Shown here: positions 1 through 64,000 of the stretch, piece by piece
Numbering within the stretch: the first letter of the stretch is position 1
Layout of the letters: each line of letters starts with the position of its first letter
Assembly: GCA_019234295.1 (NCBI GenBank)
Contig: JAFALK010000006.1
Span: forward strand, 1 to 64,000
DNA length: 64,000 nt
Source: Roseateles sp.
GTDB lineage: Bacteria > Pseudomonadota > Gammaproteobacteria > Burkholderiales > Burkholderiaceae_C
Direction: 5' to 3'
Notes under the pieces: model-generated
What the model was told of the DNA's origin: nothing
Databases searched by the model: none
Seen by the model: the letters and a program-made list of their open reading frames with translations, nothing else
Translations under genes and position numbers: made by a program

Positions 1-80
1 CCCATCCCGAACAGGACCGTGAAACGACTCAGCGCCGATGATAGTGCGGATTCCCGTGTGAAAGTAGGACATCGTCAGGC
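1..80 (+). rRNA. rrf: 5S ribosomal RNA, 3' part
   Basis: The first 80 bases match the conserved 3' two-thirds of bacterial 5S rRNA, including the CCCATCCCGAACA-type loop at the window edge and the GAAAGTAGGACATCG-type helix near the end. The 5' end lies outside the window. It would be the last gene of an rRNA operon transcribed into the window, and a strong terminator follows at once. The exact 3' end is estimated. Confidence 0.93.
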
Positions 81-96
81 TATTTACCCCAGCAAC

Positions 97-127
97 AACC
101 CCCGTCTCCCCAAGAGACGGGGGTTTT
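97..127 (+). terminator. Rho-independent terminator of the rRNA operon
   Basis: A perfect 10-bp stem (99-108 with 114-123, CCCCCGTCTC/GAGACGGGGG) with a 5-base loop is followed by TTTT at 124-127, and the AA at 97-98 extends the pairing into the T run. It sits 18 bases after the 5S rRNA, the usual end of an rRNA operon. Confidence 0.92.
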
Positions 128-301
128 GCGCTTCTGGGGGCAGATGATTGCGAACGTCGCTCTGACGACCGCCCAACTCGTCGTCGCTCCAGGCACTTCG
201 CCCCGCACATTCCCCAGTTCGTCACTTCGGGATGGCCCTTGGCGGCTGAGGCCTCGACACTTGAGCATCTAAAAGACTGCGCGGGCTTCCGCGGCTCGAT
301 C

Positions 302-595
302 ATGTACCTTCATCGCGTCCTGATTGCTGTGCTGGCTGGGCTGGTCCTGCTGCAAATGCCAACCCCGGTGCAAGCCAGCGAAGTCGTGAAGCTGGCTCGC
401 CTGGTGCTGACGGGCAAGCGTACCCTCACCGAGGCTCCTCGCGAACAATCGGCCCCAAGCAGCAACGAGAAGGCACAGCCCGCGCAGAACAGCGCGGAAG
501 CGGGTACTAACTCGGCGCCTGAAATCGGGTCGGGAAATGGGTCCGCTTCCTTGAGCGGTGCACACGGCAACCATGTGTTCTTCCGCGCCTTCTGA
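302..595 (+). CDS. Small secreted protein of unknown function
   Basis: This 97-residue protein is not recognised. Residues 1-25 form a plausible signal peptide (positive start, a hydrophobic stretch rich in Leu, Val and Ala, then PVQAS before the predicted cut). The rest is hydrophilic and low in complexity, rich in Ser, Asn, Ala and Gly, and ends in a short aromatic tail (VFFRAF). An in-frame ATG lies upstream at 239, but the start at 302 places the signal peptide at the N-terminus. No good ribosome binding site is visible. It stands alone between the rRNA operon and a convergent acetyltransferase gene. It may be an export-dependent small protein or a spurious reading frame. Confidence 0.5.
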   Translation: MYLHRVLIAVLAGLVLLQMPTPVQASEVVKLARLVLTGKRTLTEAPREQSAPSSNEKAQPAQNSAEAGTNSAPEIGSGNGSASLSGAHGNHVFFRAF

Positions 596-619
596 TCGGC
601 GCGGCACTCAGCAGGGGCC

Positions 620-1147
620 TCAGCGAACTGTCGGCGGCTTCGGGTGCAGCCGCGCCATGGCAACTGTGTCCACGTATTTGCCATCACGCAGGGCATAGGC
701 CTTGAATAGGCCTTCGCGCTCGAAACCAAAGCGTTCGTAGAGGCGAATCGCGCGTTCGTTGTCGGCGTAGACCGTCAACTCGAGCCGCAGCACCTGGGCC
801 CAATTGTCCGCATAGTCGACCAGCGCTGCCATCAAGGCGCTTCCGACGCCCTGGCCCTGCTCAGCGGCGACGACAGAGATTCCGAACATCATGGCGTGGC
901 GACGGCGCAAGGAGGCGCCGGCTGGATGAACGCCCGCGCTGCCTAGCACCTGCCCATCGCGAACGGCGACCAGATGCAGATCCGTCTTGCCCATGGCGCT
1001 TTGCTCCTCGAGCATCTGGCGCCAGCGGGACTCAGAAGGGTAGGGCAGCTGCAGCAGTCCGCCGAACACCTCGGGATCGGACATCATCTGCACGAAGGCC
1101 GGTGCGTCGGAGGGCTGGGCGCGGCGGATCTGGAAGTCTTGCGGCAT
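620..1147 (-). CDS. GNAT family N-acetyltransferase (YhhY-like)
   Basis: The 175-residue protein is a single GNAT domain. It has the N-terminal pattern IRRAQPSDAPAF, the acetyl-CoA pyrophosphate-binding loop EQGQGVGSALM at about residues 100-110, and the C-terminal NERAIRLYERFGFEREG motif. From recall, the closest named relative is E. coli YhhY, an amino acid N-acetyltransferase: the spacing and the ends PEVFGGLLQLPYPS and KYVDTVAMAR fit. It probably transfers acetyl from acetyl-CoA to a small amine or amino acid in the cytoplasm. It follows the UPF0149 gene on the same strand after 36 bases and could be the tail of the alaS transcript. The substrate is inferred from family only. Confidence 0.85.
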   Translation of the reverse strand: MPQDFQIRRAQPSDAPAFVQMMSDPEVFGGLLQLPYPSESRWRQMLEEQSAMGKTDLHLVAVRDGQVLGSAGVHPAGASLRRRHAMMFGISVVAAEQGQGVGSALMAALVDYADNWAQVLRLELTVYADNERAIRLYERFGFEREGLFKAYALRDGKYVDTVAMARLHPKPPTVR

Positions 1148-1183
1148 CTCGTCAGTGTCTTGCTGGGACAGCCCTCGGGCCCG

Positions 1184-1882
1184 TCAGGAGAGAAGTTGCC
1201 GCGTTTCAGGCCGCTGCCAGAAGAGCTTCAAATCCTGCACACAGAAAAGCGCGTCGTCGAGCAGGATGCTCGAATCTACTGCGTCGTCAGGCTCGTAGGC
1301 CTGGTCCAAGTAGCGGTCAAGTTCCTCGCCGGGCGGCATCACCACGGCGGTGATGCCGAGCAACATCGAGTCGAGTTCATGGCACAAGCTGCTCTCCGGA
1401 GCGAAGCGGCGCCAGTCCTGCTCCAAATCATGCACGGCGCGCAGGAATCCTTGGACCCAGAGCACACCCTCCTCGGGCGGCATGCCGGATTCTTCAAACA
1501 GCATCACACCCTGGGAGACCAGCTCTGCCTTGGCGGCTTCGTCGAAGACCGTGATGAGGGGCATCAACTGCATCTGCTCACGATCTCGCTCCAGCAATTC
1601 GGGCGCTAGCGCGTCGCCGATCTCGGTCCAGCGTTGATGCAGGGCCTCCATAAAGCGCTCCGTCGCATCCTGCTCATCGAGCACGACAGCCCAGTCCTCT
1701 CCGAACAGGGCGTCCATGGCCTGAAGCGGGTCGGCGTGCACAGGCCCGCAGGCCAGGGCGGTGAGGTAGCCGTCCAGCGTGTCGATCAGGACCACGTCGT
1801 CATCGGGCTCTACGCGTTGCGCGACGAGCCTGAGCATTGAGGCCAGTGCCTCGGCGTTGTCGTGATCGATAGGATGGGCCAC
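1184..1882 (-). CDS. UPF0149 (YecA/YgfB-like) family protein
   Basis: The 232-residue protein resembles the UPF0149 family. The recognisable pieces are the DTLDGYLTALACGP segment near residues 33-46, the GVLWVQGFLRAVHDLEQDW segment in the middle, and the conserved acidic helices between them. Its biochemical role is unknown. The C-terminal SEC-C zinc-binding extension of some YecA proteins is absent. I chose the GTG at 1882, just upstream of the alaS stop codon, because no ATG precedes the conserved domain and this start gives almost contiguous genes. It therefore probably shares the alaS transcript. The start is uncertain; the family call is fairly firm. Confidence 0.8.
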   Translation of the reverse strand: MAHPIDHDNAEALASMLRLVAQRVEPDDDVVLIDTLDGYLTALACGPVHADPLQAMDALFGEDWAVVLDEQDATERFMEALHQRWTEIGDALAPELLERDREQMQLMPLITVFDEAAKAELVSQGVMLFEESGMPPEEGVLWVQGFLRAVHDLEQDWRRFAPESSLCHELDSMLLGITAVVMPPGEELDRYLDQAYEPDDAVDSSILLDDALFCVQDLKLFWQRPETRQLLS

Positions 1883-1886
1883 GCCG

Positions 1887-4514
1887 TCAGGCCCGCTCGC
1901 CGACCCAGGCTTGCACACTGGCCAGGGCGGCCGCAACGCCGGCGGGGTTGCTGCCGCCGGCCATGGCCATGTCGGGCTTGCCGCCGCCCTTGCCGCCGAG
2001 CTGCTGGGCCACGAAGTTCACCAGATCTCCGGCCTTGACGCGGCCCATGCTGTCGGCCGTGACACCGGCCGCCAGCTGCACCTTGTCGCCGTCGACAGCG
2101 GCCAGCACGATGGCGGCCGTCTTGAGCTTGTCCTTGAGTTTGTCCATGGTCTCGCGCAGCGTCTTGGCGTCGGCGCCTGGCAAGGTGGCAGCGAGCACCT
2201 TGATGCCCTTCACGTCTACCGCCTGGTTCATCAGCTCGTCGCCCTGGGCCGAAGCGAGGCGGCTCTTGGCCGCGGCCAGCTCCTTCTCCAGGCTCTTGAC
2301 CTGTTCGAGCACGGCGTGGACGCGCGGCTCCAGTTCCGTCGGCGCCGCCTTCAGCGTGCCGGCCACCGCATGCACGGTGGCTTCCAGCGACTGCAGATAG
2401 GCCAAGGCGCCATCGCCTGTCACAGCCTCGACGCGGCGCACACCAGCGGCGACGCCGCTTTCGGCCACGATCTTGAACAGGCCGATATCGCCCGTGCGCT
2501 GCACATGTGTGCCGCCGCACAATTCCTTGGAGGAGCCGATCGAGAGCACGCGCACCGTCTCACCATACTTCTCGCCGAAGAGCATCATCGCGCCGCTCTT
2601 CTGCGCGTCGTCCAACGCCATCACCTCGGCCTTGGCACCGGCGTTGGCGAGGATCTCGGCGTTGACGATGGCTTCGACCTTGGCAATCTGCTGCGGCGTC
2701 ATCGGTGCGTTGTGCGCGAAGTCAAAGCGCGTGCGCTCCGCGTTCACCAGCGAACCCTTCTGCTGCACATGCCCGCCCAGCACTTCGCGCAGGGCCTTGT
2801 GCATCAGGTGGGTGGCGCTGTGGTTGCGCACGGTCTTGGCGCGGGCCTCGGCGTTGACTTTCGCGGCGAAACTGTCGCCGGCCTTGACCGAACCTTCCAG
2901 GACGCGGCCATGGTGGCCGAACACATCAGCCTGGATTTTCAGCGTGTCTTCGACTGCGAAGCGGCTCGTGGCGTTGCGCAGCTCGCCGCTGTCGCCGACC
3001 TGGCCGCCGCTTTCGGCGTAGAAGGGCGTGTGGTCGAGCACGACCACGGCGTCGTCGCCGGCCTTGGCTTCCGCCACTAGGGCGCCGTCCACGTAGACAG
3101 CCGTGACTTTGGCGCCTTCATGCGTCAGCTGCTCGTAGCCGTGGAAGTGCGTTGGCGTGCCCTTGTACTCGAGGCCTTGAGCCATCTTGAACTTGCCGGC
3201 GGCGCGCGCTTGCTCGCGCTGGCGCGTCATGGCGGCATCGAAGCCGGCCTGGTCCACGGTCACGCCGCGCTCGCGGCACACGTCCGCCGTCAGGTCTACG
3301 GGGAAGCCGTAGGTGTCATGCAGCTTGAAGGCGGTCTCGCCGTCGACCTTGCCCGTGCCAGCGGCCAGCGCGGCCTCGAGGATCTCCATGCCGTTGGCGA
3401 TGGTCTGGAAGAAGCGCTCCTCTTCCTGCTTGAGCACCTCGGTCACGCGCTGCTGGGCCTGGCGCAGCTCCGGATAGGCATCACCCATCTGACCGACCAG
3501 CTCGTCCACGATCTGGTGGAAGAAGGGCTTTCGCGCGCCGAGCTTGTAGCCATGGCGAATGGCGCGGCGCGCGATGCGGCGCAGCACGTAGCCGCGGCCT
3601 TCGTTGCCGGGTATGACGCCATCCACGATGGTGAAGGAGCAGGCGCGGATGTGGTCGGCGATGACCTTCAGCGAGGCGCTGTCCTTGTCGCAATCGCCGG
3701 CACCTGCAGCATCCACGGCGCGCTTGGCGGCGGCGAGCAGGGCGACGAAGGTGTCGATCTCGTAGTTCGAGTGCACGTGCTGCAGCACGGCGGCCAGGCG
3801 CTCGAGGCCCATGCCCGTGTCTACCGACGGCTTGGGCAGCTTGTGCATCACGCCGTCGTCTGTGCGGTTGAACTGCATGAAGACGTTGTTCCAGATCTCG
3901 ATGTAGCGGTCGCCGTCTTCGTCGGGGCTGCCCGGTGGGCCACCGGCGATCTCGGGACCGTGGTCATAGAAGATCTCGGTGCAAGGGCCGCAGGGGCCGG
4001 TGTCGCCCATCATCCAGAAGTTGTCGGACATGTAGCGCGCGCCCTTGTTGTCTCCGATGCGCACGATGCGCTCGGCGGGCACGCCCACGCTCTTGTTCCA
4101 GATCTCGTAGGCCTCGTCGTCCTCGGCGTAGACGGTGACCCAGAGCTTCTCCGCGGGCAGCTTGAAGTGCTTGGTTAGCAGCTCCCAGGCGAAGCTGATC
4201 GCGTCCTGCTTGAAGTAGTCACCGAACGAGAAATTGCCCAGCATCTCGAAGAACGTGTGATGGCGGGCGGTGTAGCCGACGTTGTCCAGGTCGTTGTGCT
4301 TGCCGCCGGCGCGGATGCACTTCTGGCTCGTGGTGGCGCGGGTGTAGGGGCGCTTGTCGAAGCCCAGGAACACGTCCTTGAACTGGTTCATGCCCGCGTT
4401 GGTGAACAGCAGCGTGGGATCGTCGCCGGGCACGACCGGGCTCGAAGCCACGATCTGGTGGCCCTTGGATTCGAAGAACTTCAGGAAGGTCGAGCGGATT
4501 TCTGCTGCTTTCAT
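1887..4514 (-). CDS. alaS: Alanyl-tRNA synthetase
   Basis: This 875-residue enzyme charges tRNA-Ala with alanine in the cytoplasm, and its length is typical. The N-terminal class II catalytic core starts with the usual [14 protein letters not shown] and continues with [25 protein letters not shown]. The editing domain carries the zinc-binding HSATHLMH motif and the CGGTHV motif that removes mischarged serine or glycine. The C-terminal part has a coiled coil and a glycine-rich DHH-associated domain ([15 protein letters not shown]). The ATG at 4514 is at the start of the conserved sequence. It is divergent from gabD and has a promoter with a perfect -10 box upstream. Confidence 0.98.
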
Positions 4515-4541
4515 TCGGAGCCTTGTACGAACGGTAACTAT

Positions 4542-4569
4542 TTGATTTTTTGAAGCTTTCGATTATAGG
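4542..4569 (+). promoter_or_regulatory. Possible promoter of gabD
   Basis: TTGATT (4542-4547) and TATAGG (4564-4569) are separated by 16 bases on the plus strand. The -10 box overlaps that of the divergent alaS promoter, so the two could compete for polymerase. This is a weak match based on consensus only. Confidence 0.35.
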
Positions 4570-4589
4570 CGTGGGGTCTTGCTCGCGAA
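4562..4589 (-). promoter_or_regulatory. Predicted sigma-70 promoter of alaS
   Basis: On the minus strand a perfect TATAAT -10 box (4562-4567) lies 16 bases downstream of a weak -35 candidate, TTCGCG (4584-4589). Transcription would start near 4555, about 40 bases before the alaS ATG. The -10 match is exact and the -35 match is poor. Confidence 0.6.
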
Positions 4590-4616
4590 GGTAGAGTGAC
4601 GGGTCAGGAGCCCGCC

Positions 4617-6101
4617 ATGAACCCCAATTCCCCTCTCGAAGAACTGCAGGACGCGAGCCTGCTACGCACCCAGGCCTTGATCAACGGCGAATGGGTCTCC
4701 GGTGCCGCACATTTCCCCGTGCACGACCCTGCGACCGGCGCAAGGCTTGCCGATGTGGCTTGCATGGGCGCCCCCGAAGCCGAGGCCGCCATCGCCGCCG
4801 CCGCCAAGGCCTGGCCGGCCTGGCGCGCCAAGACCGCCAAGGAGCGCGCCGCCATCCTGATGCGCTGGCATCAGCTCGTCATCAAGCATGCCGACGACCT
4901 GGCCGGCATCTTGACTGCCGAGCAAGGCAAGCCGCTGAACGAGGCGCGCGGTGAAATCATCTACGGCGCGAGCTTCATCGAGTGGTTCGCCGAAGAAAGC
5001 CGGCGCGTGTACGGCGAGTCCATCCCGACCACCGATCCCGGCAAGCGCTATCTCGTCGTCCGGCAGCCCGTGGGCGTTTGCGCCGCGATCACGCCCTGGA
5101 ACTTCCCTAACGCCATGATCACCCGCAAGGTCGCGCCGGCTCTGGCCGCGGGCTGCCCCGTCGTGATCAAGCCGGCCGAGGCCACCCCGCTCTCGGCCCT
5201 GGCCCTGGCCGAGCTGGCCCAGCGCGCGGGCATGCCCGCGGGCGTCCTCAACGTGCTGACGGCCGACGCCTCCGCATCCGTCGAGGTCGGCAAGGTGCTA
5301 TGCGCCAGCGATACCGTGCGCCACCTGTCCTTCACCGGTTCCACCGAGGTCGGGCGCATCCTCATGAGCCAGTGCGCGCCCACGGTCAAGAAGCTTTCGC
5401 TCGAGCTGGGTGGCAACGCGCCCTTCATCGTCTTCGACGACGCCGAGCTGGAGTCGGCCGTCGAAGGCGCGATGGTCAGCAAATACCGCAACGCCGGGCA
5501 GACCTGCGTCTGCGCCAACCGTCTGTACGTGCAAGCGGGTGTCTATGACGCCTTCCTGGAAAAACTCGCCGCCAAGGTCTCCACTCTGAAGACGGGCAAC
5601 GGCTTCGAGCCCGGCGTGCAGGTCGGCCCGCTGATCGACGCGGCCGGCATTGACAAGGCCGAGACCCATGTGCAGGACGCCCTGGCGCTGGGCGCGCGCT
5701 TGCTGGTCGGCGGCAAGCGCGCCACCGCGCTCGGCGCCCAATTCTTCGAGCCGACCTTGCTGGCCGACGCCCTGCCCAGCATGCTGTGTTCGCGCGAGGA
5801 AACCTTCGGTCCGGTGGCGCCCGTCTTCAAATTCCATACCGAGGCCGAGGTGATCCAGATGGCCAACAACACCGAGTTCGGTCTCGCGAGCTACTTCTAT
5901 AGCCGTGATATCGGGCGGATTTTCCGCGTGGCGGAGGCGCTGGAATACGGCATGGTCGGCGTCAACACGGGGCTGATCTCCACGGCCGAAGTGCCCTTCG
6001 GCGGCGTGAAGCAGTCGGGGCAAGGTCGCGAGGGCGGCCACCAGGGCATCGACGATTACGTCGAGTGGAAGTACCTCTGCCTCGGAGACGTCCAGAAGTG
6101 A
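4617..6101 (+). CDS. gabD: Succinate-semialdehyde dehydrogenase (NAD(P)+)
   Basis: This 494-residue enzyme of the aldehyde dehydrogenase superfamily should oxidise succinate semialdehyde to succinate, the last step of GABA breakdown. The visible motifs are ITPWNFPNAMITRK, the NAD-binding FTGSTEVGR, the general base Glu in LELGGNAPFIVF, the catalytic Cys in GQTCVCANR, and EETFGPVAPVF near the C-terminus. Length and the N-terminal LLRTQALINGEWV are typical of GabD. The ATG at 4617 was chosen because AGGAG lies at 4606-4610. The next gene overlaps its stop codon. Related semialdehyde substrates, such as glutarate semialdehyde, cannot be excluded. Confidence 0.93.
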   Translation: MNPNSPLEELQDASLLRTQALINGEWVSGAAHFPVHDPATGARLADVACMGAPEAEAAIAAAAKAWPAWRAKTAKERAAILMRWHQLVIKHADDLAGILTAEQGKPLNEARGEIIYGASFIEWFAEESRRVYGESIPTTDPGKRYLVVRQPVGVCAAITPWNFPNAMITRKVAPALAAGCPVVIKPAEATPLSALALAELAQRAGMPAGVLNVLTADASASVEVGKVLCASDTVRHLSFTGSTEVGRILMSQCAPTVKKLSLELGGNAPFIVFDDAELESAVEGAMVSKYRNAGQTCVCANRLYVQAGVYDAFLEKLAAKVSTLKTGNGFEPGVQVGPLIDAAGIDKAETHVQDALALGARLLVGGKRATALGAQFFEPTLLADALPSMLCSREETFGPVAPVFKFHTEAEVIQMANNTEFGLASYFYSRDIGRIFRVAEALEYGMVGVNTGLISTAEVPFGGVKQSGQGREGGHQGIDDYVEWKYLCLGDVQK

Positions 6102-6580
6102 AGTACCTGCAGGGCTATCCGGCCGCATTGCAGCAGCGGGTGAGCGAGATGATGGCCAACGGCGAACTCGGTCCCTGGCTGGGGCGGCGCTACCCGCTTC
6201 GGCACGAGGTCCGCAGCGACACGGCGCTGTTCGACTACACGCAGGAATTGAAGGCGCGCTACATGCGCAATGCCGCGCCGCTCAACAAGGTCTGCTTCGA
6301 CGCCAAGTTAAAGATCATCCAGCACGCCCTGGGCACGCACACCCGGGCGCCGCAGCAACAAGGCACGAAGACCAAGATGCGCCGGGAGATCCGCGTGGCC
6401 TCGCTGTTCCGCGAGGCGCCGCCGGAGTTCCTGAAGATGATCGTCGTGCACGAGCTTGCCCATCTGAAGGAGCTCGAGCACGACAAGGCCTTCTACGCCT
6501 TGTGCCACCACATCGAACCAGAGTACGCGCAGCTGGAGTTTGACTGCCGCGTCTGGCTCACGCATCTGGAATCGCAATAG
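6098..6580 (+). CDS. YgjP-like M48 family metallopeptidase domain protein
   Basis: The 160-residue protein has the zinc-binding pattern HELAHLKELEH of the YgjP-like metallopeptidase family (DUF45), with the first His and Glu in an HExxH arrangement and a third His downstream. The protein is shorter than many DUF45 members (about 230 residues). The start is a GTG at 6098 that overlaps the gabD stop codon (GTGA), so the two genes are probably translationally coupled. No signal peptide or membrane segment is seen. A general link to gabD metabolism is not obvious, and proteolytic activity has not been assumed. Confidence 0.82.
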   Translation: MKYLQGYPAALQQRVSEMMANGELGPWLGRRYPLRHEVRSDTALFDYTQELKARYMRNAAPLNKVCFDAKLKIIQHALGTHTRAPQQQGTKTKMRREIRVASLFREAPPEFLKMIVVHELAHLKELEHDKAFYALCHHIEPEYAQLEFDCRVWLTHLESQ

Positions 6581-6688
6581 GGGGCCTATTACGCAAATGG
6601 CCCAATACGAGTAACAGGGTGCCCCAAACTCGCGCCCCTGCTCGCACCCCGCCGTTGCTTGGGCCTTTTGCGTCGTAAGACCCCGCAA

Positions 6689-6720
6689 TAAAAAAAAGCC
6701 CGGTCAGGGACCGGGCTTGA
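6689..6720 (-). terminator. Rho-independent terminator of the phasin gene
   Basis: Read on the minus strand, AAGCCCGGTC and GACCGGGCTT form a 10-bp stem with a short loop, followed by a run of eight or more T. It lies about 45 bases after the phasin stop codon. Confidence 0.9.
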
Positions 6721-6765
6721 AATCGGTACGGATGTACCGAGGAGACAATCTGTCTTGGCGTCTGA

Positions 6766-7320
6766 TCAGGCAGCCTTCTTGACGGTCTTGGCAGCGGCCT
6801 TGGTCGTCTTCGTGGCGGCTTCGGTCGCGGCGACGAAATTGGCTTCAGCGACGTCGGAGGCTTGCTTGGCGGCCTTCTGGACCGACTCGAAAGCGTTGGT
6901 GGCGGCGGCCACGGCCGACTTCACCAGGGCGACGGCGTTCTCGGTGCCGGCCGGAGCGTTCTTGGCGGCGCTGTCGATCACGCTAGCGAACTTGGCTTGC
7001 AGTTCCGCGATCTGGGTTTCGGCAACCTTCACGACTTCGGCGTTGGTGCTGGAGGCGATCTCGTACAGATGACGGCTGTAGGAAGCGGCCTTCTCGGCGG
7101 TCGGCTGCAGCAGGGCGGTCTGCAGGCTCAGCAGTTCCTGGGCGTCCTTGACCGACAGGGCGGCCTGGGCGTTGTCCGAGACTTCGCCGAGGGCGGTCTT
7201 GGCGACTTGCAGGTTCAACTCGACGAGCTTCTCCACGCCTTCAAATGCCTTGTTGGTCAGACCGAACAGGGTCTCGACGTTGGCCTTCTGGGCGGCAAAC
7301 AGTTGTTCAGCGGTCAGCAT
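6766..7320 (-). CDS. phaP: Phasin family protein (PHB granule surface)
   Basis: The 184-residue protein matches the phasin family found in Cupriavidus and relatives. It starts with [32 protein letters not shown], has an amphipathic, mostly helical body without Cys, and ends in an Ala/Lys/Thr-rich tail ([13 protein letters not shown]). Phasins coat polyhydroxybutyrate granules and control granule number and size. AGGAG precedes the ATG by a few bases. It is a single-gene unit with its own promoter (7398-7425) and terminator (6689-6720), fitting an abundant protein. PhaC, PhaA and PhaB lie 50 kb away in the same window, and a shared upstream motif suggests co-regulation. Confidence 0.93.
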
Positions 7321-7371
7321 AATGGGCTCCTAGTTCGGGGCTCCGCCCCGCGGTTGATGGTGATCCTGGTA

Positions 7372-7393
7372 TTGCTTTGTTGCAGTGCACAAA
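7372..7393. promoter_or_regulatory. Candidate PhaR operator over the phaP start site
   Basis: This TGC-rich segment holds GTTGCAGTGC at 7379-7388. The same ten bases occur at 57015-57024 upstream of phaC. It covers the predicted phaP transcription start, a place where a repressor would block initiation. PhaR is known to repress phasin genes and to bind TGC-rich DNA. The assignment is inference; phaR itself is not in this window. Confidence 0.5.
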
Positions 7394-7397
7394 ACGA

Positions 7398-7425
7398 AGT
7401 ATAGGGATGCAGGGGGCGATTGCAA
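7398..7425 (-). promoter_or_regulatory. Predicted promoter of phaP
   Basis: On the minus strand TTGCAA (7420-7425) and TATACT (7398-7403) are separated by 16 bases, a good sigma-70 match. Transcription would start near 7391, giving a leader of about 70 bases. Confidence 0.7.
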
Positions 7426-7432
7426 GGACTAT

Positions 7433-7449
7433 TTGCTGCGACGCAGCAA
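7433..7449. promoter_or_regulatory. Perfect palindrome with CTGC-N3-GCAG core
   Basis: TTGCTGCG and CGCAGCAA form 8-bp arms around a single A. The core CTGC-GAC-GCAG fits the CTGC-N3/4-GCAG pattern reported for PhaR of Paracoccus. It lies just upstream of the phaP -35 box and 31 bases before the divergent nitroreductase gene, so a bound protein could affect both. Confidence 0.5.
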
Positions 7450-7480
7450 TTTAGGTCCAGAACCCTAAATCTCTGGCGCG

Positions 7481-8215
7481 ATGGAAGAATCGACGCCCCT
7501 TGGACTGGAACTGCCCATGAGCCCAGAAGAACGCGTTGCCGCCGTCGACGAAGCCATCAACACCCGGGGCTCCCTGCGCGCCTTCCTGCCCACGCCCGTT
7601 CCCCGGGCCCAGATTGAGGAGATCCTGCGGGTTGCATCTCGGGCACCCTCGGGCACCAACACCCAGCCCTGGCAGGTCCATGTGCTGACCGGACCGGCCC
7701 GCGACCGGCTTTGCCGTCGGGTCCGCGCGGCCTACGACGATCCCGAGGAGCGCGCGCGCCATACCGAGGAGTACGCCTACTACCCGATCGAGTGGCGCTC
7801 ACCCTATATCGACCGCCGCCGCAAGGTCGGCTGGGATCTCTATGGCTTGCTGGGCATTGCCAAGACCGACAAGGCGCGCATGCACGAGCAACATGGCCGT
7901 AACTACGCATTCTTCGACGCGCCGGTCGGCCTCATCTTCACCATCGACCGGGTCATGCAGCGGGGCTCCTGGCTGGACTACGGCATGTTCCTTCAGAACG
8001 TGATGGTGGCGGCGCGCGCGCGCGGCCTGCACACCTGCCCGCAGGCGGCCTGGACGCAGTTCCATCGCATCATTGCCGAGGAGCTAGGCTTGAGCCCCGA
8101 GCAGATGGTCGTCTGCGGCATGGCGCTCGGCCATGCGGACATGAGCAAGGCGGAGAACACCCTGGTGACCGAACGCGAGCCCGTCGCCGGCTTCACCCGA
8201 TTCATGGAGAACTGA
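7481..8215 (+). CDS. Nitroreductase family flavoprotein
   Basis: The 244-residue protein belongs to the FMN-dependent nitroreductase superfamily. It shows the N-terminal AINTRGSLRAFLPTPVP and the FMN-contacting RAPSGTNTQPWQVHVL, and near the C-terminus VVCGMALGHAD followed by an R-E-P segment. Such enzymes reduce nitro groups, quinones or enones with NAD(P)H. The substrate cannot be told. An ATG at 7517 (MSPEERV) is an alternative start; the first twelve residues are not conserved in my recollection. The stop codon directly abuts the start of the next gene, so the two are probably co-transcribed. Confidence 0.87.
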   Translation: MEESTPLGLELPMSPEERVAAVDEAINTRGSLRAFLPTPVPRAQIEEILRVASRAPSGTNTQPWQVHVLTGPARDRLCRRVRAAYDDPEERARHTEEYAYYPIEWRSPYIDRRRKVGWDLYGLLGIAKTDKARMHEQHGRNYAFFDAPVGLIFTIDRVMQRGSWLDYGMFLQNVMVAARARGLHTCPQAAWTQFHRIIAEELGLSPEQMVVCGMALGHADMSKAENTLVTEREPVAGFTRFMEN

Positions 8216-9178
8216 ATGGGTCCGAAGATTCTTGTCGCCCGCCGCGTCTTCCCGGAGATTGTGGCCCGACTGCAGCAGCATTTTGAGGTGGATCACAATG
8301 AGGGCGACGAGGTGCTGGGCGCCCGCCTGGCCGAGCGCTTGCAAGGTTGTGCTGGCGTCTTCATCACGGGCAGCGAGCGCATCGATCAAGCCCTGCTCGA
8401 TGCCTGCCCGCAGCTCAAGGCCGTCTGCGCCATGACCGTCGGCTTCAACAATGTGGACGTGGCGGCCTGCACCGCGCGCGGCGTGCGGGTCTCCAACGCT
8501 CCTGATGTGCTCACCGAGACGACCGCCGACTTCGGCTTCGCCCTCATGATGGCCGCCGCCCGCCGCCTTGCCGAGAGCGAGCATTACCTGCGCCGCGGCG
8601 AGTGGACCCGCTGGAGTATCGACATGTTTGCCGGCAGCGACATCCATGGCGCCACGCTCGGCATTCTCGGAATGGGGCGCATCGGCCAGGCCATTGCGCG
8701 CCGCGGCCACCTGGGCTTCGGCATGCCGGTGATTTATCACAACCGCAGCCGGCTCGCGCCCGAGGTCGAGGCAAGTCTGGGGGCGCGCTGGGTGGACAAG
8801 GACAGCCTGCTGTGCGAGGCCGACCACCTCGTGCTCGTTCTGCCCTACAGCCCCGAGGCCCATCACATCATCGGCGCGCGCGAGCTCTCCCTGATGAAGC
8901 CGAGTGCCACGCTGACAAACATCGCGCGCGGCGGCATCGTCGACGATGCCGCCCTGGCCGAAGCGCTCGCCAAAAAAACCATCGCCGCGGCCGGCCTGGA
9001 CGTCTACGAAGGCGAGCCCAAGCTCAATCCCGCCCTGCTCGAAGTGCCCAACATCGTGCTGACCCCGCACATCGCCAGCGCCAGTATTCCAACCCGGCGG
9101 GCCATGGCCAATCTTGCGGTCGACAATCTCATCGCGGCGTTTACGGGTGGGCGCATGCCGACCTTGCTCAATCCCTGA
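8216..9178 (+). CDS. D-2-hydroxyacid dehydrogenase (GhrB/glyoxylate reductase type)
   Basis: The 320-residue protein is a D-isomer-specific 2-hydroxyacid dehydrogenase. It has the coenzyme-binding LGILGMGRIGQAIARR near residues 144-158, the substrate Arg in NIARGGIVDDAAL, the Glu in the LDVYEGEP segment, and the catalytic His in LTPHIASAS. The order and length fit the GhrB/glycerate dehydrogenase branch, which reduces glyoxylate, hydroxypyruvate or 2-ketogluconate with NAD(P)H. The gene starts right after the nitroreductase stop codon. The exact substrate is not determined. Confidence 0.9.
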   Translation: MGPKILVARRVFPEIVARLQQHFEVDHNEGDEVLGARLAERLQGCAGVFITGSERIDQALLDACPQLKAVCAMTVGFNNVDVAACTARGVRVSNAPDVLTETTADFGFALMMAAARRLAESEHYLRRGEWTRWSIDMFAGSDIHGATLGILGMGRIGQAIARRGHLGFGMPVIYHNRSRLAPEVEASLGARWVDKDSLLCEADHLVLVLPYSPEAHHIIGARELSLMKPSATLTNIARGGIVDDAALAEALAKKTIAAAGLDVYEGEPKLNPALLEVPNIVLTPHIASASIPTRRAMANLAVDNLIAAFTGGRMPTLLNP

Positions 9179-9235
9179 GCCGCCCCGGCCTCTGCTAAGG
9201 TCGAGGCTCTTTCCTGGCAAGAGCGGAGACATCGA

Positions 9236-9562
9236 ATGCTGGTCACCACCACCGAGAACATCCCGGGTTCACGCGTTGTCGAGGTCAAGGGCCAGGTCTT
9301 CGGCCTGGTCGTGCGCAGCCGTGGCCTGGCGGGCAACTTCATGGCAGGCCTGCGCTCCCTGGTCGGCGGCGAAATTACCGAATACACCCAGTTGCTGGAA
9401 GAGACCCGCCGCCATGCGCTTGATCGCATGATCAAGAACGCCCAGCTGATGGGCGCCAACGCGGTGGTCATGATGCGTTTCGATTCCTCGGAGATCGGCC
9501 AGACCATGAGCGAGATCGTGGCCTACGGCACGGCCGTGGTCGTCGAGAAGCTGCCGGGCTGA
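9236..9562 (+). CDS. YbjQ/UPF0145 family protein
   Basis: The 108-residue protein matches the YbjQ (UPF0145) family over its whole length. Signature parts are VTTTENIPG at the N-terminus, GEITEYTQLLEETRRHALDRM in the middle, and GANAVVMMRFDSSEI near the C-terminus. The family forms pentamers with a putative metal-binding or ligand-binding fold and has no firm function. The gene is three bases from the following small membrane protein, suggesting one transcript. Confidence 0.93.
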   Translation: MLVTTTENIPGSRVVEVKGQVFGLVVRSRGLAGNFMAGLRSLVGGEITEYTQLLEETRRHALDRMIKNAQLMGANAVVMMRFDSSEIGQTMSEIVAYGTAVVVEKLPG

Positions 9563-9565
9563 GGC

Positions 9566-9874
9566 ATGCTGCGTAAGACTCTGATCGGCATCTCGGCAGC
9601 AGCGTTGCTGATCGGATTGGCGCTGCTGTTTGCGGGCCAATCCGGCGGCGGACCGCTGAGCCTCTGGGCGGGCATCCTCCTGCTGGCCCTGTTGGTGGAG
9701 AACTGGCGCTATCGCGGCCGCAAGGCGCCGCTGGACGGGGAGTGGCTGCGCACCGAGGAGCGCTTCGTCGATCCCGAGTCAGGCGACACACTCAGGGTCT
9801 ACTACGACCCACGCAGCGGCCAGCGCCGCTACGAGAAGTGTGAGGACCCCTCGGACGGGCCGCCCAGCCCGTGA
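9566..9874 (+). CDS. Small two-helix membrane protein, function unknown
   Basis: The 102-residue protein has two hydrophobic segments at about residues 7-25 and 32-46. A soluble C-terminal part follows with the pattern WLRTEERFVDPESGDTLRVYYDP. That tail is often seen in small proteins next to ybjQ in Burkholderiales, but I know no function. It lies three bases after the YbjQ-like gene and probably works with it. Anything beyond membrane location is a guess. Confidence 0.75.
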   Translation: MLRKTLIGISAAALLIGLALLFAGQSGGGPLSLWAGILLLALLVENWRYRGRKAPLDGEWLRTEERFVDPESGDTLRVYYDPRSGQRRYEKCEDPSDGPPSP

Positions 9875-9913
9875 CCTCCGGCGCCAACCCGCGCCGCTGA
9901 GACAATCCCGCGC

Positions 9914-11191
9914 ATGACCTTGATCGATGCGCTTGTGCTTGGCCTGCTGGCCATTGTCCTGATCTTGCTCGTCCTGCTGCTCACGCGCAGGGCTGAGAAC
10001 CTGGAGCCCCAGCTCGAACGACTCGAGCGCGAACTGCGCGACGAACTCAGCCGCAGCGGCGCCACCACCCGCCAGGAGCTGACGCTCGCACTCTCGCAGC
10101 TCCAGCGCACCGTCAATGAGCAGACGCTGGCCTCGCGCGGCGCCCAGGACCAGGCCCTGGCTCGACTGACGGAGGCGCTGAACAACCGCTTGGGCGAGCG
10201 CATGGGCGAGTTGCGTCAGACGGTGGAGCAGCGCCTGATGTCCATCCAGCAGGACAATGAGAAGAAGCTCGAGCAGATGCGTGCCACGGTGGACGAGAAG
10301 CTCCATGCCACGCTGGAGCAACGCCTGGGCGAGAGTTTCAAGCAGGTGGCCGAACGGCTGGAGCAGGTGCACAAGGGCCTGGGCGAGATGCAGGGCCTGG
10401 CGCGCGATGTGGGCTCGCTCAATCGCGTGCTCGTGAACGTGAAGACACGCGGGACCTTCGGCGAGACCCAACTTGCCGCGCTGCTCGAACAGGTCTTCAC
10501 GCCCGAGCAGTACGCCGCCAACGTCAGCACACTGCCGGGCTCCAGTAACCGCGTGGACTTCGCCATCCGCCTGCCGGGCCAGCGCGGCGACGGCGCACCG
10601 CTGTGGCTGCCCATTGACGCCAAGTTCCCGCGCGAGGACTACGAGCGCCTCGTCGATGCCCAGGAGAAGGGCGAGCCGGCGCTGGCCGAAGCCGCCGCCA
10701 AGGCCATCGAGAACCGCCTGCGCTCTGAGGCCTCCAGCATCCGCGAGAAGTACGTGAGCCCGCCGCACACCACGGATTTCGCCATCCTCTTCGTGCCGAC
10801 CGAGGGCCTGTATGCCGAGGCGCTGCGCCGCCCGGGCCTGGTGCAGGCGTTGCAGCAGGAACACAAGATCATGCTGGCCGGCCCGACCACCCTGCTGGCC
10901 ACGCTCAACAGCCTGCAGATGGGCTTCCGCACTCTGGCGCTGGAGAAGCGCTCGGCCGAGGTCTGGGACGTGCTTGGCGCGGTGAAGACCGAGTTCGGCA
11001 AGTTCGGCGAGGTGCTGGCCAAGACCAAGAAGAAGCTCGAAGAGGCCAGCAACACGATCGAGTCGGCTGAGGTTCGCACCCGCGCCATGAGCAAGAAGCT
11101 CCGCGGCGTGGAGGCCTTGCCCGAGACCCAGAGCCAGAGCCTCCTCGACATCAGCGGCGCTGAAGCGGACACCGAGGGTGACGAGGCTTGA
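9914..11191 (+). CDS. rmuC: DNA recombination protein RmuC
   Basis: The 425-residue protein has the RmuC layout. An N-terminal membrane helix (residues 3-24) is followed by a long coiled coil of Glu, Gln, Arg and Leu (about 30-155), then the conserved nuclease-like RmuC domain. That domain has RGTFGETQLAALLEQV, LPIDAKFPREDY, and KYVSPPHTTDFAILFVPTEGLYAEAL. RmuC limits inversions and other rearrangements at inverted repeats and has been linked to defence against foreign DNA; its enzymatic activity is inferred from its fold. The next gene overlaps its stop codon. Confidence 0.96.
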   Translation: MTLIDALVLGLLAIVLILLVLLLTRRAENLEPQLERLERELRDELSRSGATTRQELTLALSQLQRTVNEQTLASRGAQDQALARLTEALNNRLGERMGELRQTVEQRLMSIQQDNEKKLEQMRATVDEKLHATLEQRLGESFKQVAERLEQVHKGLGEMQGLARDVGSLNRVLVNVKTRGTFGETQLAALLEQVFTPEQYAANVSTLPGSSNRVDFAIRLPGQRGDGAPLWLPIDAKFPREDYERLVDAQEKGEPALAEAAAKAIENRLRSEASSIREKYVSPPHTTDFAILFVPTEGLYAEALRRPGLVQALQQEHKIMLAGPTTLLATLNSLQMGFRTLALEKRSAEVWDVLGAVKTEFGKFGEVLAKTKKKLEEASNTIESAEVRTRAMSKKLRGVEALPETQSQSLLDISGAEADTEGDEA

Positions 11192-12381
11192 AGTCCACCT
11201 CAGCTGCCCTGATCGCGCGAGGCTTCCCCTGGCTGATTGCCAGCCTCGTGGCTACGCATGCGGGCATGGCCGTCACGCGCGTGACCGCCAGCCTCTGGCT
11301 GCTCTCGCACGGCCATGGCGAATGGCTGGTCGGCGTGCTGATCAGCTGTTCCGCTGCCGGCCCGGTGCTGCTTTCGTTGTGGGCGGGTCGCCAGGCGGAC
11401 CGCTTCGGACTGCACAGGCCGCTGCTCATCGGCACGGTCCTGAGCTTGGCGGGTGCCTTGTCGGCCCTGCTGTGGCCCGCACCGGCGACGATGGCGATCG
11501 CTTCCTTTCTCTGCGGATCGGCCGTGGGCATCCTGGCCGTGGCGATCCAGCGCGAGGCCGGGCTGATCGGCGAGGAGGTCGGCGACCTCAAGCGCGTGTT
11601 CAGCTGGGTGGCCCTGGGGCCGGCGCTGTCGAACGTACTCTCGCCGGTGCTCGCCGGCCTCCTCATCGACCACGCGGGCCATGCGATGGCCTTCGGGCTC
11701 GCCGTGGCCTTGCCCCTGCTGGCCTGGGGCCTGGGCCAGCGTGTGCCGCGCCACGCCCCGCGTGGCGCCGAGCAGGCCTCGCGCGATCGTCCGGCCTGGC
11801 TGCTGCTGCGTGACCGCGGTCTGCGCAACCTGCTGATGATCAACGTCGTGCTGACGGCCTGCTGGGATGCGCACACCTTCGTCGTACCCGTGGTCGGCCA
11901 CGCGCAAGGCCTCTCAGCCTCGAGCATCGGCCTGGTGCTGGGCTCCTTCGCCACGGCGGCCACGGTCGTGCGCCTGCTGATCGTGCGCTGGGGCCGCGGC
12001 CTGGATGAACTGACAGTGCTGCGAACGGCCATGGTCATGGTCGCGCTCACCCTCATCGTCTACGCCTGGCTACCGGGAACGCCAGGCCTGATGTTCGGCT
12101 CGGCCGTGCTCGGCCTGGCCTTGGGCTCCTACCAGCCCATGATCCTCTCGGCTCTGCACCAGGTCACGCCGGCCGACCGCCAAGGCCAGGCCCTGGGCCT
12201 GCGCATGCTGGTCAGCTCGGGCATGAGCATGGCCATGCCGCTATCTTTCGGCGCGATCGCCGCCAGCACCGCCGCCTTCGGGCCCCTGTGGCTGATGGCG
12301 CTGCTGGCCGTCGGTGCGCAGGTGCCCGCTCAATCGCTCAAACCCATCCTCGATCGTCTTTCCGCAAGGAGCGCGACATGA
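11188..12381 (+). CDS. MFS family exporter
   Basis: The 397-residue protein is almost wholly hydrophobic, with about twelve predicted membrane helices. It has a major facilitator pattern between helices 2 and 3 (WAGRQADRFGLHRPL, the GxxxDRxGRR-type loop). It most resembles drug or metabolite exporters of the MFS; the substrate is unknown. The start is TTG at 11188, overlapping the rmuC stop codon (TTGA), and the 3' end overlaps the start of the M16 protease (ATGA). The tight packing suggests one transcript from rmuC to the protease. Confidence 0.88.
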   Translation: MKSTSAALIARGFPWLIASLVATHAGMAVTRVTASLWLLSHGHGEWLVGVLISCSAAGPVLLSLWAGRQADRFGLHRPLLIGTVLSLAGALSALLWPAPATMAIASFLCGSAVGILAVAIQREAGLIGEEVGDLKRVFSWVALGPALSNVLSPVLAGLLIDHAGHAMAFGLAVALPLLAWGLGQRVPRHAPRGAEQASRDRPAWLLLRDRGLRNLLMINVVLTACWDAHTFVVPVVGHAQGLSASSIGLVLGSFATAATVVRLLIVRWGRGLDELTVLRTAMVMVALTLIVYAWLPGTPGLMFGSAVLGLALGSYQPMILSALHQVTPADRQGQALGLRMLVSSGMSMAMPLSFGAIAASTAAFGPLWLMALLAVGAQVPAQSLKPILDRLSARSAT

Positions 12382-15116
12382 AGCATCTGACCCTGGCCCT
12401 GATTCTCGTGCTCGCCGGCCCCGCCCTGGCAGCGCCGGCGCCCGTTCCCGCTCCGACCTTTGTTCGCGAGCTCGGCGGCATCAGCGAGTACCGCCTGCCC
12501 AACGGCTTGCAGATCCTGTTCTTCCCCGACGAGGCGCAGACCACCACGACCGTCAACGTGACCTACCGCGTGGGCAGCCGCTACGAGAGCCAGGGCGAGT
12601 ACGGAATGGCTCACCTGCTGGAGCACATGCTCTTCAAGGGCACGCCCAAGCACAAGGACATCCCCACCGAGTTCGCCAAGCTGGCCATGCGCTTCAATGG
12701 CACGACCACCGCGGATCGCACCAACTACTTCGCCAGCTTCAACGCCGACGACAAGACCCTGGCCTACGCGCTGGATCTCGAAGCCGACCGCATGGTCAAC
12801 AGCTTCATCGCCAAGGCCGACCTGGATAAGGAGATGAGCGTCGTTCGCAACGAATACGAGCGCGGAGAGAGCGAACCCGGTGCCGTCTTGCAAAAGCGCG
12901 TGATGTCGGCAGCCTACGAATGGCACGCCTACGGCCACGCCACCATCGGCCCCAAGAGCGATATCGAGGGCGTGCCCATCGAGCGCCTCCAGGCCTTCTA
13001 CAGGCGCTTCTATCGGCCCGACAATGCCACCGTGCTGGTGGCCGGACGCTTCGAGCCCAAGGCCACGCTGGCGCGCATCGCCGCAGCCTTTGGTCCCCTG
13101 AAGAAGCCGGCCGAGCCCGTCGCTCAGCCCTACACGCAGGAGCCCGCCCAGGATGGCGAGCGTACCGTGGTCGTGCGGCGCGTCGGCGGTCAGCCCATGC
13201 TGATGGCGGCCTACCATGTGCCCGCCATCGGCCATCCCGATTCGGCTGCTTTGCTGGTCTACGGCCTGCTGATGTCCATGCAGCCCAGCGGCCATCTCTA
13301 CAAGGAACTCGTGGAGACCAAGCTGGCCGTCTATGCCGGCCTGGGTGGCCTGGGCCAGGCCGATCCGGGCATCGCGAACGCCTTCGCCGTGCTGCCCAAG
13401 GAGGCTGATGCCGCCGCCGTCGAGACCCGGCTGCTCGATCTGGCCGAGGGCCGCGCAGACAAGCCCTTCACCGAGGACGAGCTCAAGCGCGTGCGCGACC
13501 TCGCCGTGCTCTCCTATCGCAATCAGATGAAGTCGCCTGAGGGCCTGATCGGCCAGATCTCGGGCCTGCTCGGTGCAGGCGACTGGCGCTTGCTGTTCCA
13601 GCTCATGGACGACCTTCCCAAGGTCACCCTGACCGATGTGGAGCGCGTGCGCAAGGCCTACTTCCGTTCGGCCAACCGGACGCTGGGCCGCTATGTGCCG
13701 GCCGAGCAAGTCGAGCGCGTGGAGATTCCCCCCGCGCCGCTCCTGGCCGAGCGGCTGGCCCAGCTCAAGCCGCCGCCCAAGGTGGAGGAGGGCGAGCGCT
13801 TCGACCCCACGCCCGAGGCGCTGGCCGCGCGCAGCGTGTTCAAGACCTTGAAGAGCGGCATCGAGCTAGAGACGCTGCAAAAGCAGACCCGTGGCAACAC
13901 GGTGACCCTGCAATTGCAGCTGCGCTGGGGCGAGCCGCGCGCCACCACGGCCGCGCTGGGCACGACGCAGATCGACGAGCTGCTGTTCGAGGGCACGCCC
14001 GACATCGACAAGCAGAAGGTGCATGACGAGTTCGTTCGCCTCAAGGCCGGTGTGAGCATCGACGGCGGCAACCAGGGTGCCACCCTTTCCATCACCGCCG
14101 AGAAGGACACGCTGATCGAAAGCCTGCGCCTGGCCGCCGAGCTGATGCAGCACCCGCTGCTGCCGGTCGACGCTTTCGACCGCATCAAGAAGGCCCAGCT
14201 CGCGGGTTTGGAGGGCTCGCGCCAGGAACTCGGCGTGCTGCGCACGGACGCCGTGCGCGGGTACTACAACCGCGCCCGCGGCGTCGCCATCGGCGACCCC
14301 GACTACATGATGAGCCTGGACGAACGTATCGCGGAGGCCCGCAGCACGCGCATCGAGGACGTGCGCGCCTTCTACGAGCAGTACTGGTCGGCCGACGCTG
14401 CGCGCGTGGCCGTGGTCGGCGCCATCCCCGAGGGCCTGGAGGCCGCGATCGAGCAGGCCTTCGGTGCGTGGAAGAAGCCCGGCGCGCCGCGCTTCGAGCG
14501 CTGGGTGCCCAAGCCCCTGACCCTGGAGCCGGCGCGCGTGGACGTGCAGGCCAAGGACAAGGCCAACGCCGAGATGCACATGGGCCTGCGCTTCGCCCTC
14601 AACCGCGAGGACGCCGACTACCTGCCCCTGCTGCTGGCCGCCCGTGTCTTCGGCGAGGGCGGCATGGAGACGCGCCTGTCCACGCGCGTGCGCCGCACCG
14701 ACGGCCTGACCTACGGCATCGGCGCGGATCTCGGCGTTCCGTATTACGGACGCGATGCGGGCCTCTCGATCCGGGCGAGCTTTGCCCCCGAGAACCGTGA
14801 CAAAGTCATCGCCATCGTGAAGGAGGAGCTCGAGCGCATGGGCCGCGAGGGCATCACGGCGGCCGAGCTCGAGCGTGCTCGGCACGAGGTGCTTGAGGCC
14901 CGCAAGCGCAGCCGCTCGCGAGACGGCGCCCTGGCCGGCACGCTCAACTTCATGGCCGAGACGGGCAAGCACTGGGACGAAGAGGCGCGCCTCGATGCGC
15001 GCATTGCCGCCGTGACGCTGGAGCAGGCCAATGCCGCGTGGCGCCAGTACGTGCGGCCGGACGCCTTCCTAACCAGCACTGCCGGCGACTTCGAAGGCAA
15101 GACGCAGGCGCACTGA
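12378..15116 (+). CDS. M16 family zinc metalloprotease, two-domain, exported
   Basis: The 912-residue protein has a signal peptide (MKHLTLALILVLAGPALAAP) and two M16 repeats. The N-terminal half holds the inverted zinc motif HLLEH with the downstream Glu in RNEYERGESEPG, so it should be catalytic. The C-terminal half lacks the motif and, as is usual in this pitrilysin/insulinase class, would only form the chamber. It probably degrades peptides in the periplasm. AAGGAG lies just before the ATG at 12378, and the start overlaps the MFS stop codon. The length of about 910 residues is normal for fused bacterial M16 proteins. Confidence 0.92.
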   Translation: MKHLTLALILVLAGPALAAPAPVPAPTFVRELGGISEYRLPNGLQILFFPDEAQTTTTVNVTYRVGSRYESQGEYGMAHLLEHMLFKGTPKHKDIPTEFAKLAMRFNGTTTADRTNYFASFNADDKTLAYALDLEADRMVNSFIAKADLDKEMSVVRNEYERGESEPGAVLQKRVMSAAYEWHAYGHATIGPKSDIEGVPIERLQAFYRRFYRPDNATVLVAGRFEPKATLARIAAAFGPLKKPAEPVAQPYTQEPAQDGERTVVVRRVGGQPMLMAAYHVPAIGHPDSAALLVYGLLMSMQPSGHLYKELVETKLAVYAGLGGLGQADPGIANAFAVLPKEADAAAVETRLLDLAEGRADKPFTEDELKRVRDLAVLSYRNQMKSPEGLIGQISGLLGAGDWRLLFQLMDDLPKVTLTDVERVRKAYFRSANRTLGRYVPAEQVERVEIPPAPLLAERLAQLKPPPKVEEGERFDPTPEALAARSVFKTLKSGIELETLQKQTRGNTVTLQLQLRWGEPRATTAALGTTQIDELLFEGTPDIDKQKVHDEFVRLKAGVSIDGGNQGATLSITAEKDTLIESLRLAAELMQHPLLPVDAFDRIKKAQLAGLEGSRQELGVLRTDAVRGYYNRARGVAIGDPDYMMSLDERIAEARSTRIEDVRAFYEQYWSADAARVAVVGAIPEGLEAAIEQAFGAWKKPGAPRFERWVPKPLTLEPARVDVQAKDKANAEMHMGLRFALNREDADYLPLLLAARVFGEGGMETRLSTRVRRTDGLTYGIGADLGVPYYGRDAGLSIRASFAPENRDKVIAIVKEELERMGREGITAAELERARHEVLEARKRSRSRDGALAGTLNFMAETGKHWDEEARLDARIAAVTLEQANAAWRQYVRPDAFLTSTAGDFEGKTQAH

Positions 15117-15322
15117 GTCGGGCCGGCTGTTGCCGCGTGGACACGGGAGTTCTCCGTACGTAGGATCCGCATCGCGAGCGGATTCTGCGTTGTTGCCTGG
15201 GTTTCGGCGACAGGGGCACCGGAGCAGGAAGGGGGCGTCAAGCTCGCGTAAGGGATCGGTCGCAGCGTGGCGGGGTCGTCGCCAAGGCGGCGCCCCATAT
15301 TTACTACACAGCGAGACAACCC

Positions 15323-16516
15323 ATGACCCAACTTGCCAAGTCCCTGCTGGCCGCCAGTCTGCTGGCCGCCTTCTCCGTGGCCCAGGCCGCCGACCCGATC
15401 AAGATCGGCGTGAGTGGGCCCTTCACGGGCGGCTCCTCGAGCATGGGCGTGTCCATGCGCGACGGCGTCCGCCTCGCCGCCAAGGAGATCAACGCCGCTG
15501 GCGGCGTGCTGGGCCGCCAGATCGAGCTCGTGGAACGCGACGACGAGGCCAAGAACGAGCGCGGCGTGCAGATCGCCCAGGAACTGATCAACCGCGAACA
15601 GGTGGTGGCCACCGTCGGCTACATCAACACCGGCGTGGCCCTGGCCTCGCAGCGCTTTTACCAGCAGGCCAAGATCCCGGTGATGAACAATGTCGCCACG
15701 GGCTCGCTGATCACGCATCAGTTCGACAGCCAGCCCGAGAGCTACGTCTTCCGCAACTCGGCCAATGACAGCATTCAGGCGCCGATGATCGTGCAAGAGG
15801 TGGTGCGCCGCGGCTTCAAGAAGGTCGCCATCATGGCCGACTCGACCAACTACGGTCAGCTGGGCCAGAAGGATCTCGTTGCCGCGCTCGAGAAGAAGGG
15901 CTTGGCCCCAGTGGTGAACGAGAAGTTCAACATCGGCGACGTCGACATGACCGCCCAGCTGCTCAAAGCCAAGGCTGCCGGCGCCGATGCGGTGCTGACC
16001 TACGGCATCGGCCCTGAGTTGGCCCAACTCGCCAACGGCATGACCAAAATCGGCTGGAAGGTGCCCATGGTCGGCTCATGGACACTGTCCATGGCCAACT
16101 ACATCGACAACGCCGGCCCCGGCGGCGAAGGCGCTCGCATGCCGCAGACCTTCATCCAGGAGCCGACCAACGCCAAGCGCCAGAGCTTCATCATCTCCTT
16201 CCTGAAGACCTTCAATCCCAAGGGCGGTCGCATGGATTCGCCCGTGTCGGCGGCGCAGGGCTATGACTCGATCTACTTGCTGGCAGCGGCCATGAAGCAG
16301 GCCGGCAGTACCGAGGGCCCCAAGGTCAAGGCCGCGCTGGAAGACCTGAAGGCTCCGGTGGAGGGCGTGGTCACGACCTACAAGAAGCCCTACTCCAAGA
16401 CCAACCACGAGGCCATCGACATGACGATGCCGGTGTTCGGAGAGGTCAAGAACGGCCGTGTGGTCTACGCCTACGAGGCCGACCAGAAGAAGGCGACCGC
16501 CGAGGGCAAGAAGTAA
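15323..16516 (+). CDS. livJ: Branched-chain amino acid ABC transporter, substrate-binding protein
   Basis: The 397-residue periplasmic protein starts with a signal peptide cut after AQA (about residue 21). It continues with the type I periplasmic binding fold of the LivJ/LivK class: DPIKIGVSGPFTGGSSSMG, RDGVRLAAKEINAAGGVLGRQIELVERDDEAK, and later SAQGYDSIYLLAAAMKQAG. It should deliver leucine, isoleucine, valine or a related compound to the LivH/LivM channel. It heads the transporter operon. The 206 bases upstream carry a short inverted repeat (15165-15183) but no promoter I can defend. Confidence 0.93.
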   Translation: MTQLAKSLLAASLLAAFSVAQAADPIKIGVSGPFTGGSSSMGVSMRDGVRLAAKEINAAGGVLGRQIELVERDDEAKNERGVQIAQELINREQVVATVGYINTGVALASQRFYQQAKIPVMNNVATGSLITHQFDSQPESYVFRNSANDSIQAPMIVQEVVRRGFKKVAIMADSTNYGQLGQKDLVAALEKKGLAPVVNEKFNIGDVDMTAQLLKAKAAGADAVLTYGIGPELAQLANGMTKIGWKVPMVGSWTLSMANYIDNAGPGGEGARMPQTFIQEPTNAKRQSFIISFLKTFNPKGGRMDSPVSAAQGYDSIYLLAAAMKQAGSTEGPKVKAALEDLKAPVEGVVTTYKKPYSKTNHEAIDMTMPVFGEVKNGRVVYAYEADQKKATAEGKK

Positions 16517-16613
16517 GTCCTGCCTTGGGTATCCGGTCCCGCCCGGCTTGACGGCCCGGCGGGACTTGCTTTGAATTGGCAAGCCTTTCGTTCGGCCCTG
16601 CGGCCCGAATCTC

Positions 16614-17495
16614 ATGGACCTCCAGATCCTCACCCAGCTCATCCTCAGCGGCATCGCCCTGGGAATGATCTATGCCGTCGTCTCCTTCGGCTACCAGCTC
16701 ACCTTCGCCACCTCCGACACGCTGAACTTCGGCCAGGGCGAGGCCTTGATGCTCGGCGCCCTCGTGGGCCTGTCGCTCACGCGTGCAGGCGTCAACTACT
16801 GGCTGGTACTGCCGCTGGTGTGCGTGTTCGGCGCGATGCAAGGCGCGCTCGTCGAGTTCATCGCCGTGCGGCCGGCCATCAAGATCAAGAGCGAGTTCGG
16901 CTGGATCATGTCTACCATCGCCCTGGGCATCATCTTCAAGAACGTGGCCGAGAACGTCTGGGGCCGCGACCAGATGCCCTTCCCCTCGCCGGTGCCCGAG
17001 GCGCCGCTGCCCTTCCTGGGTGCCAATGTGCTGCCGCGCGAGTTGCTCGTGGTGGTGGGCGCCCTGGCCATGATGCTGGCCGTGGAGATGTTCAACCGCC
17101 GCTCCATCTACGGCAAGGCTGTGGTCGCCACCTTCAACGATCGCGATGCCGCCAAGCTCATGGGTATCAACACGAGCCTGGTGATCACGTTCTCGTACGC
17201 GCTCTCCTCCATGGCCGCGGCCCTGGCCGGCGTACTCGTCGCGCCCATCACTCTGGCTGGCGCCACGATGGGCGGCACCTTGGGCCTGAAGGCCTTCGCC
17301 GTCGCCATCATCGGCGGCCTGACCAGTGGTATGGGCATCATCGTCGGCGGCATCATCCTCGGCGTGGTCGAGAAGCTTTCGGGCTTTTACATCTCGACCG
17401 GCTACCAGGACGTTCCTGGCCTCGTGCTCCTCTTGATCGTGTTGGCCATCAAACCCGCCGGCCTGTTCGGCAAGACCGCGATCAAGAAGGTCTGA
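16614..17495 (+). CDS. livH: Branched-chain amino acid ABC transporter permease LivH
   Basis: The 293-residue inner-membrane protein has about eight hydrophobic helices and the LivH pattern: LILSGIALGMIYAVVSFGYQLTFATSDTLNFGQGEALMLG at the start, then DRDAAKLMGINT (the loop that contacts the ATPase) and GAFAVAIIGG-like LKAFAVAIIGGLTSGMG. It pairs with the LivM part of the next protein to form the channel. It lies 97 bases after livJ and five bases before the next gene. Confidence 0.94.
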   Translation: MDLQILTQLILSGIALGMIYAVVSFGYQLTFATSDTLNFGQGEALMLGALVGLSLTRAGVNYWLVLPLVCVFGAMQGALVEFIAVRPAIKIKSEFGWIMSTIALGIIFKNVAENVWGRDQMPFPSPVPEAPLPFLGANVLPRELLVVVGALAMMLAVEMFNRRSIYGKAVVATFNDRDAAKLMGINTSLVITFSYALSSMAAALAGVLVAPITLAGATMGGTLGLKAFAVAIIGGLTSGMGIIVGGIILGVVEKLSGFYISTGYQDVPGLVLLLIVLAIKPAGLFGKTAIKKV

Positions 17496-17500
17496 CGCGC

Positions 17501-19438
17501 ATGAAAACAAAGACGATCTTGGGCGCCCTGGTCGGCGTCGCTCTGCTTGCGGCCTTCCCCCTGGTGGTCAGCAACCCGTATTACATCCACCTGCTGGTCA
17601 CCATCATGATCTACGCGATCGTGCTATTCGGCCTGGACATCGTGGTGGGCGACACCGGCCAGGTCTCGCTGGGCCATGCGGGCCTGTTCGGCGTGGGCGC
17701 GTACACGGTGGGCACCATGGTGATGCACTGGGGCTCGCCGGTGCTTGTGGTGCTGGTCTCGGCCATCCTCATCAGTGCCGTGTTCGGCGCCCTGCTGGCC
17801 TTGCCGGCGCTGCGCGTCACGGGCCCGTATCTTGCGATGGTGACCCTGGCTTTCGGCACCATCATCCAGATCCTGATCAACGAGATGGATTTCCTCACCG
17901 CAGGGCCACTGGGCATCATGCTGACCAAGCCGGTGCTGCTCACGCACCAGCTGACTGACACCGAGTTCTTCTGGGTCGTGGCCGCACTGATGATCGCCTC
18001 GATGATCTTCGTTGACCGCGTGCTGCGTTCGCACCTGGGCCGCACCTTCGAGGCCTTGCGCGGTAGCCCCGTGGCCTCGGACTGCATGGGTGTCTCGGTC
18101 TATCGCTACAAGGTCTATGCCTTCGTGGTCAGTGCCGGACTTGCCGGCCTGGCAGGGGGGCTCTACGCCTTCTCCGAGCAGTACATCTCGCCCAATACCT
18201 ACAACTTCGAGCTGACCGTGCTGTTCCTGCTCTCGGTCATCATGGGCGGTCGCAAGTCGCGGGCGGGCTCGCTGATCGGCGCCACCATCCTCGTGATGCT
18301 GCCCAATCTGCTCGACGACATCGGCCAGTTCCGCGTCGTCGCCGCCTCGCTGGCCGTGCTGGTGCTGGTCTCCGTGATCGTGGGCGTCAGGCGCGGTCGT
18401 CTCACGCTGAAGGCGGCGGCTGTGCCCGTGATCGGCAGCGCGGCTTTGGCCGTCGTGTCCTTCGTGCTGAACGGCCTGGCCGACTGGCGGCTCACCATCT
18501 ACGGCCTGATCACGCTCTTCATCGTTTACTACCTGCAGGACGGCATCGTCGGCTTCATTCGCAGCGCGCTCAATCTCAAGACCGGCGCAGCGGCGATGGC
18601 GGAGGAGGTGCGCCAGGCCGCGGCCGACGGCATGAAGGCCCAGGCCCTGACCGCGCAGGCGGCCGGCAGCGGCGAGGTGCTGCTGTCGGCCAAGCAGGTG
18701 CTCATGCAGTTCGGCGGCCTGAAGGCGCTCAACGATGTGGACCTCGTCGTGCGGCGCGGCAGCATCCACGGCCTGATCGGGCCGAACGGCTCGGGCAAGA
18801 GCACGATGATGAACGTGCTGACCGGCATCTACGTGCCCACGGCAGGCACCATTGCCTTCAAGGACAAGCAGGTCAACGGCCGCAGCTCGGCGCAGATCGC
18901 GCTCTCCGGCATTGCGCGCACCTTCCAAAACGTGCAGCTCTTCGGCGAGATGACCGCGCTGCAGAACGTGCAGGTGGGCCTGCACCACGCCTACCGCAGC
19001 AACTTGCTCCAAGTGGCGCTCTCGCTGCCGGGCTTCAAGCGCGAGCGCCGCGCCAACGCGGCGCGCGCCTTGGCCTTGCTGGAATTCGTCGGCCTCGCGG
19101 ACATGGCCGGCGAGGAAGCGCGCAACCTGCCCTACGGCCGCCAGCGCCTTCTCGAGATCGCCCGTGCCCTGGCGCTCGACCCCGAACTGCTGCTGCTGGA
19201 CGAGCCGGCCGCCGGCCTGACCGCGCCCGATATCGGGGAACTGCTCAAGATCATCAAGAAGATCCGCGAGCATGGCGTGACGGTGATCCTCATCGAGCAC
19301 CACATGGACGTGGTGATGAGCTTGTGCGACACCGTTTCCGTGCTGGACTTCGGCCAGAAGATCGCAGAGGGCCTGCCCGCAGAAGTACAAGCCGACGAAA
19401 AGGTCATTGAGGCCTACCTCGGTGGCCAGGCAGCATGA
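17501..19438 (+). CDS. livMG: Fused LivM permease and LivG ATPase of the branched-chain amino acid transporter
   Basis: One 645-residue reading frame joins two subunits that are separate in E. coli. Residues 1 to about 370 are a LivM-type permease (DTGQVSLGHAGLFGVGAYTVG, ALRGSPVASDCMGVSVYRYK). From about residue 390 follows a LivG-type ATPase with Walker A GPNGSGKST near 427-435, signature LPYGRQRLLEIARAL, and Walker B LLLLDEPAAGL. Between the usual end of LivM and its last helix is an extra stretch with two further hydrophobic segments. A similar fusion occurs in other Burkholderiales as I recall, so this is not a sequencing artefact. The ATG at 17501 is where the permease N-terminus begins. 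Confidence 0.93.
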   Translation: MKTKTILGALVGVALLAAFPLVVSNPYYIHLLVTIMIYAIVLFGLDIVVGDTGQVSLGHAGLFGVGAYTVGTMVMHWGSPVLVVLVSAILISAVFGALLALPALRVTGPYLAMVTLAFGTIIQILINEMDFLTAGPLGIMLTKPVLLTHQLTDTEFFWVVAALMIASMIFVDRVLRSHLGRTFEALRGSPVASDCMGVSVYRYKVYAFVVSAGLAGLAGGLYAFSEQYISPNTYNFELTVLFLLSVIMGGRKSRAGSLIGATILVMLPNLLDDIGQFRVVAASLAVLVLVSVIVGVRRGRLTLKAAAVPVIGSAALAVVSFVLNGLADWRLTIYGLITLFIVYYLQDGIVGFIRSALNLKTGAAAMAEEVRQAAADGMKAQALTAQAAGSGEVLLSAKQVLMQFGGLKALNDVDLVVRRGSIHGLIGPNGSGKSTMMNVLTGIYVPTAGTIAFKDKQVNGRSSAQIALSGIARTFQNVQLFGEMTALQNVQVGLHHAYRSNLLQVALSLPGFKRERRANAARALALLEFVGLADMAGEEARNLPYGRQRLLEIARALALDPELLLLDEPAAGLTAPDIGELLKIIKKIREHGVTVILIEHHMDVVMSLCDTVSVLDFGQKIAEGLPAEVQADEKVIEAYLGGQAA

Positions 19439-19455
19439 CGCAGGATTAACCAGTT

Positions 19456-20178
19456 ATGTTGACGATCAAGAATTTGAGCGCCGGCTACGGCAAGGTCCAG
19501 GTCCTGCACGGCATCGACATCGAGGTGCCCAAGGGGAAGGTGGTCACGCTGATCGGCTCCAACGGCGCCGGCAAGACCACGACCATGCGTGCCATCAGCG
19601 GCATGATCAAGCCGACCGCCGGCGAAATCACGCTCAACGGCAAACGCGTGGATGGCCTGGAGAGTTACCACATCGCCCGGCTGGGCCTCGCGCATTCGCC
19701 CGAGGGCCGCCGCGTTTTCGCGACGATGAGCGTGACCGACAACCTGCGCCTGGGTGCCTTCCCGCGCTACACCGGCGCCCGGCCCAAGGGTGACGTGACG
19801 GCCGACCTGGACAAAGCCATGGAGCTGTTCCCGCGTCTCAAGGAGCGCCGCGAGCAGTTGGCCGGAACGCTCTCCGGCGGCGAGCAGCAGATGCTGGCCA
19901 TGGCCCGCGCCGTCATGCTCAACCCCGAGGTCGTGCTGCTCGACGAGCCGTCGATGGGCCTGGCCCCCATCCTCGTCGATGAGGTCTTCAAGATCATCGG
20001 CCGGCTCAAGACGCAGGGGGTGACCATGCTGCTGGTCGAGCAGTTCGCCGCCGCGGCGCTGGCCGTGGCCGACGAGGCCTATGTGCTGGAAAACGGCAGC
20101 ATCTCGCTGCATGGTCCGGCCGCCCGGCTGCGCGACGACCCGGCCGTGAAGGCCGCCTACCTCGGCGGGGGGCACTGA
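19456..20178 (+). CDS. livF: Branched-chain amino acid ABC transporter ATPase LivF
   Basis: The 240-residue ATPase has Walker A GSNGAGKTT, the signature LSGGEQQMLAMARAV, Walker B VVLLDEPSMGLAP and the H-loop-like region after LLVEQFAA. LSAGYGKVQVLHGIDIEVPKGK at the start is typical of LivF. It should form the ATPase pair with the LivG half of the previous protein and power uptake. It is 17 bases after the livMG stop codon and ends the operon. Confidence 0.95.
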   Translation: MLTIKNLSAGYGKVQVLHGIDIEVPKGKVVTLIGSNGAGKTTTMRAISGMIKPTAGEITLNGKRVDGLESYHIARLGLAHSPEGRRVFATMSVTDNLRLGAFPRYTGARPKGDVTADLDKAMELFPRLKERREQLAGTLSGGEQQMLAMARAVMLNPEVVLLDEPSMGLAPILVDEVFKIIGRLKTQGVTMLLVEQFAAAALAVADEAYVLENGSISLHGPAARLRDDPAVKAAYLGGGH

Positions 20179-20232
20179 GCGGGCTGAGTGCCGAGCCGTT
20201 AGCATGGGGCCATCCGTCCCTGCGGAGTTGCG

Positions 20233-23211
20233 ATGCGTGCATTCGCCCTGAGCCTCTTGCTGCAGCTGTTCGCGGTTACGGCCTTCGCGCAGACCGAGGA
20301 CGAACCGGGCGAGGAGATGGTCGAGGCCGATGCTCCCAAGCTCGATCGGGCGAGCGCCCAGGCGCTTCTCGCGCAGGCGCTGCCCGAGGGCCAGCCCGAG
20401 CGCATCGCGTTGCTGCAGCAGCAGGCCGGCGCGGCACGAACGCTGGAGGACCGCCCCCGGCAGATCGCGGTCCTGGCCGAACTCTTCAAACTCAGCGCCG
20501 GCCGCCCGGAAATGGAGCGCTGGATACGCCCTTATCTGTCGGCCGAATTCAGCTGGGGCCGCCAGGCGCAGGCACGCGCGGCCGGCGAAGCGGTGATGGC
20601 CGACAAGCGGTATTCGCCGCTTGCGCGCACCGGCGCGGCGCTGCGCCTGGCTTGGTACGCCGCGCAAGGTTCGGACCGCGCCATCGCCTTGCGCACGGCT
20701 TCGCTGGCGGAAGGTATGGCCCGTGAGCAGATCTCCCTGCTCGGAGCCGATAGCCCGCGCGGCCTGGCCATCGAGGTGGAGCGGCTGCAGGTCCATGCCG
20801 AGTCGGAGAGATGGAGAGGCAACTTCGACGCAGCCACGGCCTCGCTGCGCGAAGCGGTGCGGGCGGGAGGCCGCATGCTCGCGGCAGCACCGGCCTCCGA
20901 CCCAGCCCTGCGCCAGGAGGCGCAGGCCCTCACCGACGGCTCTCTGGGCATGCTGTGCTATGCCTTGGTGCGCGCCGGTCGTGCACCCGAGGCCATTGCC
21001 ATTGCCGATGGCTACGTGGCCCAGGCGCGTGCCGGCCGGCTCGGCAATGGGCAGGACGCGCGCTGGTTCTACCGCCAGGCGCACGCCTTGGTGGCGGCAC
21101 AGCGCTACGTCGCCGGCCTGGCTGCTGCCCGGGAATCGGATGCGATGCTGGCCAGCGCGGGTGCGAGTCTGGCAAGCCACACACGCCTGCTCGCGCAGCT
21201 GGAGCAGTTGAACGCGCTCATGGGGCTCAAGCGCTGGGCCGAGGCGGACGCGCTCTACCAGAGCTACCTCGCCGCGGTCAGTGACGATGCGTTGGCGAAG
21301 GACCGTGCGTCCGACTGGCGCCTGCGTGTGCTGCTCGCGGCCGAGAACGGCCGCAGCGAGGAGGCGCTCAAAGAGGTGGAGCGCATTCATCGTTTCCGGG
21401 GCCGCATCTATGGCGAAGACCATCCTCAGACGCAGGAAGCCGCCGGCGTGCGCGGCCTGGTCAAGCTTATCCGCGGAGACCTCGGGGGTGCGCTCAAGGA
21501 CTACGAGCAGCTCTTCGTGGCGGTGCTCGACGTCCCCGGCGGCTGGCTCGATCTGGAGCTGCGCGGTGCGCGCGGCTTCGCGCTTGGCGTTGCCTTCGAC
21601 CAGTTCCTGGAGGTGGTGGCGCAGCGCGCACTGGCCCGGCAAGCGCTGGAGCCGCGCATGATCGAGCGCGCCTTGCAGCTGGCCGATCGCCAACGCCTGT
21701 CCAGCACCCAGCGCGCACTGGTGGACAGCGCAGCGCGGCTGCGCGCCTCTACGCCCCAGCTGGCCGCCTTGCTGGAGGAGGAGCAGCGAATCCGCCGCCT
21801 TCACGCAGAGCGCGCAGGCGGTCTGTCCGAGCTCTTGGGCGAAGAGGATCGCCGACGCAAGGAGATGGCCGGCGAGGCCTTCAAGTCACTGCCCGACGCC
21901 GAACGCAAGGCCGCTGCTGCCGCGCTCAGGGATTTGCGCGAGCGCATCAAGCAGGGCCAGGTAGGCGTGAGCGAAGCGCGCGCCGAGCTGACCGCACAGC
22001 GCGAGCGCATCACCAAGGCTTTTCCGGCCTATGGCGATCTCGTCATGCCGCCCACCCCGACGGCCGCGCAGCTGCGCGGCCTGCTCGGGCCTGACGAGGC
22101 GCTGCTGCTCGTGCACAGTCTCGAGGACGCCACCCTCGTGTGGCTGATCGCGCCCGGCCGAGACGAGCCCGCCTTTCACGTGCAGCCCTTTGGCGAGGCG
22201 CAACTCGCTGCGCGCGTGGGCGCGGTTCGGCGCATGCTGGACCTGAGCCAGGGCGTCGCGCCCAAGCTCGACGAGGCCGAGCTGCAGGCGCTCTACCGCG
22301 AACTGATGGGGCCGCTGCCACTGGACTTCACCAGGACCCCCTCGCTGATCGTGGCCAGCAGCGGCGCCTTGGCCAGTCTGCCACTGGCTGCGCTCGTGAC
22401 CGAGCCTGGCGGCGGCCACTGGCTCTTGCGCAAGGCTGCCGTCTCGCAGCTGCCGGCGGCCAGTTCACTGCAAAGCCTGCGCCGTTTGGCACCGCCGCGC
22501 GAGGCGGACAAGCCCTTGATCGGCTTCGGCGACCCGGCCTTCAAGGCCGCTTCATCGTCGACAGTCGGTTCCACTTCGCGAGGCCTTGGCGCCGCATCCA
22601 CCCGCTATGACGCCGCTTGGGGATTCCGCTATGCCGACATCCCGCCGCTGCCCGACACCCGCAACGAGTTGCAAGCCCTGGCCAGGCAGCTCGGCGGCGG
22701 GGATCTGCGCTTCGGTGCCCAGGCCACGCGCGCGGCGGTGCTGGCCGCGCCGCTGCTGGAAAACCGGGTCGTCGCATTCGCCACGCACGGCCTCATGCCT
22801 GGCGAGCTTCCTGGTATCTCCAAACCGGCCTTGGCCATGGCGGCCACAGGCGCGGAGGGTGAGTCGCCCCTGCTGGAGCTCGACGATGTGCTGGGCCTCA
22901 AGCTCAATGCGCAATGGGTCCTGCTGTCTGCTTGCAATACCGCCGCAGGCGAGCAGGGCGGTGCGGCCATGACGGGCCTGGTGCGCGGCTTCTTCTTCGC
23001 TGGCGCGCGCTCGGTGCTGGCCACACACTGGGCCGTGGATTCGGCGGCCGCGGCGGCGCTCGTGCCCGTGGCGCTCGCCCCGGGGCTGCCTCGGGCGCAA
23101 GCCCTCAGGCAGGCGCAGCTGGCGCTGGCCGACGGCAAGCTCGGGCAAGGGCGGTGGGTGCACCCCTATTTCTGGGCCGGCTACGCCCTTTTTGGGGATC
23201 CGAAGAAGTAA
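20233..23211 (+). CDS. Exported CHAT domain (caspase-like) protein
   Basis: The 992-residue protein has an N-terminal signal peptide (about residues 1-20, ending AFA), a long helical region of about 560 residues with TPR-like helical repeats, and a C-terminal CHAT domain. The CHAT domain keeps both catalytic residues of the caspase-like fold: His852 in VAFATHG and Cys901 in LLSACNTA. The closing WAGYALFGDP is also typical. CHAT proteins cleave proteins or act as scaffolds in bacterial signalling. The signal peptide implies the periplasm. It stands 42 bases before a FecR-domain gene and near a CHASE2 sensor gene. Substrate and trigger are unknown. Confidence 0.88.
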   Translation: MRAFALSLLLQLFAVTAFAQTEDEPGEEMVEADAPKLDRASAQALLAQALPEGQPERIALLQQQAGAARTLEDRPRQIAVLAELFKLSAGRPEMERWIRPYLSAEFSWGRQAQARAAGEAVMADKRYSPLARTGAALRLAWYAAQGSDRAIALRTASLAEGMAREQISLLGADSPRGLAIEVERLQVHAESERWRGNFDAATASLREAVRAGGRMLAAAPASDPALRQEAQALTDGSLGMLCYALVRAGRAPEAIAIADGYVAQARAGRLGNGQDARWFYRQAHALVAAQRYVAGLAAARESDAMLASAGASLASHTRLLAQLEQLNALMGLKRWAEADALYQSYLAAVSDDALAKDRASDWRLRVLLAAENGRSEEALKEVERIHRFRGRIYGEDHPQTQEAAGVRGLVKLIRGDLGGALKDYEQLFVAVLDVPGGWLDLELRGARGFALGVAFDQFLEVVAQRALARQALEPRMIERALQLADRQRLSSTQRALVDSAARLRASTPQLAALLEEEQRIRRLHAERAGGLSELLGEEDRRRKEMAGEAFKSLPDAERKAAAAALRDLRERIKQGQVGVSEARAELTAQRERITKAFPAYGDLVMPPTPTAAQLRGLLGPDEALLLVHSLEDATLVWLIAPGRDEPAFHVQPFGEAQLAARVGAVRRMLDLSQGVAPKLDEAELQALYRELMGPLPLDFTRTPSLIVASSGALASLPLAALVTEPGGGHWLLRKAAVSQLPAASSLQSLRRLAPPREADKPLIGFGDPAFKAASSSTVGSTSRGLGAASTRYDAAWGFRYADIPPLPDTRNELQALARQLGGGDLRFGAQATRAAVLAAPLLENRVVAFATHGLMPGELPGISKPALAMAATGAEGESPLLELDDVLGLKLNAQWVLLSACNTAAGEQGGAAMTGLVRGFFFAGARSVLATHWAVDSAAAAALVPVALAPGLPRAQALRQAQLALADGKLGQGRWVHPYFWAGYALFGDPKK

Positions 23212-23218
23212 TCAGCTA

Positions 23219-23247
23219 TTGAAGCGTCATGAGCATCGCTCTAGCAT
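23219..23247 (+). promoter_or_regulatory. Possible promoter before the FecR gene
   Basis: TTGAAG (23219-23224) and TAGCAT (23242-23247) are 17 bases apart. The ATG of the FecR gene follows only six bases after the -10 box, so a transcript from here would be nearly leaderless. This is a consensus match only, and the gene may instead be read from the CHAT gene upstream. Confidence 0.3.
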
Positions 23248-23253
23248 CGGGGC

Positions 23254-23856
23254 ATGCGCTCCATCCTGCTCACATCCCTGATGCTTGTGGCCATGCCCAG
23301 CATGGCCGATCCTGTTTGCGAAGTTGCCGCGCTCACAGGTGAAGCCCGAGTCGGCGTGAAGCTGCTGGTCGTCGGTGACAAGCTCGACGCAGGCGCGGAG
23401 GTTCGCACCGGCGTGAAAGGGCGGCTGCGGCTGCGCTGCGTGGATGGGTCGAGTCTTGTGCTTGGCGACGCCACCCAGCTCAAGCTGAGCGAGTTCACGC
23501 CTGCTGCAAATGGCCAGCTCCGCAAGGCTTCACTGTGGCTCGAGCTGGGCGTGATTGGCCAGAAGGTGACGTCGGGTGGCAGCTGGGAGGTGCGCACGCC
23601 CAGTGCCGTCACGGCGGTGCGGGGCACGGAGTTCATGGTCGAGGTCTCGGGTGAGCAGGCCACCGCCGTGCACGTCAAGGAGGGTGAAGTGGCCGTGGAG
23701 GCGCCGTCGCACACCCGCGGCATCGCACCGCGTCCCGTGATCAAGCTCGACCGCGACGCCAACGGCACGCAATGCACGCCGCGCGGCGGCTGCGTGGCCG
23801 CCGCGCACTGGTCGCACGATCGCGTGCGCGAGTTGCAGGACAAGCTGGACTTCTGA
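23254..23856 (+). CDS. FecR domain protein, periplasmic
   Basis: The 200-residue protein has a signal peptide (about 1-18, ending SMA) and a FecR domain. The domain is shown by GVKGRLRLRCVDGSSLVLGDATQLKLS and then VRTPSAVTAVRGTEFMVEV with the following VKEGEVAVEA strand. FecR domains in sigma-factor systems are periplasmic; soluble exported ones like this often sit next to CHASE2 or adenylate cyclase genes, and their role is unclear. There is no sigma factor gene nearby, and the protein lacks the transmembrane helix of classic FecR. Its stop codon overlaps the next start codon (TGATG), so it is probably coupled to the CHASE2 protein. Confidence 0.88.
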   Translation: MRSILLTSLMLVAMPSMADPVCEVAALTGEARVGVKLLVVGDKLDAGAEVRTGVKGRLRLRCVDGSSLVLGDATQLKLSEFTPAANGQLRKASLWLELGVIGQKVTSGGSWEVRTPSAVTAVRGTEFMVEVSGEQATAVHVKEGEVAVEAPSHTRGIAPRPVIKLDRDANGTQCTPRGGCVAAAHWSHDRVRELQDKLDF

Positions 23857-26813
23857 TGCAAAGTCGCCGCCAGCGCCTTGCATTCCTGCTCGTGGCGCTG
23901 CTGGCTTCGGCGTTTGCCGTGTTGATGTGGGCGCAGCGCGCGAGGGTCGGCCTGCTCGATCGCATCGATCGCATGACGCTCGATGCGCAGATGCAGTGGC
24001 GCAATGTGCTCACGCCGCAGGCCCCGATCAGCCTGCTGATGATCGACGACGCCAGCCTGCAGGGCCTGGGCGGCGTGGACCGCCGCCGCCTCGCCGAGGC
24101 CATCGACAAGCTGACCCAGGCTGGCGCCCAGCTCGTCGCGCTGGACGTGCTGCTTGTCGAGCCCGGCGCGCCCGGTGTCGACGAGGCCTTGGCCCAGGCG
24201 ATGGCGCGTTCCGGGCGCGTGTACATCCCCTTCGCCCTGCCCGAGGAAGCCGGCCCGAGCGCGCCGCCGCCGCGCGTGCTGCTCGACAACACCTATACGC
24301 GCTGGGGCGGTGAACCGGCCCTGGCGTTCGTGCCCTTGAAGCCGGCGCGTGTGCTGGCTCCTCGCACAGAGTTCGCCGCCGCAGCGGCCGGTCTGGGCCA
24401 TGTCACGAGCAAGCGCGCCCCGGATGGCACGATGCGCTACGACCTGCCGGGACTGATCTACGACGGCGAGGCCTATCCTTCGCTCGCCCTGCGCATTGCG
24501 GCCGCTGCGAAGGGGCTGCCGTGGCGTGAGGCGAGCATCGACTTCGGCGGCGCGCTCTACCTCGGTCCCGAGACCCTGCCGCTCGACGAGCTGTCGCGGC
24601 AGTGGGTCAACTATTACGGGCGCATGGGTCGCTTCGAGCAGTTCCGCCTCGACGATCTGCTGGCCGGCCGTGTGCCGCGCGAGAAGTTGGCCGGGCGCAT
24701 CGTTATCGCCGGTGCGGTGGCACTGGGCAGCGGCGATGTCGTCCCCACGCCCTTCGACGCCGCCCTTCCGGGCGTGGAACGCCTCGCCACCGTGGTGGAC
24801 AACTTGATCAGCGGGCGCGTGCTCGTGCGGCCTGCTTGGGCCGGCGGGACGGAGTTCGCTGCCATGCTGGTGCTGCCCCTGATCGCAGTCGGCGCCATCG
24901 GCGCCTGGCCGCTGCGACGGGCGATCTCAGCGCTGCTCGTGCTGGGACTGCTGCTGCTGCTGGGTCTGCAATGGCGCTTCACCCAGCATCGCGAGTTCAT
25001 CTCGCCGGTCTTCCCCTTCGTAGCCCTGCTGCTGGCCAGCGCCGGGGCGCTCGCGGTGCGTGGCGGCGTGGAACGCTCGCAGCGCATGGCCGCGCTGCTG
25101 GCGCTGCGGGCCAGCGAGCGCCGCTATGCCCTGGCAGCGCAAGGCGCCAACGACGGCCTGTGGGATTGGGACATCACCAGCGGCGAGGTGCACTTCTCGC
25201 CGCGCTGGTGCACGCTGATGGGCCTGGACGAAGCCGAGGCCGTCGGCATGGAGGCCTGGACCAAGCCCCTGCCCGAGCCGCAGCGCGTCGCCTTCGAACA
25301 GGCGCTGCAGACTCACTTGCATGGTCGCAGTCAGCAGCTCTATCACATGCTCGAATTTACGCAGGGCGGCCAGACGCGTTGGCTGCTGGCGCGCGGCATG
25401 GCCACGCTGGAGGACGGCAAGCCCGCGCGCATGGCAGGCTCTCTCACCGACGTGAGCGAGTTGCACCGCCTGCAGCAGCAACTGAGCCACGACGCGCTCT
25501 ACGACCGCCTGACCGGACTGGGCAATCGCAGCCTGTTCCGTGCGCAGCTCGATCAACTGCTCGCTTCCGCGCCGCCCAAGAGCGTCGGTGTGCTGCTGCT
25601 GGGCATGGACGGAATGCGGGCGTTCAACGAAAGCCATGGCGTGATCCAGGGGGACACGGCGCTGATCGAGGTGGCACAGCGCCTGCGCCGCATCGAGGGC
25701 GTGGCCGTGCAGCCCGCACGCATTGGCCCCGACGAGTTTGCGGTCGCCGCTCCCATGCGCGCCGGAGAGACCAACCTTGTAGCGCCGCTGATGGCCTGCC
25801 TTGCCGAGCCGCTGCAAGTCGACGGGCAGAGCCTGAAACTCAGCGCCTGTCTCGGCTTGGCGCACGCGAGCGAAGGCCTGGTCAGTACGGACGAGCTCAT
25901 CGGCGCGGCCGAAAGCGCACTGGCGCGTGCCAAGCAGCAAGGCCCCGGCCATTGGCACCGCTTCGACGCTGCCGAGCAACTCGTGGAGCAATCGCGCCGC
26001 TGGATGATTGATCAGATTGACAAGGCGCTCGCCGTCAACGACCAGTTCCAGCTGCACTACCAACCCTTCGTGCGCCTCTCGGACCGCTCCCTGCTTGGCT
26101 TTGAGGCCCTGATTCGCTGGATTCATCCGACCAAGGGCCTGGTGATGCCCGGTGATTTCATTCCCGTGGCCGAGGCCAGCGGCCAGATCGAAGCCATCGG
26201 CCGCTGGACCTTGTTCGAAGCGGTGGCGCAGCTGCGCCGCTGGCGAAACATCGGCTTCGTCGGTGAGATCGCCGTCAACGTCTCCGGCGTGCAGCTCGAG
26301 AATGACCTTCAACTGCTGGCAGATGCCCGCGCCGTCAAGGAGGCGCTGGGCCCCGTGCCCGCCCACCAGCTCAAGCTCGAGGTGACCGAGAGCATGGCCA
26401 TGAGCAACCCGCAGCGCAGCGCCGAACTGCTGCAGGAACTGGCCGCCATGGGCTTCAAGATCAGCATCGACGATTTCGGTACCGGCTACTCCAGCCTGGC
26501 CTACTTGCACCGCTTCCCTTTCGATACTCTGAAGATCGACCGCAGCTTCGTCATGCGCCTGGCCGCAGGGCGCGAGGCGCAGGAGATCGTGCGCACCATC
26601 GTTGGCCTCGCGCATGCGCTCAGCAAGCAGACGCTCGCCGAGGGCGTGGAGGACGAGACCCAGGCCAGGCTGCTGCTGCAGTCGGGCGTGCAGGTGGGGC
26701 AGGGCTGGCTGTGGTCCAAGGCGCTGCCAGCGGCGCAGGCCGAGATGGTGATCAAGACTGTGCCTTGGCGCAGGGCGCCGGCGCCGCAAGCTCAGGTTGC
26801 GACGGCGTCTTGA
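23856..26813 (+). CDS. CHASE2-PAS-GGDEF-EAL sensor protein
   Basis: The 985-residue membrane protein has one N-terminal helix (about 7-26), a periplasmic CHASE2 domain (about 30-320) and three helices (about 330-410). The cytoplasmic part has PAS (about 425-550), GGDEF (about 560-720) and EAL (about 735-975) domains. The GGDEF motif reads GPDEF (624-628), with a Pro replacing the second Gly, so cyclase activity is doubtful. The EAL motif is intact at 750-752, with DDFGTGYSS and ALKIDRSFV-like segments present, so c-di-GMP hydrolysis is likely. The ATG at 23856 overlaps the FecR stop codon. The ligand of CHASE2 is unknown; coupling to FecR and CHAT proteins is inferred from order and shared compartment. 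Confidence 0.9.
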   Translation: MQSRRQRLAFLLVALLASAFAVLMWAQRARVGLLDRIDRMTLDAQMQWRNVLTPQAPISLLMIDDASLQGLGGVDRRRLAEAIDKLTQAGAQLVALDVLLVEPGAPGVDEALAQAMARSGRVYIPFALPEEAGPSAPPPRVLLDNTYTRWGGEPALAFVPLKPARVLAPRTEFAAAAAGLGHVTSKRAPDGTMRYDLPGLIYDGEAYPSLALRIAAAAKGLPWREASIDFGGALYLGPETLPLDELSRQWVNYYGRMGRFEQFRLDDLLAGRVPREKLAGRIVIAGAVALGSGDVVPTPFDAALPGVERLATVVDNLISGRVLVRPAWAGGTEFAAMLVLPLIAVGAIGAWPLRRAISALLVLGLLLLLGLQWRFTQHREFISPVFPFVALLLASAGALAVRGGVERSQRMAALLALRASERRYALAAQGANDGLWDWDITSGEVHFSPRWCTLMGLDEAEAVGMEAWTKPLPEPQRVAFEQALQTHLHGRSQQLYHMLEFTQGGQTRWLLARGMATLEDGKPARMAGSLTDVSELHRLQQQLSHDALYDRLTGLGNRSLFRAQLDQLLASAPPKSVGVLLLGMDGMRAFNESHGVIQGDTALIEVAQRLRRIEGVAVQPARIGPDEFAVAAPMRAGETNLVAPLMACLAEPLQVDGQSLKLSACLGLAHASEGLVSTDELIGAAESALARAKQQGPGHWHRFDAAEQLVEQSRRWMIDQIDKALAVNDQFQLHYQPFVRLSDRSLLGFEALIRWIHPTKGLVMPGDFIPVAEASGQIEAIGRWTLFEAVAQLRRWRNIGFVGEIAVNVSGVQLENDLQLLADARAVKEALGPVPAHQLKLEVTESMAMSNPQRSAELLQELAAMGFKISIDDFGTGYSSLAYLHRFPFDTLKIDRSFVMRLAAGREAQEIVRTIVGLAHALSKQTLAEGVEDETQARLLLQSGVQVGQGWLWSKALPAAQAEMVIKTVPWRRAPAPQAQVATAS

Positions 26814-26919
26814 CGGGCCGCAAAGATGGGGGCGCGCTGCGCGCATGCAGGGGATCTGCGGGCTGCAGACGTGGCAGAGTCGCGGTACAAAGGCGGCTCC
26901 AAGAATAGGGAGCCCGTCA

Positions 26920-27348
26920 ATGCGCAGAGTCCTCCTTGCCCTTGCCCTTGCCCTTGTCCTTGTCCTTGTCTTGGGCCTGGCCAGTTGCAGCATGTCCGTG
27001 GACACCAAGCTCGCCGCTCAGGCCGTGGTCAAGTTCCATGAGATGTTGGACGCCGAGGAGTACGACGCGATCTACGACGGCTCGGCCGAGGATCTCAAGC
27101 AGGCCTCGAGCAAGGAGAAGTTCGTCGCCTTGCTGAAGGGCGTCCATCGAAAGCTCGGCAATACCCGGGCCTCGGACCAGCAGAGCTGGAACGTCAACTA
27201 CCAGACCACCGGCAGCTTTGTCAGCATGGGCTACCGGACCTTCTACACGGAGGACAATGCCGACGAGCGCTTTGTCTACCGCATGCTGGGCGAGCAGGCC
27301 CTGCTGGCCGGCTATCACATCGAGTCCGATGCCTTCATCACCAAATAG
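26920..27348 (+). CDS. Small lipoprotein of unknown function
   Basis: The 142-residue protein begins with a lipoprotein signal peptide: MRRVLLA, a Leu/Ala/Val run, and the lipobox LASC at about residues 23-26, so it should be anchored to a membrane. The mature part, about 115 residues, has a helix-then-sheet look reminiscent of NTF2-like or DUF4019-type domains (VVKFHEMLDAEEYDAIYDGSAEDL), but I cannot name a family. The Leu-Ala/Leu-Val run is encoded by six tandem hexamers at 26935-26970. The start at 26920 places the signal peptide at the N-terminus; longer in-frame starts are unlikely. Confidence 0.78.
   Translation: MRRVLLALALALVLVLVLGLASCSMSVDTKLAAQAVVKFHEMLDAEEYDAIYDGSAEDLKQASSKEKFVALLKGVHRKLGNTRASDQQSWNVNYQTTGSFVSMGYRTFYTEDNADERFVYRMLGEQALLAGYHIESDAFITK
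26935..26970 (+). repeat. Hexanucleotide tandem repeat in a signal peptide
   Basis: Three copies of CTTGCC are followed by three of CTTGTC without interruption. They encode Leu-Ala and Leu-Val pairs in the hydrophobic core of the lipoprotein signal peptide. Copy-number change would lengthen or shorten that core by two residues without shifting the frame. Confidence 0.9.
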
Positions 27349-28024
27349 CTTGGTGGCCTCCTGGGGCCACGCACGGCGTGGCCTTCACGCCATCGGCGAT
27401 GGCCACTCGGTGCGCGACGTCGTCCTGGCTGCCCATGCGACACCTGATCGCAAGTACCACACGCTCCAGCATCTCCAGCAGTGCCTGAGCGTCGTTGAGA
27501 CCGTGAGCCATCTGCCGGATAGGCCGGCGGAAGTCGAAATGGCACGATGGTTTCATGACGCGATCTACGAGTTCAAGGGCGCGAACAACGAAGCCAGGAG
27601 CGCGGACTGGGCGCACGAGGAGCTTCGCCGAGCCGACGTCGATCCTGCCGTCGCTGCACGCGTACGCGATCTGGCGCCGATGACGTGCCACGCGTCCAAC
27701 CTACACAGGACAGACGAGCAGCTTCTCGTCGACATCGATCTGGCCATCCTCGGTGCAGAGCCGGCGCGCTTTGCCGAATGCGAACAACAAATTCGCGAGG
27801 AGCTCGCTCGTGTGCCGAGCTACGGGTTGCGCACGAAGCGCAAGTCCGTCTTCAAGCCCTTTCTCGATCGCGAGACGATCTACAGCACGCAGGTCTTGCA
27901 TCAGAAGCTGGAAGCACGTGCGAGGAACAACCTGGCCTCGGCGCTTGCAGGCCAGATCAAGGAAGATGCCGCAGACGCAGGACTGAAACACGGCGAGCCA
28001 TGCCGCCACCCCTCGACTCCTTGA
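27329..28024 (+). CDS. HD-superfamily metal-dependent hydrolase (COG4339-like)
   Basis: The 231-residue protein resembles the predicted metal-dependent phosphohydrolases of the HD superfamily described in COG4339. It shows the pattern PDRKYHTLQHLQQCL, where His residues bind metal, followed by MARWFHDAIYEFKGANNEARSADWA and, later, DIDLAILGA. Function is unproven, and nucleotide or phosphoester hydrolysis is suggested only by family. The start is uncertain: ATG 27329 overlaps the lipoprotein gene, while TTG 27350 lies right after its stop codon. The 3' end overlaps the next start codon (TGATG). Confidence 0.78.
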   Translation: MPSSPNSLVASWGHARRGLHAIGDGHSVRDVVLAAHATPDRKYHTLQHLQQCLSVVETVSHLPDRPAEVEMARWFHDAIYEFKGANNEARSADWAHEELRRADVDPAVAARVRDLAPMTCHASNLHRTDEQLLVDIDLAILGAEPARFAECEQQIREELARVPSYGLRTKRKSVFKPFLDRETIYSTQVLHQKLEARARNNLASALAGQIKEDAADAGLKHGEPCRHPSTP

Positions 28025-29832
28025 TGAGGTCGCAAATGCGTAGACGTGAAGTCCTGAAGGCTGCTGTCTCCGCGGCCCTGCCGCTGCCGACCGCGACGGC
28101 CGCGATAACCGCGACGGCAGCGACGGCCGCGATGCCAACCGCCGAACCCTTCGAGCGGGTCCGCCCCGGCATGCCTGGCTGGCCTGCCGAAGCGCAGTGG
28201 GCCCAGCTCAACAGCCAGTTGGGCGGTCGCCTGATCCGCCTGGGTACGCCTTTGGCGATGACGAAGAGCGTGCGGGCCGAGCTGGCCAATCCCTTCTTCG
28301 TCGGTGACACGCCCGAGCTCACGCAGACCAGCGGCTGGGTCGATGCCTGGCAATCGCAGCCCAGCAGCTATGCGGTGGCAGCGCACGATGCGGCCGACGT
28401 AGCGGCGGCGGTGAACTTCGCGCGCGAGCACCAGCTGCGCCTGGTGATCAAGGGGGGCGGGCACAGCTACCAGGGCACCTCCTGTGCGCCCGACTCACTG
28501 CTCATCTGGACCCGCGCGATGAACAGCGTGGCCGTGATCGACGGCTTTGTGCCGCAGGGCGGCGAGGGCAAGATGGCGCCTCAGCCGGCCGTGAGCGTTG
28601 GTGCCGGCGCCATGTGGGCCGATGCCTACGATGCCGTCACCACCCGCGCAGGCCGCTACGTGCAGGGCGGCGGCTGCACGACGGTGGGCGTGGCGGGCCT
28701 TGTTCAGAGCGGTGGTTTCGGCAGCTTCTCCAAGGCCTACGGCACGGCGGCTGCCGGGCTGCTGGAGGCCGAGGTCGTGACGGCCGACGGCCGCGTGCGC
28801 ATCGTCAACGCTTTCCAGGATCCCGAACTGTTCTGGGGCCTCAAGGGCGGAGGCGGCGGCAGCCTTGCGGTGGTGACGCGGCTGACGCTACGCACCCGCG
28901 AGCTGCCCGAGAACTTCGGTGCCGTCTTCGGCACCATCGAGGCCGACAGCGACGACGCCTACCGCGCCCTGATCGCGCGCGTCGTCGAGTTCTGCCGCGA
29001 GAACCTCGTCAACCGTCACTGGGGTGAGCAGATCAAGCTCGAAGGCGAGAAGGCACTGGGCCTGTCGCTGGTCTTCCAGGGCTTGAGCCGCGAGCAGGCG
29101 ATGGCGGTATGGCAGCCCTTTGTCGACTGGGTCAAGGCGCGGCCCGAGTACCGCCTCACGCGGCCGTTGCAGGTCTTGGTCATCCCGGCTCGGCACTTCT
29201 GGGACGCCCCGGTGCTCAATCGCGCCGTGCCAGGCGTCATGGTGCCCGACGACCGATCCGGCGCGCCGCCGCATCACGCCGTCTGGGCCGGCGATCGCGA
29301 CCAGGTGGGCTGGTTCATCCATGGCTACCACTCGGCTTGGCTTCCGGCCGACCTGCTCAAGCCCGAGCGCCAGGGCGCGCTCGTCGATGCCTTGTTCGAA
29401 TGCAAGCGCTACTGGGATGTGGCCCTGCACCTGAACAAGGGCCTTGCGGGCGCGTCGGCAGACGATATCGACGCCGCGCGCGACACGGCAACCCACCCTC
29501 AGGTGCTCAATGCCTTCGCGCTCGCTATCGTTGCAGGAGGAGCGGGACCGGCGTATGCCGGCCTGCCGGCCCCGGACCTGACGCGCGCCCGTCGCAGCGC
29601 CTCGACGATGGAACGTGCGGCCGCCAGGCTGCTCAAGGTGGCGCCGCTGGCCGGCGCATATGTGTCCGAGAGCGACTTCTTCCAGAGCGATTGGCAGCAG
29701 GCATTCTGGGGTGCCAACTATGCGCGCTTGCTCGCGGCCAAGCGTCGCTACGACCCCGAGGGTCTGTTCTTTGTCCACCACGGCGTGGGCAGCGAGGGCT
29801 GGAGCGAAGACGGCTTCTCGCGCCTTGTGTGA
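28024..29832 (+). CDS. Tat-exported FAD-binding oxidoreductase (berberine bridge enzyme-like)
   Basis: The 602-residue protein has a twin-arginine signal (MRRREVLKAA, about residues 5-14) and a long Ala/Thr-rich stretch. The FAD-binding domain of the PP-loop/VAO family follows, and a C-terminal BBE motif (YARLLAAKRRYDPEGLFFVHHGVG). His147 in KGGGHSYQG and Cys218 in QGGGCTTVG sit where these enzymes bind FAD through two covalent bonds. It should oxidise sugars, alcohols or secondary metabolites in the periplasm. Tat export fits the need to fold with the cofactor first. The start at 28024 overlaps the HD gene; ATG 28036 is possible. The substrate is unknown. Confidence 0.9.
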   Translation: MRSQMRRREVLKAAVSAALPLPTATAAITATAATAAMPTAEPFERVRPGMPGWPAEAQWAQLNSQLGGRLIRLGTPLAMTKSVRAELANPFFVGDTPELTQTSGWVDAWQSQPSSYAVAAHDAADVAAAVNFAREHQLRLVIKGGGHSYQGTSCAPDSLLIWTRAMNSVAVIDGFVPQGGEGKMAPQPAVSVGAGAMWADAYDAVTTRAGRYVQGGGCTTVGVAGLVQSGGFGSFSKAYGTAAAGLLEAEVVTADGRVRIVNAFQDPELFWGLKGGGGGSLAVVTRLTLRTRELPENFGAVFGTIEADSDDAYRALIARVVEFCRENLVNRHWGEQIKLEGEKALGLSLVFQGLSREQAMAVWQPFVDWVKARPEYRLTRPLQVLVIPARHFWDAPVLNRAVPGVMVPDDRSGAPPHHAVWAGDRDQVGWFIHGYHSAWLPADLLKPERQGALVDALFECKRYWDVALHLNKGLAGASADDIDAARDTATHPQVLNAFALAIVAGGAGPAYAGLPAPDLTRARRSASTMERAAARLLKVAPLAGAYVSESDFFQSDWQQAFWGANYARLLAAKRRYDPEGLFFVHHGVGSEGWSEDGFSRLV

Positions 29833-30022
29833 CTCAGCGGTTCACCATCGCCCGCACCGCCGGCGCATGACGCGCACCTTGTGTGGGTTTGGCGGCGACG
29901 GCCGCTTCGATCTCCTGCGGGTCCCGTGCCGACAGCGAAAGGTTCGCGGCCGCCGTGTTCTCCCCGAGCCGGCGGGCCTCGCAGGCGGTGAGGCTCGGCG
30001 TGGAGGCCTTGCGCGCCGGAAC

Positions 30023-31714
30023 CTAACGCTCGCCTTCCGAGGCGTACACGAGCTGCCCGCCGACCCAGGTCTGCAAGACCTTCGTGTGCAGCAGTCCCCG
30101 GGCTTCCACGCTCAGCGGATCGCGGTCCACGAGGATGAAGTCGGCGCGGTGGCCGGGCAGCAAGCTGCCGACCTCGTCCTCGCGGTGGGCGGCGTAGGCG
30201 GCCCAGGTGGTGAAGCAGGCCAGGGCTTGCGTGCGGCTCATGGCCTGCGCGCCGTACCAGCCGCCCGGGGGATGGCCCTCGGCGTCCTGGCGTGTGATGG
30301 CGGCGTAGAGACCGGCCCAGGGGGTGGGCTCCTCGACGGGGGTGTCCGAGCCGCAGGCCAAGCGCGCGCCGCTCTGGATCAGGCGTTGCCAGGCGTAGGC
30401 GCCCTGGATGCGATCGGGGCCGATGCGGTCTTCGGCCATGTTAATGTCCGAGGTGGCGTGCACCGGCTGAACTGAGGCGATCACGCCGCTCTTGGCGAAG
30501 CGCGGGATGTCAGACAGGGCGATGACCTGTGCGTGCTCGATGCGGTGGCGCAGCAGCACGCTCTTGCTGCCGTACACGCGATGCATGGACTCGAAGGCAC
30601 CCAGCGCCTGGCGGTTGGCGGCATCGCCGATGGCATGGACATTGATCTGGAAGCCCATACCTACCAGCGGGCGGATTTGCGCCGTCAGCTCGGCATCGTT
30701 CTGAAACAGCAGGCCGCGAGACTCGGGCAGGTCACTGTAGGGCGCGAGCAGGGCGGCGCCGCGGCTGCCCAGGGCGCCGTCGGCGAAGACCTTGATGGCG
30801 CGCAGGCTGTACATGCCGTCCGCCATGGGCTGGATGGGTCCGCTGGCGCGCAGCTTGGCGATCAGGCTCGCATCAGTGAGGAGGGCCATGCCGTCCACGC
30901 GCAGCTGCAGCGTGCCCTTGGCGGCCATATCGCGGAGTTCGCGGTCCGCAGTCTCGCTGATGCCAGCGTCGTGGATGCCCGTGAGACCCAGGCTCAGCAG
31001 CTCCTGCTGGGCCGCGGCCAGGGCGGCGCGGGTTTCCTCGGGCGTAGAGGCTGGAAGGCGGTGCTCGATGAGCTCCATGGCGCCGTCGACGAGCACGCCC
31101 GTGGGATCGCCGCTTGCGTCGCGCTCGATGCGCCCGCCCGCCGGATCGGGCGTGTCGCGCGTGATGCCGGCCAGGCTCAGCGCGCGGCTGTTTGCCCAGC
31201 CCGCATGGCCGTCCACGCGCTCCAGCCAGACGGGGCGGATGCTTTCGGCGCTGTCGAGTTCCCCGGCCGTGGGGAATCGCCCCAGCTTCCAGATCGCCTG
31301 GTTCCAGCCGCCGCCGCGGATCCACGCGCTGTCGGCATGGTCCGCGGCGTAGGCGCGGACAGCGGCCAGCGCAGTGGCGAGGTCCGGCGTGTCGCGCAGC
31401 GAGAGCTGGCCCCTGGACACGCCCAGGTCTGCCATGTGGACATGCGCGTCGATCAGGCCGGGCATGAGCACGCGGCCCTGGGCATCAATGCGCCGCGCGT
31501 TCTGCGCTCGCGCCTGGAGCTGGCGCAGGGTGCCGGTGGCCTTGACACGGCCGTCGGCATCGGTGAGCAGAGCCTCGAATCGCAGCACGCGGCCCTGCGC
31601 GTCGAGCGTCAGACCGTGGGCGTTGTGGATGAGCACAGGCTCGGCGGCATGGCCATGGGCATGGGCCAGGCCCAGAGCGGCGAGCAGGGGGAGGGCGCGA
31701 AGCAGTTCTTGCAT
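30023..31714 (-). CDS. Exported amidohydrolase, YtcJ-like
   Basis: The 563-residue protein starts with a signal peptide (about 1-24, with AHAHGHAAEP at its end) and has the amidohydrolase 3 (YtcJ-like) layout. Visible parts are LMPGLIDAHVHMADLG with metal-binding His residues, INVHAIGDAANRQAL, LRHRIEHAQVIA, and ACGSDTPVEEPTPW near the C-terminus. It ends with the usual DFILVDRDPLSVEARGL strand. It would hydrolyse amides or related bonds of an unknown substrate outside the cytoplasm. It lies 13 bases after prlC on the same strand. The 190 bases between it and the convergent flavoprotein show nothing I can name. Confidence 0.9.
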   Translation of the reverse strand: MQELLRALPLLAALGLAHAHGHAAEPVLIHNAHGLTLDAQGRVLRFEALLTDADGRVKATGTLRQLQARAQNARRIDAQGRVLMPGLIDAHVHMADLGVSRGQLSLRDTPDLATALAAVRAYAADHADSAWIRGGGWNQAIWKLGRFPTAGELDSAESIRPVWLERVDGHAGWANSRALSLAGITRDTPDPAGGRIERDASGDPTGVLVDGAMELIEHRLPASTPEETRAALAAAQQELLSLGLTGIHDAGISETADRELRDMAAKGTLQLRVDGMALLTDASLIAKLRASGPIQPMADGMYSLRAIKVFADGALGSRGAALLAPYSDLPESRGLLFQNDAELTAQIRPLVGMGFQINVHAIGDAANRQALGAFESMHRVYGSKSVLLRHRIEHAQVIALSDIPRFAKSGVIASVQPVHATSDINMAEDRIGPDRIQGAYAWQRLIQSGARLACGSDTPVEEPTPWAGLYAAITRQDAEGHPPGGWYGAQAMSRTQALACFTTWAAYAAHREDEVGSLLPGHRADFILVDRDPLSVEARGLLHTKVLQTWVGGQLVYASEGER

Positions 31715-31727
31715 GCGCCGCAGTATG

Positions 31728-33734
31728 TCAGCTCATGCCTTGGTGACGGAGCAGCGCATCGATCTCGGGCTCGCGGCCGCGGAAGGCCTTGAAGTTGTCG
31801 ATTGCATCGCGCGAGCCGCCCATCTCGAGGATGTTGTGCAGGTAGCGCCGGCCGGTGGCGGGATTGAATACGCCTTCCTCCTCGAACGCACTCCACGCGT
31901 CGGCGGAGAGCACCTCGGCCCATTTGTAGCTGTAGTAGCCGGCCGCATAGCCGCCCGCGAAGATGTGGCTGAAGCTGTGCTGCATGCGGTTGAAAGGCGG
32001 CGGAATCAGCACGGCGACTTCCCGGCGGGTATCGTCGATCACGGCCTGGATGCGCGTTTCCGTGCCGGGTTCGGCGTGCAGGCGCATGTCGAAGAGCGCG
32101 AACTCGACCTGGCGTAGCGTCTGCAGGCCGCTCTGGAAATTCTTGGCCGCCGTCATTTTGTCGAAGAGCGCGCGGGGCAGGGTCTCACCCGTATCTACGT
32201 GGGCGGTCAGCTTCTGCAGCACTTCCCATTCCCAGCAGAAGTTCTCCATGAACTGGCTGGGCAGCTCGACGGCGTCCCACTCCACGCCCGAGATGCCGGC
32301 CACGCCGCGCTCGTCGACCTGCGTGAGCAGGTGATGCAGGCCGTGGCCGAACTCGTGGAACAGGGTCGTCACGTCATCGTGGGTGAGCAAGGCGGGTTTG
32401 TCGCCTACGGGTGCCATGAAGTTGCACACCAGCTGTGCGACGGGCGTCTGCAGTTGGCCATCGGGTCGGGCCCAGCGGCCGCGTACATCGTCCATCCAGG
32501 CGCCGGGGCGCTTGCCGGTGCGGGCGTAGAGGTCGAGGTAGAACTGGCCTACAAGCTGGCCGTCGCGGTCGAGGCGATAGAACTTGACGCTCTCGTGCCA
32601 GACCTCGGCCTGGTCTTCGACGATCTTCACGTCGAACAGGCGTTCGATGATCTCGAACAGGCCGGCCAGCACTCGCGGCGCGGTGAAGTAGGGGCGAACC
32701 TCTTCATCGCTGAAGGCATAGCGGGCGAGCTTGAGCTTCTCGGAGGCGTAAGGCACGTCCCAGGCCTGCAGCTCGTCCAGGCCCAGCTCCGCCGCGGCGA
32801 AGGCGCGCAGCTCCGCCAGATCCTTCGCGGCGAATGGCCGGGCGCGGCGGGCGAGGTCACGCAAGAAGTCCAGCACCTGGGCCGGCTCGTGCGCCATCTT
32901 GGCCACGAGCGAGGTCTCAGCGAAATTCGCGTGGCCCAGCAGTTGGGCCTCTTCCTGGCGCAGCATCAGCAGCTCCTGCATCAGGGCGGAGTTGTCGAGG
33001 TTTGCGGCGCCGAATTCGCTGGCGCGGGTGGCGTAGGCACGGTAGAGCTGCTCGCGCAGCGCGCGGTCCTCGGCGTACTGCATCACGGGCATGTAGCTCG
33101 GGAAATGCAAGGTGATCTTATGGCCGTCCTTGCCCTCGCCTTGCGCGGCTGCGAGCGCGGCCGTCACGACGTCCGCGGGCACGCCGCGCAGTTGCTCGGC
33201 GCTCGCGTAGAGCGCAAAGCCGTCGGTGGCGTCCATCACGTGCTCGGAGAACTGCTGAGCGAGCTCGGCGCTGCGTTCCTGGATGGCGGCGAAGCGCGTC
33301 TTGGCATCGCCCTGCAGCTCGGCACCGCCGAGCACGAAGTCGCGCAGGGCGTGGCGCAGCACCTGCTGGCGCGCCGGGCTCTGCTTAGAGATGTCCATGG
33401 CCTTGTACTTGGCGTAGAGCGCCTCGCTGGCGCCCAGGCGCGTGTAAAACTCGGTCACGGCCGGCAGCATGGCGTTATAGGCCTCGCGCAGCTCGGGCGT
33501 GTTGGCCACGGCGTTGAGGTGACCCACGGCGCCCCAGGCCACGCCCAGGCGCTCGCAGGGGAGGTCGAGCGTGCGCAGCAAGGTGTCGTAGTCGGCAGGC
33601 GTCTGCGCGGCGGTCGATTGCGCCAGTGCCGCATCGGCAGCGGCCAGCAACTGTTGAATGGCCGGCGCGATGTGCTCGGGCTTGATCTGCGCGAAATGGG
33701 GCAGGGCGTCCTGAGAAAGGAGGGGATTGCTCAT
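31728..33734 (-). CDS. prlC: Oligopeptidase A (M3 family)
   Basis: The 668-residue enzyme has the M3 zinc-binding motif HEFGHGLHH (in TLFHEFGHGLHHLLT) and the downstream GVSGVEWDAVELPSQFMENF segment, here GISGVEWDAV. Length and the N-terminal LPHFAQIKPEHIAPAI match PrlC/OpdA. It breaks down short peptides and signal-peptide remnants in the cytoplasm. The ATG at 33734 overlaps the stop codon of the alpha/beta hydrolase gene by four bases (ATGA), so they are likely coupled. Confidence 0.96.
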   Translation of the reverse strand: MSNPLLSQDALPHFAQIKPEHIAPAIQQLLAAADAALAQSTAAQTPADYDTLLRTLDLPCERLGVAWGAVGHLNAVANTPELREAYNAMLPAVTEFYTRLGASEALYAKYKAMDISKQSPARQQVLRHALRDFVLGGAELQGDAKTRFAAIQERSAELAQQFSEHVMDATDGFALYASAEQLRGVPADVVTAALAAAQGEGKDGHKITLHFPSYMPVMQYAEDRALREQLYRAYATRASEFGAANLDNSALMQELLMLRQEEAQLLGHANFAETSLVAKMAHEPAQVLDFLRDLARRARPFAAKDLAELRAFAAAELGLDELQAWDVPYASEKLKLARYAFSDEEVRPYFTAPRVLAGLFEIIERLFDVKIVEDQAEVWHESVKFYRLDRDGQLVGQFYLDLYARTGKRPGAWMDDVRGRWARPDGQLQTPVAQLVCNFMAPVGDKPALLTHDDVTTLFHEFGHGLHHLLTQVDERGVAGISGVEWDAVELPSQFMENFCWEWEVLQKLTAHVDTGETLPRALFDKMTAAKNFQSGLQTLRQVEFALFDMRLHAEPGTETRIQAVIDDTRREVAVLIPPPFNRMQHSFSHIFAGGYAAGYYSYKWAEVLSADAWSAFEEEGVFNPATGRRYLHNILEMGGSRDAIDNFKAFRGREPEIDALLRHQGMS

Positions 33735-34480
33735 GATTCGGTCTGCGGGGAAGGGGTACTGCGGGCCTCGATGATCGCGCCGATCGTCAACCCCGCCAGC
33801 AAGTCATAGACGCGCGTCCGGTCTTGCGGCGCCCGCTCGAAATGCTGGTCGAGATGATGCGGCGAGCCGGCCACGATCTCGTGGTGGCGTGAGGCGCAGC
33901 CGGAGGCAGCGTCGAAATAGCGTTGCTGAATCTCGGCCGGGACGACGGCATCCGCGCCGGCCGAGACGATCTGCAGGCGGCCTTCGTACGCGGCCACGGC
34001 GTCGAAGGCGTCGGAGTCACGCCAGCTCAGGGGCTGGCGGATGGTCGCGGCGAAGTCGGGGCCGAAGCGCAGCGCGGCGGCTCCGGCGCTGTAGGCCGCG
34101 CTGATCACGAGGCCCAGGGCTGCGAAGCCATGTCGGCGCGCGGCCAGGGCGGCGATGTGGCCGCCCATGCTGAAGCCGATCACGGCCATGGCGGACGGCG
34201 CCAGGCGGCGTGCCGCGATCACCGCATCGACCTGGGCTGAACGCTCGGTCAGGGAGGAGCCGATCAGCGAGCCTTCGCTCTGGCCGTGGCCGATGAAGTC
34301 GAAGGCGGTGGAGGCAATGCCGTGCTCGAAGAAGAACTCACGCAGTGGCGCGAGGCCCTTGCTGGTCGAGCAGCCACCGCCATGGAGCAGCAGCACTGAG
34401 GCGCGAGCATCTTCGGGATGCCAGTGGCTGCCGCGCAGGCAGCGGCCTTCGAACTGGAGCTCGAAATCCTGGACCGCCAT
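33731..34480 (-). CDS. Alpha/beta hydrolase
   Basis: The 249-residue protein has the alpha/beta hydrolase fold. The catalytic Ser sits in GFSMGG (after AVIGFSMGGHIAALAA), the oxyanion region in VLLLHGGG, an acid candidate in VSAGADAVVPAEIQ, and the late His in GSPHHLDQH. The arrangement is like small esterases or acyl-peptide-hydrolase-type serine hydrolases with unknown substrates. It is co-oriented with the acetyltransferase gene (3 bases upstream in transcription) and overlaps prlC. The role is not clear from context. Confidence 0.85.
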   Translation of the reverse strand: MAVQDFELQFEGRCLRGSHWHPEDARASVLLLHGGGCSTSKGLAPLREFFFEHGIASTAFDFIGHGQSEGSLIGSSLTERSAQVDAVIAARRLAPSAMAVIGFSMGGHIAALAARRHGFAALGLVISAAYSAGAAALRFGPDFAATIRQPLSWRDSDAFDAVAAYEGRLQIVSAGADAVVPAEIQQRYFDAASGCASRHHEIVAGSPHHLDQHFERAPQDRTRVYDLLAGLTIGAIIEARSTPSPQTES

Positions 34481-34483
34481 TGC

Positions 34484-34939
34484 TCAAAGCTCCAGCGTCA
34501 TGAAGGCGCTGTAGGGATCGAGCTGGTAGTCGGCGAAGGGGCCGGTCTCCTTGAAGCCGAAGCTGGCATAGAGCGTGCGCGCAGGCAAGAAGGCATCCTG
34601 CGTGCCGGTCTCCAGTGAGAGGCGAGCCATGCCGCGCCCGCGCGCTGTGGCGATGATGTGGGCCAGCATGAGGCGGCCGGCACCGCGGCGGCGGGCGGCC
34701 GTGGGCGTGCGCATGGACTTGATCTCGCCGTGCGTGGCGTCGAGCATCTTCAGCGCGCCGCAGCCGACGAGCTGTCCATCGTCCCAGGCGGCCCAGAAGC
34801 TGATCTCGGGCTGGCGCAGTCGGTCGAGATCCAGCGCATGCACGCTCTCGGGCGGCGACTCGGCGTGCATTTGGGCCAGGTGCTCCTCGAGCAGGGCGCG
34901 GATCTCGGGACCGCTGAGATCGTCGAGACGGATGTTCAT
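34484..34939 (-). CDS. GNAT family N-acetyltransferase
   Basis: The 151-residue protein has the GNAT fold: [32 protein letters not shown] includes the pyrophosphate loop RRRGAGR, and [29 protein letters not shown] closes the domain. It resembles the PadI/YncA-like group with [23 protein letters not shown] at the N-terminus. The acceptor is unknown. The ATG at 34939 overlaps the folD stop codon (ATGA), so it is probably read from the folD transcript. Confidence 0.87.
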
Positions 34940-35784
34940 GCGCGTTCCGCCGACTCCATGGTGTTGACCAGCAGCATGGTGATGGTCATGGGGCCGACGC
35001 CGCCAGGAACGGGCGTGATCCAACCGGCCACCTCCTTGACGCCGTCGAAGTCCACATCGCCGCAAAGCTTGCCCTCGTCGTTGCGGTTCATGCCCACGTC
35101 GATGACGACGGCGCCGGGCTTGACCATGTCGGCCGTCAGCACGTTGCGCTTGCCCACGGCGGCGACCACGACGTCGGCCTGGCGCGTCATGGCGCGCAGG
35201 TCGGCGGTGCCGCTGTGGCAGATCGTGACGGTGGCGTTGGCGGCCAGGAGCATCAGCGCCATGGGCTTGCCGACGATGTTGGAGCGGCCGATGACGACGG
35301 CATGCTTGCCGCGAAGGTCGGCCATGCCGATGGCTTCCAGCATCTTCATGCAGCCGTAGGGCGTGCAGGCCTTGAAGCCAGCCTCACCGACCATCAGCGC
35401 GCCGGCGCTGGAGACGTGGAAGCCGTCCACGTCCTTGGCGGGCGAGATGGCTTCGATGACCTTGTGGTCATCGATGTGCTTGGGCAGGGGCAGTTGGACG
35501 AGGATGCCGTGGATGGCCGGATCCTTGTTGAGTGCATCCACGCGGGCCAGCAGCTCGGCCTCGGTCATCGTGGCCTCGTACTTTTCCAGCACCGAGTGGA
35601 AGCCGACCTCCTCGCAGGCCTTGACCTTGTTGCGCACGTAGACGGCGCTGGCGGGGTTGTCGCCGACCAGCACCACGGCCAGGCCGGGCTTGACGCCCCG
35701 GGCGGTGGATGCGGCGGCGCGGCGCGCGACGTCCGCGCGGACCTGCTTGGAGAGTGCAACGCCGTCGATCAGTTGTGCGGTCAT
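34936..35784 (-). CDS. folD: Methylenetetrahydrofolate dehydrogenase/cyclohydrolase
   Basis: The 282-residue bifunctional enzyme interconverts 5,10-methylene-, 5,10-methenyl- and 10-formyl-tetrahydrofolate, supplying one-carbon units. Motifs are [29 protein letters not shown] with the catalytic Lys, [10 protein letters not shown], the NADP-binding [17 protein letters not shown] and the [16 protein letters not shown]-terminus. The ATG at 35784 has AGGAG seven bases upstream; a longer in-frame start at 35805 has none. A terminator at 35801-35828 ends the upstream regulator transcript, so folD needs its own start or read-through. Confidence 0.98.
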
Positions 35785-35800
35785 GAGGGAACTCCTGGAA

Positions 35801-35828
35801 AGCAAAAGGCCGCTTCGACAGCGGCCTT
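35801..35828 (-). terminator. Rho-independent terminator after the FixJ-like regulator
   Basis: AAGGCCGC and GCGGCCTT form an 8-bp perfect stem with a seven-base loop, followed on the minus strand by TTTTGCTTT. It ends the sensor kinase-regulator transcript just before folD. Confidence 0.8.
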
Positions 35829-35845
35829 GTGCGTGTGGGGATTGA

Positions 35846-36469
35846 TCAGTTCTTGGCCGGCGCGCCGAGGGCGATCTTGAGCAGGTCGGCCACGGTGTTG
35901 GCGTTGAGCTTTTCCATGATGTTGGCGCGGTGCGCCTCCACCGTCTTGATGCTGATGCCCAGGTCGTCGGCGATTTGCTTGTTCAGGCGGCCGGCGACGA
36001 TGCGCTCGAGCACCTGGGCCTCACGCGTGGTGAGGCGCGAGAGCAGGGCGTCGCGGCTGGCTGCTTCTTGGTGAGTGGAGAAGGCCTGGCGGGCCTGCTC
36101 GAGCATGCGGTCCACAAGGGCCAGCAGCTCGTCCTCCTTGAAGGGCTTCTCGATGAAGTCCATCGCGCCCTTCTTCATCGTCTGCACAGCCATAGGCACG
36201 TCGCCGTGGCCGGTGATGAAGACCACGGGCAGCGGGCTGCGGCGTTCGATCAGGCGGTCCTGCAGTTCGAGGCCGCTCATGCCTTCCATGCGGATGTCTG
36301 CGATCAGGCAGGCCACCTCACGCGGGTCGTAGCGGGAAAGGAAGCTCTCGGCCGAGTCAAAACACCTGACGCGGTAGTCCTTGCCTTCGAGGAGCCATTG
36401 CAGGGAGTCTCGAACCGCCTCGTCATCATCGACGACGTAGACATTGCCCTTCTTCGGAATCAAGCTCAT
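35846..36469 (-). CDS. FixJ-like response regulator (LuxR-type HTH)
   Basis: The 207-residue regulator has a receiver domain with acidic DDD near residues 14-16, the phospho-acceptor Asp58 in LIADIRMEG, and Lys in FIEKPF. A C-terminal LuxR/NarL helix-turn-helix follows ([43 protein letters not shown]). It closely resembles FixJ-type transcriptional activators. The gene overlaps the end of the sensor kinase gene (start 36469, kinase stop 36466), so they form a pair. Target genes are unknown; the divergent pyruvate dehydrogenase operon and folD are nearby. Confidence 0.93.
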
Positions 36470-39063
36470 GGTGTTGCAGTCAGGTTTGCAGCATTGCCCG
36501 GCAAGGGCTCGGGCCTGGAGGAATCAACGGGAATGGTGAAGGCGAACCTGCACCCCACTACAGCGGCACCATTGTAGAGGTTCTCCGCACGCATCCGGCC
36601 CTGGTGCGACTCCACGATGGAGCGGCACAGGCCCAGTCCGATACCCATGCCATCGACCTTGGTGGAGAAGAAGGCCTCGTACATTCGGGAGAGAACCTCC
36701 TCTGGGAGACCCGGGCCCATATCGGTCACGCTGAACTCGATGTGACCCCCGAGCTCGGGGGAGTGCTTGGGGACAACCCTCAGCTCGATGTGCCGGCGTG
36801 ACGCCGGCAACGAGGCGTTGTCGATGGCCTCGGCCGAGTTCTTCAACAAATTGAGGATGACCTGCTCGATCAGGATGGGGTCCACCAGCATCGACGGAAG
36901 GCGCTGGGCCACATAGGTGTGCAGGGCCACGTTGCGGCGGCGCAGCTCGATGCCGGCAAGATCGACGGCGTCCTCCACCACCTCGGCCGCGCTGGTGGCC
37001 TGCCGCTGCGGCTCGCTGCGCTTCACGAAGTTGCGGATGCGGTGAATGATCTGGCCGGCGCGCTGGGCTTGCTTGGCGGTTTTCTCGAGCGCGGCCAGCA
37101 GGTCGTCGCGGGCGATGTTGTCGCTCTTCACACGCGAGACCATGCCGTTGCAGTAGTTGGTGATGGCGGTGAGCGGCTGGTTCAGCTCGTGCGCCACGCT
37201 GGAGGCCATCTCGCCCATCGTCATCAGGCGGCTGGTCACGGCGGCCTTCTCGGCTTGCTGGGCGGCCAGGGCCTCGGCGTGGCGGCGCACGGTGATGTCG
37301 GTGGCAATCAGCATCTGCGCCAGGCGGCCGTCGGTCCATTGCAGATAGCGCGAACGCACGTCGAACCACATGTCGAGAGACTCGACGTAGACCTCACGCG
37401 GATCGGAGCCGGCCTGCTCGGCCATCGCGTGCAGGGGCAGGGCGTCTTCGACGTCGAGCTCGGCATCGGCGGTGGGCTCCTCGTCGGGGCTGTGCGTCAG
37501 GGCGCCACCGGCCAAGAGGGCATGGCCGGCCGGATCGGCGCCGAACCAGAGCCGGTAGCTGCGGTTGGCGAAGAGCAGCTCGCCTTGCTGGACCGAGAGC
37601 ACGGACACGGCCGCGTCCAGACCTTCAAGCACGGTGGTGAAGCGCTCGTGCGAGGCCGAGAGCTGGTCGCGCACGCGCTTGGCCTCGGTGATGTTCGTGA
37701 TCGAGGCCATCCAGCCGCTCTGCTTGCCCTTGGTGTCCACGAGCGGCGACACGTACATGCGGGCGTCGAAGACCGTGCCGTCCTTGCGCATGACCTTGAC
37801 CTCGGCGCCGCCGGCCGGGCTGCGGCCCTGCACCTCCTGCTGCTGCAGGCGCGAGTTCTCCTCGAAGCGGTCCGGTGGCCAATAGGGGTAGGGTGGCTTG
37901 CGCCCGAGCAGCTCGGCCTCGCTGGATCCCGTCATCGCGCAAAAGGCCGGGTTCACGTAGGTGATGCGCGACTCCATGTCCATGGCGCGCATGCCCGTGA
38001 GCATGGAGTTCTCCATCGCGCGGCGGAAGTTCATCTCGCTGGTCAGCGCGTTCTGGATCTGCAGGCGCCGGCGCATGTGGCGCCAGGTGCCAAGCAGCAT
38101 CCACACGGTCAGGATGGACAGGGCCACGACCATCCAGAACAGCGCGCTGGAGACGAGACCGCCCGAGGTGCGATAGCCCTGGCCGCGCAGCACCAGGCCG
38201 TTGAGCGCCGGGGCCAGTGGCGCCTCGCTGAAGACCGAGGCGCGCACCGGCTTCTTGCCGGGCATCGGCGTGATGGTGCTCGAGACGATCTGGTCGTTGG
38301 CGTCGAGCACGGCGATCGGGTGGTGGGTGGACACCTCGACCGGGACGGCACGGCGCAGCAGCACGTCCACGGAGTATTCGGCCACCAGTATGCCGGCGAA
38401 ATTGCCGCGGTCCATCAAGGGAACCTGGAGCTGGAACACCGTGCCGCCGCCGGCGGAGAAGGGCTGCGAATAAACGGGCTGGTGCTTCTCGCGAGCGGCC
38501 TCGAAAGCGAGCTCCACCGCGCTGCTTTGGTTGGGATGCGGCATCGACGGGTTTTCGCGCGAGCCGAGCAGCGGGCCGTCGTCCTGCAGGCTCGACTGGG
38601 AGACGCCGGCGCGCCGCTCACGCAGGGCCGTGATCCACAACACCTGGGTCAGCTCGGGGCGCTCGCGCACCAGGGCCAGAGCCTGGGCGTTGAAGTCGCG
38701 GGCGTCGATGACGTGCGTGGTCAGCTCGCGCGCCACACGCACGAGCTGTTCCTGGTTCTCGATCAGGCGCAGGCGGATCTGCTGCTGGGCGATCTCGGTG
38801 TCGCGCTTGACGGCCTCCGACTCGCGTTCAATTTCCTCATTGCGCAGGTACCAGAAGGCCGAGATCATCGCTGCGAGGAAGAGCAGCACCGAGATCAGCG
38901 GACCGAGGGTGGCGAAGCGGTCCTGGCGCGAGGGCGACTGACGGCGCCACCAGCTGCCGACGATGCGGCGCATGGGCTGGAAGAGGCGCCGCGCGGCGGT
39001 ACCGGGATCGAAGGGGAAGGGCATGGGCGAAATTATCGGCGCGTGAGCAAGCTCCTCTTTCAT
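36466..39063 (-). CDS. PAS-domain sensor histidine kinase (FixL/DctB-like)
   Basis: The 865-residue membrane kinase has a first helix (about 52-72), a periplasmic sensing region of about 230 residues, and a second helix (about 305-325). Two PAS-type regions follow, then HisKA with phospho-acceptor His625 in SSVAHELNQPLTAI, and an ATPase domain with N box LNLLKNSAEAID and GMGIGLGLCRSIV. The periplasmic part is probably a double-Cache fold as in DctB; the PAS regions show no obvious heme motif. The ATG at 39063 has a GGGGGGAG stretch before it; a longer in-frame start at 39096 lacks one. It partners the FixJ-like regulator and is divergent from aceE. The signal is unknown. Confidence 0.9.
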   Translation of the reverse strand: MKEELAHAPIISPMPFPFDPGTAARRLFQPMRRIVGSWWRRQSPSRQDRFATLGPLISVLLFLAAMISAFWYLRNEEIERESEAVKRDTEIAQQQIRLRLIENQEQLVRVARELTTHVIDARDFNAQALALVRERPELTQVLWITALRERRAGVSQSSLQDDGPLLGSRENPSMPHPNQSSAVELAFEAAREKHQPVYSQPFSAGGGTVFQLQVPLMDRGNFAGILVAEYSVDVLLRRAVPVEVSTHHPIAVLDANDQIVSSTITPMPGKKPVRASVFSEAPLAPALNGLVLRGQGYRTSGGLVSSALFWMVVALSILTVWMLLGTWRHMRRRLQIQNALTSEMNFRRAMENSMLTGMRAMDMESRITYVNPAFCAMTGSSEAELLGRKPPYPYWPPDRFEENSRLQQQEVQGRSPAGGAEVKVMRKDGTVFDARMYVSPLVDTKGKQSGWMASITNITEAKRVRDQLSASHERFTTVLEGLDAAVSVLSVQQGELLFANRSYRLWFGADPAGHALLAGGALTHSPDEEPTADAELDVEDALPLHAMAEQAGSDPREVYVESLDMWFDVRSRYLQWTDGRLAQMLIATDITVRRHAEALAAQQAEKAAVTSRLMTMGEMASSVAHELNQPLTAITNYCNGMVSRVKSDNIARDDLLAALEKTAKQAQRAGQIIHRIRNFVKRSEPQRQATSAAEVVEDAVDLAGIELRRRNVALHTYVAQRLPSMLVDPILIEQVILNLLKNSAEAIDNASLPASRRHIELRVVPKHSPELGGHIEFSVTDMGPGLPEEVLSRMYEAFFSTKVDGMGIGLGLCRSIVESHQGRMRAENLYNGAAVVGCRFAFTIPVDSSRPEPLPGNAANLTATP

Positions 39064-39089
39064 CGACTCCCCCCAGAAGTTCCCTTGAT

Positions 39090-39129
39090 AATTCACAATA
39101 TGAAATTCACTCGCGCGATTTGGAATTCA
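39090..39129. promoter_or_regulatory. Three AATTCA repeats in the kinase-aceE divergent region
   Basis: AATTCA occurs at 39090-39095, 39104-39109 and 39124-39129, spaced 14 and 20 bases apart, in an AT-rich patch within otherwise GC-rich DNA. The second and third copies also sit in an imperfect inverted repeat (TATGAAATTC and GAATTCATA). The spot is suited to promoters and a regulator site for either gene, but no factor can be named. Confidence 0.45.
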
Positions 39130-39215
39130 TAAGAGCTTGTGAGACACTCCCGCTCGCACCCGCAATACAACCTGGCAGCGCCCATGAGCGCGCGCCTGTC
39201 TGACTGGAGACAACC

Positions 39216-41921
39216 ATGTCCGCACAACCGAGTAGCTTCCTGGGCGCCAGCGCAAGCGATGTCGATGCTCAAGAAACCAGGGAATGGCTGGACGCGCTCT
39301 CGGCCGTCATCGGCGCAGAAGGAGGCGAGCGCGCCCACTTCCTGCTCGAAACTCTGATCGACCATGCCCGCCAGGCCGGCGTCGATGTGCCCTTCTCGGC
39401 CACCACGGCCTACGTGAACACCATCCCGCCGGAGCAGGAAGAGCGCATGCCCGGCAATATCGAGATGGAAGAGCGGCTGCGCGCCTTCATGCGCTGGAAC
39501 GCCATGGCCATGGTCGTGCGCGCCAACCGGCTGAACCCGGAAGACGGCGGTGACCTCGGCGGCCACATCTCCAGCTTCGCCTCGCTGGCTACCATGCTGG
39601 GCTGCGGCTTCAACCACTTCTGGCACGGTGACGACGGCGTGCACGGCGGCGACCTGCTCTACATCCAGGGCCACAGCGCGCCCGGCATCTATGCCCGAGC
39701 CTTCCTGGAAGGGCGCATCAGCGAAGAGCAGTTGCTGAACTTCCGCCAGGAAGTCGACGGCAAGGGCCTGTCCAGCTATCCGCACCCCAAGCTGATGCCC
39801 GAGTTCTGGCAGTTCCCCACGGTCTCCATGGGGCTGGGCCCCTTGATGGCCATCTACCAGGCGCGCTTCCTCAAGTACCTGCACGCCCGTGGCATCGCCG
39901 ACACGAGCAAGCGAAAGGTCTGGGTTTTCCTTGGCGACGGCGAGATGGACGAGCCCGAGTCGCTCGGCGCCATCGGTCTGGCCGCGCGCGAGAAGCTCGA
40001 CAACCTGATCTTCATCGTCAACTGCAACCTCCAGCGCCTGGATGGCCCGGTGCGTGGCAACGGCAAGATCATCCAGGAGCTCGAGGGTGAGTTCCGCGGC
40101 GCGGGCTGGAACGTCATCAAGCTGCTGTGGGGCTCTTATTGGGATCCGCTGCTGGCGCGCGACAAGGACGAGCTGCTGCGCAAGGTCATGATGGAGACGC
40201 TTGACGGCGACTACCAGGCCTTCAAGGCCAACGACGGCGCCTTCGTGCGCAAGAACTTCTTCGGCCGCCACCCCGAGCTGCTGAAGATGGTCGAGAAAAT
40301 GAGCGACGAGGACATCTGGCGCCTGCAGCGCGGCGGCCACGATCCGCAGAAGGTCTACGCCGCCTATCACAAGGCCGTGAACACCAAGGGCCAGCCCACC
40401 GTCATGCTGATCAAGACCGTCAAGGGCTACGGCATGGGCAAGATCGGCGAGGGAAAGAACACCGCCCACCAGACCAAGAAGCTGCAGGACGAGGACATCA
40501 AGGCTTTCCGCGACCGCTTCAACATCCCTATCCCCGACCACGAGCTGCCGAACATTCCGTTCTACAAGCCGGCCGACGACACGCCCGAGATGCAGTACCT
40601 GCAGGCGCGCCGCGCCGCGCTGGGCGGCTACCTGCCCAAGCGCCGCCCCAAGGCCGAGGAACACCTCAAGGTGCCCGACCTGGCCACCTTCCAGGCCGTG
40701 CTCGATGCCACGGCCGAAGGCCGCGAGATTTCCACCACGCAGGCCTACGTGCGTTTCCTGACCACGCTACTGCGCGACAAGGAACTCGGCCCCCGCACCG
40801 TGCCCGTGCTCGTGGACGAGGCGCGCACCTTCGGCATGGAAGGCCTGTTCCGCCAGATCGGCATCTACAACCCTGCGGGTCAGCAGTACACGCCGGTCGA
40901 CAAGGATCAGGTGATGTACTACCGCGAGGACGTGGCGGGCCAAATCCTGCAGGAGGGCATCAACGAGGCTGGCGGTATGGCCTCCTGGATCGCCGCGGCG
41001 ACGTCGTACTCGACGAACAACCGCGTGATGATTCCCTTCTACGTCTACTACTCAATGTTCGGTTTCCAGCGCATCGGCGATCTCGCCTGGGCGGCAGGCG
41101 ACATGCAGGCGCGCGGCTTTTTGCTCGGCGGCACGTCGGGCCGCACGACTCTGAACGGCGAAGGTCTGCAGCACGAGGATGGCCACAGCCACATCCTGGC
41201 CGGCACGATCCCGAACTGCGTCTCCTACGACCCGACCTTCGCGCACGAAGTGGCCGTGATCATGCATCATGGCCTCAAGCGCATGGTCGAGAACCAGGAA
41301 AACGTGTTTTTCTACATCACCCTGCTCAACGAGAACTACGCCATGCCGGGCCTAAAGGCCGGCACCGAGGAGCAGATCCTCAAGGGCATGTACCTGCTCG
41401 AAGAGGCGCAGCCGCACGCTCTGACGGTCAACCTGCTCGGCTCGGGCACCATCCTGCGCGAAAGCCAGGCCGCCAAGAAGCTGCTCGAGGAAGACTGGGG
41501 CATCGGTGCCAATGTGTGGAGTTGCCCGAGCTTCAATGAGCTCGCCCGCGACGGCCAGAACGCCGAGCGCTGGAACCTGCTGCACCCGACCGAGCTGGCT
41601 TGCGTGCCCTTTGTGACGCAGCAGCTGAGCAAAGTGCAAGGCCCCGTCGTCGCTTGCACGGACTACATGAAGAGCTACGCCGAGCAGATCCGCGCCTACA
41701 TTCCGGCCGGCCGTTCGTACAAGGTGCTGGGCACCGACGGCTTCGGCCGCTCGGACTTCCGCTCCAAGCTACGCGCGCACTTCGAGGTGAATCGCCACTA
41801 TGTTGTCGTGGCCGCGCTGAAGGCGCTGGCTGAGGAGGGCAAGATCTCGGCTTCGAAGGTCGCCCAGGCGATCACGAAGTACGGCATCAATGTCGACAAG
41901 ATCAACCCGCTGTACGCCTAA
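39216..41921 (+). CDS. aceE: Pyruvate dehydrogenase E1 component, homodimeric
   Basis: The 901-residue enzyme decarboxylates pyruvate with thiamine diphosphate and passes the acetyl group to lipoyl E2. It is the single-chain (E. coli-type) E1. Visible parts are NTIPPEQEERMPGNIEMEERL near the start, the TPP motif GDGEMDEPESLGAIGLAAREKLDNLIFIVNCN, and TSGRTTLNGEGLQHEDGHSH in the C-terminal half. The ATG at 39216 follows GGAGA. It heads the aceE-aceF-lpdA operon. Confidence 0.98.
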   Translation: MSAQPSSFLGASASDVDAQETREWLDALSAVIGAEGGERAHFLLETLIDHARQAGVDVPFSATTAYVNTIPPEQEERMPGNIEMEERLRAFMRWNAMAMVVRANRLNPEDGGDLGGHISSFASLATMLGCGFNHFWHGDDGVHGGDLLYIQGHSAPGIYARAFLEGRISEEQLLNFRQEVDGKGLSSYPHPKLMPEFWQFPTVSMGLGPLMAIYQARFLKYLHARGIADTSKRKVWVFLGDGEMDEPESLGAIGLAAREKLDNLIFIVNCNLQRLDGPVRGNGKIIQELEGEFRGAGWNVIKLLWGSYWDPLLARDKDELLRKVMMETLDGDYQAFKANDGAFVRKNFFGRHPELLKMVEKMSDEDIWRLQRGGHDPQKVYAAYHKAVNTKGQPTVMLIKTVKGYGMGKIGEGKNTAHQTKKLQDEDIKAFRDRFNIPIPDHELPNIPFYKPADDTPEMQYLQARRAALGGYLPKRRPKAEEHLKVPDLATFQAVLDATAEGREISTTQAYVRFLTTLLRDKELGPRTVPVLVDEARTFGMEGLFRQIGIYNPAGQQYTPVDKDQVMYYREDVAGQILQEGINEAGGMASWIAAATSYSTNNRVMIPFYVYYSMFGFQRIGDLAWAAGDMQARGFLLGGTSGRTTLNGEGLQHEDGHSHILAGTIPNCVSYDPTFAHEVAVIMHHGLKRMVENQENVFFYITLLNENYAMPGLKAGTEEQILKGMYLLEEAQPHALTVNLLGSGTILRESQAAKKLLEEDWGIGANVWSCPSFNELARDGQNAERWNLLHPTELACVPFVTQQLSKVQGPVVACTDYMKSYAEQIRAYIPAGRSYKVLGTDGFGRSDFRSKLRAHFEVNRHYVVVAALKALAEEGKISASKVAQAITKYGINVDKINPLYA

Positions 41922-41947
41922 AGCGACGCACCGACGGAGACAAGAAC

Positions 41948-43624
41948 ATGGCATTGGTTGAAGTGAAAGTGCCGGACATCGGCGACTTCGATGGCGTGGG
42001 CGTGATCGAGTTGCTGGTCAAGCCCGGCGACACGGTCAAGGTGGAGCAGAGCCTGATCACGGTCGAGAGCGACAAGGCCTCCATGGAAATCCCCTCGAGT
42101 GCCGCGGGCGTGGTCAAGGAACTCAGGGTCAAGGTCGGCGACACGGTCAAGGAAGGCAGCGTGGTGCTGTTGCTCGAAGCCGAGGGCGCGGGCGCTGTTG
42201 CACCCGCCCCGGCGCCGGTTCAGGCCCCGCTGATTGCAGCTGCTGCACCTGCACCTGCACCGGCCCCGGTGCCCGTGCCAGCTGCTGGGGCTGTGGCAGG
42301 CGGTATGGTTGAGGTCGTGGTGCCCGACATCGGCGACTTCGACGAAGTGGCCGTCATCGAGGTCTTCGTGAAGGCCGGCGACACCATCAAGGTCGAGCAA
42401 AGCCTGATCACGGTCGAGAGCGACAAGGCCTCCATGGAGATTCCGTCCAGTCACGCCGGCGTGATCAAGGACTTCAAGGTCAAGCTCGGCGACAAGGTCA
42501 AGAAGGGCACGCTGCTGGCGCTTGTCGAGGCGACGGGTGGTGCTGCCGCAGCGCCGGCCCCGGCCCCGGCTCCGGCTCCGGCTCTGGTCGCCGCACCTGC
42601 GCCCGCTCCCGGGGCCACTGCCGCGGCTGCGGTCCTCGTTGCGCCGGCTGCCGCCATGCCGGCCCATCAGCCCGGCACGCCCAGCGGCTCGCTGCCGCAT
42701 GCCTCGCCCTCCATCCGCAAACTCGCTCGCGAGCTCGGCGTACCCCTGGTCGAGGTCAAGGGCAGCGGCCCCAAGGGCCGCATCACCGAGCTGGATGTGC
42801 AGGGCTTCGTCAAGGCCGTGATGGCCGGCACGACGCAGACCGCCGCGCAGAAGGCTGCGGCGCCCGCGGGTGCTGCCGCCGCCGGCGCCTTCCCCGGCCT
42901 GCTGCCCTGGCCCAAGGTCGACTTCGAGAAGTTCGGCCCCGTGGAGCGCAAGGATCTAAGCCGCATCAAGAAGATCTCCGGCGCGAACCTGCATCGCAAC
43001 TGGGTGATCATTCCCCACGTCACCAACCACGACGACGCCGACATCACCGAGCTGGAAGCCTTCCGCGTCCAGTTGAACAAGGAGAACGAGAAGGCTGGCA
43101 TCAAGGTCACCATGCTGGCCTTCATGATCAAGGCCGCCGTGGCCTCGCTCAAGAAGTTCCCGGAGTTCAACGCCTCGCTGGACGGCGACACGCTGGTGCT
43201 GAAGAACTACTTCCACATCGGCTTCGCCGCGGACACGCCCAACGGGCTGGTCGTGCCGGTGATCAAGGATGCCGACAAGAAGGGCATCTTCCAGATCAGC
43301 CAGGAGATGAGCGAGCTGGCCAAGAAGGCCCGCGACGGCAAGCTCACGCCGGCCGAGATGAGCGGCGGATGCTTCTCGATCTCGTCCCTGGGCGGCATCG
43401 GCGGCAAGTACTTCACGCCGATCATCAATGCGCCCGAGGTGGCCATCATGGGTGTGTGCAAGAGCAGCACCGAGCCCGTGTGGGACGGCAAGGCCTTCGT
43501 GCCGCGCCTGATCCTGCCGCTCTCGCTGTCGTGGGACCACCGCGTCATCGACGGTGCTGCCGCTGCACGCTTCAACGTGTACTTCGCTTCCCTGCTGGCG
43601 GACTTCCGCCGTATTGCGCTGTAA
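41948..43624 (+). CDS. aceF: Dihydrolipoyl acetyltransferase (E2) of pyruvate dehydrogenase
   Basis: The 558-residue E2 has two lipoyl domains (about 1-78 and 120-196). Lipoyl lysines are Lys43 and Lys160, each in [10 protein letters not shown]. The Ala/Pro-rich linkers are swinging arms. A peripheral subunit-binding domain (about 240-285: SPSIRKLARELGVPLVEVKGSGPKGRI) and the catalytic domain (about 320-558) follow. The active site is SWDHRVIDGAAAARF with His531 and Asp535. It transfers acetyl to CoA and forms the core of the complex. It is 26 bases after aceE. Confidence 0.98.
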   Translation: MALVEVKVPDIGDFDGVGVIELLVKPGDTVKVEQSLITVESDKASMEIPSSAAGVVKELRVKVGDTVKEGSVVLLLEAEGAGAVAPAPAPVQAPLIAAAAPAPAPAPVPVPAAGAVAGGMVEVVVPDIGDFDEVAVIEVFVKAGDTIKVEQSLITVESDKASMEIPSSHAGVIKDFKVKLGDKVKKGTLLALVEATGGAAAAPAPAPAPAPALVAAPAPAPGATAAAAVLVAPAAAMPAHQPGTPSGSLPHASPSIRKLARELGVPLVEVKGSGPKGRITELDVQGFVKAVMAGTTQTAAQKAAAPAGAAAAGAFPGLLPWPKVDFEKFGPVERKDLSRIKKISGANLHRNWVIIPHVTNHDDADITELEAFRVQLNKENEKAGIKVTMLAFMIKAAVASLKKFPEFNASLDGDTLVLKNYFHIGFAADTPNGLVVPVIKDADKKGIFQISQEMSELAKKARDGKLTPAEMSGGCFSISSLGGIGGKYFTPIINAPEVAIMGVCKSSTEPVWDGKAFVPRLILPLSLSWDHRVIDGAAAARFNVYFASLLADFRRIAL

Positions 43625-43636
43625 GGAGAAGCGGAC

Positions 43637-45445
43637 ATGGCAACGATTGAAGTCAAGCTGCCCGACATCGGCGATTTCGACGAAGTCGGCGTGATCGAGG
43701 TGCTGGTCAAGGCCGGCGATGTGGTCAAGGTCGAACAGAGCCTCATTACCGTCGAGAGCGACAAGGCCTCGATGGAGATTCCCTCCAGCACCGCCGGTGT
43801 GGTGAAGGAGCTCAAGGTTCAGGTTGGCGACAAGGTCAAGCAGGGCACCCTGATCCTGCTTCTGGATGCCGAAGGTGCGGTTGCCGCTGAGCCGGCACAC
43901 GCGCCTGCACCCACCGCCGCGGCGCCGGCGCCGGTACCTGCAGCTGCCCCTACGCCCGCCCCGCAGGCCGCGAGCTACGGCGGCGCCAGCGATGCGCAAT
44001 ATGACGTGATCGTGCTCGGCGGCGGCCCTGGCGGCTACTCGGCCGCCTTCCGCGCCGCGGACCTGGGCCTGAAGGTCGCCATCGTCGAGCGCTACGCAAC
44101 GCTTGGCGGCGTGTGCCTGAACGTGGGCTGCATCCCCTCCAAGGCCCTGCTGCACGTGGCGGCCGTGATGGACGAGGTCAAGCACTTCGCCGATCTGGGC
44201 GTGGCCTATGCCGAACCCGAAGTCGACATGGGCAAGCTGCTGGCGCACAAGAACAAGGTCGTGGGCAAGCTCACGGGCGGCCTGGCGGCCATGGCCAAGA
44301 TGCGCAAGGTCACGGTCGTGCGCGGCTACGGCACGCTGCTGGACGCGCATCACCTGACCGTGGCCGAGACCACCGGCACGGCGCAGGGGCAAACCGGCAA
44401 GACCCAGGTGCTGGGCTTCAAGGCCATCATCCTGGCGGCCGGCTCGCAGGCCGTGCGCCTGCCATTCATGCCGGACGATCCGCTTGTCATTGATTCCACC
44501 GGCGCGCTCGAGCTGACCAGCCGCCCTAAGCGCATGCTCATCGTCGGCGGCGGCATCATCGGCCTGGAGATGGGCACGGTGTACAGCACGCTCGGCGCGC
44601 GGCTGGACGTGGTCGAGATGCTGCCCACGCTGATGACTGGCGCGGACCGCGATCTCGTCAAGGTCTGGCAAAAGATGAACGCCCCGCGCTTCGACAACAT
44701 CATGTTGAACACGAAGACGGTGGCAGCGGAGAGCACGCCCGAGGGGATCAAGGTGACCTTCGAAGGCGAGGGTGCACCGAAAGAGCCGCAGGTCTACGAC
44801 CTCGTGCTCCAGGCCGTGGGCCGCACGCCCAACGGCAAGAAGATCGGCGCGGACAAGGCCGGCGTGATCGTCAGCGACCGCGGTTTTGTGCCGGTGGACG
44901 TGCAGATGCGCACCAATGTGCCCAACATCTTCGCCATCGGCGACCTCGTGGGCCAGCCCATGCTCGCGCACAAGGCCGTCCACGAGGGCCATGTGGCGGC
45001 CGAAGTGATCGCCGGAGAGCTGCTCGGCGATGCCAAGCTCGCCAAGGCCCGCTTCGATGCCCGCGTGATCCCGAGCGTGGCCTACACCGACCCTGAGGTG
45101 GCCTGGGTGGGCCTGACCGAGGACGAGGCCAAGGCCAAGGGCATCAAGGTCAAGAAGGGCCTGTTCCCCTGGACCGCCTCGGGCCGCGCCATCGCCAACG
45201 GCCGCGATGAGGGCTTCACCAAGCTGCTCTTCGACGAGGAGACGCACCGCATCCTCGGCGGCGGCATCGTCGGAACCCATGCCGGCGACATGATTGGCGA
45301 AATCGCGCTGGCCATCGAGATGGGCGCCGACGCGGTGGACATCGGCAAGACCATCCACCCGCACCCCACGCTGGGCGAGAGCATCGGCATGGCGGCGGAG
45401 GTGGCACACGGCTCCTGTACGGACGTGCCGCCGCTGCGCAAGTAG
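43637..45445 (+). CDS. lpdA: Dihydrolipoamide dehydrogenase (E3) with an N-terminal lipoyl domain
   Basis: The 602-residue flavoprotein reoxidises dihydrolipoamide with NAD+. Residues 1 to about 78 are a lipoyl domain almost identical to those of E2 (Lys43 in [10 protein letters not shown]). After an Ala/Pro linker, the E3 part starts near residue 115 ([16 protein letters not shown]), with redox cysteines in [13 protein letters not shown]. The C-terminus has the His-Glu pair (HPHPTLGES). Length is well above the 470 residues of a plain E3 because of the lipoyl domain. This design is known in Neisseria and Burkholderiales. It is 12 bases after aceF. Confidence 0.97.
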
Positions 45446-45484
45446 AGCTTGGCATCGCGGCTCCGGAAGCCAGGGATTGGTCAT

Positions 45485-45500
45485 GGTCTGTAAATAGACC
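45485..45500. promoter_or_regulatory. Inverted repeat before the Phd gene, possible autoregulatory operator
   Basis: GGTCT and AGACC form 5-bp arms around a six-base AT-rich spacer (GTAAAT), 33 bases before the Phd start codon. Phd-type antitoxins usually bind such palindromes in their own promoter. This is inferred from position only. Confidence 0.4.
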
Positions 45501-45532
45501 CAATTCAGTCCGAGTGCCTCCGGAGCTTGTTC

Positions 45533-45874
45533 ATGCGCTACTCATCGCAGGTCAAGACCACCAGTGACCTCAAAGCCAATGCCGACGAGGTGCTGGCGCA
45601 ACTTGCCGATCAGCGCGAGCCGCCGAGTATCTCGCTGAACAGCGAAGCCACGGCGGTGCTGCTCGACATCGCCTCGTTCGAACAAGCGCAGGAGGCTCTG
45701 GCGCCGCTGAATCTGCTGGCGCTGGGCAATCAGGATCTGGAGGCGGGTCGGGTGAAGCCGCTGGCCGAGGTCGTCGCGCGCCTGATCCCGTGGCGCAGAG
45801 CAGGCTCTGGAATCGCTGCATGCCTATGTGGCGGTCTTCGACAGCACAGCCAAAGCCGACGCGCCGCTGGATAG
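45533..45874 (+). CDS. Phd/YefM family antitoxin with altered C-terminus
   Basis: The first about 83 residues match a Phd/YefM antitoxin: MRYSSQVKTTSDLKANADEVLAQL, a TA-typical PSISLNSEATAVLLDIASFEQAQEAL and a hydrophilic tail (GNQDLEAGRVKPLAEVVARL). Such proteins bind DNA through the N-terminus and neutralise a partner toxin through the C-terminus. After the ARL the frame runs for about 30 residues into sequence that belongs, in another frame, to a toxin remnant. A deletion seems to have removed the antitoxin end and the toxin start. CGGAG at 45521-45525 supports the start. DNA binding may remain. Confidence 0.72.
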   Translation: MRYSSQVKTTSDLKANADEVLAQLADQREPPSISLNSEATAVLLDIASFEQAQEALAPLNLLALGNQDLEAGRVKPLAEVVARLIPWRRAGSGIAACLCGGLRQHSQSRRAAG

Positions 45875-46136
45875 GCCGACGGAAGGCGTCCAGAGCCTGG
45901 CATATTTTCGCGAGCGCGCCAGTCTGCCCGAGCGGCCGCTGAGCGAGGGCATCAAGGGCTTTCGATAGACGTCGTTCAAGCCGTGCCGGGAGATCTAGCG
46001 GATGATCTATCAGGTGATCGACCAGGTGATCGACCAGGTGATGGAGCGTCGCGTGGTCATCTACCTGATCGCGGACGGGCGCAGGGGTATTGAGGCGCTC
46101 ACGGCGAGGCGACTGCGTGGGGCCTACATTCATTGA
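45789..46136 (+). pseudogene. Degraded RelE/ParE-type toxin
   Basis: In one continuous frame the DNA reads like a ParE-type toxin: GAEQALESLHAYVAVFDSTAKAD, then GIKGFR, TSFKPCREI, RMIYQVI, RRVVIYLIADGRRGIEALTARRLRG. In-frame TAG stops interrupt it at 45966-45968 and 45996-45998, and the N-terminal start is missing because of the join with the Phd frame. Both stops could be CAG-to-TAG changes (inference). A 12-base duplication sits in the same gene at 46011-46043. No functional toxin can be made from it as read here. Confidence 0.8.
46011..46043 (+). repeat. 12-base tandem repeat in the toxin remnant
   Basis: CAGGTGATCGAC occurs twice in a row (46011-46022 and 46023-46034), followed by a partial third copy. 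It would add four residues (QVID) per copy inside the conserved toxin core, another sign of decay. Confidence 0.85.
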
Positions 46137-46157
46137 CGAGAGTGATACCGTTCGTTC

Positions 46158-46697
46158 ATGAAGACAGCCCTCCTCATCATCGACGTCCAGCACGCTCTCA
46201 GCCACGGCGAATACGCGGCCTTCGAGGCCGATCGCGTGATCGTGCGGATCAACGAAGTCGCAGCCCGCGTGCGAGCGGCTGGCGCACCAGTCATCGTCAT
46301 CCAGCATGAGGCGGCGGGTGGCGCGCTGGCCCACGGCACGTCAGGCTGGCAGCTGTCCCGCGGCCTGAAGGTCGAGCCCGGCGACGTGCTGTTGCGCAAG
46401 ATGGCCACCGATTCCTTCCATGGGACCGAGTTGCAGGCGGTGCTGCAGGAGCGCGGCGTGACGGAGTTGATCGTCTGCGGTTTCCAGAGCGAGTTCTGCG
46501 TGGACACGACCACTCGCCGCGCGCTGGCGCTCGGCTATTCGGTCACCTTGGTCGCCGACGGGCATTCGACGCTGGACAACGGTGTGCTCAGCGCGGCGCT
46601 GATCTCAGCGCACCATAACGAGACGCTGGCCAACATCACGAGCTTCGGCCCGCGCGCCGTGGCCGTGCCAGCGGCGCAGATACGCGTCGAGCGCTGA
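46158..46697 (+). CDS. Cysteine hydrolase, isochorismatase family
   Basis: The 179-residue protein has the isochorismatase-like fold with its catalytic triad visible: Asp in LLIIDVQHAL, Lys in LLRKMATDSFHGT, and Cys in CGFQSEFCVDTTTRRAL. Typical reactions are hydrolysis of isochorismate, nicotinamide or small amides; the substrate here is unknown. The following VOC protein begins 10 bases after its stop codon. Confidence 0.93.
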   Translation: MKTALLIIDVQHALSHGEYAAFEADRVIVRINEVAARVRAAGAPVIVIQHEAAGGALAHGTSGWQLSRGLKVEPGDVLLRKMATDSFHGTELQAVLQERGVTELIVCGFQSEFCVDTTTRRALALGYSVTLVADGHSTLDNGVLSAALISAHHNETLANITSFGPRAVAVPAAQIRVER

Positions 46698-46707
46698 GGG
46701 CAGAGCC

Positions 46708-47463
46708 ATGGCGGCCGCCGTTGTCTTTGTCGCTGACGTTGAGCGCGTGTCTGCCTTCTACGAGGCGGTGGCCGGGATGGTGCGCATCGCCGCAGATGCC
46801 GGCTATGTGCTGCTCGAATCGGCCGACCTGCAGCTGACCGTCCACGCACTGCGTGGCGACCTGGCCGTAGCTGAGTGCCCGACGCGCGAGGAAGGCCACA
46901 TCAAGCTCTGCCTGACCGTGCCCGATCTCGCCCTCGCGCGCGGGCATGCCACCGCGCACGGCGGCCAGGTCTGGCCGCCCGAGCGTGAATGGGAGTTGCG
47001 CGGGCTGCGCAACTTCAGGGCCTGCGATGGCCGCGACCCCGAGGGAAATGTGTTCCAGCTGCGCCAGCCGCTGCTGGATGCGCCGGCTCGGCTCCTGGCC
47101 GTGCACCCGGTGCTTGCGGCGCGCGATGTGATGGAGTCGGTGCGGTTTTTCGAGCAACTGGGCTTTGCCTTGGCTTTCATTGATGACGCCGGGAGTCCGC
47201 GTTACGCGGCGTTGCGCCGTGACGGCGCGGAACTGCACTTGCAATGGGCTGATGCTGGCCAATGGGTGCCGGGGCTGGACCGGCCCGTCTACCGCTTCCT
47301 GGTCGACGATGTCGACGGCCTGCACCAGGCCCTGGCCGGCTTCATCTCGCAGGCACACACCGGTAGCCCTTGGGCCCGGCCGGCCGAGACCCCCTGGGGC
47401 ACGCGTGAGTTCCATGTGCGCGATCCGGCGGGTAATGGCCTGCAGTTCTATCGACCGCTCTGA
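46708..47463 (+). CDS. Two-domain VOC (glyoxalase-like) protein
   Basis: The 251-residue protein has two vicinal oxygen chelate domains, residues about 1-118 and 124-250. Each starts with a short strand (VVFVADVERVSAFYEAVAG and VLAARDVMESVRFFEQLGF) and ends with a pattern such as CDGRDPEGNVFQLRQP or VRDPAGNGLQFYRP. The second copy looks like the more regular metal-binding domain. Members isomerise, cleave or bind small substrates, including antibiotics; a specific role cannot be given. It follows the isochorismatase-like gene closely, suggesting shared transcription. Confidence 0.87.
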   Translation: MAAAVVFVADVERVSAFYEAVAGMVRIAADAGYVLLESADLQLTVHALRGDLAVAECPTREEGHIKLCLTVPDLALARGHATAHGGQVWPPEREWELRGLRNFRACDGRDPEGNVFQLRQPLLDAPARLLAVHPVLAARDVMESVRFFEQLGFALAFIDDAGSPRYAALRRDGAELHLQWADAGQWVPGLDRPVYRFLVDDVDGLHQALAGFISQAHTGSPWARPAETPWGTREFHVRDPAGNGLQFYRPL

Positions 47464-47556
47464 AACGGTACAGTCCGGGCGGGTTTCGGCAGGTTTCGGC
47501 GGTGCGAAGTGCGGTGATCAGTGCCAGCATGCGCGCTTCGAACCGGAGGGAAGGCC

Positions 47557-47949
47557 ATGGGCTTCGACCGGAAGTACCTGTTGTTCTCGCTGGGCTACGT
47601 CGCCGTCGGCATGGGGCTGGGTGTCTACATGGGCGCATCGAAGAACCATGGGCAACTCGTCCCTCACACGCACATCCTGCTGCTGGTGGGCTTCGTGGAG
47701 TCCTTCATCTACGGCCTGATCCACAAGCTGTGGCTGCAGGCACCGGGGCGCGGGCTGGCGAATGCGCAGTTCGTGCTGCATGAGGCGAGCGCGGTGGTGA
47801 TGATCGTCGGCCTCTTCGCGCTCTTCGGGGGACTGGTCCCGGAAGGGGCCATGGGGCCGGTCCTGGGCATCGCCTCCGTTGCCGTGCTGCTGGCGGCGCT
47901 ATGGATGATCGCGCTGGTGTTGAAGTTCCCCGCCAAGGCGAACGCCTAG
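47557..47949 (+). CDS. Small membrane protein with conserved His, heme-oxidase-like look
   Basis: The 130-residue protein has four predicted membrane helices. The second holds two histidines and a polar residue in HTHILLLVGFVESFIYGLIHKLW; another His follows in FVLHEASAVVMIVG. The pattern reminds me of subunit-I-like helices of heme-copper oxidases, but this is far from certain and the protein is too short to be one. GGAGGGAAGG lies before the ATG at 47557. It has no clear partner in the neighbourhood. Confidence 0.65.
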   Translation: MGFDRKYLLFSLGYVAVGMGLGVYMGASKNHGQLVPHTHILLLVGFVESFIYGLIHKLWLQAPGRGLANAQFVLHEASAVVMIVGLFALFGGLVPEGAMGPVLGIASVAVLLAALWMIALVLKFPAKANA

Positions 47950-48016
47950 GAATCGCTCGTATTGCGCCGCACCATGGCATGGGCGACATTAGCGCCCGAA
48001 CCAGGTGGAGGGCAAG

Positions 48017-49102
48017 ATGAGCGACGGCTTGGAAGTTCCGGGCGAGGTGCTGGCGGCGGCGGTGTTGGCCCAGGCCGCGAGCGAGGGCGGGCGCCAAGAC
48101 GTGCATGACGCGGCGCACGGATGCGCCAATTGCGGTGCGGCGCTGCGCGGCCGCTTCTGCGCCCAATGCGGCCAGGCCGCCCATGTGCACCGCTCGCTGC
48201 TGCACATGTTCGAAGAGCTGCTGCACGGCATTTTCCATTTCGAGACCAAGGCCTGGCGCACCCTGCCGCTGCTGATGTTCCGCCCCGGGCGGATCACTCG
48301 CGAGTACATCGACGGCAAGCGCGTGCGCTATGTGGGGCCGCTGCCGCTCTTCCTGTTCATGATGTTCGCGATGTTCATGACGTTCTCGTTGACGAGCGGG
48401 CATGAAGGCAGCGCGGGCGCCGTGAAGATCTCGCAGGACGGCAAGACCGAGAACCTGACGGCCGCTCAGGCGCTCGAGCGCTTGCAGGCCGAGCTCAAGG
48501 CGCTGCCGCCCGAGGCGGCGCGAAGCCCGACCCAGGCCGAGAGGGCCGAGGAGCTGGAGACGCAAATCAGCGCGCTCAAGTGGATGCCCGGGGTGGCCAA
48601 GGACGAAGGCGAGGGGGAAAAGCCGGTGAGCGCCGCGAAGATCCACGAGCAGCTGACCAAGCTCTCGTCGTCCTTGGCCACGCCCGGGATCGAGCAGAAG
48701 ATCCTGCACGCTGCCAACAACAAGGAGCTGGCCCTCTACAAGATCAAGAACGGTGCGGCCAAATTCGCGATCCTGCTGGTACCGATAACGCTGCCTTTCC
48801 TGTGGCTGCTGTTCGCCTTGCGCCGTCGATACAAGATGTTCGACCACGCGGTGTTCTCGTTCTATTCGCTGTCGGCCATGGCCCTGCTGATGAGCGTGCT
48901 GGCCATCTTGGGCACATGGAAGCTTGGCGGCGCAGTGGGCCTGCTGGCCATCGTTGCGCCGCCCCTGCACATGTACAAGCAACTGCGCGGCACTTACGAG
49001 CTGTCGCGCTTCGCGGCCCTGTGGCGCACGGCGGCCCTGCTCTTTTATGCGCTGATCGCGCTGCTGGCCTATTTCATCTTCGTTGTCGTGGTGAGCATGT
49101 GA
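48017..49102 (+). CDS. DUF3667 membrane protein with zinc ribbon
   Basis: The 361-residue protein starts with a zinc ribbon: CANCGAALRGRFCAQCGQ, two Cys pairs. It continues with the DUF3667 pattern (LLHGIFHFETKAWRTLPLLMFRPGRITREYIDGKRVRYVGPLPLFLFMMFAMFM). About five membrane helices follow. Between the first and later helices is a 130-residue, charged, coiled-coil-like stretch rich in Glu, Ala and Lys. Function is unknown. The ATG at 48017 has GGAGGGCAAG before it; the gene is two bases from the DUF1801 gene. Confidence 0.83.
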   Translation: MSDGLEVPGEVLAAAVLAQAASEGGRQDVHDAAHGCANCGAALRGRFCAQCGQAAHVHRSLLHMFEELLHGIFHFETKAWRTLPLLMFRPGRITREYIDGKRVRYVGPLPLFLFMMFAMFMTFSLTSGHEGSAGAVKISQDGKTENLTAAQALERLQAELKALPPEAARSPTQAERAEELETQISALKWMPGVAKDEGEGEKPVSAAKIHEQLTKLSSSLATPGIEQKILHAANNKELALYKIKNGAAKFAILLVPITLPFLWLLFALRRRYKMFDHAVFSFYSLSAMALLMSVLAILGTWKLGGAVGLLAIVAPPLHMYKQLRGTYELSRFAALWRTAALLFYALIALLAYFIFVVVVSM

Positions 49103-49104
49103 GC

Positions 49105-49527
49105 ATGAAGAAGAGCAGCGAAGCGCCGGATCAGCCGCCCGGCGTCCTCATCGACCAGCGCATCGCCGAGCTGGGCGGCTGGCGCGGGCAGGCGCTGGCG
49201 CGCATGCGCGCCCTGATCCACGAGGCCGATCCCGAGGTGGTCGAGGCCTGGAAATGGGCCGTGCCCGTGTGGGAGCACGGCGGTGGCCTGTGCACCGGCG
49301 AGGCCTACAAGGACAAGATCAAGCTGACCTTCCACAAAGGCGCTTCGCTGCCCGACCCCAACAAGCTCTTCAACTCAAGCCTCGTAGGCAATGTGCGGCG
49401 CGCGCTCGACATCTTCGAGGGCGTGGAGGTCGACGCGGCCGCATTCAAGGCGCTGATCCGCGCTGCGGTGGAGCTCAACGCCACGAAAGCCAAGCCTCGC
49501 AAGCCCGGCAAGGGCCCGCAGCCCTGA
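49105..49527 (+). CDS. DUF1801 (YdhG-type) domain protein
   Basis: The 140-residue protein has the DUF1801/YdhG features: IDQRIAELGGWRGQALARMRALIHEADPEVVEAWKWAVPVWEHGG, then CTGEAYKDKIKLTFHKGASLPDP and the LNATKAKP end. These small proteins have an iron-sulfur-cluster-frataxin-like fold and no settled role. The ATG at 49105 lies right after the DUF3667 stop codon, so the two genes are probably co-transcribed. It converges with the S10 peptidase gene on the other strand. Confidence 0.86.
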   Translation: MKKSSEAPDQPPGVLIDQRIAELGGWRGQALARMRALIHEADPEVVEAWKWAVPVWEHGGGLCTGEAYKDKIKLTFHKGASLPDPNKLFNSSLVGNVRRALDIFEGVEVDAAAFKALIRAAVELNATKAKPRKPGKGPQP

Positions 49528-49533
49528 CCGGCT

Positions 49534-51039
49534 TCAGGGCGCATACATCGCCTTCGCATCGGCCTTGAACGCCGCCGCGCTGGCGGGCCGGCTGTAGAAC
49601 ATGTGGCCGCCGGCATAGGTGGCAAGCCGAATCTTGGCCTGGCCGCCGAAGCGCGGCAGCTGGTCGATCACGAGGCGCGAGGTGAAGAAGGGGCAGGCCA
49701 GGTCGTTCCAGCCATGGGCGATCAGCACGGTCATCTTCGGATCGGTGGCCATGGCTTGTCGCAGCTCGCTGACGGGCTTGTCGCTGAGGTTCTCGACGCG
49801 GTCCCAGGCGCTGCCGACGGCTTCGGACAGCGCCTCGTAGTGGGCATCGGTTTTCCAGCCCACCTCGCGCTGGATGAAGTCCACCATTGCCGTCGTGGCT
49901 GGAGCCAGCACGCCGTTGATCAGCGGGTCGGACGAACGCTGGCTGAAGGACTCCGGGAAGGGGTCGAAGGCGGTCAGGCTGGAGTCGTACCAGCTGCCAA
50001 TTTTGCGCTCGGCGCGATGGGCTTCGCGCAGATACGTGGCCGCGTCCACGCGGCCGTCGAGCCGCTCGACCAGAGCCGGATCGAGGCCGGTGTACTCGGC
50101 GACTTGCTTGACGATGCGCTGCACGGCGGCGGCATCGGCGCGGCCGGCCAGGAAGTCGACCACGAACTGCGTGCGCACATAACGTTCCACCTCGGCGACA
50201 TGGTCGGCCGTCAGCGTGCCTCTGCGCTCGAAGTTGCCGGCTGCCATGGTGGGCAGGTTGATCATCCAGGGCAGAGGCGAGAGGGCCGTGCCGTCGCCGA
50301 TGGCGGCGGGGTCCAGGTAGGGCGAGACCATGACCACCCCGGACACGCCCACGCCCATGTGCGTCTGCAGGTTCAGCGCCAGGCGCGGTGCGCGGTAGCC
50401 GCCATAGCTTTCGCCCATTAAGTACTTGGGCGAACGCAGACGGTTGTTCTTGACGAGCCAGTCATAGACCACATGCGCGAGGTAGCGGATATCGGCCTCG
50501 GCGTTGAAGAACTCCTTCTTGCTCTCGGCCTCGTCGGTCAACGAGCGCGAGTAGCCGGTGCCGACGGGGTCGATGAAGACAAGGTCTGTCATGTCCAGCC
50601 AGGTGTCGGGGTTGTCGCCGATCTTCAGTTCCGAGGGCACGTCCCCGCGGTCGCCGAACTGCACGCGACGCGGGCCCACGGCACCCATGTTGAGCCACAC
50701 CGAGGACGCACCCGGTCCGCCGTTGAAGGCGAAGGTCACGGGCCGTGCCGGATTGCCGCCCGGCAGGGTGTAGGCCGTGAAGACGACCTCGGCGATCTTC
50801 TTGCCCTTGGCGTTGTAGACGGGGATCTTGCCGACCGTGGCCTGGTAGTTCAGCGGCTTGCCGGCGAGCGTGATGCTCTGCGAGACGCTGCGGTCCTCCG
50901 GCAAGGGCGCGAGCATGTCGGCATTGGCACTTGCAGCCGGCTTGGGCGGCTCGGCCTTCTTGTCGTCGGCCCAGGTGGGCGAGAAAACAAGAATGAGGGC
51001 ACCGGCAAGTCCGGCAATCAGGATGCGGCGCAAAAGCAT
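49534..51039 (-). CDS. Serine carboxypeptidase-like S10 family peptidase, exported
   Basis: The 501-residue protein has a signal peptide (about 1-24, ending TWADD) and S10 peptidase motifs. The FNGGPGASSVWLNMGAVGPRR segment forms the oxyanion hole, GESYGGYRAPRLA holds the nucleophile Ser, DLACPFFTS holds the Asp, and the GGHMFYSRPAS segment holds the His. Bacterial S10 proteins are less common than plant ones and act on C-terminal residues of peptides or as acyltransferases; the substrate here is unknown. The start at 51039 fits the signal peptide. It is convergent with the DUF1801 gene. Confidence 0.92.
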   Translation of the reverse strand: MLLRRILIAGLAGALILVFSPTWADDKKAEPPKPAASANADMLAPLPEDRSVSQSITLAGKPLNYQATVGKIPVYNAKGKKIAEVVFTAYTLPGGNPARPVTFAFNGGPGASSVWLNMGAVGPRRVQFGDRGDVPSELKIGDNPDTWLDMTDLVFIDPVGTGYSRSLTDEAESKKEFFNAEADIRYLAHVVYDWLVKNNRLRSPKYLMGESYGGYRAPRLALNLQTHMGVGVSGVVMVSPYLDPAAIGDGTALSPLPWMINLPTMAAGNFERRGTLTADHVAEVERYVRTQFVVDFLAGRADAAAVQRIVKQVAEYTGLDPALVERLDGRVDAATYLREAHRAERKIGSWYDSSLTAFDPFPESFSQRSSDPLINGVLAPATTAMVDFIQREVGWKTDAHYEALSEAVGSAWDRVENLSDKPVSELRQAMATDPKMTVLIAHGWNDLACPFFTSRLVIDQLPRFGGQAKIRLATYAGGHMFYSRPASAAAFKADAKAMYAP

Positions 51040-51098
51040 GGGGGTCTCCCTTGAGGTGGCCGCAGTGTAGGGAGGCCGGCGCGCTGGCGCGCCGAGGT

Positions 51099-51965
51099 TT
51101 ACCCGGCCTCGTCGAGCCAGGCGCACGAGGCCTCTTCCCATTGGTCGAGGTCGTCGATGCCGATCTGCAGCCAGTCGAGCGCGCGGGCATGGTGGGCGGC
51201 CCAATCTGCATCGTCGTCCAGGCCTTCGTGGCGGCGCATCAGGTGCTCGGCAAGTAGGCCCAGCGCCACCAGGGTCTGGACTTCGGGCTCTACGTCGGAC
51301 GCGCCCAGCACGCTGAAGTCGTGGTGCAAGCGCACCGCGGCCATCAGCTCGGGAGGCATGTTCCACACGCGGGCCACCAGGGCGCCGACCACGGCATGGT
51401 CAGTCCGGTGGTTGGCGTTCTCGGTGGCGATGAAGGGGCGGTCGATGCGTGCCTCGGCCTCGACCAGAGTGGCGCCATAGCCTCGCACGCTCTGCAGCAA
51501 CACCGGGATGCCCACGTGCAGAAAGAGGCCGTACAGATGCGCGACGTCCCGGGACATGCCGGCCAGCTGCTCGGCCAGAAAACGGCAGGCCGCGGCGCGC
51601 TTGGCCGCGCGCTGCCAGAAGCGCTGCAGGCGCGGGTGGGTCACGGGGATGGCGTTGGAGGCCAGGAAGCTCGTCATCAGCAGGGCGCTCTCGGTCAGGC
51701 CCAGGCGCGTCATGGCTTGGCCCACGGTGGAGCAAGGCGGACCGAGCGGTCGATAAAGCGGGCCGTTGGCCGTACGGAGCAGGGTGGCCGACATCGCCAC
51801 GTCGTCGGCCGCGATGCGGGCGACGGCGGTCAAGTCCGGTTCAGGCCTGTTCATGGCGTCCTGGAGCAGCGCCAGGGCCTCGGGGCAGGGTGGGATCTTG
51901 ATCTGCTTGAGGCTCCCGCTCTTGCGCGAGTTGTCAACTTCTTGGCGGATTGCTGAGGCTTTCAT
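51099..51965 (-). CDS. HDOD domain protein
   Basis: The 288-residue protein is an HDOD domain (about 25-240). It has the start KQIKIPPCPEALALLQDAMNRPEPDLTAVARIAADDVAMSATLLRTAN and the HD-like LHVGIPVLL and DHAVVGALVARVWNMP segments. HDOD proteins usually regulate signalling, often with c-di-GMP or chemotaxis components; no partner is fused here. It is divergent from LapG and lies close to the LapD gene, which fits a signalling neighbourhood but proves nothing. The start at 51965 was chosen for the domain boundary. Confidence 0.88.
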   Translation of the reverse strand: MKASAIRQEVDNSRKSGSLKQIKIPPCPEALALLQDAMNRPEPDLTAVARIAADDVAMSATLLRTANGPLYRPLGPPCSTVGQAMTRLGLTESALLMTSFLASNAIPVTHPRLQRFWQRAAKRAAACRFLAEQLAGMSRDVAHLYGLFLHVGIPVLLQSVRGYGATLVEAEARIDRPFIATENANHRTDHAVVGALVARVWNMPPELMAAVRLHHDFSVLGASDVEPEVQTLVALGLLAEHLMRRHEGLDDDADWAAHHARALDWLQIGIDDLDQWEEASCAWLDEAG

Positions 51966-52111
51966 CGTTCGGTGCGCGCATGCCACGGAAGAAGCCCGTC
52001 AGTGCGGGCCCCTCCCTGTAAAGTGCGTTGGATTATCGACACGGGGCGGCGTGCCATAGGAATACCGCCCATGGCGAAGTGCAATTACTCCTCGGTCCGC
52101 CGCTCCGGTCC

Positions 52112-52774
52112 ATGGCCTTTTCCCAACGCAGCAGTTTCAGACTCCTGCGCACGCTGGCGTTCGCGCTGGCGCTTGCGTCGGCGTGCATGGGTGCGCCCGC
52201 GCTGGACTCGGCTCGGTTCTTGGAATCCGCAGAGAAGCGCGGCCCGCACACGGTCGCCGAAGCGCGGGCCGTGCTCAAGCTGATCGAGCGCGCCTCCACG
52301 CAGGACGAGCTGGTACGCCTCATCCTGGTCAACGACTTCTTCGATCAGCACATCCGCTACGCCGAGGACATCGACGTGTGGGGCGTGCTCGACTACTGGG
52401 CAAGCCCGCTGGAGGCCTTGCAAAAGGGCGCCGGCGACTGTGAGGACTACGCCATTGCCAAGTACTTCACCCTGGCCTCGGCCGGCGTGCCCATCGCCAA
52501 GCTGCGCATGGTCTATGTGCGCGCGATGGTGGACGGCAAGTCCTTGGCCCACATGGTGTTGGCCTACTATGCGCAACCGGGCGCCGAGCCGCTGATTCTG
52601 GACAATCTCATTACCGAGGTGAAGCCAGCGTCCCAGCGGCCCGATCTCACGCCGCAGTTCAGTTTCAACAGCGAAGGCCTCTGGAACGGCCAGGGCGCGC
52701 CGTGGGGCAACCCGGCGTCGCGCATTTCGCAATGGCGCGACGTGCTGATGAAGGTGAAGGACGAGGGGTTCTGA
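52112..52774 (+). CDS. lapG: LapG-like periplasmic cysteine protease
   Basis: The 220-residue protein is a bacterial transglutaminase-like cysteine peptidase (BTLCP) of the LapG type. The catalytic triad is Cys110 (in GAGDCEDYAIAKYF), His147 (AHMVLAY) and Asp164 (LILDNL). Spacing of 37 and 17 residues is close to that of Pseudomonas LapG. A hydrophobic segment near residues 12-28 (LLRTLAFALALASACMG) serves for export. LapG cuts a surface adhesin (LapA) when c-di-GMP falls, releasing cells from a biofilm. The LapD gene lies 55 bases downstream. No LapA adhesin is in this window. Confidence 0.9.
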   Translation: MAFSQRSSFRLLRTLAFALALASACMGAPALDSARFLESAEKRGPHTVAEARAVLKLIERASTQDELVRLILVNDFFDQHIRYAEDIDVWGVLDYWASPLEALQKGAGDCEDYAIAKYFTLASAGVPIAKLRMVYVRAMVDGKSLAHMVLAYYAQPGAEPLILDNLITEVKPASQRPDLTPQFSFNSEGLWNGQGAPWGNPASRISQWRDVLMKVKDEGF

Positions 52775-52829
52775 TGAAGACCGAAGATTTCGACAAGTCG
52801 CGAGATAGATATTCCGAAGGAGGACGGAC

Positions 52830-54749
52830 ATGTCCCTGATGCGTCAAGTGTGGCTGCTCGTGCTGGGGGTGGTGCTGACCTCGCTGGTCGGCAGCGTGGC
52901 CGTCTCGGCAAGCTCGGTGCGCCACCTGATCGGAACCCAGCTGGAGGTCAAGAACGCGGACAATGCCGTGGCCCTGGCCCTGGCGCTGTCGCAGCAGCAT
53001 GGCGACCCGGCGCTGATGGAACTGCTGATCTCGGCCCAGTTCGATCTTGGGCACTACGAGCGCGTGACCTGGCGTACGGCCGACGGCAAGGTGGCCGTCG
53101 AAAAGAGCGCCCCTCAGCAGGTGACCGCCCGCGCACCGGCCTGGTTCATGCACCTGCTTCCGTTCAAGGTCGCGCCAGGCCTGGCCCAGGTCTCTAGCGG
53201 CTGGAGCGCGCTGGGTTCGGTCGAGGTCGTCAGCCACTCGGCCTATGCCTATGACGAACTGTGGAACAGCCTGCTCAACACCCTGGCCCTGCTGAGCGGA
53301 GTGGGCTTGCTGGCCGTGGCCGTCGCTTACGTCACGCTCACGCGCATCCGCCGCCCGCTGGACAACGCCGTGGCCCAGGCCCAGTCCGTCGTGGAAGGCA
53401 GTTATCGGCTGGTCGAGGAATCGCGCGTGCCAGAGCTGCAGCGCCTCACCTCCGCCATGAACGCCATGGTGCTGCGCGTGAAGGCCATGTTCGAGGCCCA
53501 GGCCGAGCAGTTGCAAGTGCTGCGCGTGCAGGCGCATTGCGACGTGCTCACTGGCATGAGTTCGCGCAAGCATTTTCTGGCCGAGTTCGAGTCGGCGCTC
53601 ACGCGCGACGAGGGCCCCGCCCGCGGCGGCCTCGTGATGGTCCGGCTGCGCGACCTCTCGGGATTGAACCAGCGCATGGGCAGACCCGCTGTGGATGAAG
53701 TGCTCGGTGCCATCGCCAAGGCCATCAAGGCCTATCCCGAGAGCGTCAACGGCTGCTTGGCCGGTCGCTTGAACGGCGCCGACTTCGCGCTTTGGCTGCC
53801 TGCGCCCGACGTGGCCGCCGAGACCGCCGCCGCCCTCGCCGAGGCCCTGCGCGCTAGCCTGCCCGCGTTCGGCAACGGCATTCGCGTGGCCCTGGGCTCG
53901 GTGGAGTTGCCGCGCGAGAGCTCGATGGGCCAATGGCTGGGCCTGGTGGACTCCGCGCTTGCGAAGGCGGAGAACCAGTCGGGCTTCATCGTCGAGGCCG
54001 TGTCCGAAGGCGTGGACAACGCACCCGTGCAGGGTGAGCGTGCCTGGCGCGCACAGGTCATCGAAGCCCTCAAGGCGCGGCGTGCCCGCCTGGTCGAATT
54101 TCCGGTGCTCGATCGCCAGGGGCAACTCGTGCATCTCGAATGCCCGCTGCAACTCAAGCTGGATCCCGGCGGCGAGTTCGAGCCCGCAGCTCGCTGGCTC
54201 CCTCTTGCCGCGCGCAGCCGCCTGACGGCCGAGGCCGATGCGCTGGCCGTGCAGCTCGCCCTGGATGCGATCCAGCGAGACGGACAGGCGCGCGCCATCA
54301 ATATCGGCCAGGCCTCGCTGCAGGATGGCGGCTTCATCGCGCGGCTGCGCGAGCTGGTCTTCGCTCAGCCCACGGCCGCCCGTAAGCTCAGCCTGGAGAT
54401 GCCGGAGAGTGTGGCCATCCAGCATTTCGACCTGCTCTTCGAGATGGGCCGCCAGCTGAGGCCGCTGGGTGTGAAGCTCGGCCTCGAGCATGCCGGCGCA
54501 GGTCTAGCCCAGGTCGAGCGGCTCTTCCAGGCCGGGCTCGACTACATCAAGCTCGACGCTGCCGTGGTGACGGGCCTGGTCGGCGACACCGCGCGCATCG
54601 CCTTCGTGCGGGGCCTGCTGGTCATGCTGCGCAGCCTCTCGCTCAAAGTCTATGGCGAAGGGCTCAACGAGGCAGAGGACGTGCAGGCCCTGTGGGATTG
54701 CGAGCTCGACGGCGTGACGGGCCCTTGGGCCACCCGGGCGGGGAGCTGA
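52830..54749 (+). CDS. lapD: LapD-like c-di-GMP receptor
   Basis: The 639-residue inner-membrane protein has a LapD_MoxY periplasmic domain between two helices (about 6-28 and 150-172), a HAMP region, then degenerate GGDEF and EAL domains. The GGDEF motif reads NGADF (315-319), and the EAL motif reads ECP (437-439), so neither should be catalytic. This matches LapD, whose EAL domain only binds c-di-GMP and then sequesters LapG in the periplasm. It lies directly after lapG, completing the known inside-out pair. No adhesin gene is nearby. Confidence 0.92.
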   Translation: MSLMRQVWLLVLGVVLTSLVGSVAVSASSVRHLIGTQLEVKNADNAVALALALSQQHGDPALMELLISAQFDLGHYERVTWRTADGKVAVEKSAPQQVTARAPAWFMHLLPFKVAPGLAQVSSGWSALGSVEVVSHSAYAYDELWNSLLNTLALLSGVGLLAVAVAYVTLTRIRRPLDNAVAQAQSVVEGSYRLVEESRVPELQRLTSAMNAMVLRVKAMFEAQAEQLQVLRVQAHCDVLTGMSSRKHFLAEFESALTRDEGPARGGLVMVRLRDLSGLNQRMGRPAVDEVLGAIAKAIKAYPESVNGCLAGRLNGADFALWLPAPDVAAETAAALAEALRASLPAFGNGIRVALGSVELPRESSMGQWLGLVDSALAKAENQSGFIVEAVSEGVDNAPVQGERAWRAQVIEALKARRARLVEFPVLDRQGQLVHLECPLQLKLDPGGEFEPAARWLPLAARSRLTAEADALAVQLALDAIQRDGQARAINIGQASLQDGGFIARLRELVFAQPTAARKLSLEMPESVAIQHFDLLFEMGRQLRPLGVKLGLEHAGAGLAQVERLFQAGLDYIKLDAAVVTGLVGDTARIAFVRGLLVMLRSLSLKVYGEGLNEAEDVQALWDCELDGVTGPWATRAGS

Positions 54750-54780
54750 AGCCCAGGCGTTCGAAGGCGCGCTCTTGCGC

Positions 54781-55329
54781 TCAGCGGATGTCCGCGCTGT
54801 GCAGCGCGAAGGGCCGGTTCAGGTGCCGATCCTCGAAGAAGCGCGTGAGGGTTTCGCGCACCGTTCGGAACGCGAGCTGATCCCACGGGATCTCGGCCTC
54901 GCTGAAGAGACGGGCTTCGAGGGTCTCGGGGCCCGGATCGAAGCGCGTGGACAGCAGCCGCGCGCGGTAAAACAGGTGGACTTGGCCCACCGTCGTTACG
55001 TTCAGCAAGGTGTAGAGGTTCTGCAGCTCGATCTGGGCGCCTGCCTCTTCCTGCGTCTCGCGCGCCGCGCCTTCCGCCGCGCTCTCGCCGAGCTCGAGGA
55101 ACCCGGCGGGCAGCGTCCACAAGCCGTAGCGCGGCTCGATCGCCCGCTTGCACAGCAGCACCTGATCGTTCCAGATCGGCAGCGTGCCGACGACGTTGAT
55201 CGGGTTCTCGTAATGGATCTCGCCGCAGGCCGTGCAGGTGGCGCGCTCGCGGTTGTCGTCAGCTGGCACGCGGTACTCGCAGGGGGCACCGCAGGTGGGG
55301 CAATACTGGAAGCGGCGGGGCTTGAACAT
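54781..55329 (-). CDS. NUDIX hydrolase with zinc ribbon
   Basis: The 182-residue protein has an N-terminal zinc ribbon (CPTCGAPC and CTACGEI) and a NUDIX box starting GFLELGESAAEGAARE and ending TQEEAG, where metal and pyrophosphate substrate bind. The arrangement resembles NADH pyrophosphatase NudC without its N-terminal domain, or generic NUDIX housecleaning enzymes. The substrate is probably a nucleoside diphosphate linked to X. It is divergent from maiA, with the starts 53 bases apart. Confidence 0.9.
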   Translation of the reverse strand: MFKPRRFQYCPTCGAPCEYRVPADDNRERATCTACGEIHYENPINVVGTLPIWNDQVLLCKRAIEPRYGLWTLPAGFLELGESAAEGAARETQEEAGAQIELQNLYTLLNVTTVGQVHLFYRARLLSTRFDPGPETLEARLFSEAEIPWDQLAFRTVRETLTRFFEDRHLNRPFALHSADIR

Positions 55330-55382
55330 TCGTCCAGTGTAGGGCGGCGTCGCGCGCCAGGGCCGCATGGCATCATGCCGTG

Positions 55383-56015
55383 ATGGAGCTCTACAACTAC
55401 TTCCGGTCCTCGGCTTCTTGGCGCGTGCGCATCGCGCTGGCGCTCAAGGGCCTGGGCTACGATTACCGCGGAGTGCACCTGCTGCGCAACGAGCAGATGG
55501 CGGCAGAGTTCGGCGCGCTGACGCCGGCCCAGCTCGTGCCTCTGCTGCGCGACGGCGATGCGCTGATCAGCCAGTCCATGGCCATCATCGAGTACCTCGA
55601 CGAGACACACCCCGAGCCACCTTTGCTGCCGAGCGAGCCCGTGGCTCGCGCCCAGGTGAGGGCACTGGCCCAGGATATCGCCTGCGAGATCCACCCGCTC
55701 AACAACCTGCGCGTGCTGCGCTATCTGGTGAAGGTGCTCGGGCTGGACGAGGAGCGCAAGAGTCAGTGGATTCGCCATTGGGTGGAGGGCGGGCTGGCCG
55801 TGGTCGAGCAGCGTCTGCAGAAGTCTGCCGGCCGCTTCTGTTTCGGCGACGAGCCCGGCATGGCCGATTGCCTGCTGGTCCCGCAGGTCTTCAACGCGCA
55901 CCGCACCGATTGCAATCTCGATGGCTTCCCAACGATCCTGCGTATCAACGAGCATTGTCTGAGCCTCCCGGCCTTTGCGGATACGCATCCCTCGAAGTGC
56001 CCCGATGCTGAATGA
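55383..56015 (+). CDS. maiA: Maleylacetoacetate isomerase (zeta-class glutathione transferase)
   Basis: The 210-residue protein has the zeta-class GST start ELYNYFRSSASWRVRIALALKGL, with the catalytic SSxSxRVRIAL pattern, then YDYRGVHLL and the QSMAIIEYLDETHPEPPLLP segment. It isomerises maleylacetoacetate to fumarylacetoacetate in tyrosine and phenylalanine breakdown, using glutathione. Neighbouring genes do not belong to that pathway. The ATG at 55383 was preferred to GTG at 55380 in the same frame. The 3' end overlaps pgeF by 11 bases. Confidence 0.92.
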   Translation: MELYNYFRSSASWRVRIALALKGLGYDYRGVHLLRNEQMAAEFGALTPAQLVPLLRDGDALISQSMAIIEYLDETHPEPPLLPSEPVARAQVRALAQDIACEIHPLNNLRVLRYLVKVLGLDEERKSQWIRHWVEGGLAVVEQRLQKSAGRFCFGDEPGMADCLLVPQVFNAHRTDCNLDGFPTILRINEHCLSLPAFADTHPSKCPDAE

Positions 56016-56784
56016 GGAGTGGCTGAGGCCCGACTGGGCGGTGTCGCAGGTGCGCGCCTTCATGACCACACGTGCCGGCGGCCTCAGCCAGGGCGTGCAC
56101 GCGAGCATGAACATCGGCCGCTCGGTCGGCGACGACCTTTCGACCGTGATGGAAAACCGCGCGCGGGTCGGCCAGGCGCTCGGCGCGCAGCCCGTCTTCA
56201 TGCCCCAGGTCCACGGGACCGAGGTGCTGCGCCTGGAGCCCGCCTACGCCGTGCCCTTCGCCGACATGCCCAAGGCCGATGCTGCCGTGAGCACCACGCC
56301 GGGGCTGGCCGTGGCGATCCAGGTGGCCGACTGCCTGCCCGTGCTGTTCGCAGCGCCGGGCGGTGTCGCCGGTGCCCACGCGGGCTGGCGCGGCCTCGCG
56401 GCCGGCGTGCTGGAGAACACCGTGTCCGCCCTGTGCGAGGCCGCGCATTGCCGCCCCGGCCAGCTGCATGCATGGATGGGGGCGTGCATCGGCCCCGAAG
56501 CCTTCGAGGTGGGCGCCGATGTGCTTGAGGCTTTCGGCGTGGTGCCGCAGCCACGCAACGTCGAGCATTTCCTCTATCGACCCAACGCCGCTGGCCAAGC
56601 GCGCTGGCGCGCCGATCTGCCCGGCCTGGCGCGTGCGCGCCTAGAGCGGCTGGATCTGGCCGGGATCAGCGGTGGTTGCTGGTGCACCTTCAGCGACCAG
56701 CGCTTCTTTTCCTACCGGCGCGAGCGCATCGATGGACCCCACAGCCCCCGTGGCCGCATGGTCGCCGCCATCGCTTTGCGCTGA
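56005..56784 (+). CDS. pgeF: Peptidoglycan editing factor / laccase-domain purine nucleoside phosphorylase (YfiH)
   Basis: The 259-residue protein matches the YfiH/PgeF family: FMTTRAGGLSQGVHASMNIGRSVGDD, LGAQPVFMPQVHGTEVLR, ADCLPVLFAAPGGVAGAHAGWRGLAAGVLENTV, and GACIGPEAFEVG. His and Cys residues at these sites form the active centre. Members have been shown to remove misplaced L-Ser from peptidoglycan precursors or to act on purine nucleosides. It overlaps maiA by 11 bases and its 3' end overlaps a minus-strand gene. Confidence 0.94.
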   Translation: MLNEEWLRPDWAVSQVRAFMTTRAGGLSQGVHASMNIGRSVGDDLSTVMENRARVGQALGAQPVFMPQVHGTEVLRLEPAYAVPFADMPKADAAVSTTPGLAVAIQVADCLPVLFAAPGGVAGAHAGWRGLAAGVLENTVSALCEAAHCRPGQLHAWMGACIGPEAFEVGADVLEAFGVVPQPRNVEHFLYRPNAAGQARWRADLPGLARARLERLDLAGISGGCWCTFSDQRFFSYRRERIDGPHSPRGRMVAAIALR

Positions 56785-56979
56785 GCGCTGCTCCGACAGC
56801 TGCCGAGCCCGGCGTCGATGCGGCGCCAGCGCGATGTAGAGCACGATGCCCAGCGGCAGCAGGCCGTAGAACAGGAAGGTGAACAGCGCGCCGAGCAGGC
56901 CGCCCTGCGGGCTGGTGGCCTCGGCGGCCGTGGCGAGTACGACCACGAACATCCAGGCTGCGGCAATCATGTAGAGCAT
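56641..56979 (-). CDS. Small membrane protein, antisense overlap with pgeF
   Basis: The 112-residue protein has two hydrophobic helices (about 1-18 and 28-48: LGALFTFLFYGLLPLGIVLYIAL), then a charged and Ala-rich tail. Similar proteins with a start like MLYMIAAAW and a segment EATSPQGG occur in other Burkholderiales, as I recall, which is why I accept it. Its last about 144 bases lie on the strand opposite the end of pgeF, a large overlap for two real genes. Function unknown. ATG at 56970 is an alternative start. Confidence 0.62.
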   Translation of the reverse strand: MLYMIAAAWMFVVVLATAAEATSPQGGLLGALFTFLFYGLLPLGIVLYIALAPHRRRARQLSEQRSAQSDGGDHAATGAVGSIDALAPVGKEALVAEGAPATTADPGQIQPL

Positions 56980-57014
56980 CCTCAAGGATAGCTCGGGCTT
57001 GGCAAGGCACTTGC

Positions 57015-57024
57015 GTTGCAGTGC
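57015..57024. promoter_or_regulatory. TGC-rich motif shared with the phaP operator
   Basis: GTTGCAGTGC here is identical to 7379-7388 over the phaP start site. It sits 32 bases before ATG 57056 and 68 before ATG 57092 of phaC, in the expected promoter region. A common PhaR-type regulator is the simplest explanation, but it is inferred from the match alone. Confidence 0.45.
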
Positions 57025-57037
57025 GTCATGGAGCCCG

Positions 57038-57053
57038 TAACTCCTTCGAGTTA
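57038..57053. repeat. Short perfect inverted repeat before phaC
   Basis: TAACTC and GAGTTA form 6-bp arms around CTTC. It could be an operator half-site pair or a weak hairpin in the phaC leader. No more can be said from sequence. Confidence 0.4.
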
Positions 57054-57091
57054 GCATGGTTGCACAGGCAGGACCAGCAAACTGGAGACAT

Positions 57092-58825
57092 ATGCAGAGC
57101 GCAGCGGCGAATGCGGCGGGCTTTTCCGCCGAGGACATGGGCAGGGCGATTCGGGAGGCGATGGGGGCCGGGCTGGGTGGCCTTGGTGGGCTCGACGGGC
57201 TTGGAGATGCGGTCCAGTCCGTGTTCGGCACGATGCCGCCCTCGCTCGACCCGGCCGTGATGGCCCAGCTGCAGACCGAATACCTCGAGGAGGCCGCGGC
57301 TCTGTGGAACGGCACGCTGCAGGGCGAGGCCACTCCGCTCAAGGATCGCCGCTTCGCCGGCACGGACTGGGCTGCCAATCCGCTCTCCAACTTCTCGGCC
57401 CGGCTCTATCTGCTCAATGCCCGCACGCTGGGCCGCATGGCCGATGCCGTGGAGGGTGACGACAAGACCCGGGCACGCGTGCGCTTCGCCGTCCAGCAAT
57501 GGGTGGATGCATCGGCGCCGAGCAACTTCTTGGCGCTCAATGCCGACGCGCTCAAGCTCGCCGTGGACAGCGGCGGCGAAAGCATCACGCGCGGCGTGCA
57601 GCAGCTGCTGGCCGACATGCAGCGCGGCCATGTCTCGCAGACCGATGAGAGCGCCTTCGAGGTGGGCGTGAACGTCGCCACCAGCGAGGGCAGCGTGGTC
57701 TTCGAGAACGAGTTCTTCCAGCTGCTCGAATACAAGCCGCTCACGTCCCAGGTGCACGAGAAGCCCTTCTTGCTGATCCCGCCCTGTATCAACAAGTACT
57801 ACATCCTCGACCTCCAGCCCGAGAACTCGCTGATCCGCTACGCCGTCGAGCAGGGGCATAGAACCTTCGTTGTTTCCTGGCGCAATCCCGACGCTGAGTG
57901 CGCCGCCTGGGACTGGGACGACTACATCGAGCAGGCCGGCATCAAGGCCATCCACGTGGTGCAGGAGATCTGTGGTGCCAAGACGATCAACGCGCTGGGC
58001 TTTTGCGTCGGAGGCACCATCCTCTCCACGGCCCTGGCCGTGCTGGCCGCGCGTGGCGAGCAGCCGGCCGCCAGCGTCACCTTGCTGACGACGCTGCTCG
58101 ACTTCTCAGACACTGGCATCCTCGACATCTTCGTGGATGAGCCCTCGGTCCAACTGCGTGAAGCTACCATCGGAACGAAGTGCCCCACGGGCCCCGGCCT
58201 GCTGCGCGGCCAGGAGCTGGCCACCACCTTCAGCTTCCTGCGGCCCAATGACCTCGTGTGGAACTACGTCGTCGCCAATTACCTCAAGGGCGAGGCGCCG
58301 CCGGCCTTCGACCTGCTCTACTGGAACGGCGACGCCACCAACCTGCCCGGCCCCATGTACGCCTGGTACCTGCGCCACGCCTACCTGCAGAACGAGTTGC
58401 GCAAGCCGGGTGTGCTCACCGTCTGCGGAGAGAAGCTCGACCTCGGCGCGATCAAGGCACCGGTCTACATCTACGGCTCGCGTGAGGACCACATCGTGCC
58501 GTGGGAGGCTGCGTATCGCAGCACTCAGATCATGAAGGGCAAGAAGCGCTTCGTGCTCGGCGCCTCGGGCCATATCGCCGGCGTGATCAACCCGCCGGCC
58601 AAGAACAAACGCAGCCACTGGATCGGCAAGACCGACGCCCTGCCGGCCCGCCCGCAGGACTGGCTGGATGCTGCCACGGAGCTTCCCGGCAGCTGGTGGA
58701 CAGACTGGAGCCGCTGGCTCGCGGGCCATGCCGGCCCGATGAAGGCCGCGCCGCGCAAGCCCGGCGGCAGGGGCTACGCGGCCATCGAACCCGCTCCCGG
58801 CCGCTACGTCAAGGCCAAGGCCTGA
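57092..58825 (+). CDS. phaC: Class I poly(3-hydroxyalkanoate) synthase
   Basis: The 577-residue enzyme polymerises 3-hydroxybutyryl-CoA to PHB. It has the synthase box GFCVGG with Cys305 as nucleophile, SREDHIVPW containing the Asp, and GASGHIAGVINPP containing the His. The N-terminal domain (about 1-200) is typical of class I synthases (LSNFSARLYLLNARTL, VGVNVATSEGSVVFENEFFQLLEY). GGAGA stands just before ATG 57092; ATG 57056 in the same frame would give 589 residues, the length of Cupriavidus PhaC, and cannot be excluded. It is followed by phaA 33 bases on. Confidence 0.96.
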   Translation: MQSAAANAAGFSAEDMGRAIREAMGAGLGGLGGLDGLGDAVQSVFGTMPPSLDPAVMAQLQTEYLEEAAALWNGTLQGEATPLKDRRFAGTDWAANPLSNFSARLYLLNARTLGRMADAVEGDDKTRARVRFAVQQWVDASAPSNFLALNADALKLAVDSGGESITRGVQQLLADMQRGHVSQTDESAFEVGVNVATSEGSVVFENEFFQLLEYKPLTSQVHEKPFLLIPPCINKYYILDLQPENSLIRYAVEQGHRTFVVSWRNPDAECAAWDWDDYIEQAGIKAIHVVQEICGAKTINALGFCVGGTILSTALAVLAARGEQPAASVTLLTTLLDFSDTGILDIFVDEPSVQLREATIGTKCPTGPGLLRGQELATTFSFLRPNDLVWNYVVANYLKGEAPPAFDLLYWNGDATNLPGPMYAWYLRHAYLQNELRKPGVLTVCGEKLDLGAIKAPVYIYGSREDHIVPWEAAYRSTQIMKGKKRFVLGASGHIAGVINPPAKNKRSHWIGKTDALPARPQDWLDAATELPGSWWTDWSRWLAGHAGPMKAAPRKPGGRGYAAIEPAPGRYVKAKA

Positions 58826-58858
58826 CCCTCACTCGACCCAATCAAGAGGAGACCCACC

Positions 58859-60040
<1,182 letters not shown>

Positions 60041-60114
60041 GCGTTCAAGAAGTTTTTGGAGAAGGCGCCGATTTGCGGCGACCAAAGAGCCCAAGCGGCA
60101 AAGGAGACTGAAGC

Positions 60115-60852
60115 ATGAGCAAGAAGGTTGCATACGTGACGGGTGGCATGGGCGGCATCGGGACCGCCATGTGCCAGCGACTCCACAGGGAGGGGTTCAC
60201 CGTCATCGCCGGTTGCGGCCCGAGTCGCGACTTCAACAAGTGGCTGGCCGAGCAAGAGGCCCAGGGCTACAAGTTCCATGCCTCGGTCGGCAACGTGGCC
60301 GATTGGGAATCGACTGTGCAGGCCTTTGAGAAGGTCAAGGCAGAGTTCGGCACGATCAGCGTGCTGGTCAACAACGCCGGCATCACGCGCGACGGCCAGT
60401 TCCGCAAGATGAGCCTGGCCGACTGGCAGGCCGTGATGAGCACCAACCTCGACAGCATGTTCAACGTCACCAAGCAGGTGATCGACGGCATGCTCGACCA
60501 GGGCTGGGGCCGCGTCATCAACATCTCTTCCGTCAACGGCGAGAAGGGCCAGTTCGGCCAGACCAACTACTCGGCTGCCAAGGCCGGCATGCACGGCTTC
60601 ACCATGGCCCTGGCTCAAGAAGTGGCGAGCAAAGGCGTGACGGTCAACACCGTGAGTCCGGGCTATATCGGCACCGACATGGTCAAGGCCATTCGCCCCG
60701 ACGTGCTCGAGAAAATCATCGGCACCATCCCGATCAAGCGCTTGGGCACCCCCGAGGAAATCGCCTCCATCGTCGCCTGGCTGGCGGGGAACGACTCCGG
60801 TTTCACCACCGGCGCGGACTTCTCATGCAACGGCGGCTTGCACATGGGGTGA
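60115..60852 (+). CDS. phaB: Acetoacetyl-CoA reductase
   Basis: The 245-residue short-chain dehydrogenase reduces acetoacetyl-CoA to (R)-3-hydroxybutyryl-CoA with NADPH. It has the cofactor motif VTGGMGGIG, the NNAGITRD segment, catalytic Ser in INISSVNGEKGQFGQ and the YSAAK Tyr/Lys pair. AAAGGAG lies before the ATG. Order and sequence match PhaB of Cupriavidus. It follows phaA by 74 bases and ends the operon. Confidence 0.97.
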   Translation: MSKKVAYVTGGMGGIGTAMCQRLHREGFTVIAGCGPSRDFNKWLAEQEAQGYKFHASVGNVADWESTVQAFEKVKAEFGTISVLVNNAGITRDGQFRKMSLADWQAVMSTNLDSMFNVTKQVIDGMLDQGWGRVINISSVNGEKGQFGQTNYSAAKAGMHGFTMALAQEVASKGVTVNTVSPGYIGTDMVKAIRPDVLEKIIGTIPIKRLGTPEEIASIVAWLAGNDSGFTTGADFSCNGGLHMG

Positions 60853-60863
60853 GCGTGGACGGG

Positions 60864-60884
60864 GGGCAGCCCTGAGGGCTGCCC
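60864..60884. terminator. Strong hairpin after phaB
   Basis: GGGCAGCCC and GGGCTGCCC form a perfect 9-bp stem with a three-base loop 11 bases after the phaB stop codon. No T run follows on either strand, so it may stabilise the message or act with Rho instead of being a classic terminator. Confidence 0.5.
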
Positions 60885-60948
60885 GACGCCCCGCAAACGC
60901 CAGGCCGCGTCACGAGCGGCTTGGCTGGGGAGAGGACGGCAATCCTGG

Positions 60949-61410
60949 ATGAATGCCATGAGTAACTGGAAACACGACGGCGTGCGCGTCATCCCAGGTG
61001 ATCGCCTCGATGCCAACACGGCACAGACGCCTGGCATGGACCGCAAGGCCGCGATCAACTTCGCCCGGGTCGGTGCGCAAAAACTCTGGGCCGGCACGGT
61101 CCACATCCATCCCAACGCGAAGACCGGCGCCCATCACCATGGGCCCCTGGAAAGCGTGATCTACATCGTTAAGGGCAGAGCGCGCATGCGCTGGGGCGAG
61201 CACCTGGAGTTCACTGCCGAGGCCGGCCCTGGCGACTTCATCTACGTGCCGCCCTTCGTACCGCACCAGGAGATCAATGCCAGCGCCACCGAGGCGCTTG
61301 AGTGCGTGCTCTGCCGCAGCGACGGCGAGGCCGTCGCGATCAATCTCGACATTGAGCCGGCGGAGCCGCCGGAGGATGTGCGATGGGTGGATCCCACTCA
61401 TCCGGGATGA
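60949..61410 (+). CDS. Cupin domain protein
   Basis: The 153-residue protein has a single cupin barrel. The metal-binding pattern HPNAKTGAHHHGPLESVIYIVKGRARMRWG holds the first His and Glu cluster. GDFIYVPPFVPHQEINASATEALECVL holds the second His. It could be a small dioxygenase, isomerase or sensor of a small ligand; nothing points to one. It lies behind phaB, with its 3' end overlapping the next start codon (ATGA). Confidence 0.9.
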   Translation: MNAMSNWKHDGVRVIPGDRLDANTAQTPGMDRKAAINFARVGAQKLWAGTVHIHPNAKTGAHHHGPLESVIYIVKGRARMRWGEHLEFTAEAGPGDFIYVPPFVPHQEINASATEALECVLCRSDGEAVAINLDIEPAEPPEDVRWVDPTHPG

Positions 61411-61961
61411 AGGTAGGTCATGCTTTGATGGCCCTTGGCCTTGGCCTTGGCCTGTGTGCGGTGATGGCATGGGCTGACCCGAACTCCTGCAGGGAGCGTT
61501 ACGAGCAATTGCGGCCGCTCGCGCTGCGAATGCCATGGATGGAATTCGACCAGTCGGACAAGGGCTGGCGCTCGTTGCAGGACTGTGGCGTTGAAGCTGC
61601 GCTCTTGATTGATCAGTACGCAGCGCGCGTTGAGGACGTGACGCGCCGGCTGCGCTGGCACCAAGCGCAGTTGCTGGCGATGGCCGGGCACGCCGATGCG
61701 GCGATCCGCTCGGCACTTGCTTCGCGTAACCCGCCGGAGATCGAGGGCAATTCCGCATTCCGCTGGAACCCTTATGCGGACGCAACGATCGCCTTTCTCC
61801 GCAAGGACCGGAAGGAGATTGAAGTACAACGCGATTTGCTGCGCCTGGCCGTCGTAGAGCATCCAGAGAATCGCAACAACCTTGCTGTTCTGGATCGATT
61901 GGCGGACTGTTTCGACAAGTCGTACAAGCAGGCTTACGTTTGCGAGACGAATTCGCCCTGA
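61407..61961 (+). CDS. Secreted protein of unknown function
   Basis: The 184-residue protein has a signal peptide (about 1-23: MKVGHALMALGLGLGLCAVMAWAD). The mature part is mostly helical, with Cys residues near both ends (NSCRERY, LQDCGVE, DCFDKSYKQAYVCE) that may form disulfides. I recognise no family. It overlaps the cupin gene's stop codon, so the two are probably co-translated. The signal peptide contains a tandem hexamer run at 61433-61452. The 3' end faces regA on the other strand. Confidence 0.72.
   Translation: MKVGHALMALGLGLGLCAVMAWADPNSCRERYEQLRPLALRMPWMEFDQSDKGWRSLQDCGVEAALLIDQYAARVEDVTRRLRWHQAQLLAMAGHADAAIRSALASRNPPEIEGNSAFRWNPYADATIAFLRKDRKEIEVQRDLLRLAVVEHPENRNNLAVLDRLADCFDKSYKQAYVCETNSP
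61433..61452 (+). repeat. Hexanucleotide tandem repeat in a second signal peptide
   Basis: Three full copies of CCTTGG followed by CC encode alternating Leu and Gly in the hydrophobic core of the signal peptide. Change in copy number would stay in frame. It resembles the CTTGCC run at 26935-26970 in an unrelated gene. Confidence 0.85.
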
Positions 61962-62004
61962 CCCGAATCAGGGCAGGGATGCGCAACTACTCGCAGCGCA
62001 CCAG

Positions 62005-62544
62005 CTACTTCACCTGTTTCTTGTCCAACTTGCGCGCCAGCGTGCGCCGGTGCATGCCGAGCCTTCGCGCAGTCTCCGAGATGTTGAAGCCCGTCTCAGC
62101 CAACGTCTCGTGGATGCGTTCCCATTCGAGCGTCTTGATCGAGCTTGCCCGATTGGTCAGCTCCACCTCCGTCGTGCCCTCACCGCGCTGGAATGCGGCC
62201 TCAATGTCGTCAGTGTTGCTGGGCTTGGCGAGATAGTGGCAGGCGCCGAGCTTGATGGCCTCGACGGCCGTGGCGATGCTGGCGAATCCAGTCAGCACGA
62301 CGATCAGCATGCCTTCGTCGTGCTGGGCCAGGGCCTGGACGCAGGCCAGGCCCGACGCGTCGCCCTGCAGCTTCAGGTCCACCACGGCATGCGTAGGCGC
62401 GAAGCTCTCGATCAGGGGCAGCAGCGTTTCCAGCCCGGTGGCCAATTGCACGACGTAGCCACGCCGCTCGAAGGATCGGGCGAGGGTGCGCGCGAAGGTG
62501 GCGTCGTCTTCGACGATCAGTAGGCGGCGTTTTTCAGTCGTCAT
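62005..62544 (-). CDS. regA: RegA/PrrA-type redox response regulator
   Basis: The 179-residue regulator has a receiver domain with Asp56 in VVDLKLQGDASG and a C-terminal Fis-type helix-turn-helix (INISETARRLGMHRRTLARKL-like NISETARRLGMHRR). The RRLGMHRRTL segment is a hallmark of RegA/PrrA/ActR. The protein should activate genes for respiration, carbon fixation or anaerobic metabolism when RegB phosphorylates it. The gene overlaps the end of regB by 11 bases. Confidence 0.93.
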   Translation of the reverse strand: MTTEKRRLLIVEDDATFARTLARSFERRGYVVQLATGLETLLPLIESFAPTHAVVDLKLQGDASGLACVQALAQHDEGMLIVVLTGFASIATAVEAIKLGACHYLAKPSNTDDIEAAFQRGEGTTEVELTNRASSIKTLEWERIHETLAETGFNISETARRLGMHRRTLARKLDKKQVK

Positions 62545-63826
62545 CGTTCAGGCTTACGGCCGACAGGGGCAGCGTGATTGTCACCTCGGCCCCGATGGGG
62601 CTGCTGCGCACGTCGACCTTGCCCCCGAGCGTGCGGGCGACGTTGAAGACCAAGAAGAGGCCCAGGCCCGAGCCGTGCCGCCCCTTGGTCGACTGGTAAG
62701 GCTTGCCGAGCTGGGCCAGGACCTGCGGCGCGAAGCCGGGGCCATGGTCGCTGACGCTGACGCCCAGCAACTCGCCCTCGCGCGAAACGCTGAGCCGCTG
62801 GAAGGCGGGTGAGGCTTCGAGTGCATTGTCGAGCAGGTTGTCGATCATCTGCTTGAGCGCGGAGTCGGCCACCATGGGCTCATTGGCGCCGAAACGATTC
62901 TCGTAGACCAGGGCATTGGCCGGCCTTGTGCGCTGCCAATGGGCGACGAGATCCTCGAAGAAGTCGTGCACGGTCGTGGCTTCCGAGGACTCGCTGCGCG
63001 CGCCGCCGGCCGAGAGCAGGATGCCGCTGACGATGGCCTTGCAGCGCCGCACCTGCAGCTCCATGTCCTCGACTTCCTGCAGCAGTTCGGGGTCGGAGGT
63101 GAAGTGGGGAAGATGCAGCCAGTCGCCGAGGATGACGGCCAGCGTGGACAGCGGCGTACCCAGCTCGTGCGCAGCACCCGAGGCCAGCAGGCCCATGCGC
63201 ACGATGTGCTCCTCCTCGCTGGCTCGCTCGCGTGCGGCGGCAAGGCGAGCATCGCGGCGGCGGATATTGCCCATGATGCGGGTCACGAAGGTCACCAGCA
63301 GGGCGGCATTGAGCGCGATGCAGACGAGCAAGCCCTTGATGTAGACGTTGGAGAGCCCCGAGCCGTGGTCGAGGGCCAGCGGTAAGGACCATTGCGACAG
63401 GCCCGCGAGGCAGGCCATGCTCACGGCCACCAGGCCCCAGGCGCCCCAGGCCGGCAGCAGCACGGCGCCGAGCACGACTTGCAGCAGGTAAAGCGAGGCG
63501 AAAGGGTTGCCGATGCCACCGGTCAGGTAGAGCTGGGCGGTGAGCACGGCGACGTCGACGAGCAGGGCGGACATCAGCTCGTAGTTGGATACCTCGCGCC
63601 CGATGTGCAAACGCATCCATGAGAGCAGGTTGAAGGCCACGAGCAGCGCCAGCACCAGCAGCATCTGAGGCAGCGGGATGCCGATGCGAAAGCCGTAGTA
63701 CACGACCTCGATGGCCATCACCTGGCCGAGCACGGCTGCCCAGCGCAGCTGGATCAGCAGCTCGAGGTTGTTGACACCGGTGTCGCCCGAGGACCCAGCC
63801 CGGTCTTGCTTGTCAGTCAGCGGCAT
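62534..63826 (-). CDS. regB: RegB/PrrB-type redox sensor histidine kinase
   Basis: The 430-residue membrane kinase has about six N-terminal helices and the quinone-binding motif GGIGNPF (GGxxNPF) between helices 3 and 4. The phospho-acceptor is His220 in AAHELGTPLSTL. Cys262 sits 42 residues later, matching the redox cysteine of RegB (His225/Cys265 in Rhodobacter). The ATPase domain has HGSGLGLFLVFNVA. RegB turns off when the ubiquinone pool is oxidised. The gene overlaps the last bases of SURF1 (14 bases), so transcription probably enters from the cytochrome oxidase region. Confidence 0.94.
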   Translation of the reverse strand: MPLTDKQDRAGSSGDTGVNNLELLIQLRWAAVLGQVMAIEVVYYGFRIGIPLPQMLLVLALLVAFNLLSWMRLHIGREVSNYELMSALLVDVAVLTAQLYLTGGIGNPFASLYLLQVVLGAVLLPAWGAWGLVAVSMACLAGLSQWSLPLALDHGSGLSNVYIKGLLVCIALNAALLVTFVTRIMGNIRRRDARLAAARERASEEEHIVRMGLLASGAAHELGTPLSTLAVILGDWLHLPHFTSDPELLQEVEDMELQVRRCKAIVSGILLSAGGARSESSEATTVHDFFEDLVAHWQRTRPANALVYENRFGANEPMVADSALKQMIDNLLDNALEASPAFQRLSVSREGELLGVSVSDHGPGFAPQVLAQLGKPYQSTKGRHGSGLGLFLVFNVARTLGGKVDVRSSPIGAEVTITLPLSAVSLNDDD

Positions 63827-64000
63827 GGCCGCGATTGTCTCCGCGCAGCACCAACCAGCCCGCGCCTACGCAAAGCACGGCGAGCGCGAACCAGGTCAGC
63901 GCGTACTGCAGGTGGTTGTCGGGGAAGCTGATCACCGTGAGGCCTCCCTGGGGCCAGGCCTCCTGCGGGCCGTGTTCGTCCTGGTCGACGAAATAGGGCT
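63813..64000 (-). CDS. SURF1 family cytochrome oxidase assembly protein, C-terminal part
   Basis: The partial frame reaches the window edge and ends at 63813. It shows the end of a SURF1/Shy1 protein: PYFVDQDEHGPQEAWPQGGLTV, then ISFPDNHLQYALTWFALAVLCVGAGWLVL (the C-terminal membrane helix). SURF1 helps insert heme into cytochrome c oxidase. The rest lies outside. Its stop codon region overlaps the start of regB, as often seen in Burkholderiales. Confidence 0.88.
   Translation of the reverse strand, partial: PYFVDQDEHGPQEAWPQGGLTVISFPDNHLQYALTWFALAVLCVGAGWLVLRGDNRGHAAD

Follow-up and report, generated by a model that had tools for sequence, protein, structure and literature searches.

FecR- and MtxA-type proteins are already known as genetic neighbours of CHASE2 receptors from three published clusters, described here from extracts of the papers. 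The BiofilmReg operon of Burkholderia encodes a response regulator, a LysM-FecR protein and a CHASE2 histidine kinase (PMC5192318), the cluster of Campylobacterota a CHASE2 adenylate cyclase, a cAMP phosphodiesterase, a FecR-domain protein and a TPR protein, proposed as one pathway (PMC9239204), and the mtx cluster was published as mtxA with a CHASE2-adenylate cyclase (PMC4439547). Deletion of mtxA in Magnetospirillum gryphiswaldense left the phenotype virtually wild type, and the extracts of that paper name no CHAT protein (PMC4439547); the term CHAT is absent from the BiofilmReg paper (PMC5192318). Our literature searches returned, among the matches listed, no paper that adds CHAT to FecR/CHASE2 clusters or places an exported CHAT with CHASE2. 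The sequence-only reading of the locus studied here had noted that FecR/CHASE2 neighbours occur in other bacteria, as these clusters illustrate, and had called the system a candidate undescribed one, which stands for the CHAT partner as far as the searches reach and falls for the FecR/CHASE2 part.

The window, a stretch of 64,000 nucleotides from Roseateles sp., carries the three genes on one strand (Table 1). Pfam and the coordinates bear out this arrangement, including the TGATG overlap, in which the FecR stop codon (TGA, 23854–23856) shares a base with the CHASE2 gene ATG at 23856. We propose, with a probability of roughly one half, that the CHAT, FecR and CHASE2-EAL genes form one envelope sensing cassette in which CHAT is most likely a regulated cysteine peptidase acting on FecR and, through it, on the CHASE2 signal and the EAL activity. 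The neighbours of the FecR gene that were scanned are, by Pfam, an ABC transport ATPase, CHAT, CHASE2-EAL and DUF4019. A scan for promoters and terminators gave no sigma-70-like site and a single terminator-like site, where shuffled sequence gave 3.2 on average, and the DNA sequence of the trio had no match in a comparison with plasmids.

Table 1. Coordinates of the CHAT, FecR and CHASE2-EAL genes and of features within them (window positions).
Feature	Position	Strand	Evidence
TPR-CHAT protein gene, 992 aa, exported-looking	20233..23211	+	Pfam CHAT, dyad positions, AF2 model, structure matches
Signal-like sequence of CHAT protein, residues 1-19, AFA/Q	20233..20289	+	Sequence and hydropathy
CHAT (caspase-like) domain	22276..23199	+	Profile match, 171.9 bits, positions 2-289 of 289
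FecR-domain protein gene, 200 aa, exported-looking	23254..23856	+	Pfam FecR; hydropathy
CHASE2-PAS-GGDEF-EAL receptor gene, 985 aa	23856..26813	+	Pfam; ortholog alignment; hydropathy
TGATG stop/start overlap, FecR and CHASE2 genes	23854..23858	+	Sequence

The CHAT protein belongs to PF12770 (E 5e-49, residues 682-989), with 167.7 bits against a curated cut-off of 24. Both residues of the catalytic pair, His852 and Cys901, are present as had been read from the sequence, and Cys901 is the only cysteine beyond residue 600. By sequence and hydropathy the protein has a signal-like start (AVTAFA/Q); together with the signal-like start of the FecR protein (MPSMA/DP), this agrees with the signal peptides assigned earlier, so that both proteins are predicted to be exported. 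Of the 25 CHATs beside CHASE2 that are not fragments, 24 have a signal-like start, some of them once the called start is shifted upstream. In the AF2 model (pLDDT 82, pTM 0.77) strands 844-850 and 895-899 directly precede His852 and Cys901. A long helical-repeat N-terminal part, which the sequence-only reading had not recorded, makes up over half of the modelled protein.

The modelled fold is TPR-caspase-like and similar to Csx29, separase and DdvA. The model has the caspase/separase-like fold, matching Csx29 (8eex) with 3.1 A over 340 residues and separase (5fby) with 3.6 A over 315, and shares with both the TPR-CHAT layout and the His/Cys pair; by sequence alone Csx29 entries reach only E 1.6-1.9. 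Separase is driven by the cell cycle. Csx29 of Craspase is, according to extracts of PMC10028731, the source used here for Csx29, driven by CRISPR RNA, whereas the CHAT of the window looks exported and stands with a CHASE2 receptor. Anti-phage defence was rejected as a function: the only PADLOC match was a weak local one between CHAT and BovA (19.7 bits), and the FecR and CHASE2 proteins had none.

DdvA (PDB 8rot/8rw5) likewise has a TPR-CHAT part within an envelope signalling protein. It is both the top Foldseek match of the model, aligned over 560 residues at 4.7 A with a poor whole-length superposition (TM 0.22-0.25), and the best PDB sequence match (E 2.3e-5); the aligned stretch also has His and Cys. 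According to its entry title DdvA is a single transmembrane anti-sigma factor, in contrast to the separate, exported-looking protein of the window, and our literature searches gave no DdvA structure paper among the matches listed. This likeness and the extent of the helical repeats would suit a CHAT that is a binding sensor or scaffold and not a protease, relaying its bound state to FecR or CHASE2 through contact, a role that the equivalent part of DdvA may also have. We regard this as rather unlikely: a pure scaffold would need neither His nor Cys, and both are retained in 22/22 aligned CHATs beside CHASE2 (a set that includes the ortholog locus L033, excludes the fragment L102 and so differs from the 22 CHATs counted near CHASE2 below). 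The pair is also kept in 13/13 further sequences, one of which (L202_0) is not a Pfam CHAT, and in 52/54 other aligned CHATs, the remaining 2 having gaps; judged by these alignments it is not special to CHATs beside CHASE2.

The FecR protein matches PF04773 (E 8.5e-15, 55.4 bits against a cut-off of 24) and no other Pfam domain, and by hydropathy has no hydrophobic helix beyond the signal-like start. Classical FecR has an internal transmembrane helix, a cytoplasmic anti-sigma end and adjoining FecI/FecA-type genes. The protein of the window shares PF04773 with it and differs in having its one hydrophobic stretch in the signal-like start and no such neighbours among the genes scanned. The receptor (CHASE2 E 5e-44, PAS_3 1.9e-6, GGDEF 1.6e-22, EAL 2.6e-67) is laid out, judged by hydropathy, as a CHASE2 receptor with one hydrophobic helix, CHASE2, three more helices and a cytoplasmic output. 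Its GGDEF motif is degenerate, a feature missing from the sequence-only reading: GPDEF replaces the intact motif expected of a diguanylate cyclase, and L033, L110 and L112 have GPDQF. EALIR, SGVQL, EVTES, DDFGTG, DRSF and AEGVE, conserved EAL motifs by which a phosphodiesterase is recognised, occur in 4/4 aligned receptor orthologs. The EAL domain thus looks intact in sequence, and the receptor probably degrades c-di-GMP.

An opposite direction of signalling can be imagined, in which the second messenger of the receptor governs the production or activity of an exported peptidase whose substrate is a surface protein, as LapD/LapG do with adhesins. Filamentous-haemagglutinin-type genes adjoin CHAT at L185 (annotated) and at L067 and L008 (read from sequence), and in L048 and L102 CRP-family genes separate the CHASE2-cyclase gene from the CHAT gene. 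The EAL domain of LapD is degenerate, that of the window looks intact, and the Pfam matches of the CHAT, FecR and receptor proteins include neither an adhesin nor a LapG domain, so we consider CHAT as output improbable.

Compared with the BiofilmReg operon, the window also has an exported FecR-domain protein followed by a CHASE2 receptor, whereas the LysM on the FecR protein, the histidine kinase output and the operon's own response regulator, as the extracts describe them (PMC5192318), have no counterpart, since none of the three proteins has a Pfam match to LysM, a kinase or a response regulator. The Campylobacterota cluster shares CHASE2 receptor, FecR-domain and TPR proteins with the window and differs, in the extracts, by its cAMP output (PMC9239204). 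The mtx cluster is alike in its small exported protein with an N-terminal beta part and in the CHASE2 receptor adjoining it; MtxA has DUF7354, Ig-like and MtxA_C domains in place of plain FecR (Pfam finds no MtxA_IG-like or MtxA_C in the window protein), and its receptor ends in a cyclase and not in GGDEF-EAL. In Magnetospirillum sp. SS-4 and Terasakiella sp. PR1, mtxA, the CHASE2-cyclase and a TPR-CHAT are consecutive, and both TPR-CHATs have a signal-like start and the His/Cys pair.

The co-occurrence that the sequence-only reading had proposed to score is far above expectation. In an order-level sample of 200 genomes at least 22/76 CHAT domains have a CHASE2 domain no more than 6 kb away against 0.76 expected, counted over the CHASE2 matches listed and with five CHAT rows below the cut-off excluded; the pairing is not due to chance. 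The pairs spread over 12 families, a third small gene is present in 21/22 loci, and gene order and orientation are permuted. CHATs in very long ORFs are near CHASE2 in 0/14 cases, among the CHASE2 matches listed. In a phylum sample, at least 13/126 of the CHATs listed are near CHASE2 in 8 further families, with CHASE2 rows that are a subset of those listed and one CHAT of the 126 (G448) from the window's own family. Since CHATs of similar size adjoin CHASE2 in these 12 and 8 families, the neighbourhood extends beyond close relatives, and the condition that the sequence-only reading had named as refuting, a neighbourhood confined to such relatives, does not hold. CHAT and CHASE2 are even fused into a single protein on two cyanobacterial plasmids; because a TM-like helix separates the two and a signal sequence is absent by hydropathy, the CHAT of these fusions is probably cytoplasmic. 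Related trios occur in many bacteria including Magnetospirillum, and the caspase-like CHAT protein therefore probably functions as a component of an envelope sensing system.

CHAT and CHASE2 also occur apart. A genome scan, whose best 80 matches correspond to 78 loci (15 left uncounted since a simple gene caller gave no CHAT gene, and many contigs being short), placed a CHASE2 gene within three genes of CHAT in 11/63 loci, and the majority of CHASE2 genes are without CHAT nearby. The most distant CHAT relatives examined mostly lack a nearby CHASE2, the close orthologs L107 and L111 have no recognised CHASE2 or FecR gene adjoining, and the other two CHASE2 receptors of the window's own genome (L009 and L010, the latter on a contig of only 4.5 kb) have FecR-type neighbours and no CHAT. 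The CHAT gene might on these grounds be an independent neighbour, for example an envelope stress peptidase, joined by shared transcription without contact with FecR or CHASE2. The strong association across families with permuted order and orientation, the fusions and the re-pairing of CHAT with a different receptor (L109, L114) make this very doubtful.

The re-pairing is seen in the trees. The CHATs of L109 and L114 fall in the window's CHAT clade with support 100/100 (in a tree that includes the non-CHAT L184_3 as a long branch at the drawn root), and their CHASE2 domains fall in a clade of cyclase receptors with support 96/92 (in a tree with an over-long window row, residues 16-938, and without columns filled in <30% of rows). 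A model in which the CHASE2 sensor stays constant with CHAT and the output alone swaps was rejected, as these CHASE2 domains are also of another clade. Two Rhodoferax relatives retain CHAT at 53-55% identity and combine it with another small protein and another receptor. The exact combination of CHAT, Pfam FecR and EAL is confined, among the loci examined, to the window and to L033, L110 and L112 (FecR of L112 assigned by alignment); it is the CHAT-CHASE2 pairing that recurs more widely. A cyclase is C-terminal in 9/10 other CHASE2 receptors scanned.

Small partners are equally variable. In 10 loci scanned with E up to 0.1, the Pfam match was FecR in one (L033) and DUF928 in another (L067), the other 8 having none, and 'FecR' as the Pfam label for partners elsewhere was rejected (1/10); the L114 partner scores below the cut-off for DUF928 (24.3 versus 26 bits) with no MtxA match. 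Profile comparisons between small sets of partners were mixed (96.5%, 42% and 21%), and with larger sets the window FecR family was related N-terminally to 2 MtxA plus 7 other partners (90.5%, E 1.4e-6). The Burkholderiales partners can be called MtxA-like only tentatively: their identity to MtxA is 15-22%, and the model of the L048 partner matches the solved part of MtxA no higher than rank 3 (E 2.4e-4, 20% identity), with fibronectin-type domains frequent among its matches. An arginine motif shared by several partners, [VM]R[GS], was dropped as a candidate cleavage site because it is possibly the VRGTEF of the FecR domain, present also in the CHAT-less L009 protein; no cleavage site was recognised in the partner protein.

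We read CHAT, the FecR-type protein and CHASE2 as a cassette with exchangeable outputs, and infer physical contacts, proteolysis, its substrate and a direction from envelope to cytoplasm. In the window, exported TPR-CHAT and FecR would engage the ectodomain of CHASE2 within the periplasm. The TPR superhelix of CHAT may recognise an envelope signal or protein, and activated CHAT would cut its FecR partner, or bind and displace it; the changed partner would alter the CHASE2 signal and hence the activity of the cytoplasmic EAL domain, predicted to degrade c-di-GMP.

More broadly, and as a somewhat less secure proposal, such cassettes may form one widespread class of envelope signalling systems. 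In each, a separase-like TPR-CHAT peptidase and a small protein of FecR, MtxA or DUF928 type, both exported, would work jointly with a CHASE2 receptor, and the output would be interchangeable between breakdown of c-di-GMP, synthesis of cyclic nucleotides and a histidine kinase. The ligand of the CHASE2 domain is described as unknown in extracts of PMC10581220, and the co-travelling exported CHAT and small exported protein are concrete candidate partners for the domain. If the class is real, CHASE2 domains would gain a proteolytic input, and the enigmatic mtx cluster would belong to it. If CHAT is proteolytic, a periplasmic caspase/separase-like protease would feed second-messenger signalling, and a pathway would be suggested for MtxA, whose deletion gave no visible phenotype.

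The sequence-only reading had described three same-strand genes, CHAT, FecR and CHASE2-PAS-GGDEF-EAL, and their coordinates and Pfam matches bear this out (see the table); equally confirmed in the sequence are the intact catalytic pair of the CHAT protein, His852 and Cys901, and the overlap of the FecR and CHASE2 genes at TGATG, with 42 bp separating CHAT from FecR. By hydropathy, the CHAT and FecR proteins look exported, each having a signal-like N-terminus, and the receptor (the CHASE2 protein) appears to span the membrane, with one hydrophobic helix ahead of CHASE2 and three behind. In this receptor GGDEF is altered to GPDEF, and in three orthologs to GPDQF; all four keep the EAL motifs, so c-di-GMP breakdown is the likely output. 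Elsewhere in the window, a single ORF seemingly joins a LivM-like branched-chain amino acid permease to a LivG-like ATPase, as read from its sequence.

Coordinates of the genes and loci discussed
Feature	Source	Position	Strand	Pfam match
CHAT gene	window	20233-23211	+	CHAT above cut-off
FecR gene	window	23254-23856	+	FecR above cut-off
CHASE2-PAS-GGDEF-EAL gene	window	23856-26813	+	CHASE2, GGDEF, EAL and a PAS model above cut-offs
LivM/LivG-like ORF	window	17501-19438		
mtx stretch	L199 (Magnetospirillum sp. SS-4)	1.4-11 kb		
mtx stretch	L200 (Terasakiella sp. PR1)	5-15 kb		
Second CHASE2-cyclase locus	L202 (Terasakiella sp. PR1)	145-7011		
Tandem CHAT locus	L115 (Limnohabitans)	933-13983		
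CRP-family gene	L048	6503-7135		
CRP-family gene	L102	2256-2963		
CHAT-CHASE2 fusion	L185 (Nostoc)	3810-6161		
CHAT-CHASE2 fusion	L188 (Brasilonema)	3864-6191		

The CHAT neighbourhood is real, conserved and broader than sequence reading alone could show. The co-occurrence search proposed earlier was run on an order sample of 200 genomes (CHAT over cut-off in 52, CHASE2 in 142), and the association recurs: a CHASE2 domain lies within 6 kb of 22 of the 76 over-cut-off CHAT domains, against 0.76 expected given CHASE2 numbers and the sizes of the genomes. These 22 come from 22 genomes in 12 families, and all are in open frames of at most 1400 aa (22/62, versus 0/14 in longer ones). A phylum sample adds at least 13 of 126 CHATs within the same distance, in 8 further families. 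Gene order and orientation differ between loci. A third small gene with a signal-like start, judged by eye, stands beside 21 of the 22 pairs (14 by our own profiles, five genes of 236-254 aa, a DUF928 gene in L067 and, in L062, one that reads as a continuous frame with CHASE2); in L060, the one pair without it, the contig end was reached. Among 63 readable genome-scan loci a CHASE2 gene lies within three genes of CHAT in 11, so the majority of more distant CHAT relatives are without it. Separately, at five loci (L088, L090, L094, L095 and L096) CHAT proteins of 1784-1892 aa adjoin a gene of 281 aa whose start reads as caspase-like in the sequence, and no very long CHAT lies within 6 kb of CHASE2 in the order sample. 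In the Limnohabitans locus, a CHASE2 gene is followed by one for a caspase-domain protein (Peptidase_C14), by a small gene whose product looks exported, and by three CHAT genes in tandem (964-997 aa).

Outputs and small partners vary. An EAL output beside CHAT is found in the window and in three relatives with the exact trio (L033, L110, L112). A Pfam scan of ten CHAT-adjoining CHASE2 proteins placed a class III cyclase domain at the end of nine and recognised no output domain in that of L086. Pfam identifies the small partner as FecR in the window, in L033 and in L110; that of L112 is assigned to FecR by its 52% identity to the window protein. Eight of ten partners scanned matched no Pfam family. 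Profile comparison links the unnamed partners to each other (96.5%), and it joins the window FecR set, over the N-terminal part, to a partner set in which two MtxA proteins were included (90.5%, E 1.4e-6); smaller sets gave 42% and 21%. A CRP-family regulator gene sits between the CHASE2-cyclase and CHAT genes in L048 and L102, fitting a cyclic nucleotide output. The window's own genome also holds FecR-type and CHASE2 genes on two contigs where no CHAT was seen. On one, 4.5 kb long (L010, C11), a FecR-type protein accompanies CHASE2-GGDEF-EAL; on the other (L009, C83) lie a FecR-type gene, a lipoprotein-like gene and a CHASE2 gene (1049 aa).

Is CHAT merely an unrelated neighbour? A CHAT match of any kind occurs in 14 of 60 relatives (own genome counted), and besides the own genome the sole near full-length match among them is L033 of genome G030 (55%); with the genome scan, eight relatives reach 53-55% CHAT identity. 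L033, L110 and L112 keep the exact trio. Two Rhodoferax loci, L109 and L114, have the same CHAT followed by a different small exported protein and a CHASE2-cyclase; in trees their CHATs group with the window CHAT (100/100), and the CHASE2 domains of both loci fall with the L069/L076 ones (96/92). One conserved CHAT therefore adjoins two different receptors, which unrelated neighbourhood would find hard to explain. In L107 and L111 neither FecR nor CHASE2 was recognised beside CHAT, CHASE2 genes being present elsewhere in both genomes, and the contig of L108 is too short to read the neighbourhood.

In two genomes the association extends to the mtx cluster. The third-ranked structure for the model of the L048 partner, from a cyclase locus, is 4z29, in which the C-terminal part of MtxA was solved; it stands amid fibronectin-type domains. 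According to passages of PMC4439547, a CHASE2-adenylate cyclase gene comes after mtxA, and an mtxA deletion resembled wild type. CHAT lies within 4 kb of CHASE2 in Magnetospirillum sp. SS-4 and Terasakiella sp. PR1, and the row there reads MtxA (by Pfam in both, and by E 2.5e-114 to 4z29 in Terasakiella), CHASE2-cyclase, a TPR-CHAT of 1219-1221 aa with a signal-like start and His/Cys present, and a protein of 737-738 aa. CHAT is thus the next gene of the cluster in those two genomes. The Terasakiella 738 aa protein has metallo-beta-lactamase and cNMP-binding domains and is possibly a cyclic-nucleotide phosphodiesterase. Terasakiella sp. PR1 also has a second CHASE2-cyclase gene, accompanied by a small gene for an exported-looking product and by a caspase-like protein of 1052 aa, which our own profile matched and Pfam CHAT did not.

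A signal-like start is found by hydropathy in 24 of 25 non-fragment CHATs adjoining CHASE2, some after shifting the called start upstream; L084 has no clear one. Cyanobacterial plasmids carry CHAT and CHASE2 near each other and unfused in Gloeothece (L189, with DUF928) and Calothrix (L190), and as a single protein in Nostoc, where a filamentous-haemagglutinin gene adjoins it, and in Brasilonema. No output domain was recognised in these fusions. By hydropathy they have a TM-like helix between CHAT and CHASE2 and no signal sequence, so that their CHAT is probably cytoplasmic, an argument against every member acting strictly in the periplasm.

A model of the window CHAT from an 18-sequence alignment (pLDDT 82, pTM 0.77) has helical repeats up to about residue 600 and the CHAT domain after, His852 and Cys901 sitting directly behind strands 844-850 and 895-899. 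Foldseek ranks DdvA, a transmembrane anti-sigma factor, at the top (E 2e-12, whole-length TM only 0.22-0.25), followed by separase and the Csx29 TPR-CHAT protease. The VIA-align results are: Csx29 8eex (Z 27.3, 3.1 A, 340 residues), separase 5fby (Z 24.5, 3.6 A, 315 residues) and DdvA 8rw5 (Z 20.8, 4.7 A, 560 residues, model residues 70-988). The CHAT-domain alignment as a sequence query found DdvA 8rot at E 2.3e-5, the DdvA His and Cys falling in line with those of the query, and Csx29 entries at E 1.6-1.9 only. As a separate observation, in L043, L044 and L046 a CHAT of about 940-953 aa comes directly after a sigma-factor-looking gene and one of 174-187 aa, which may be an arrangement of DdvA type.

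We propose that exported CHAT and FecR would act on the CHASE2 ectodomain and thereby set EAL activity; contact between the three, the CHAT substrate and the direction of the signal are part of this inference. A proteolytic step by CHAT is favoured, since the His/Cys dyad is kept in 22/22 aligned CHATs beside CHASE2 (likewise in 52/54 others) and Csx29 cleaves Csx30, which binds and inhibits a sigma factor (passages of PMC10028731). Less probable readings make CHAT a scaffold or the output.

The system had been put forward as undescribed, and this stands in part. CHASE2 with FecR is already published as BiofilmReg (passages of PMC5192318). Excerpts of two further papers describe a Campylobacterota cluster of CHASE2 cyclase, phosphodiesterase, FecR and TPR (PMC9239204) and, for S. 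meliloti, both a construct of a CHASE2 cyclase and a Clr target with a FecR domain (PMC5498481). In the open-licence literature we found no paper joining 'CHAT domain' with CHASE2 or with FecR, and none on 'CHAT domain' and periplasm that concerns such a system by title and abstract start. What is new, then, is an exported separase-like protein as a little-noticed third part of known FecR/CHASE2 receptor clusters.
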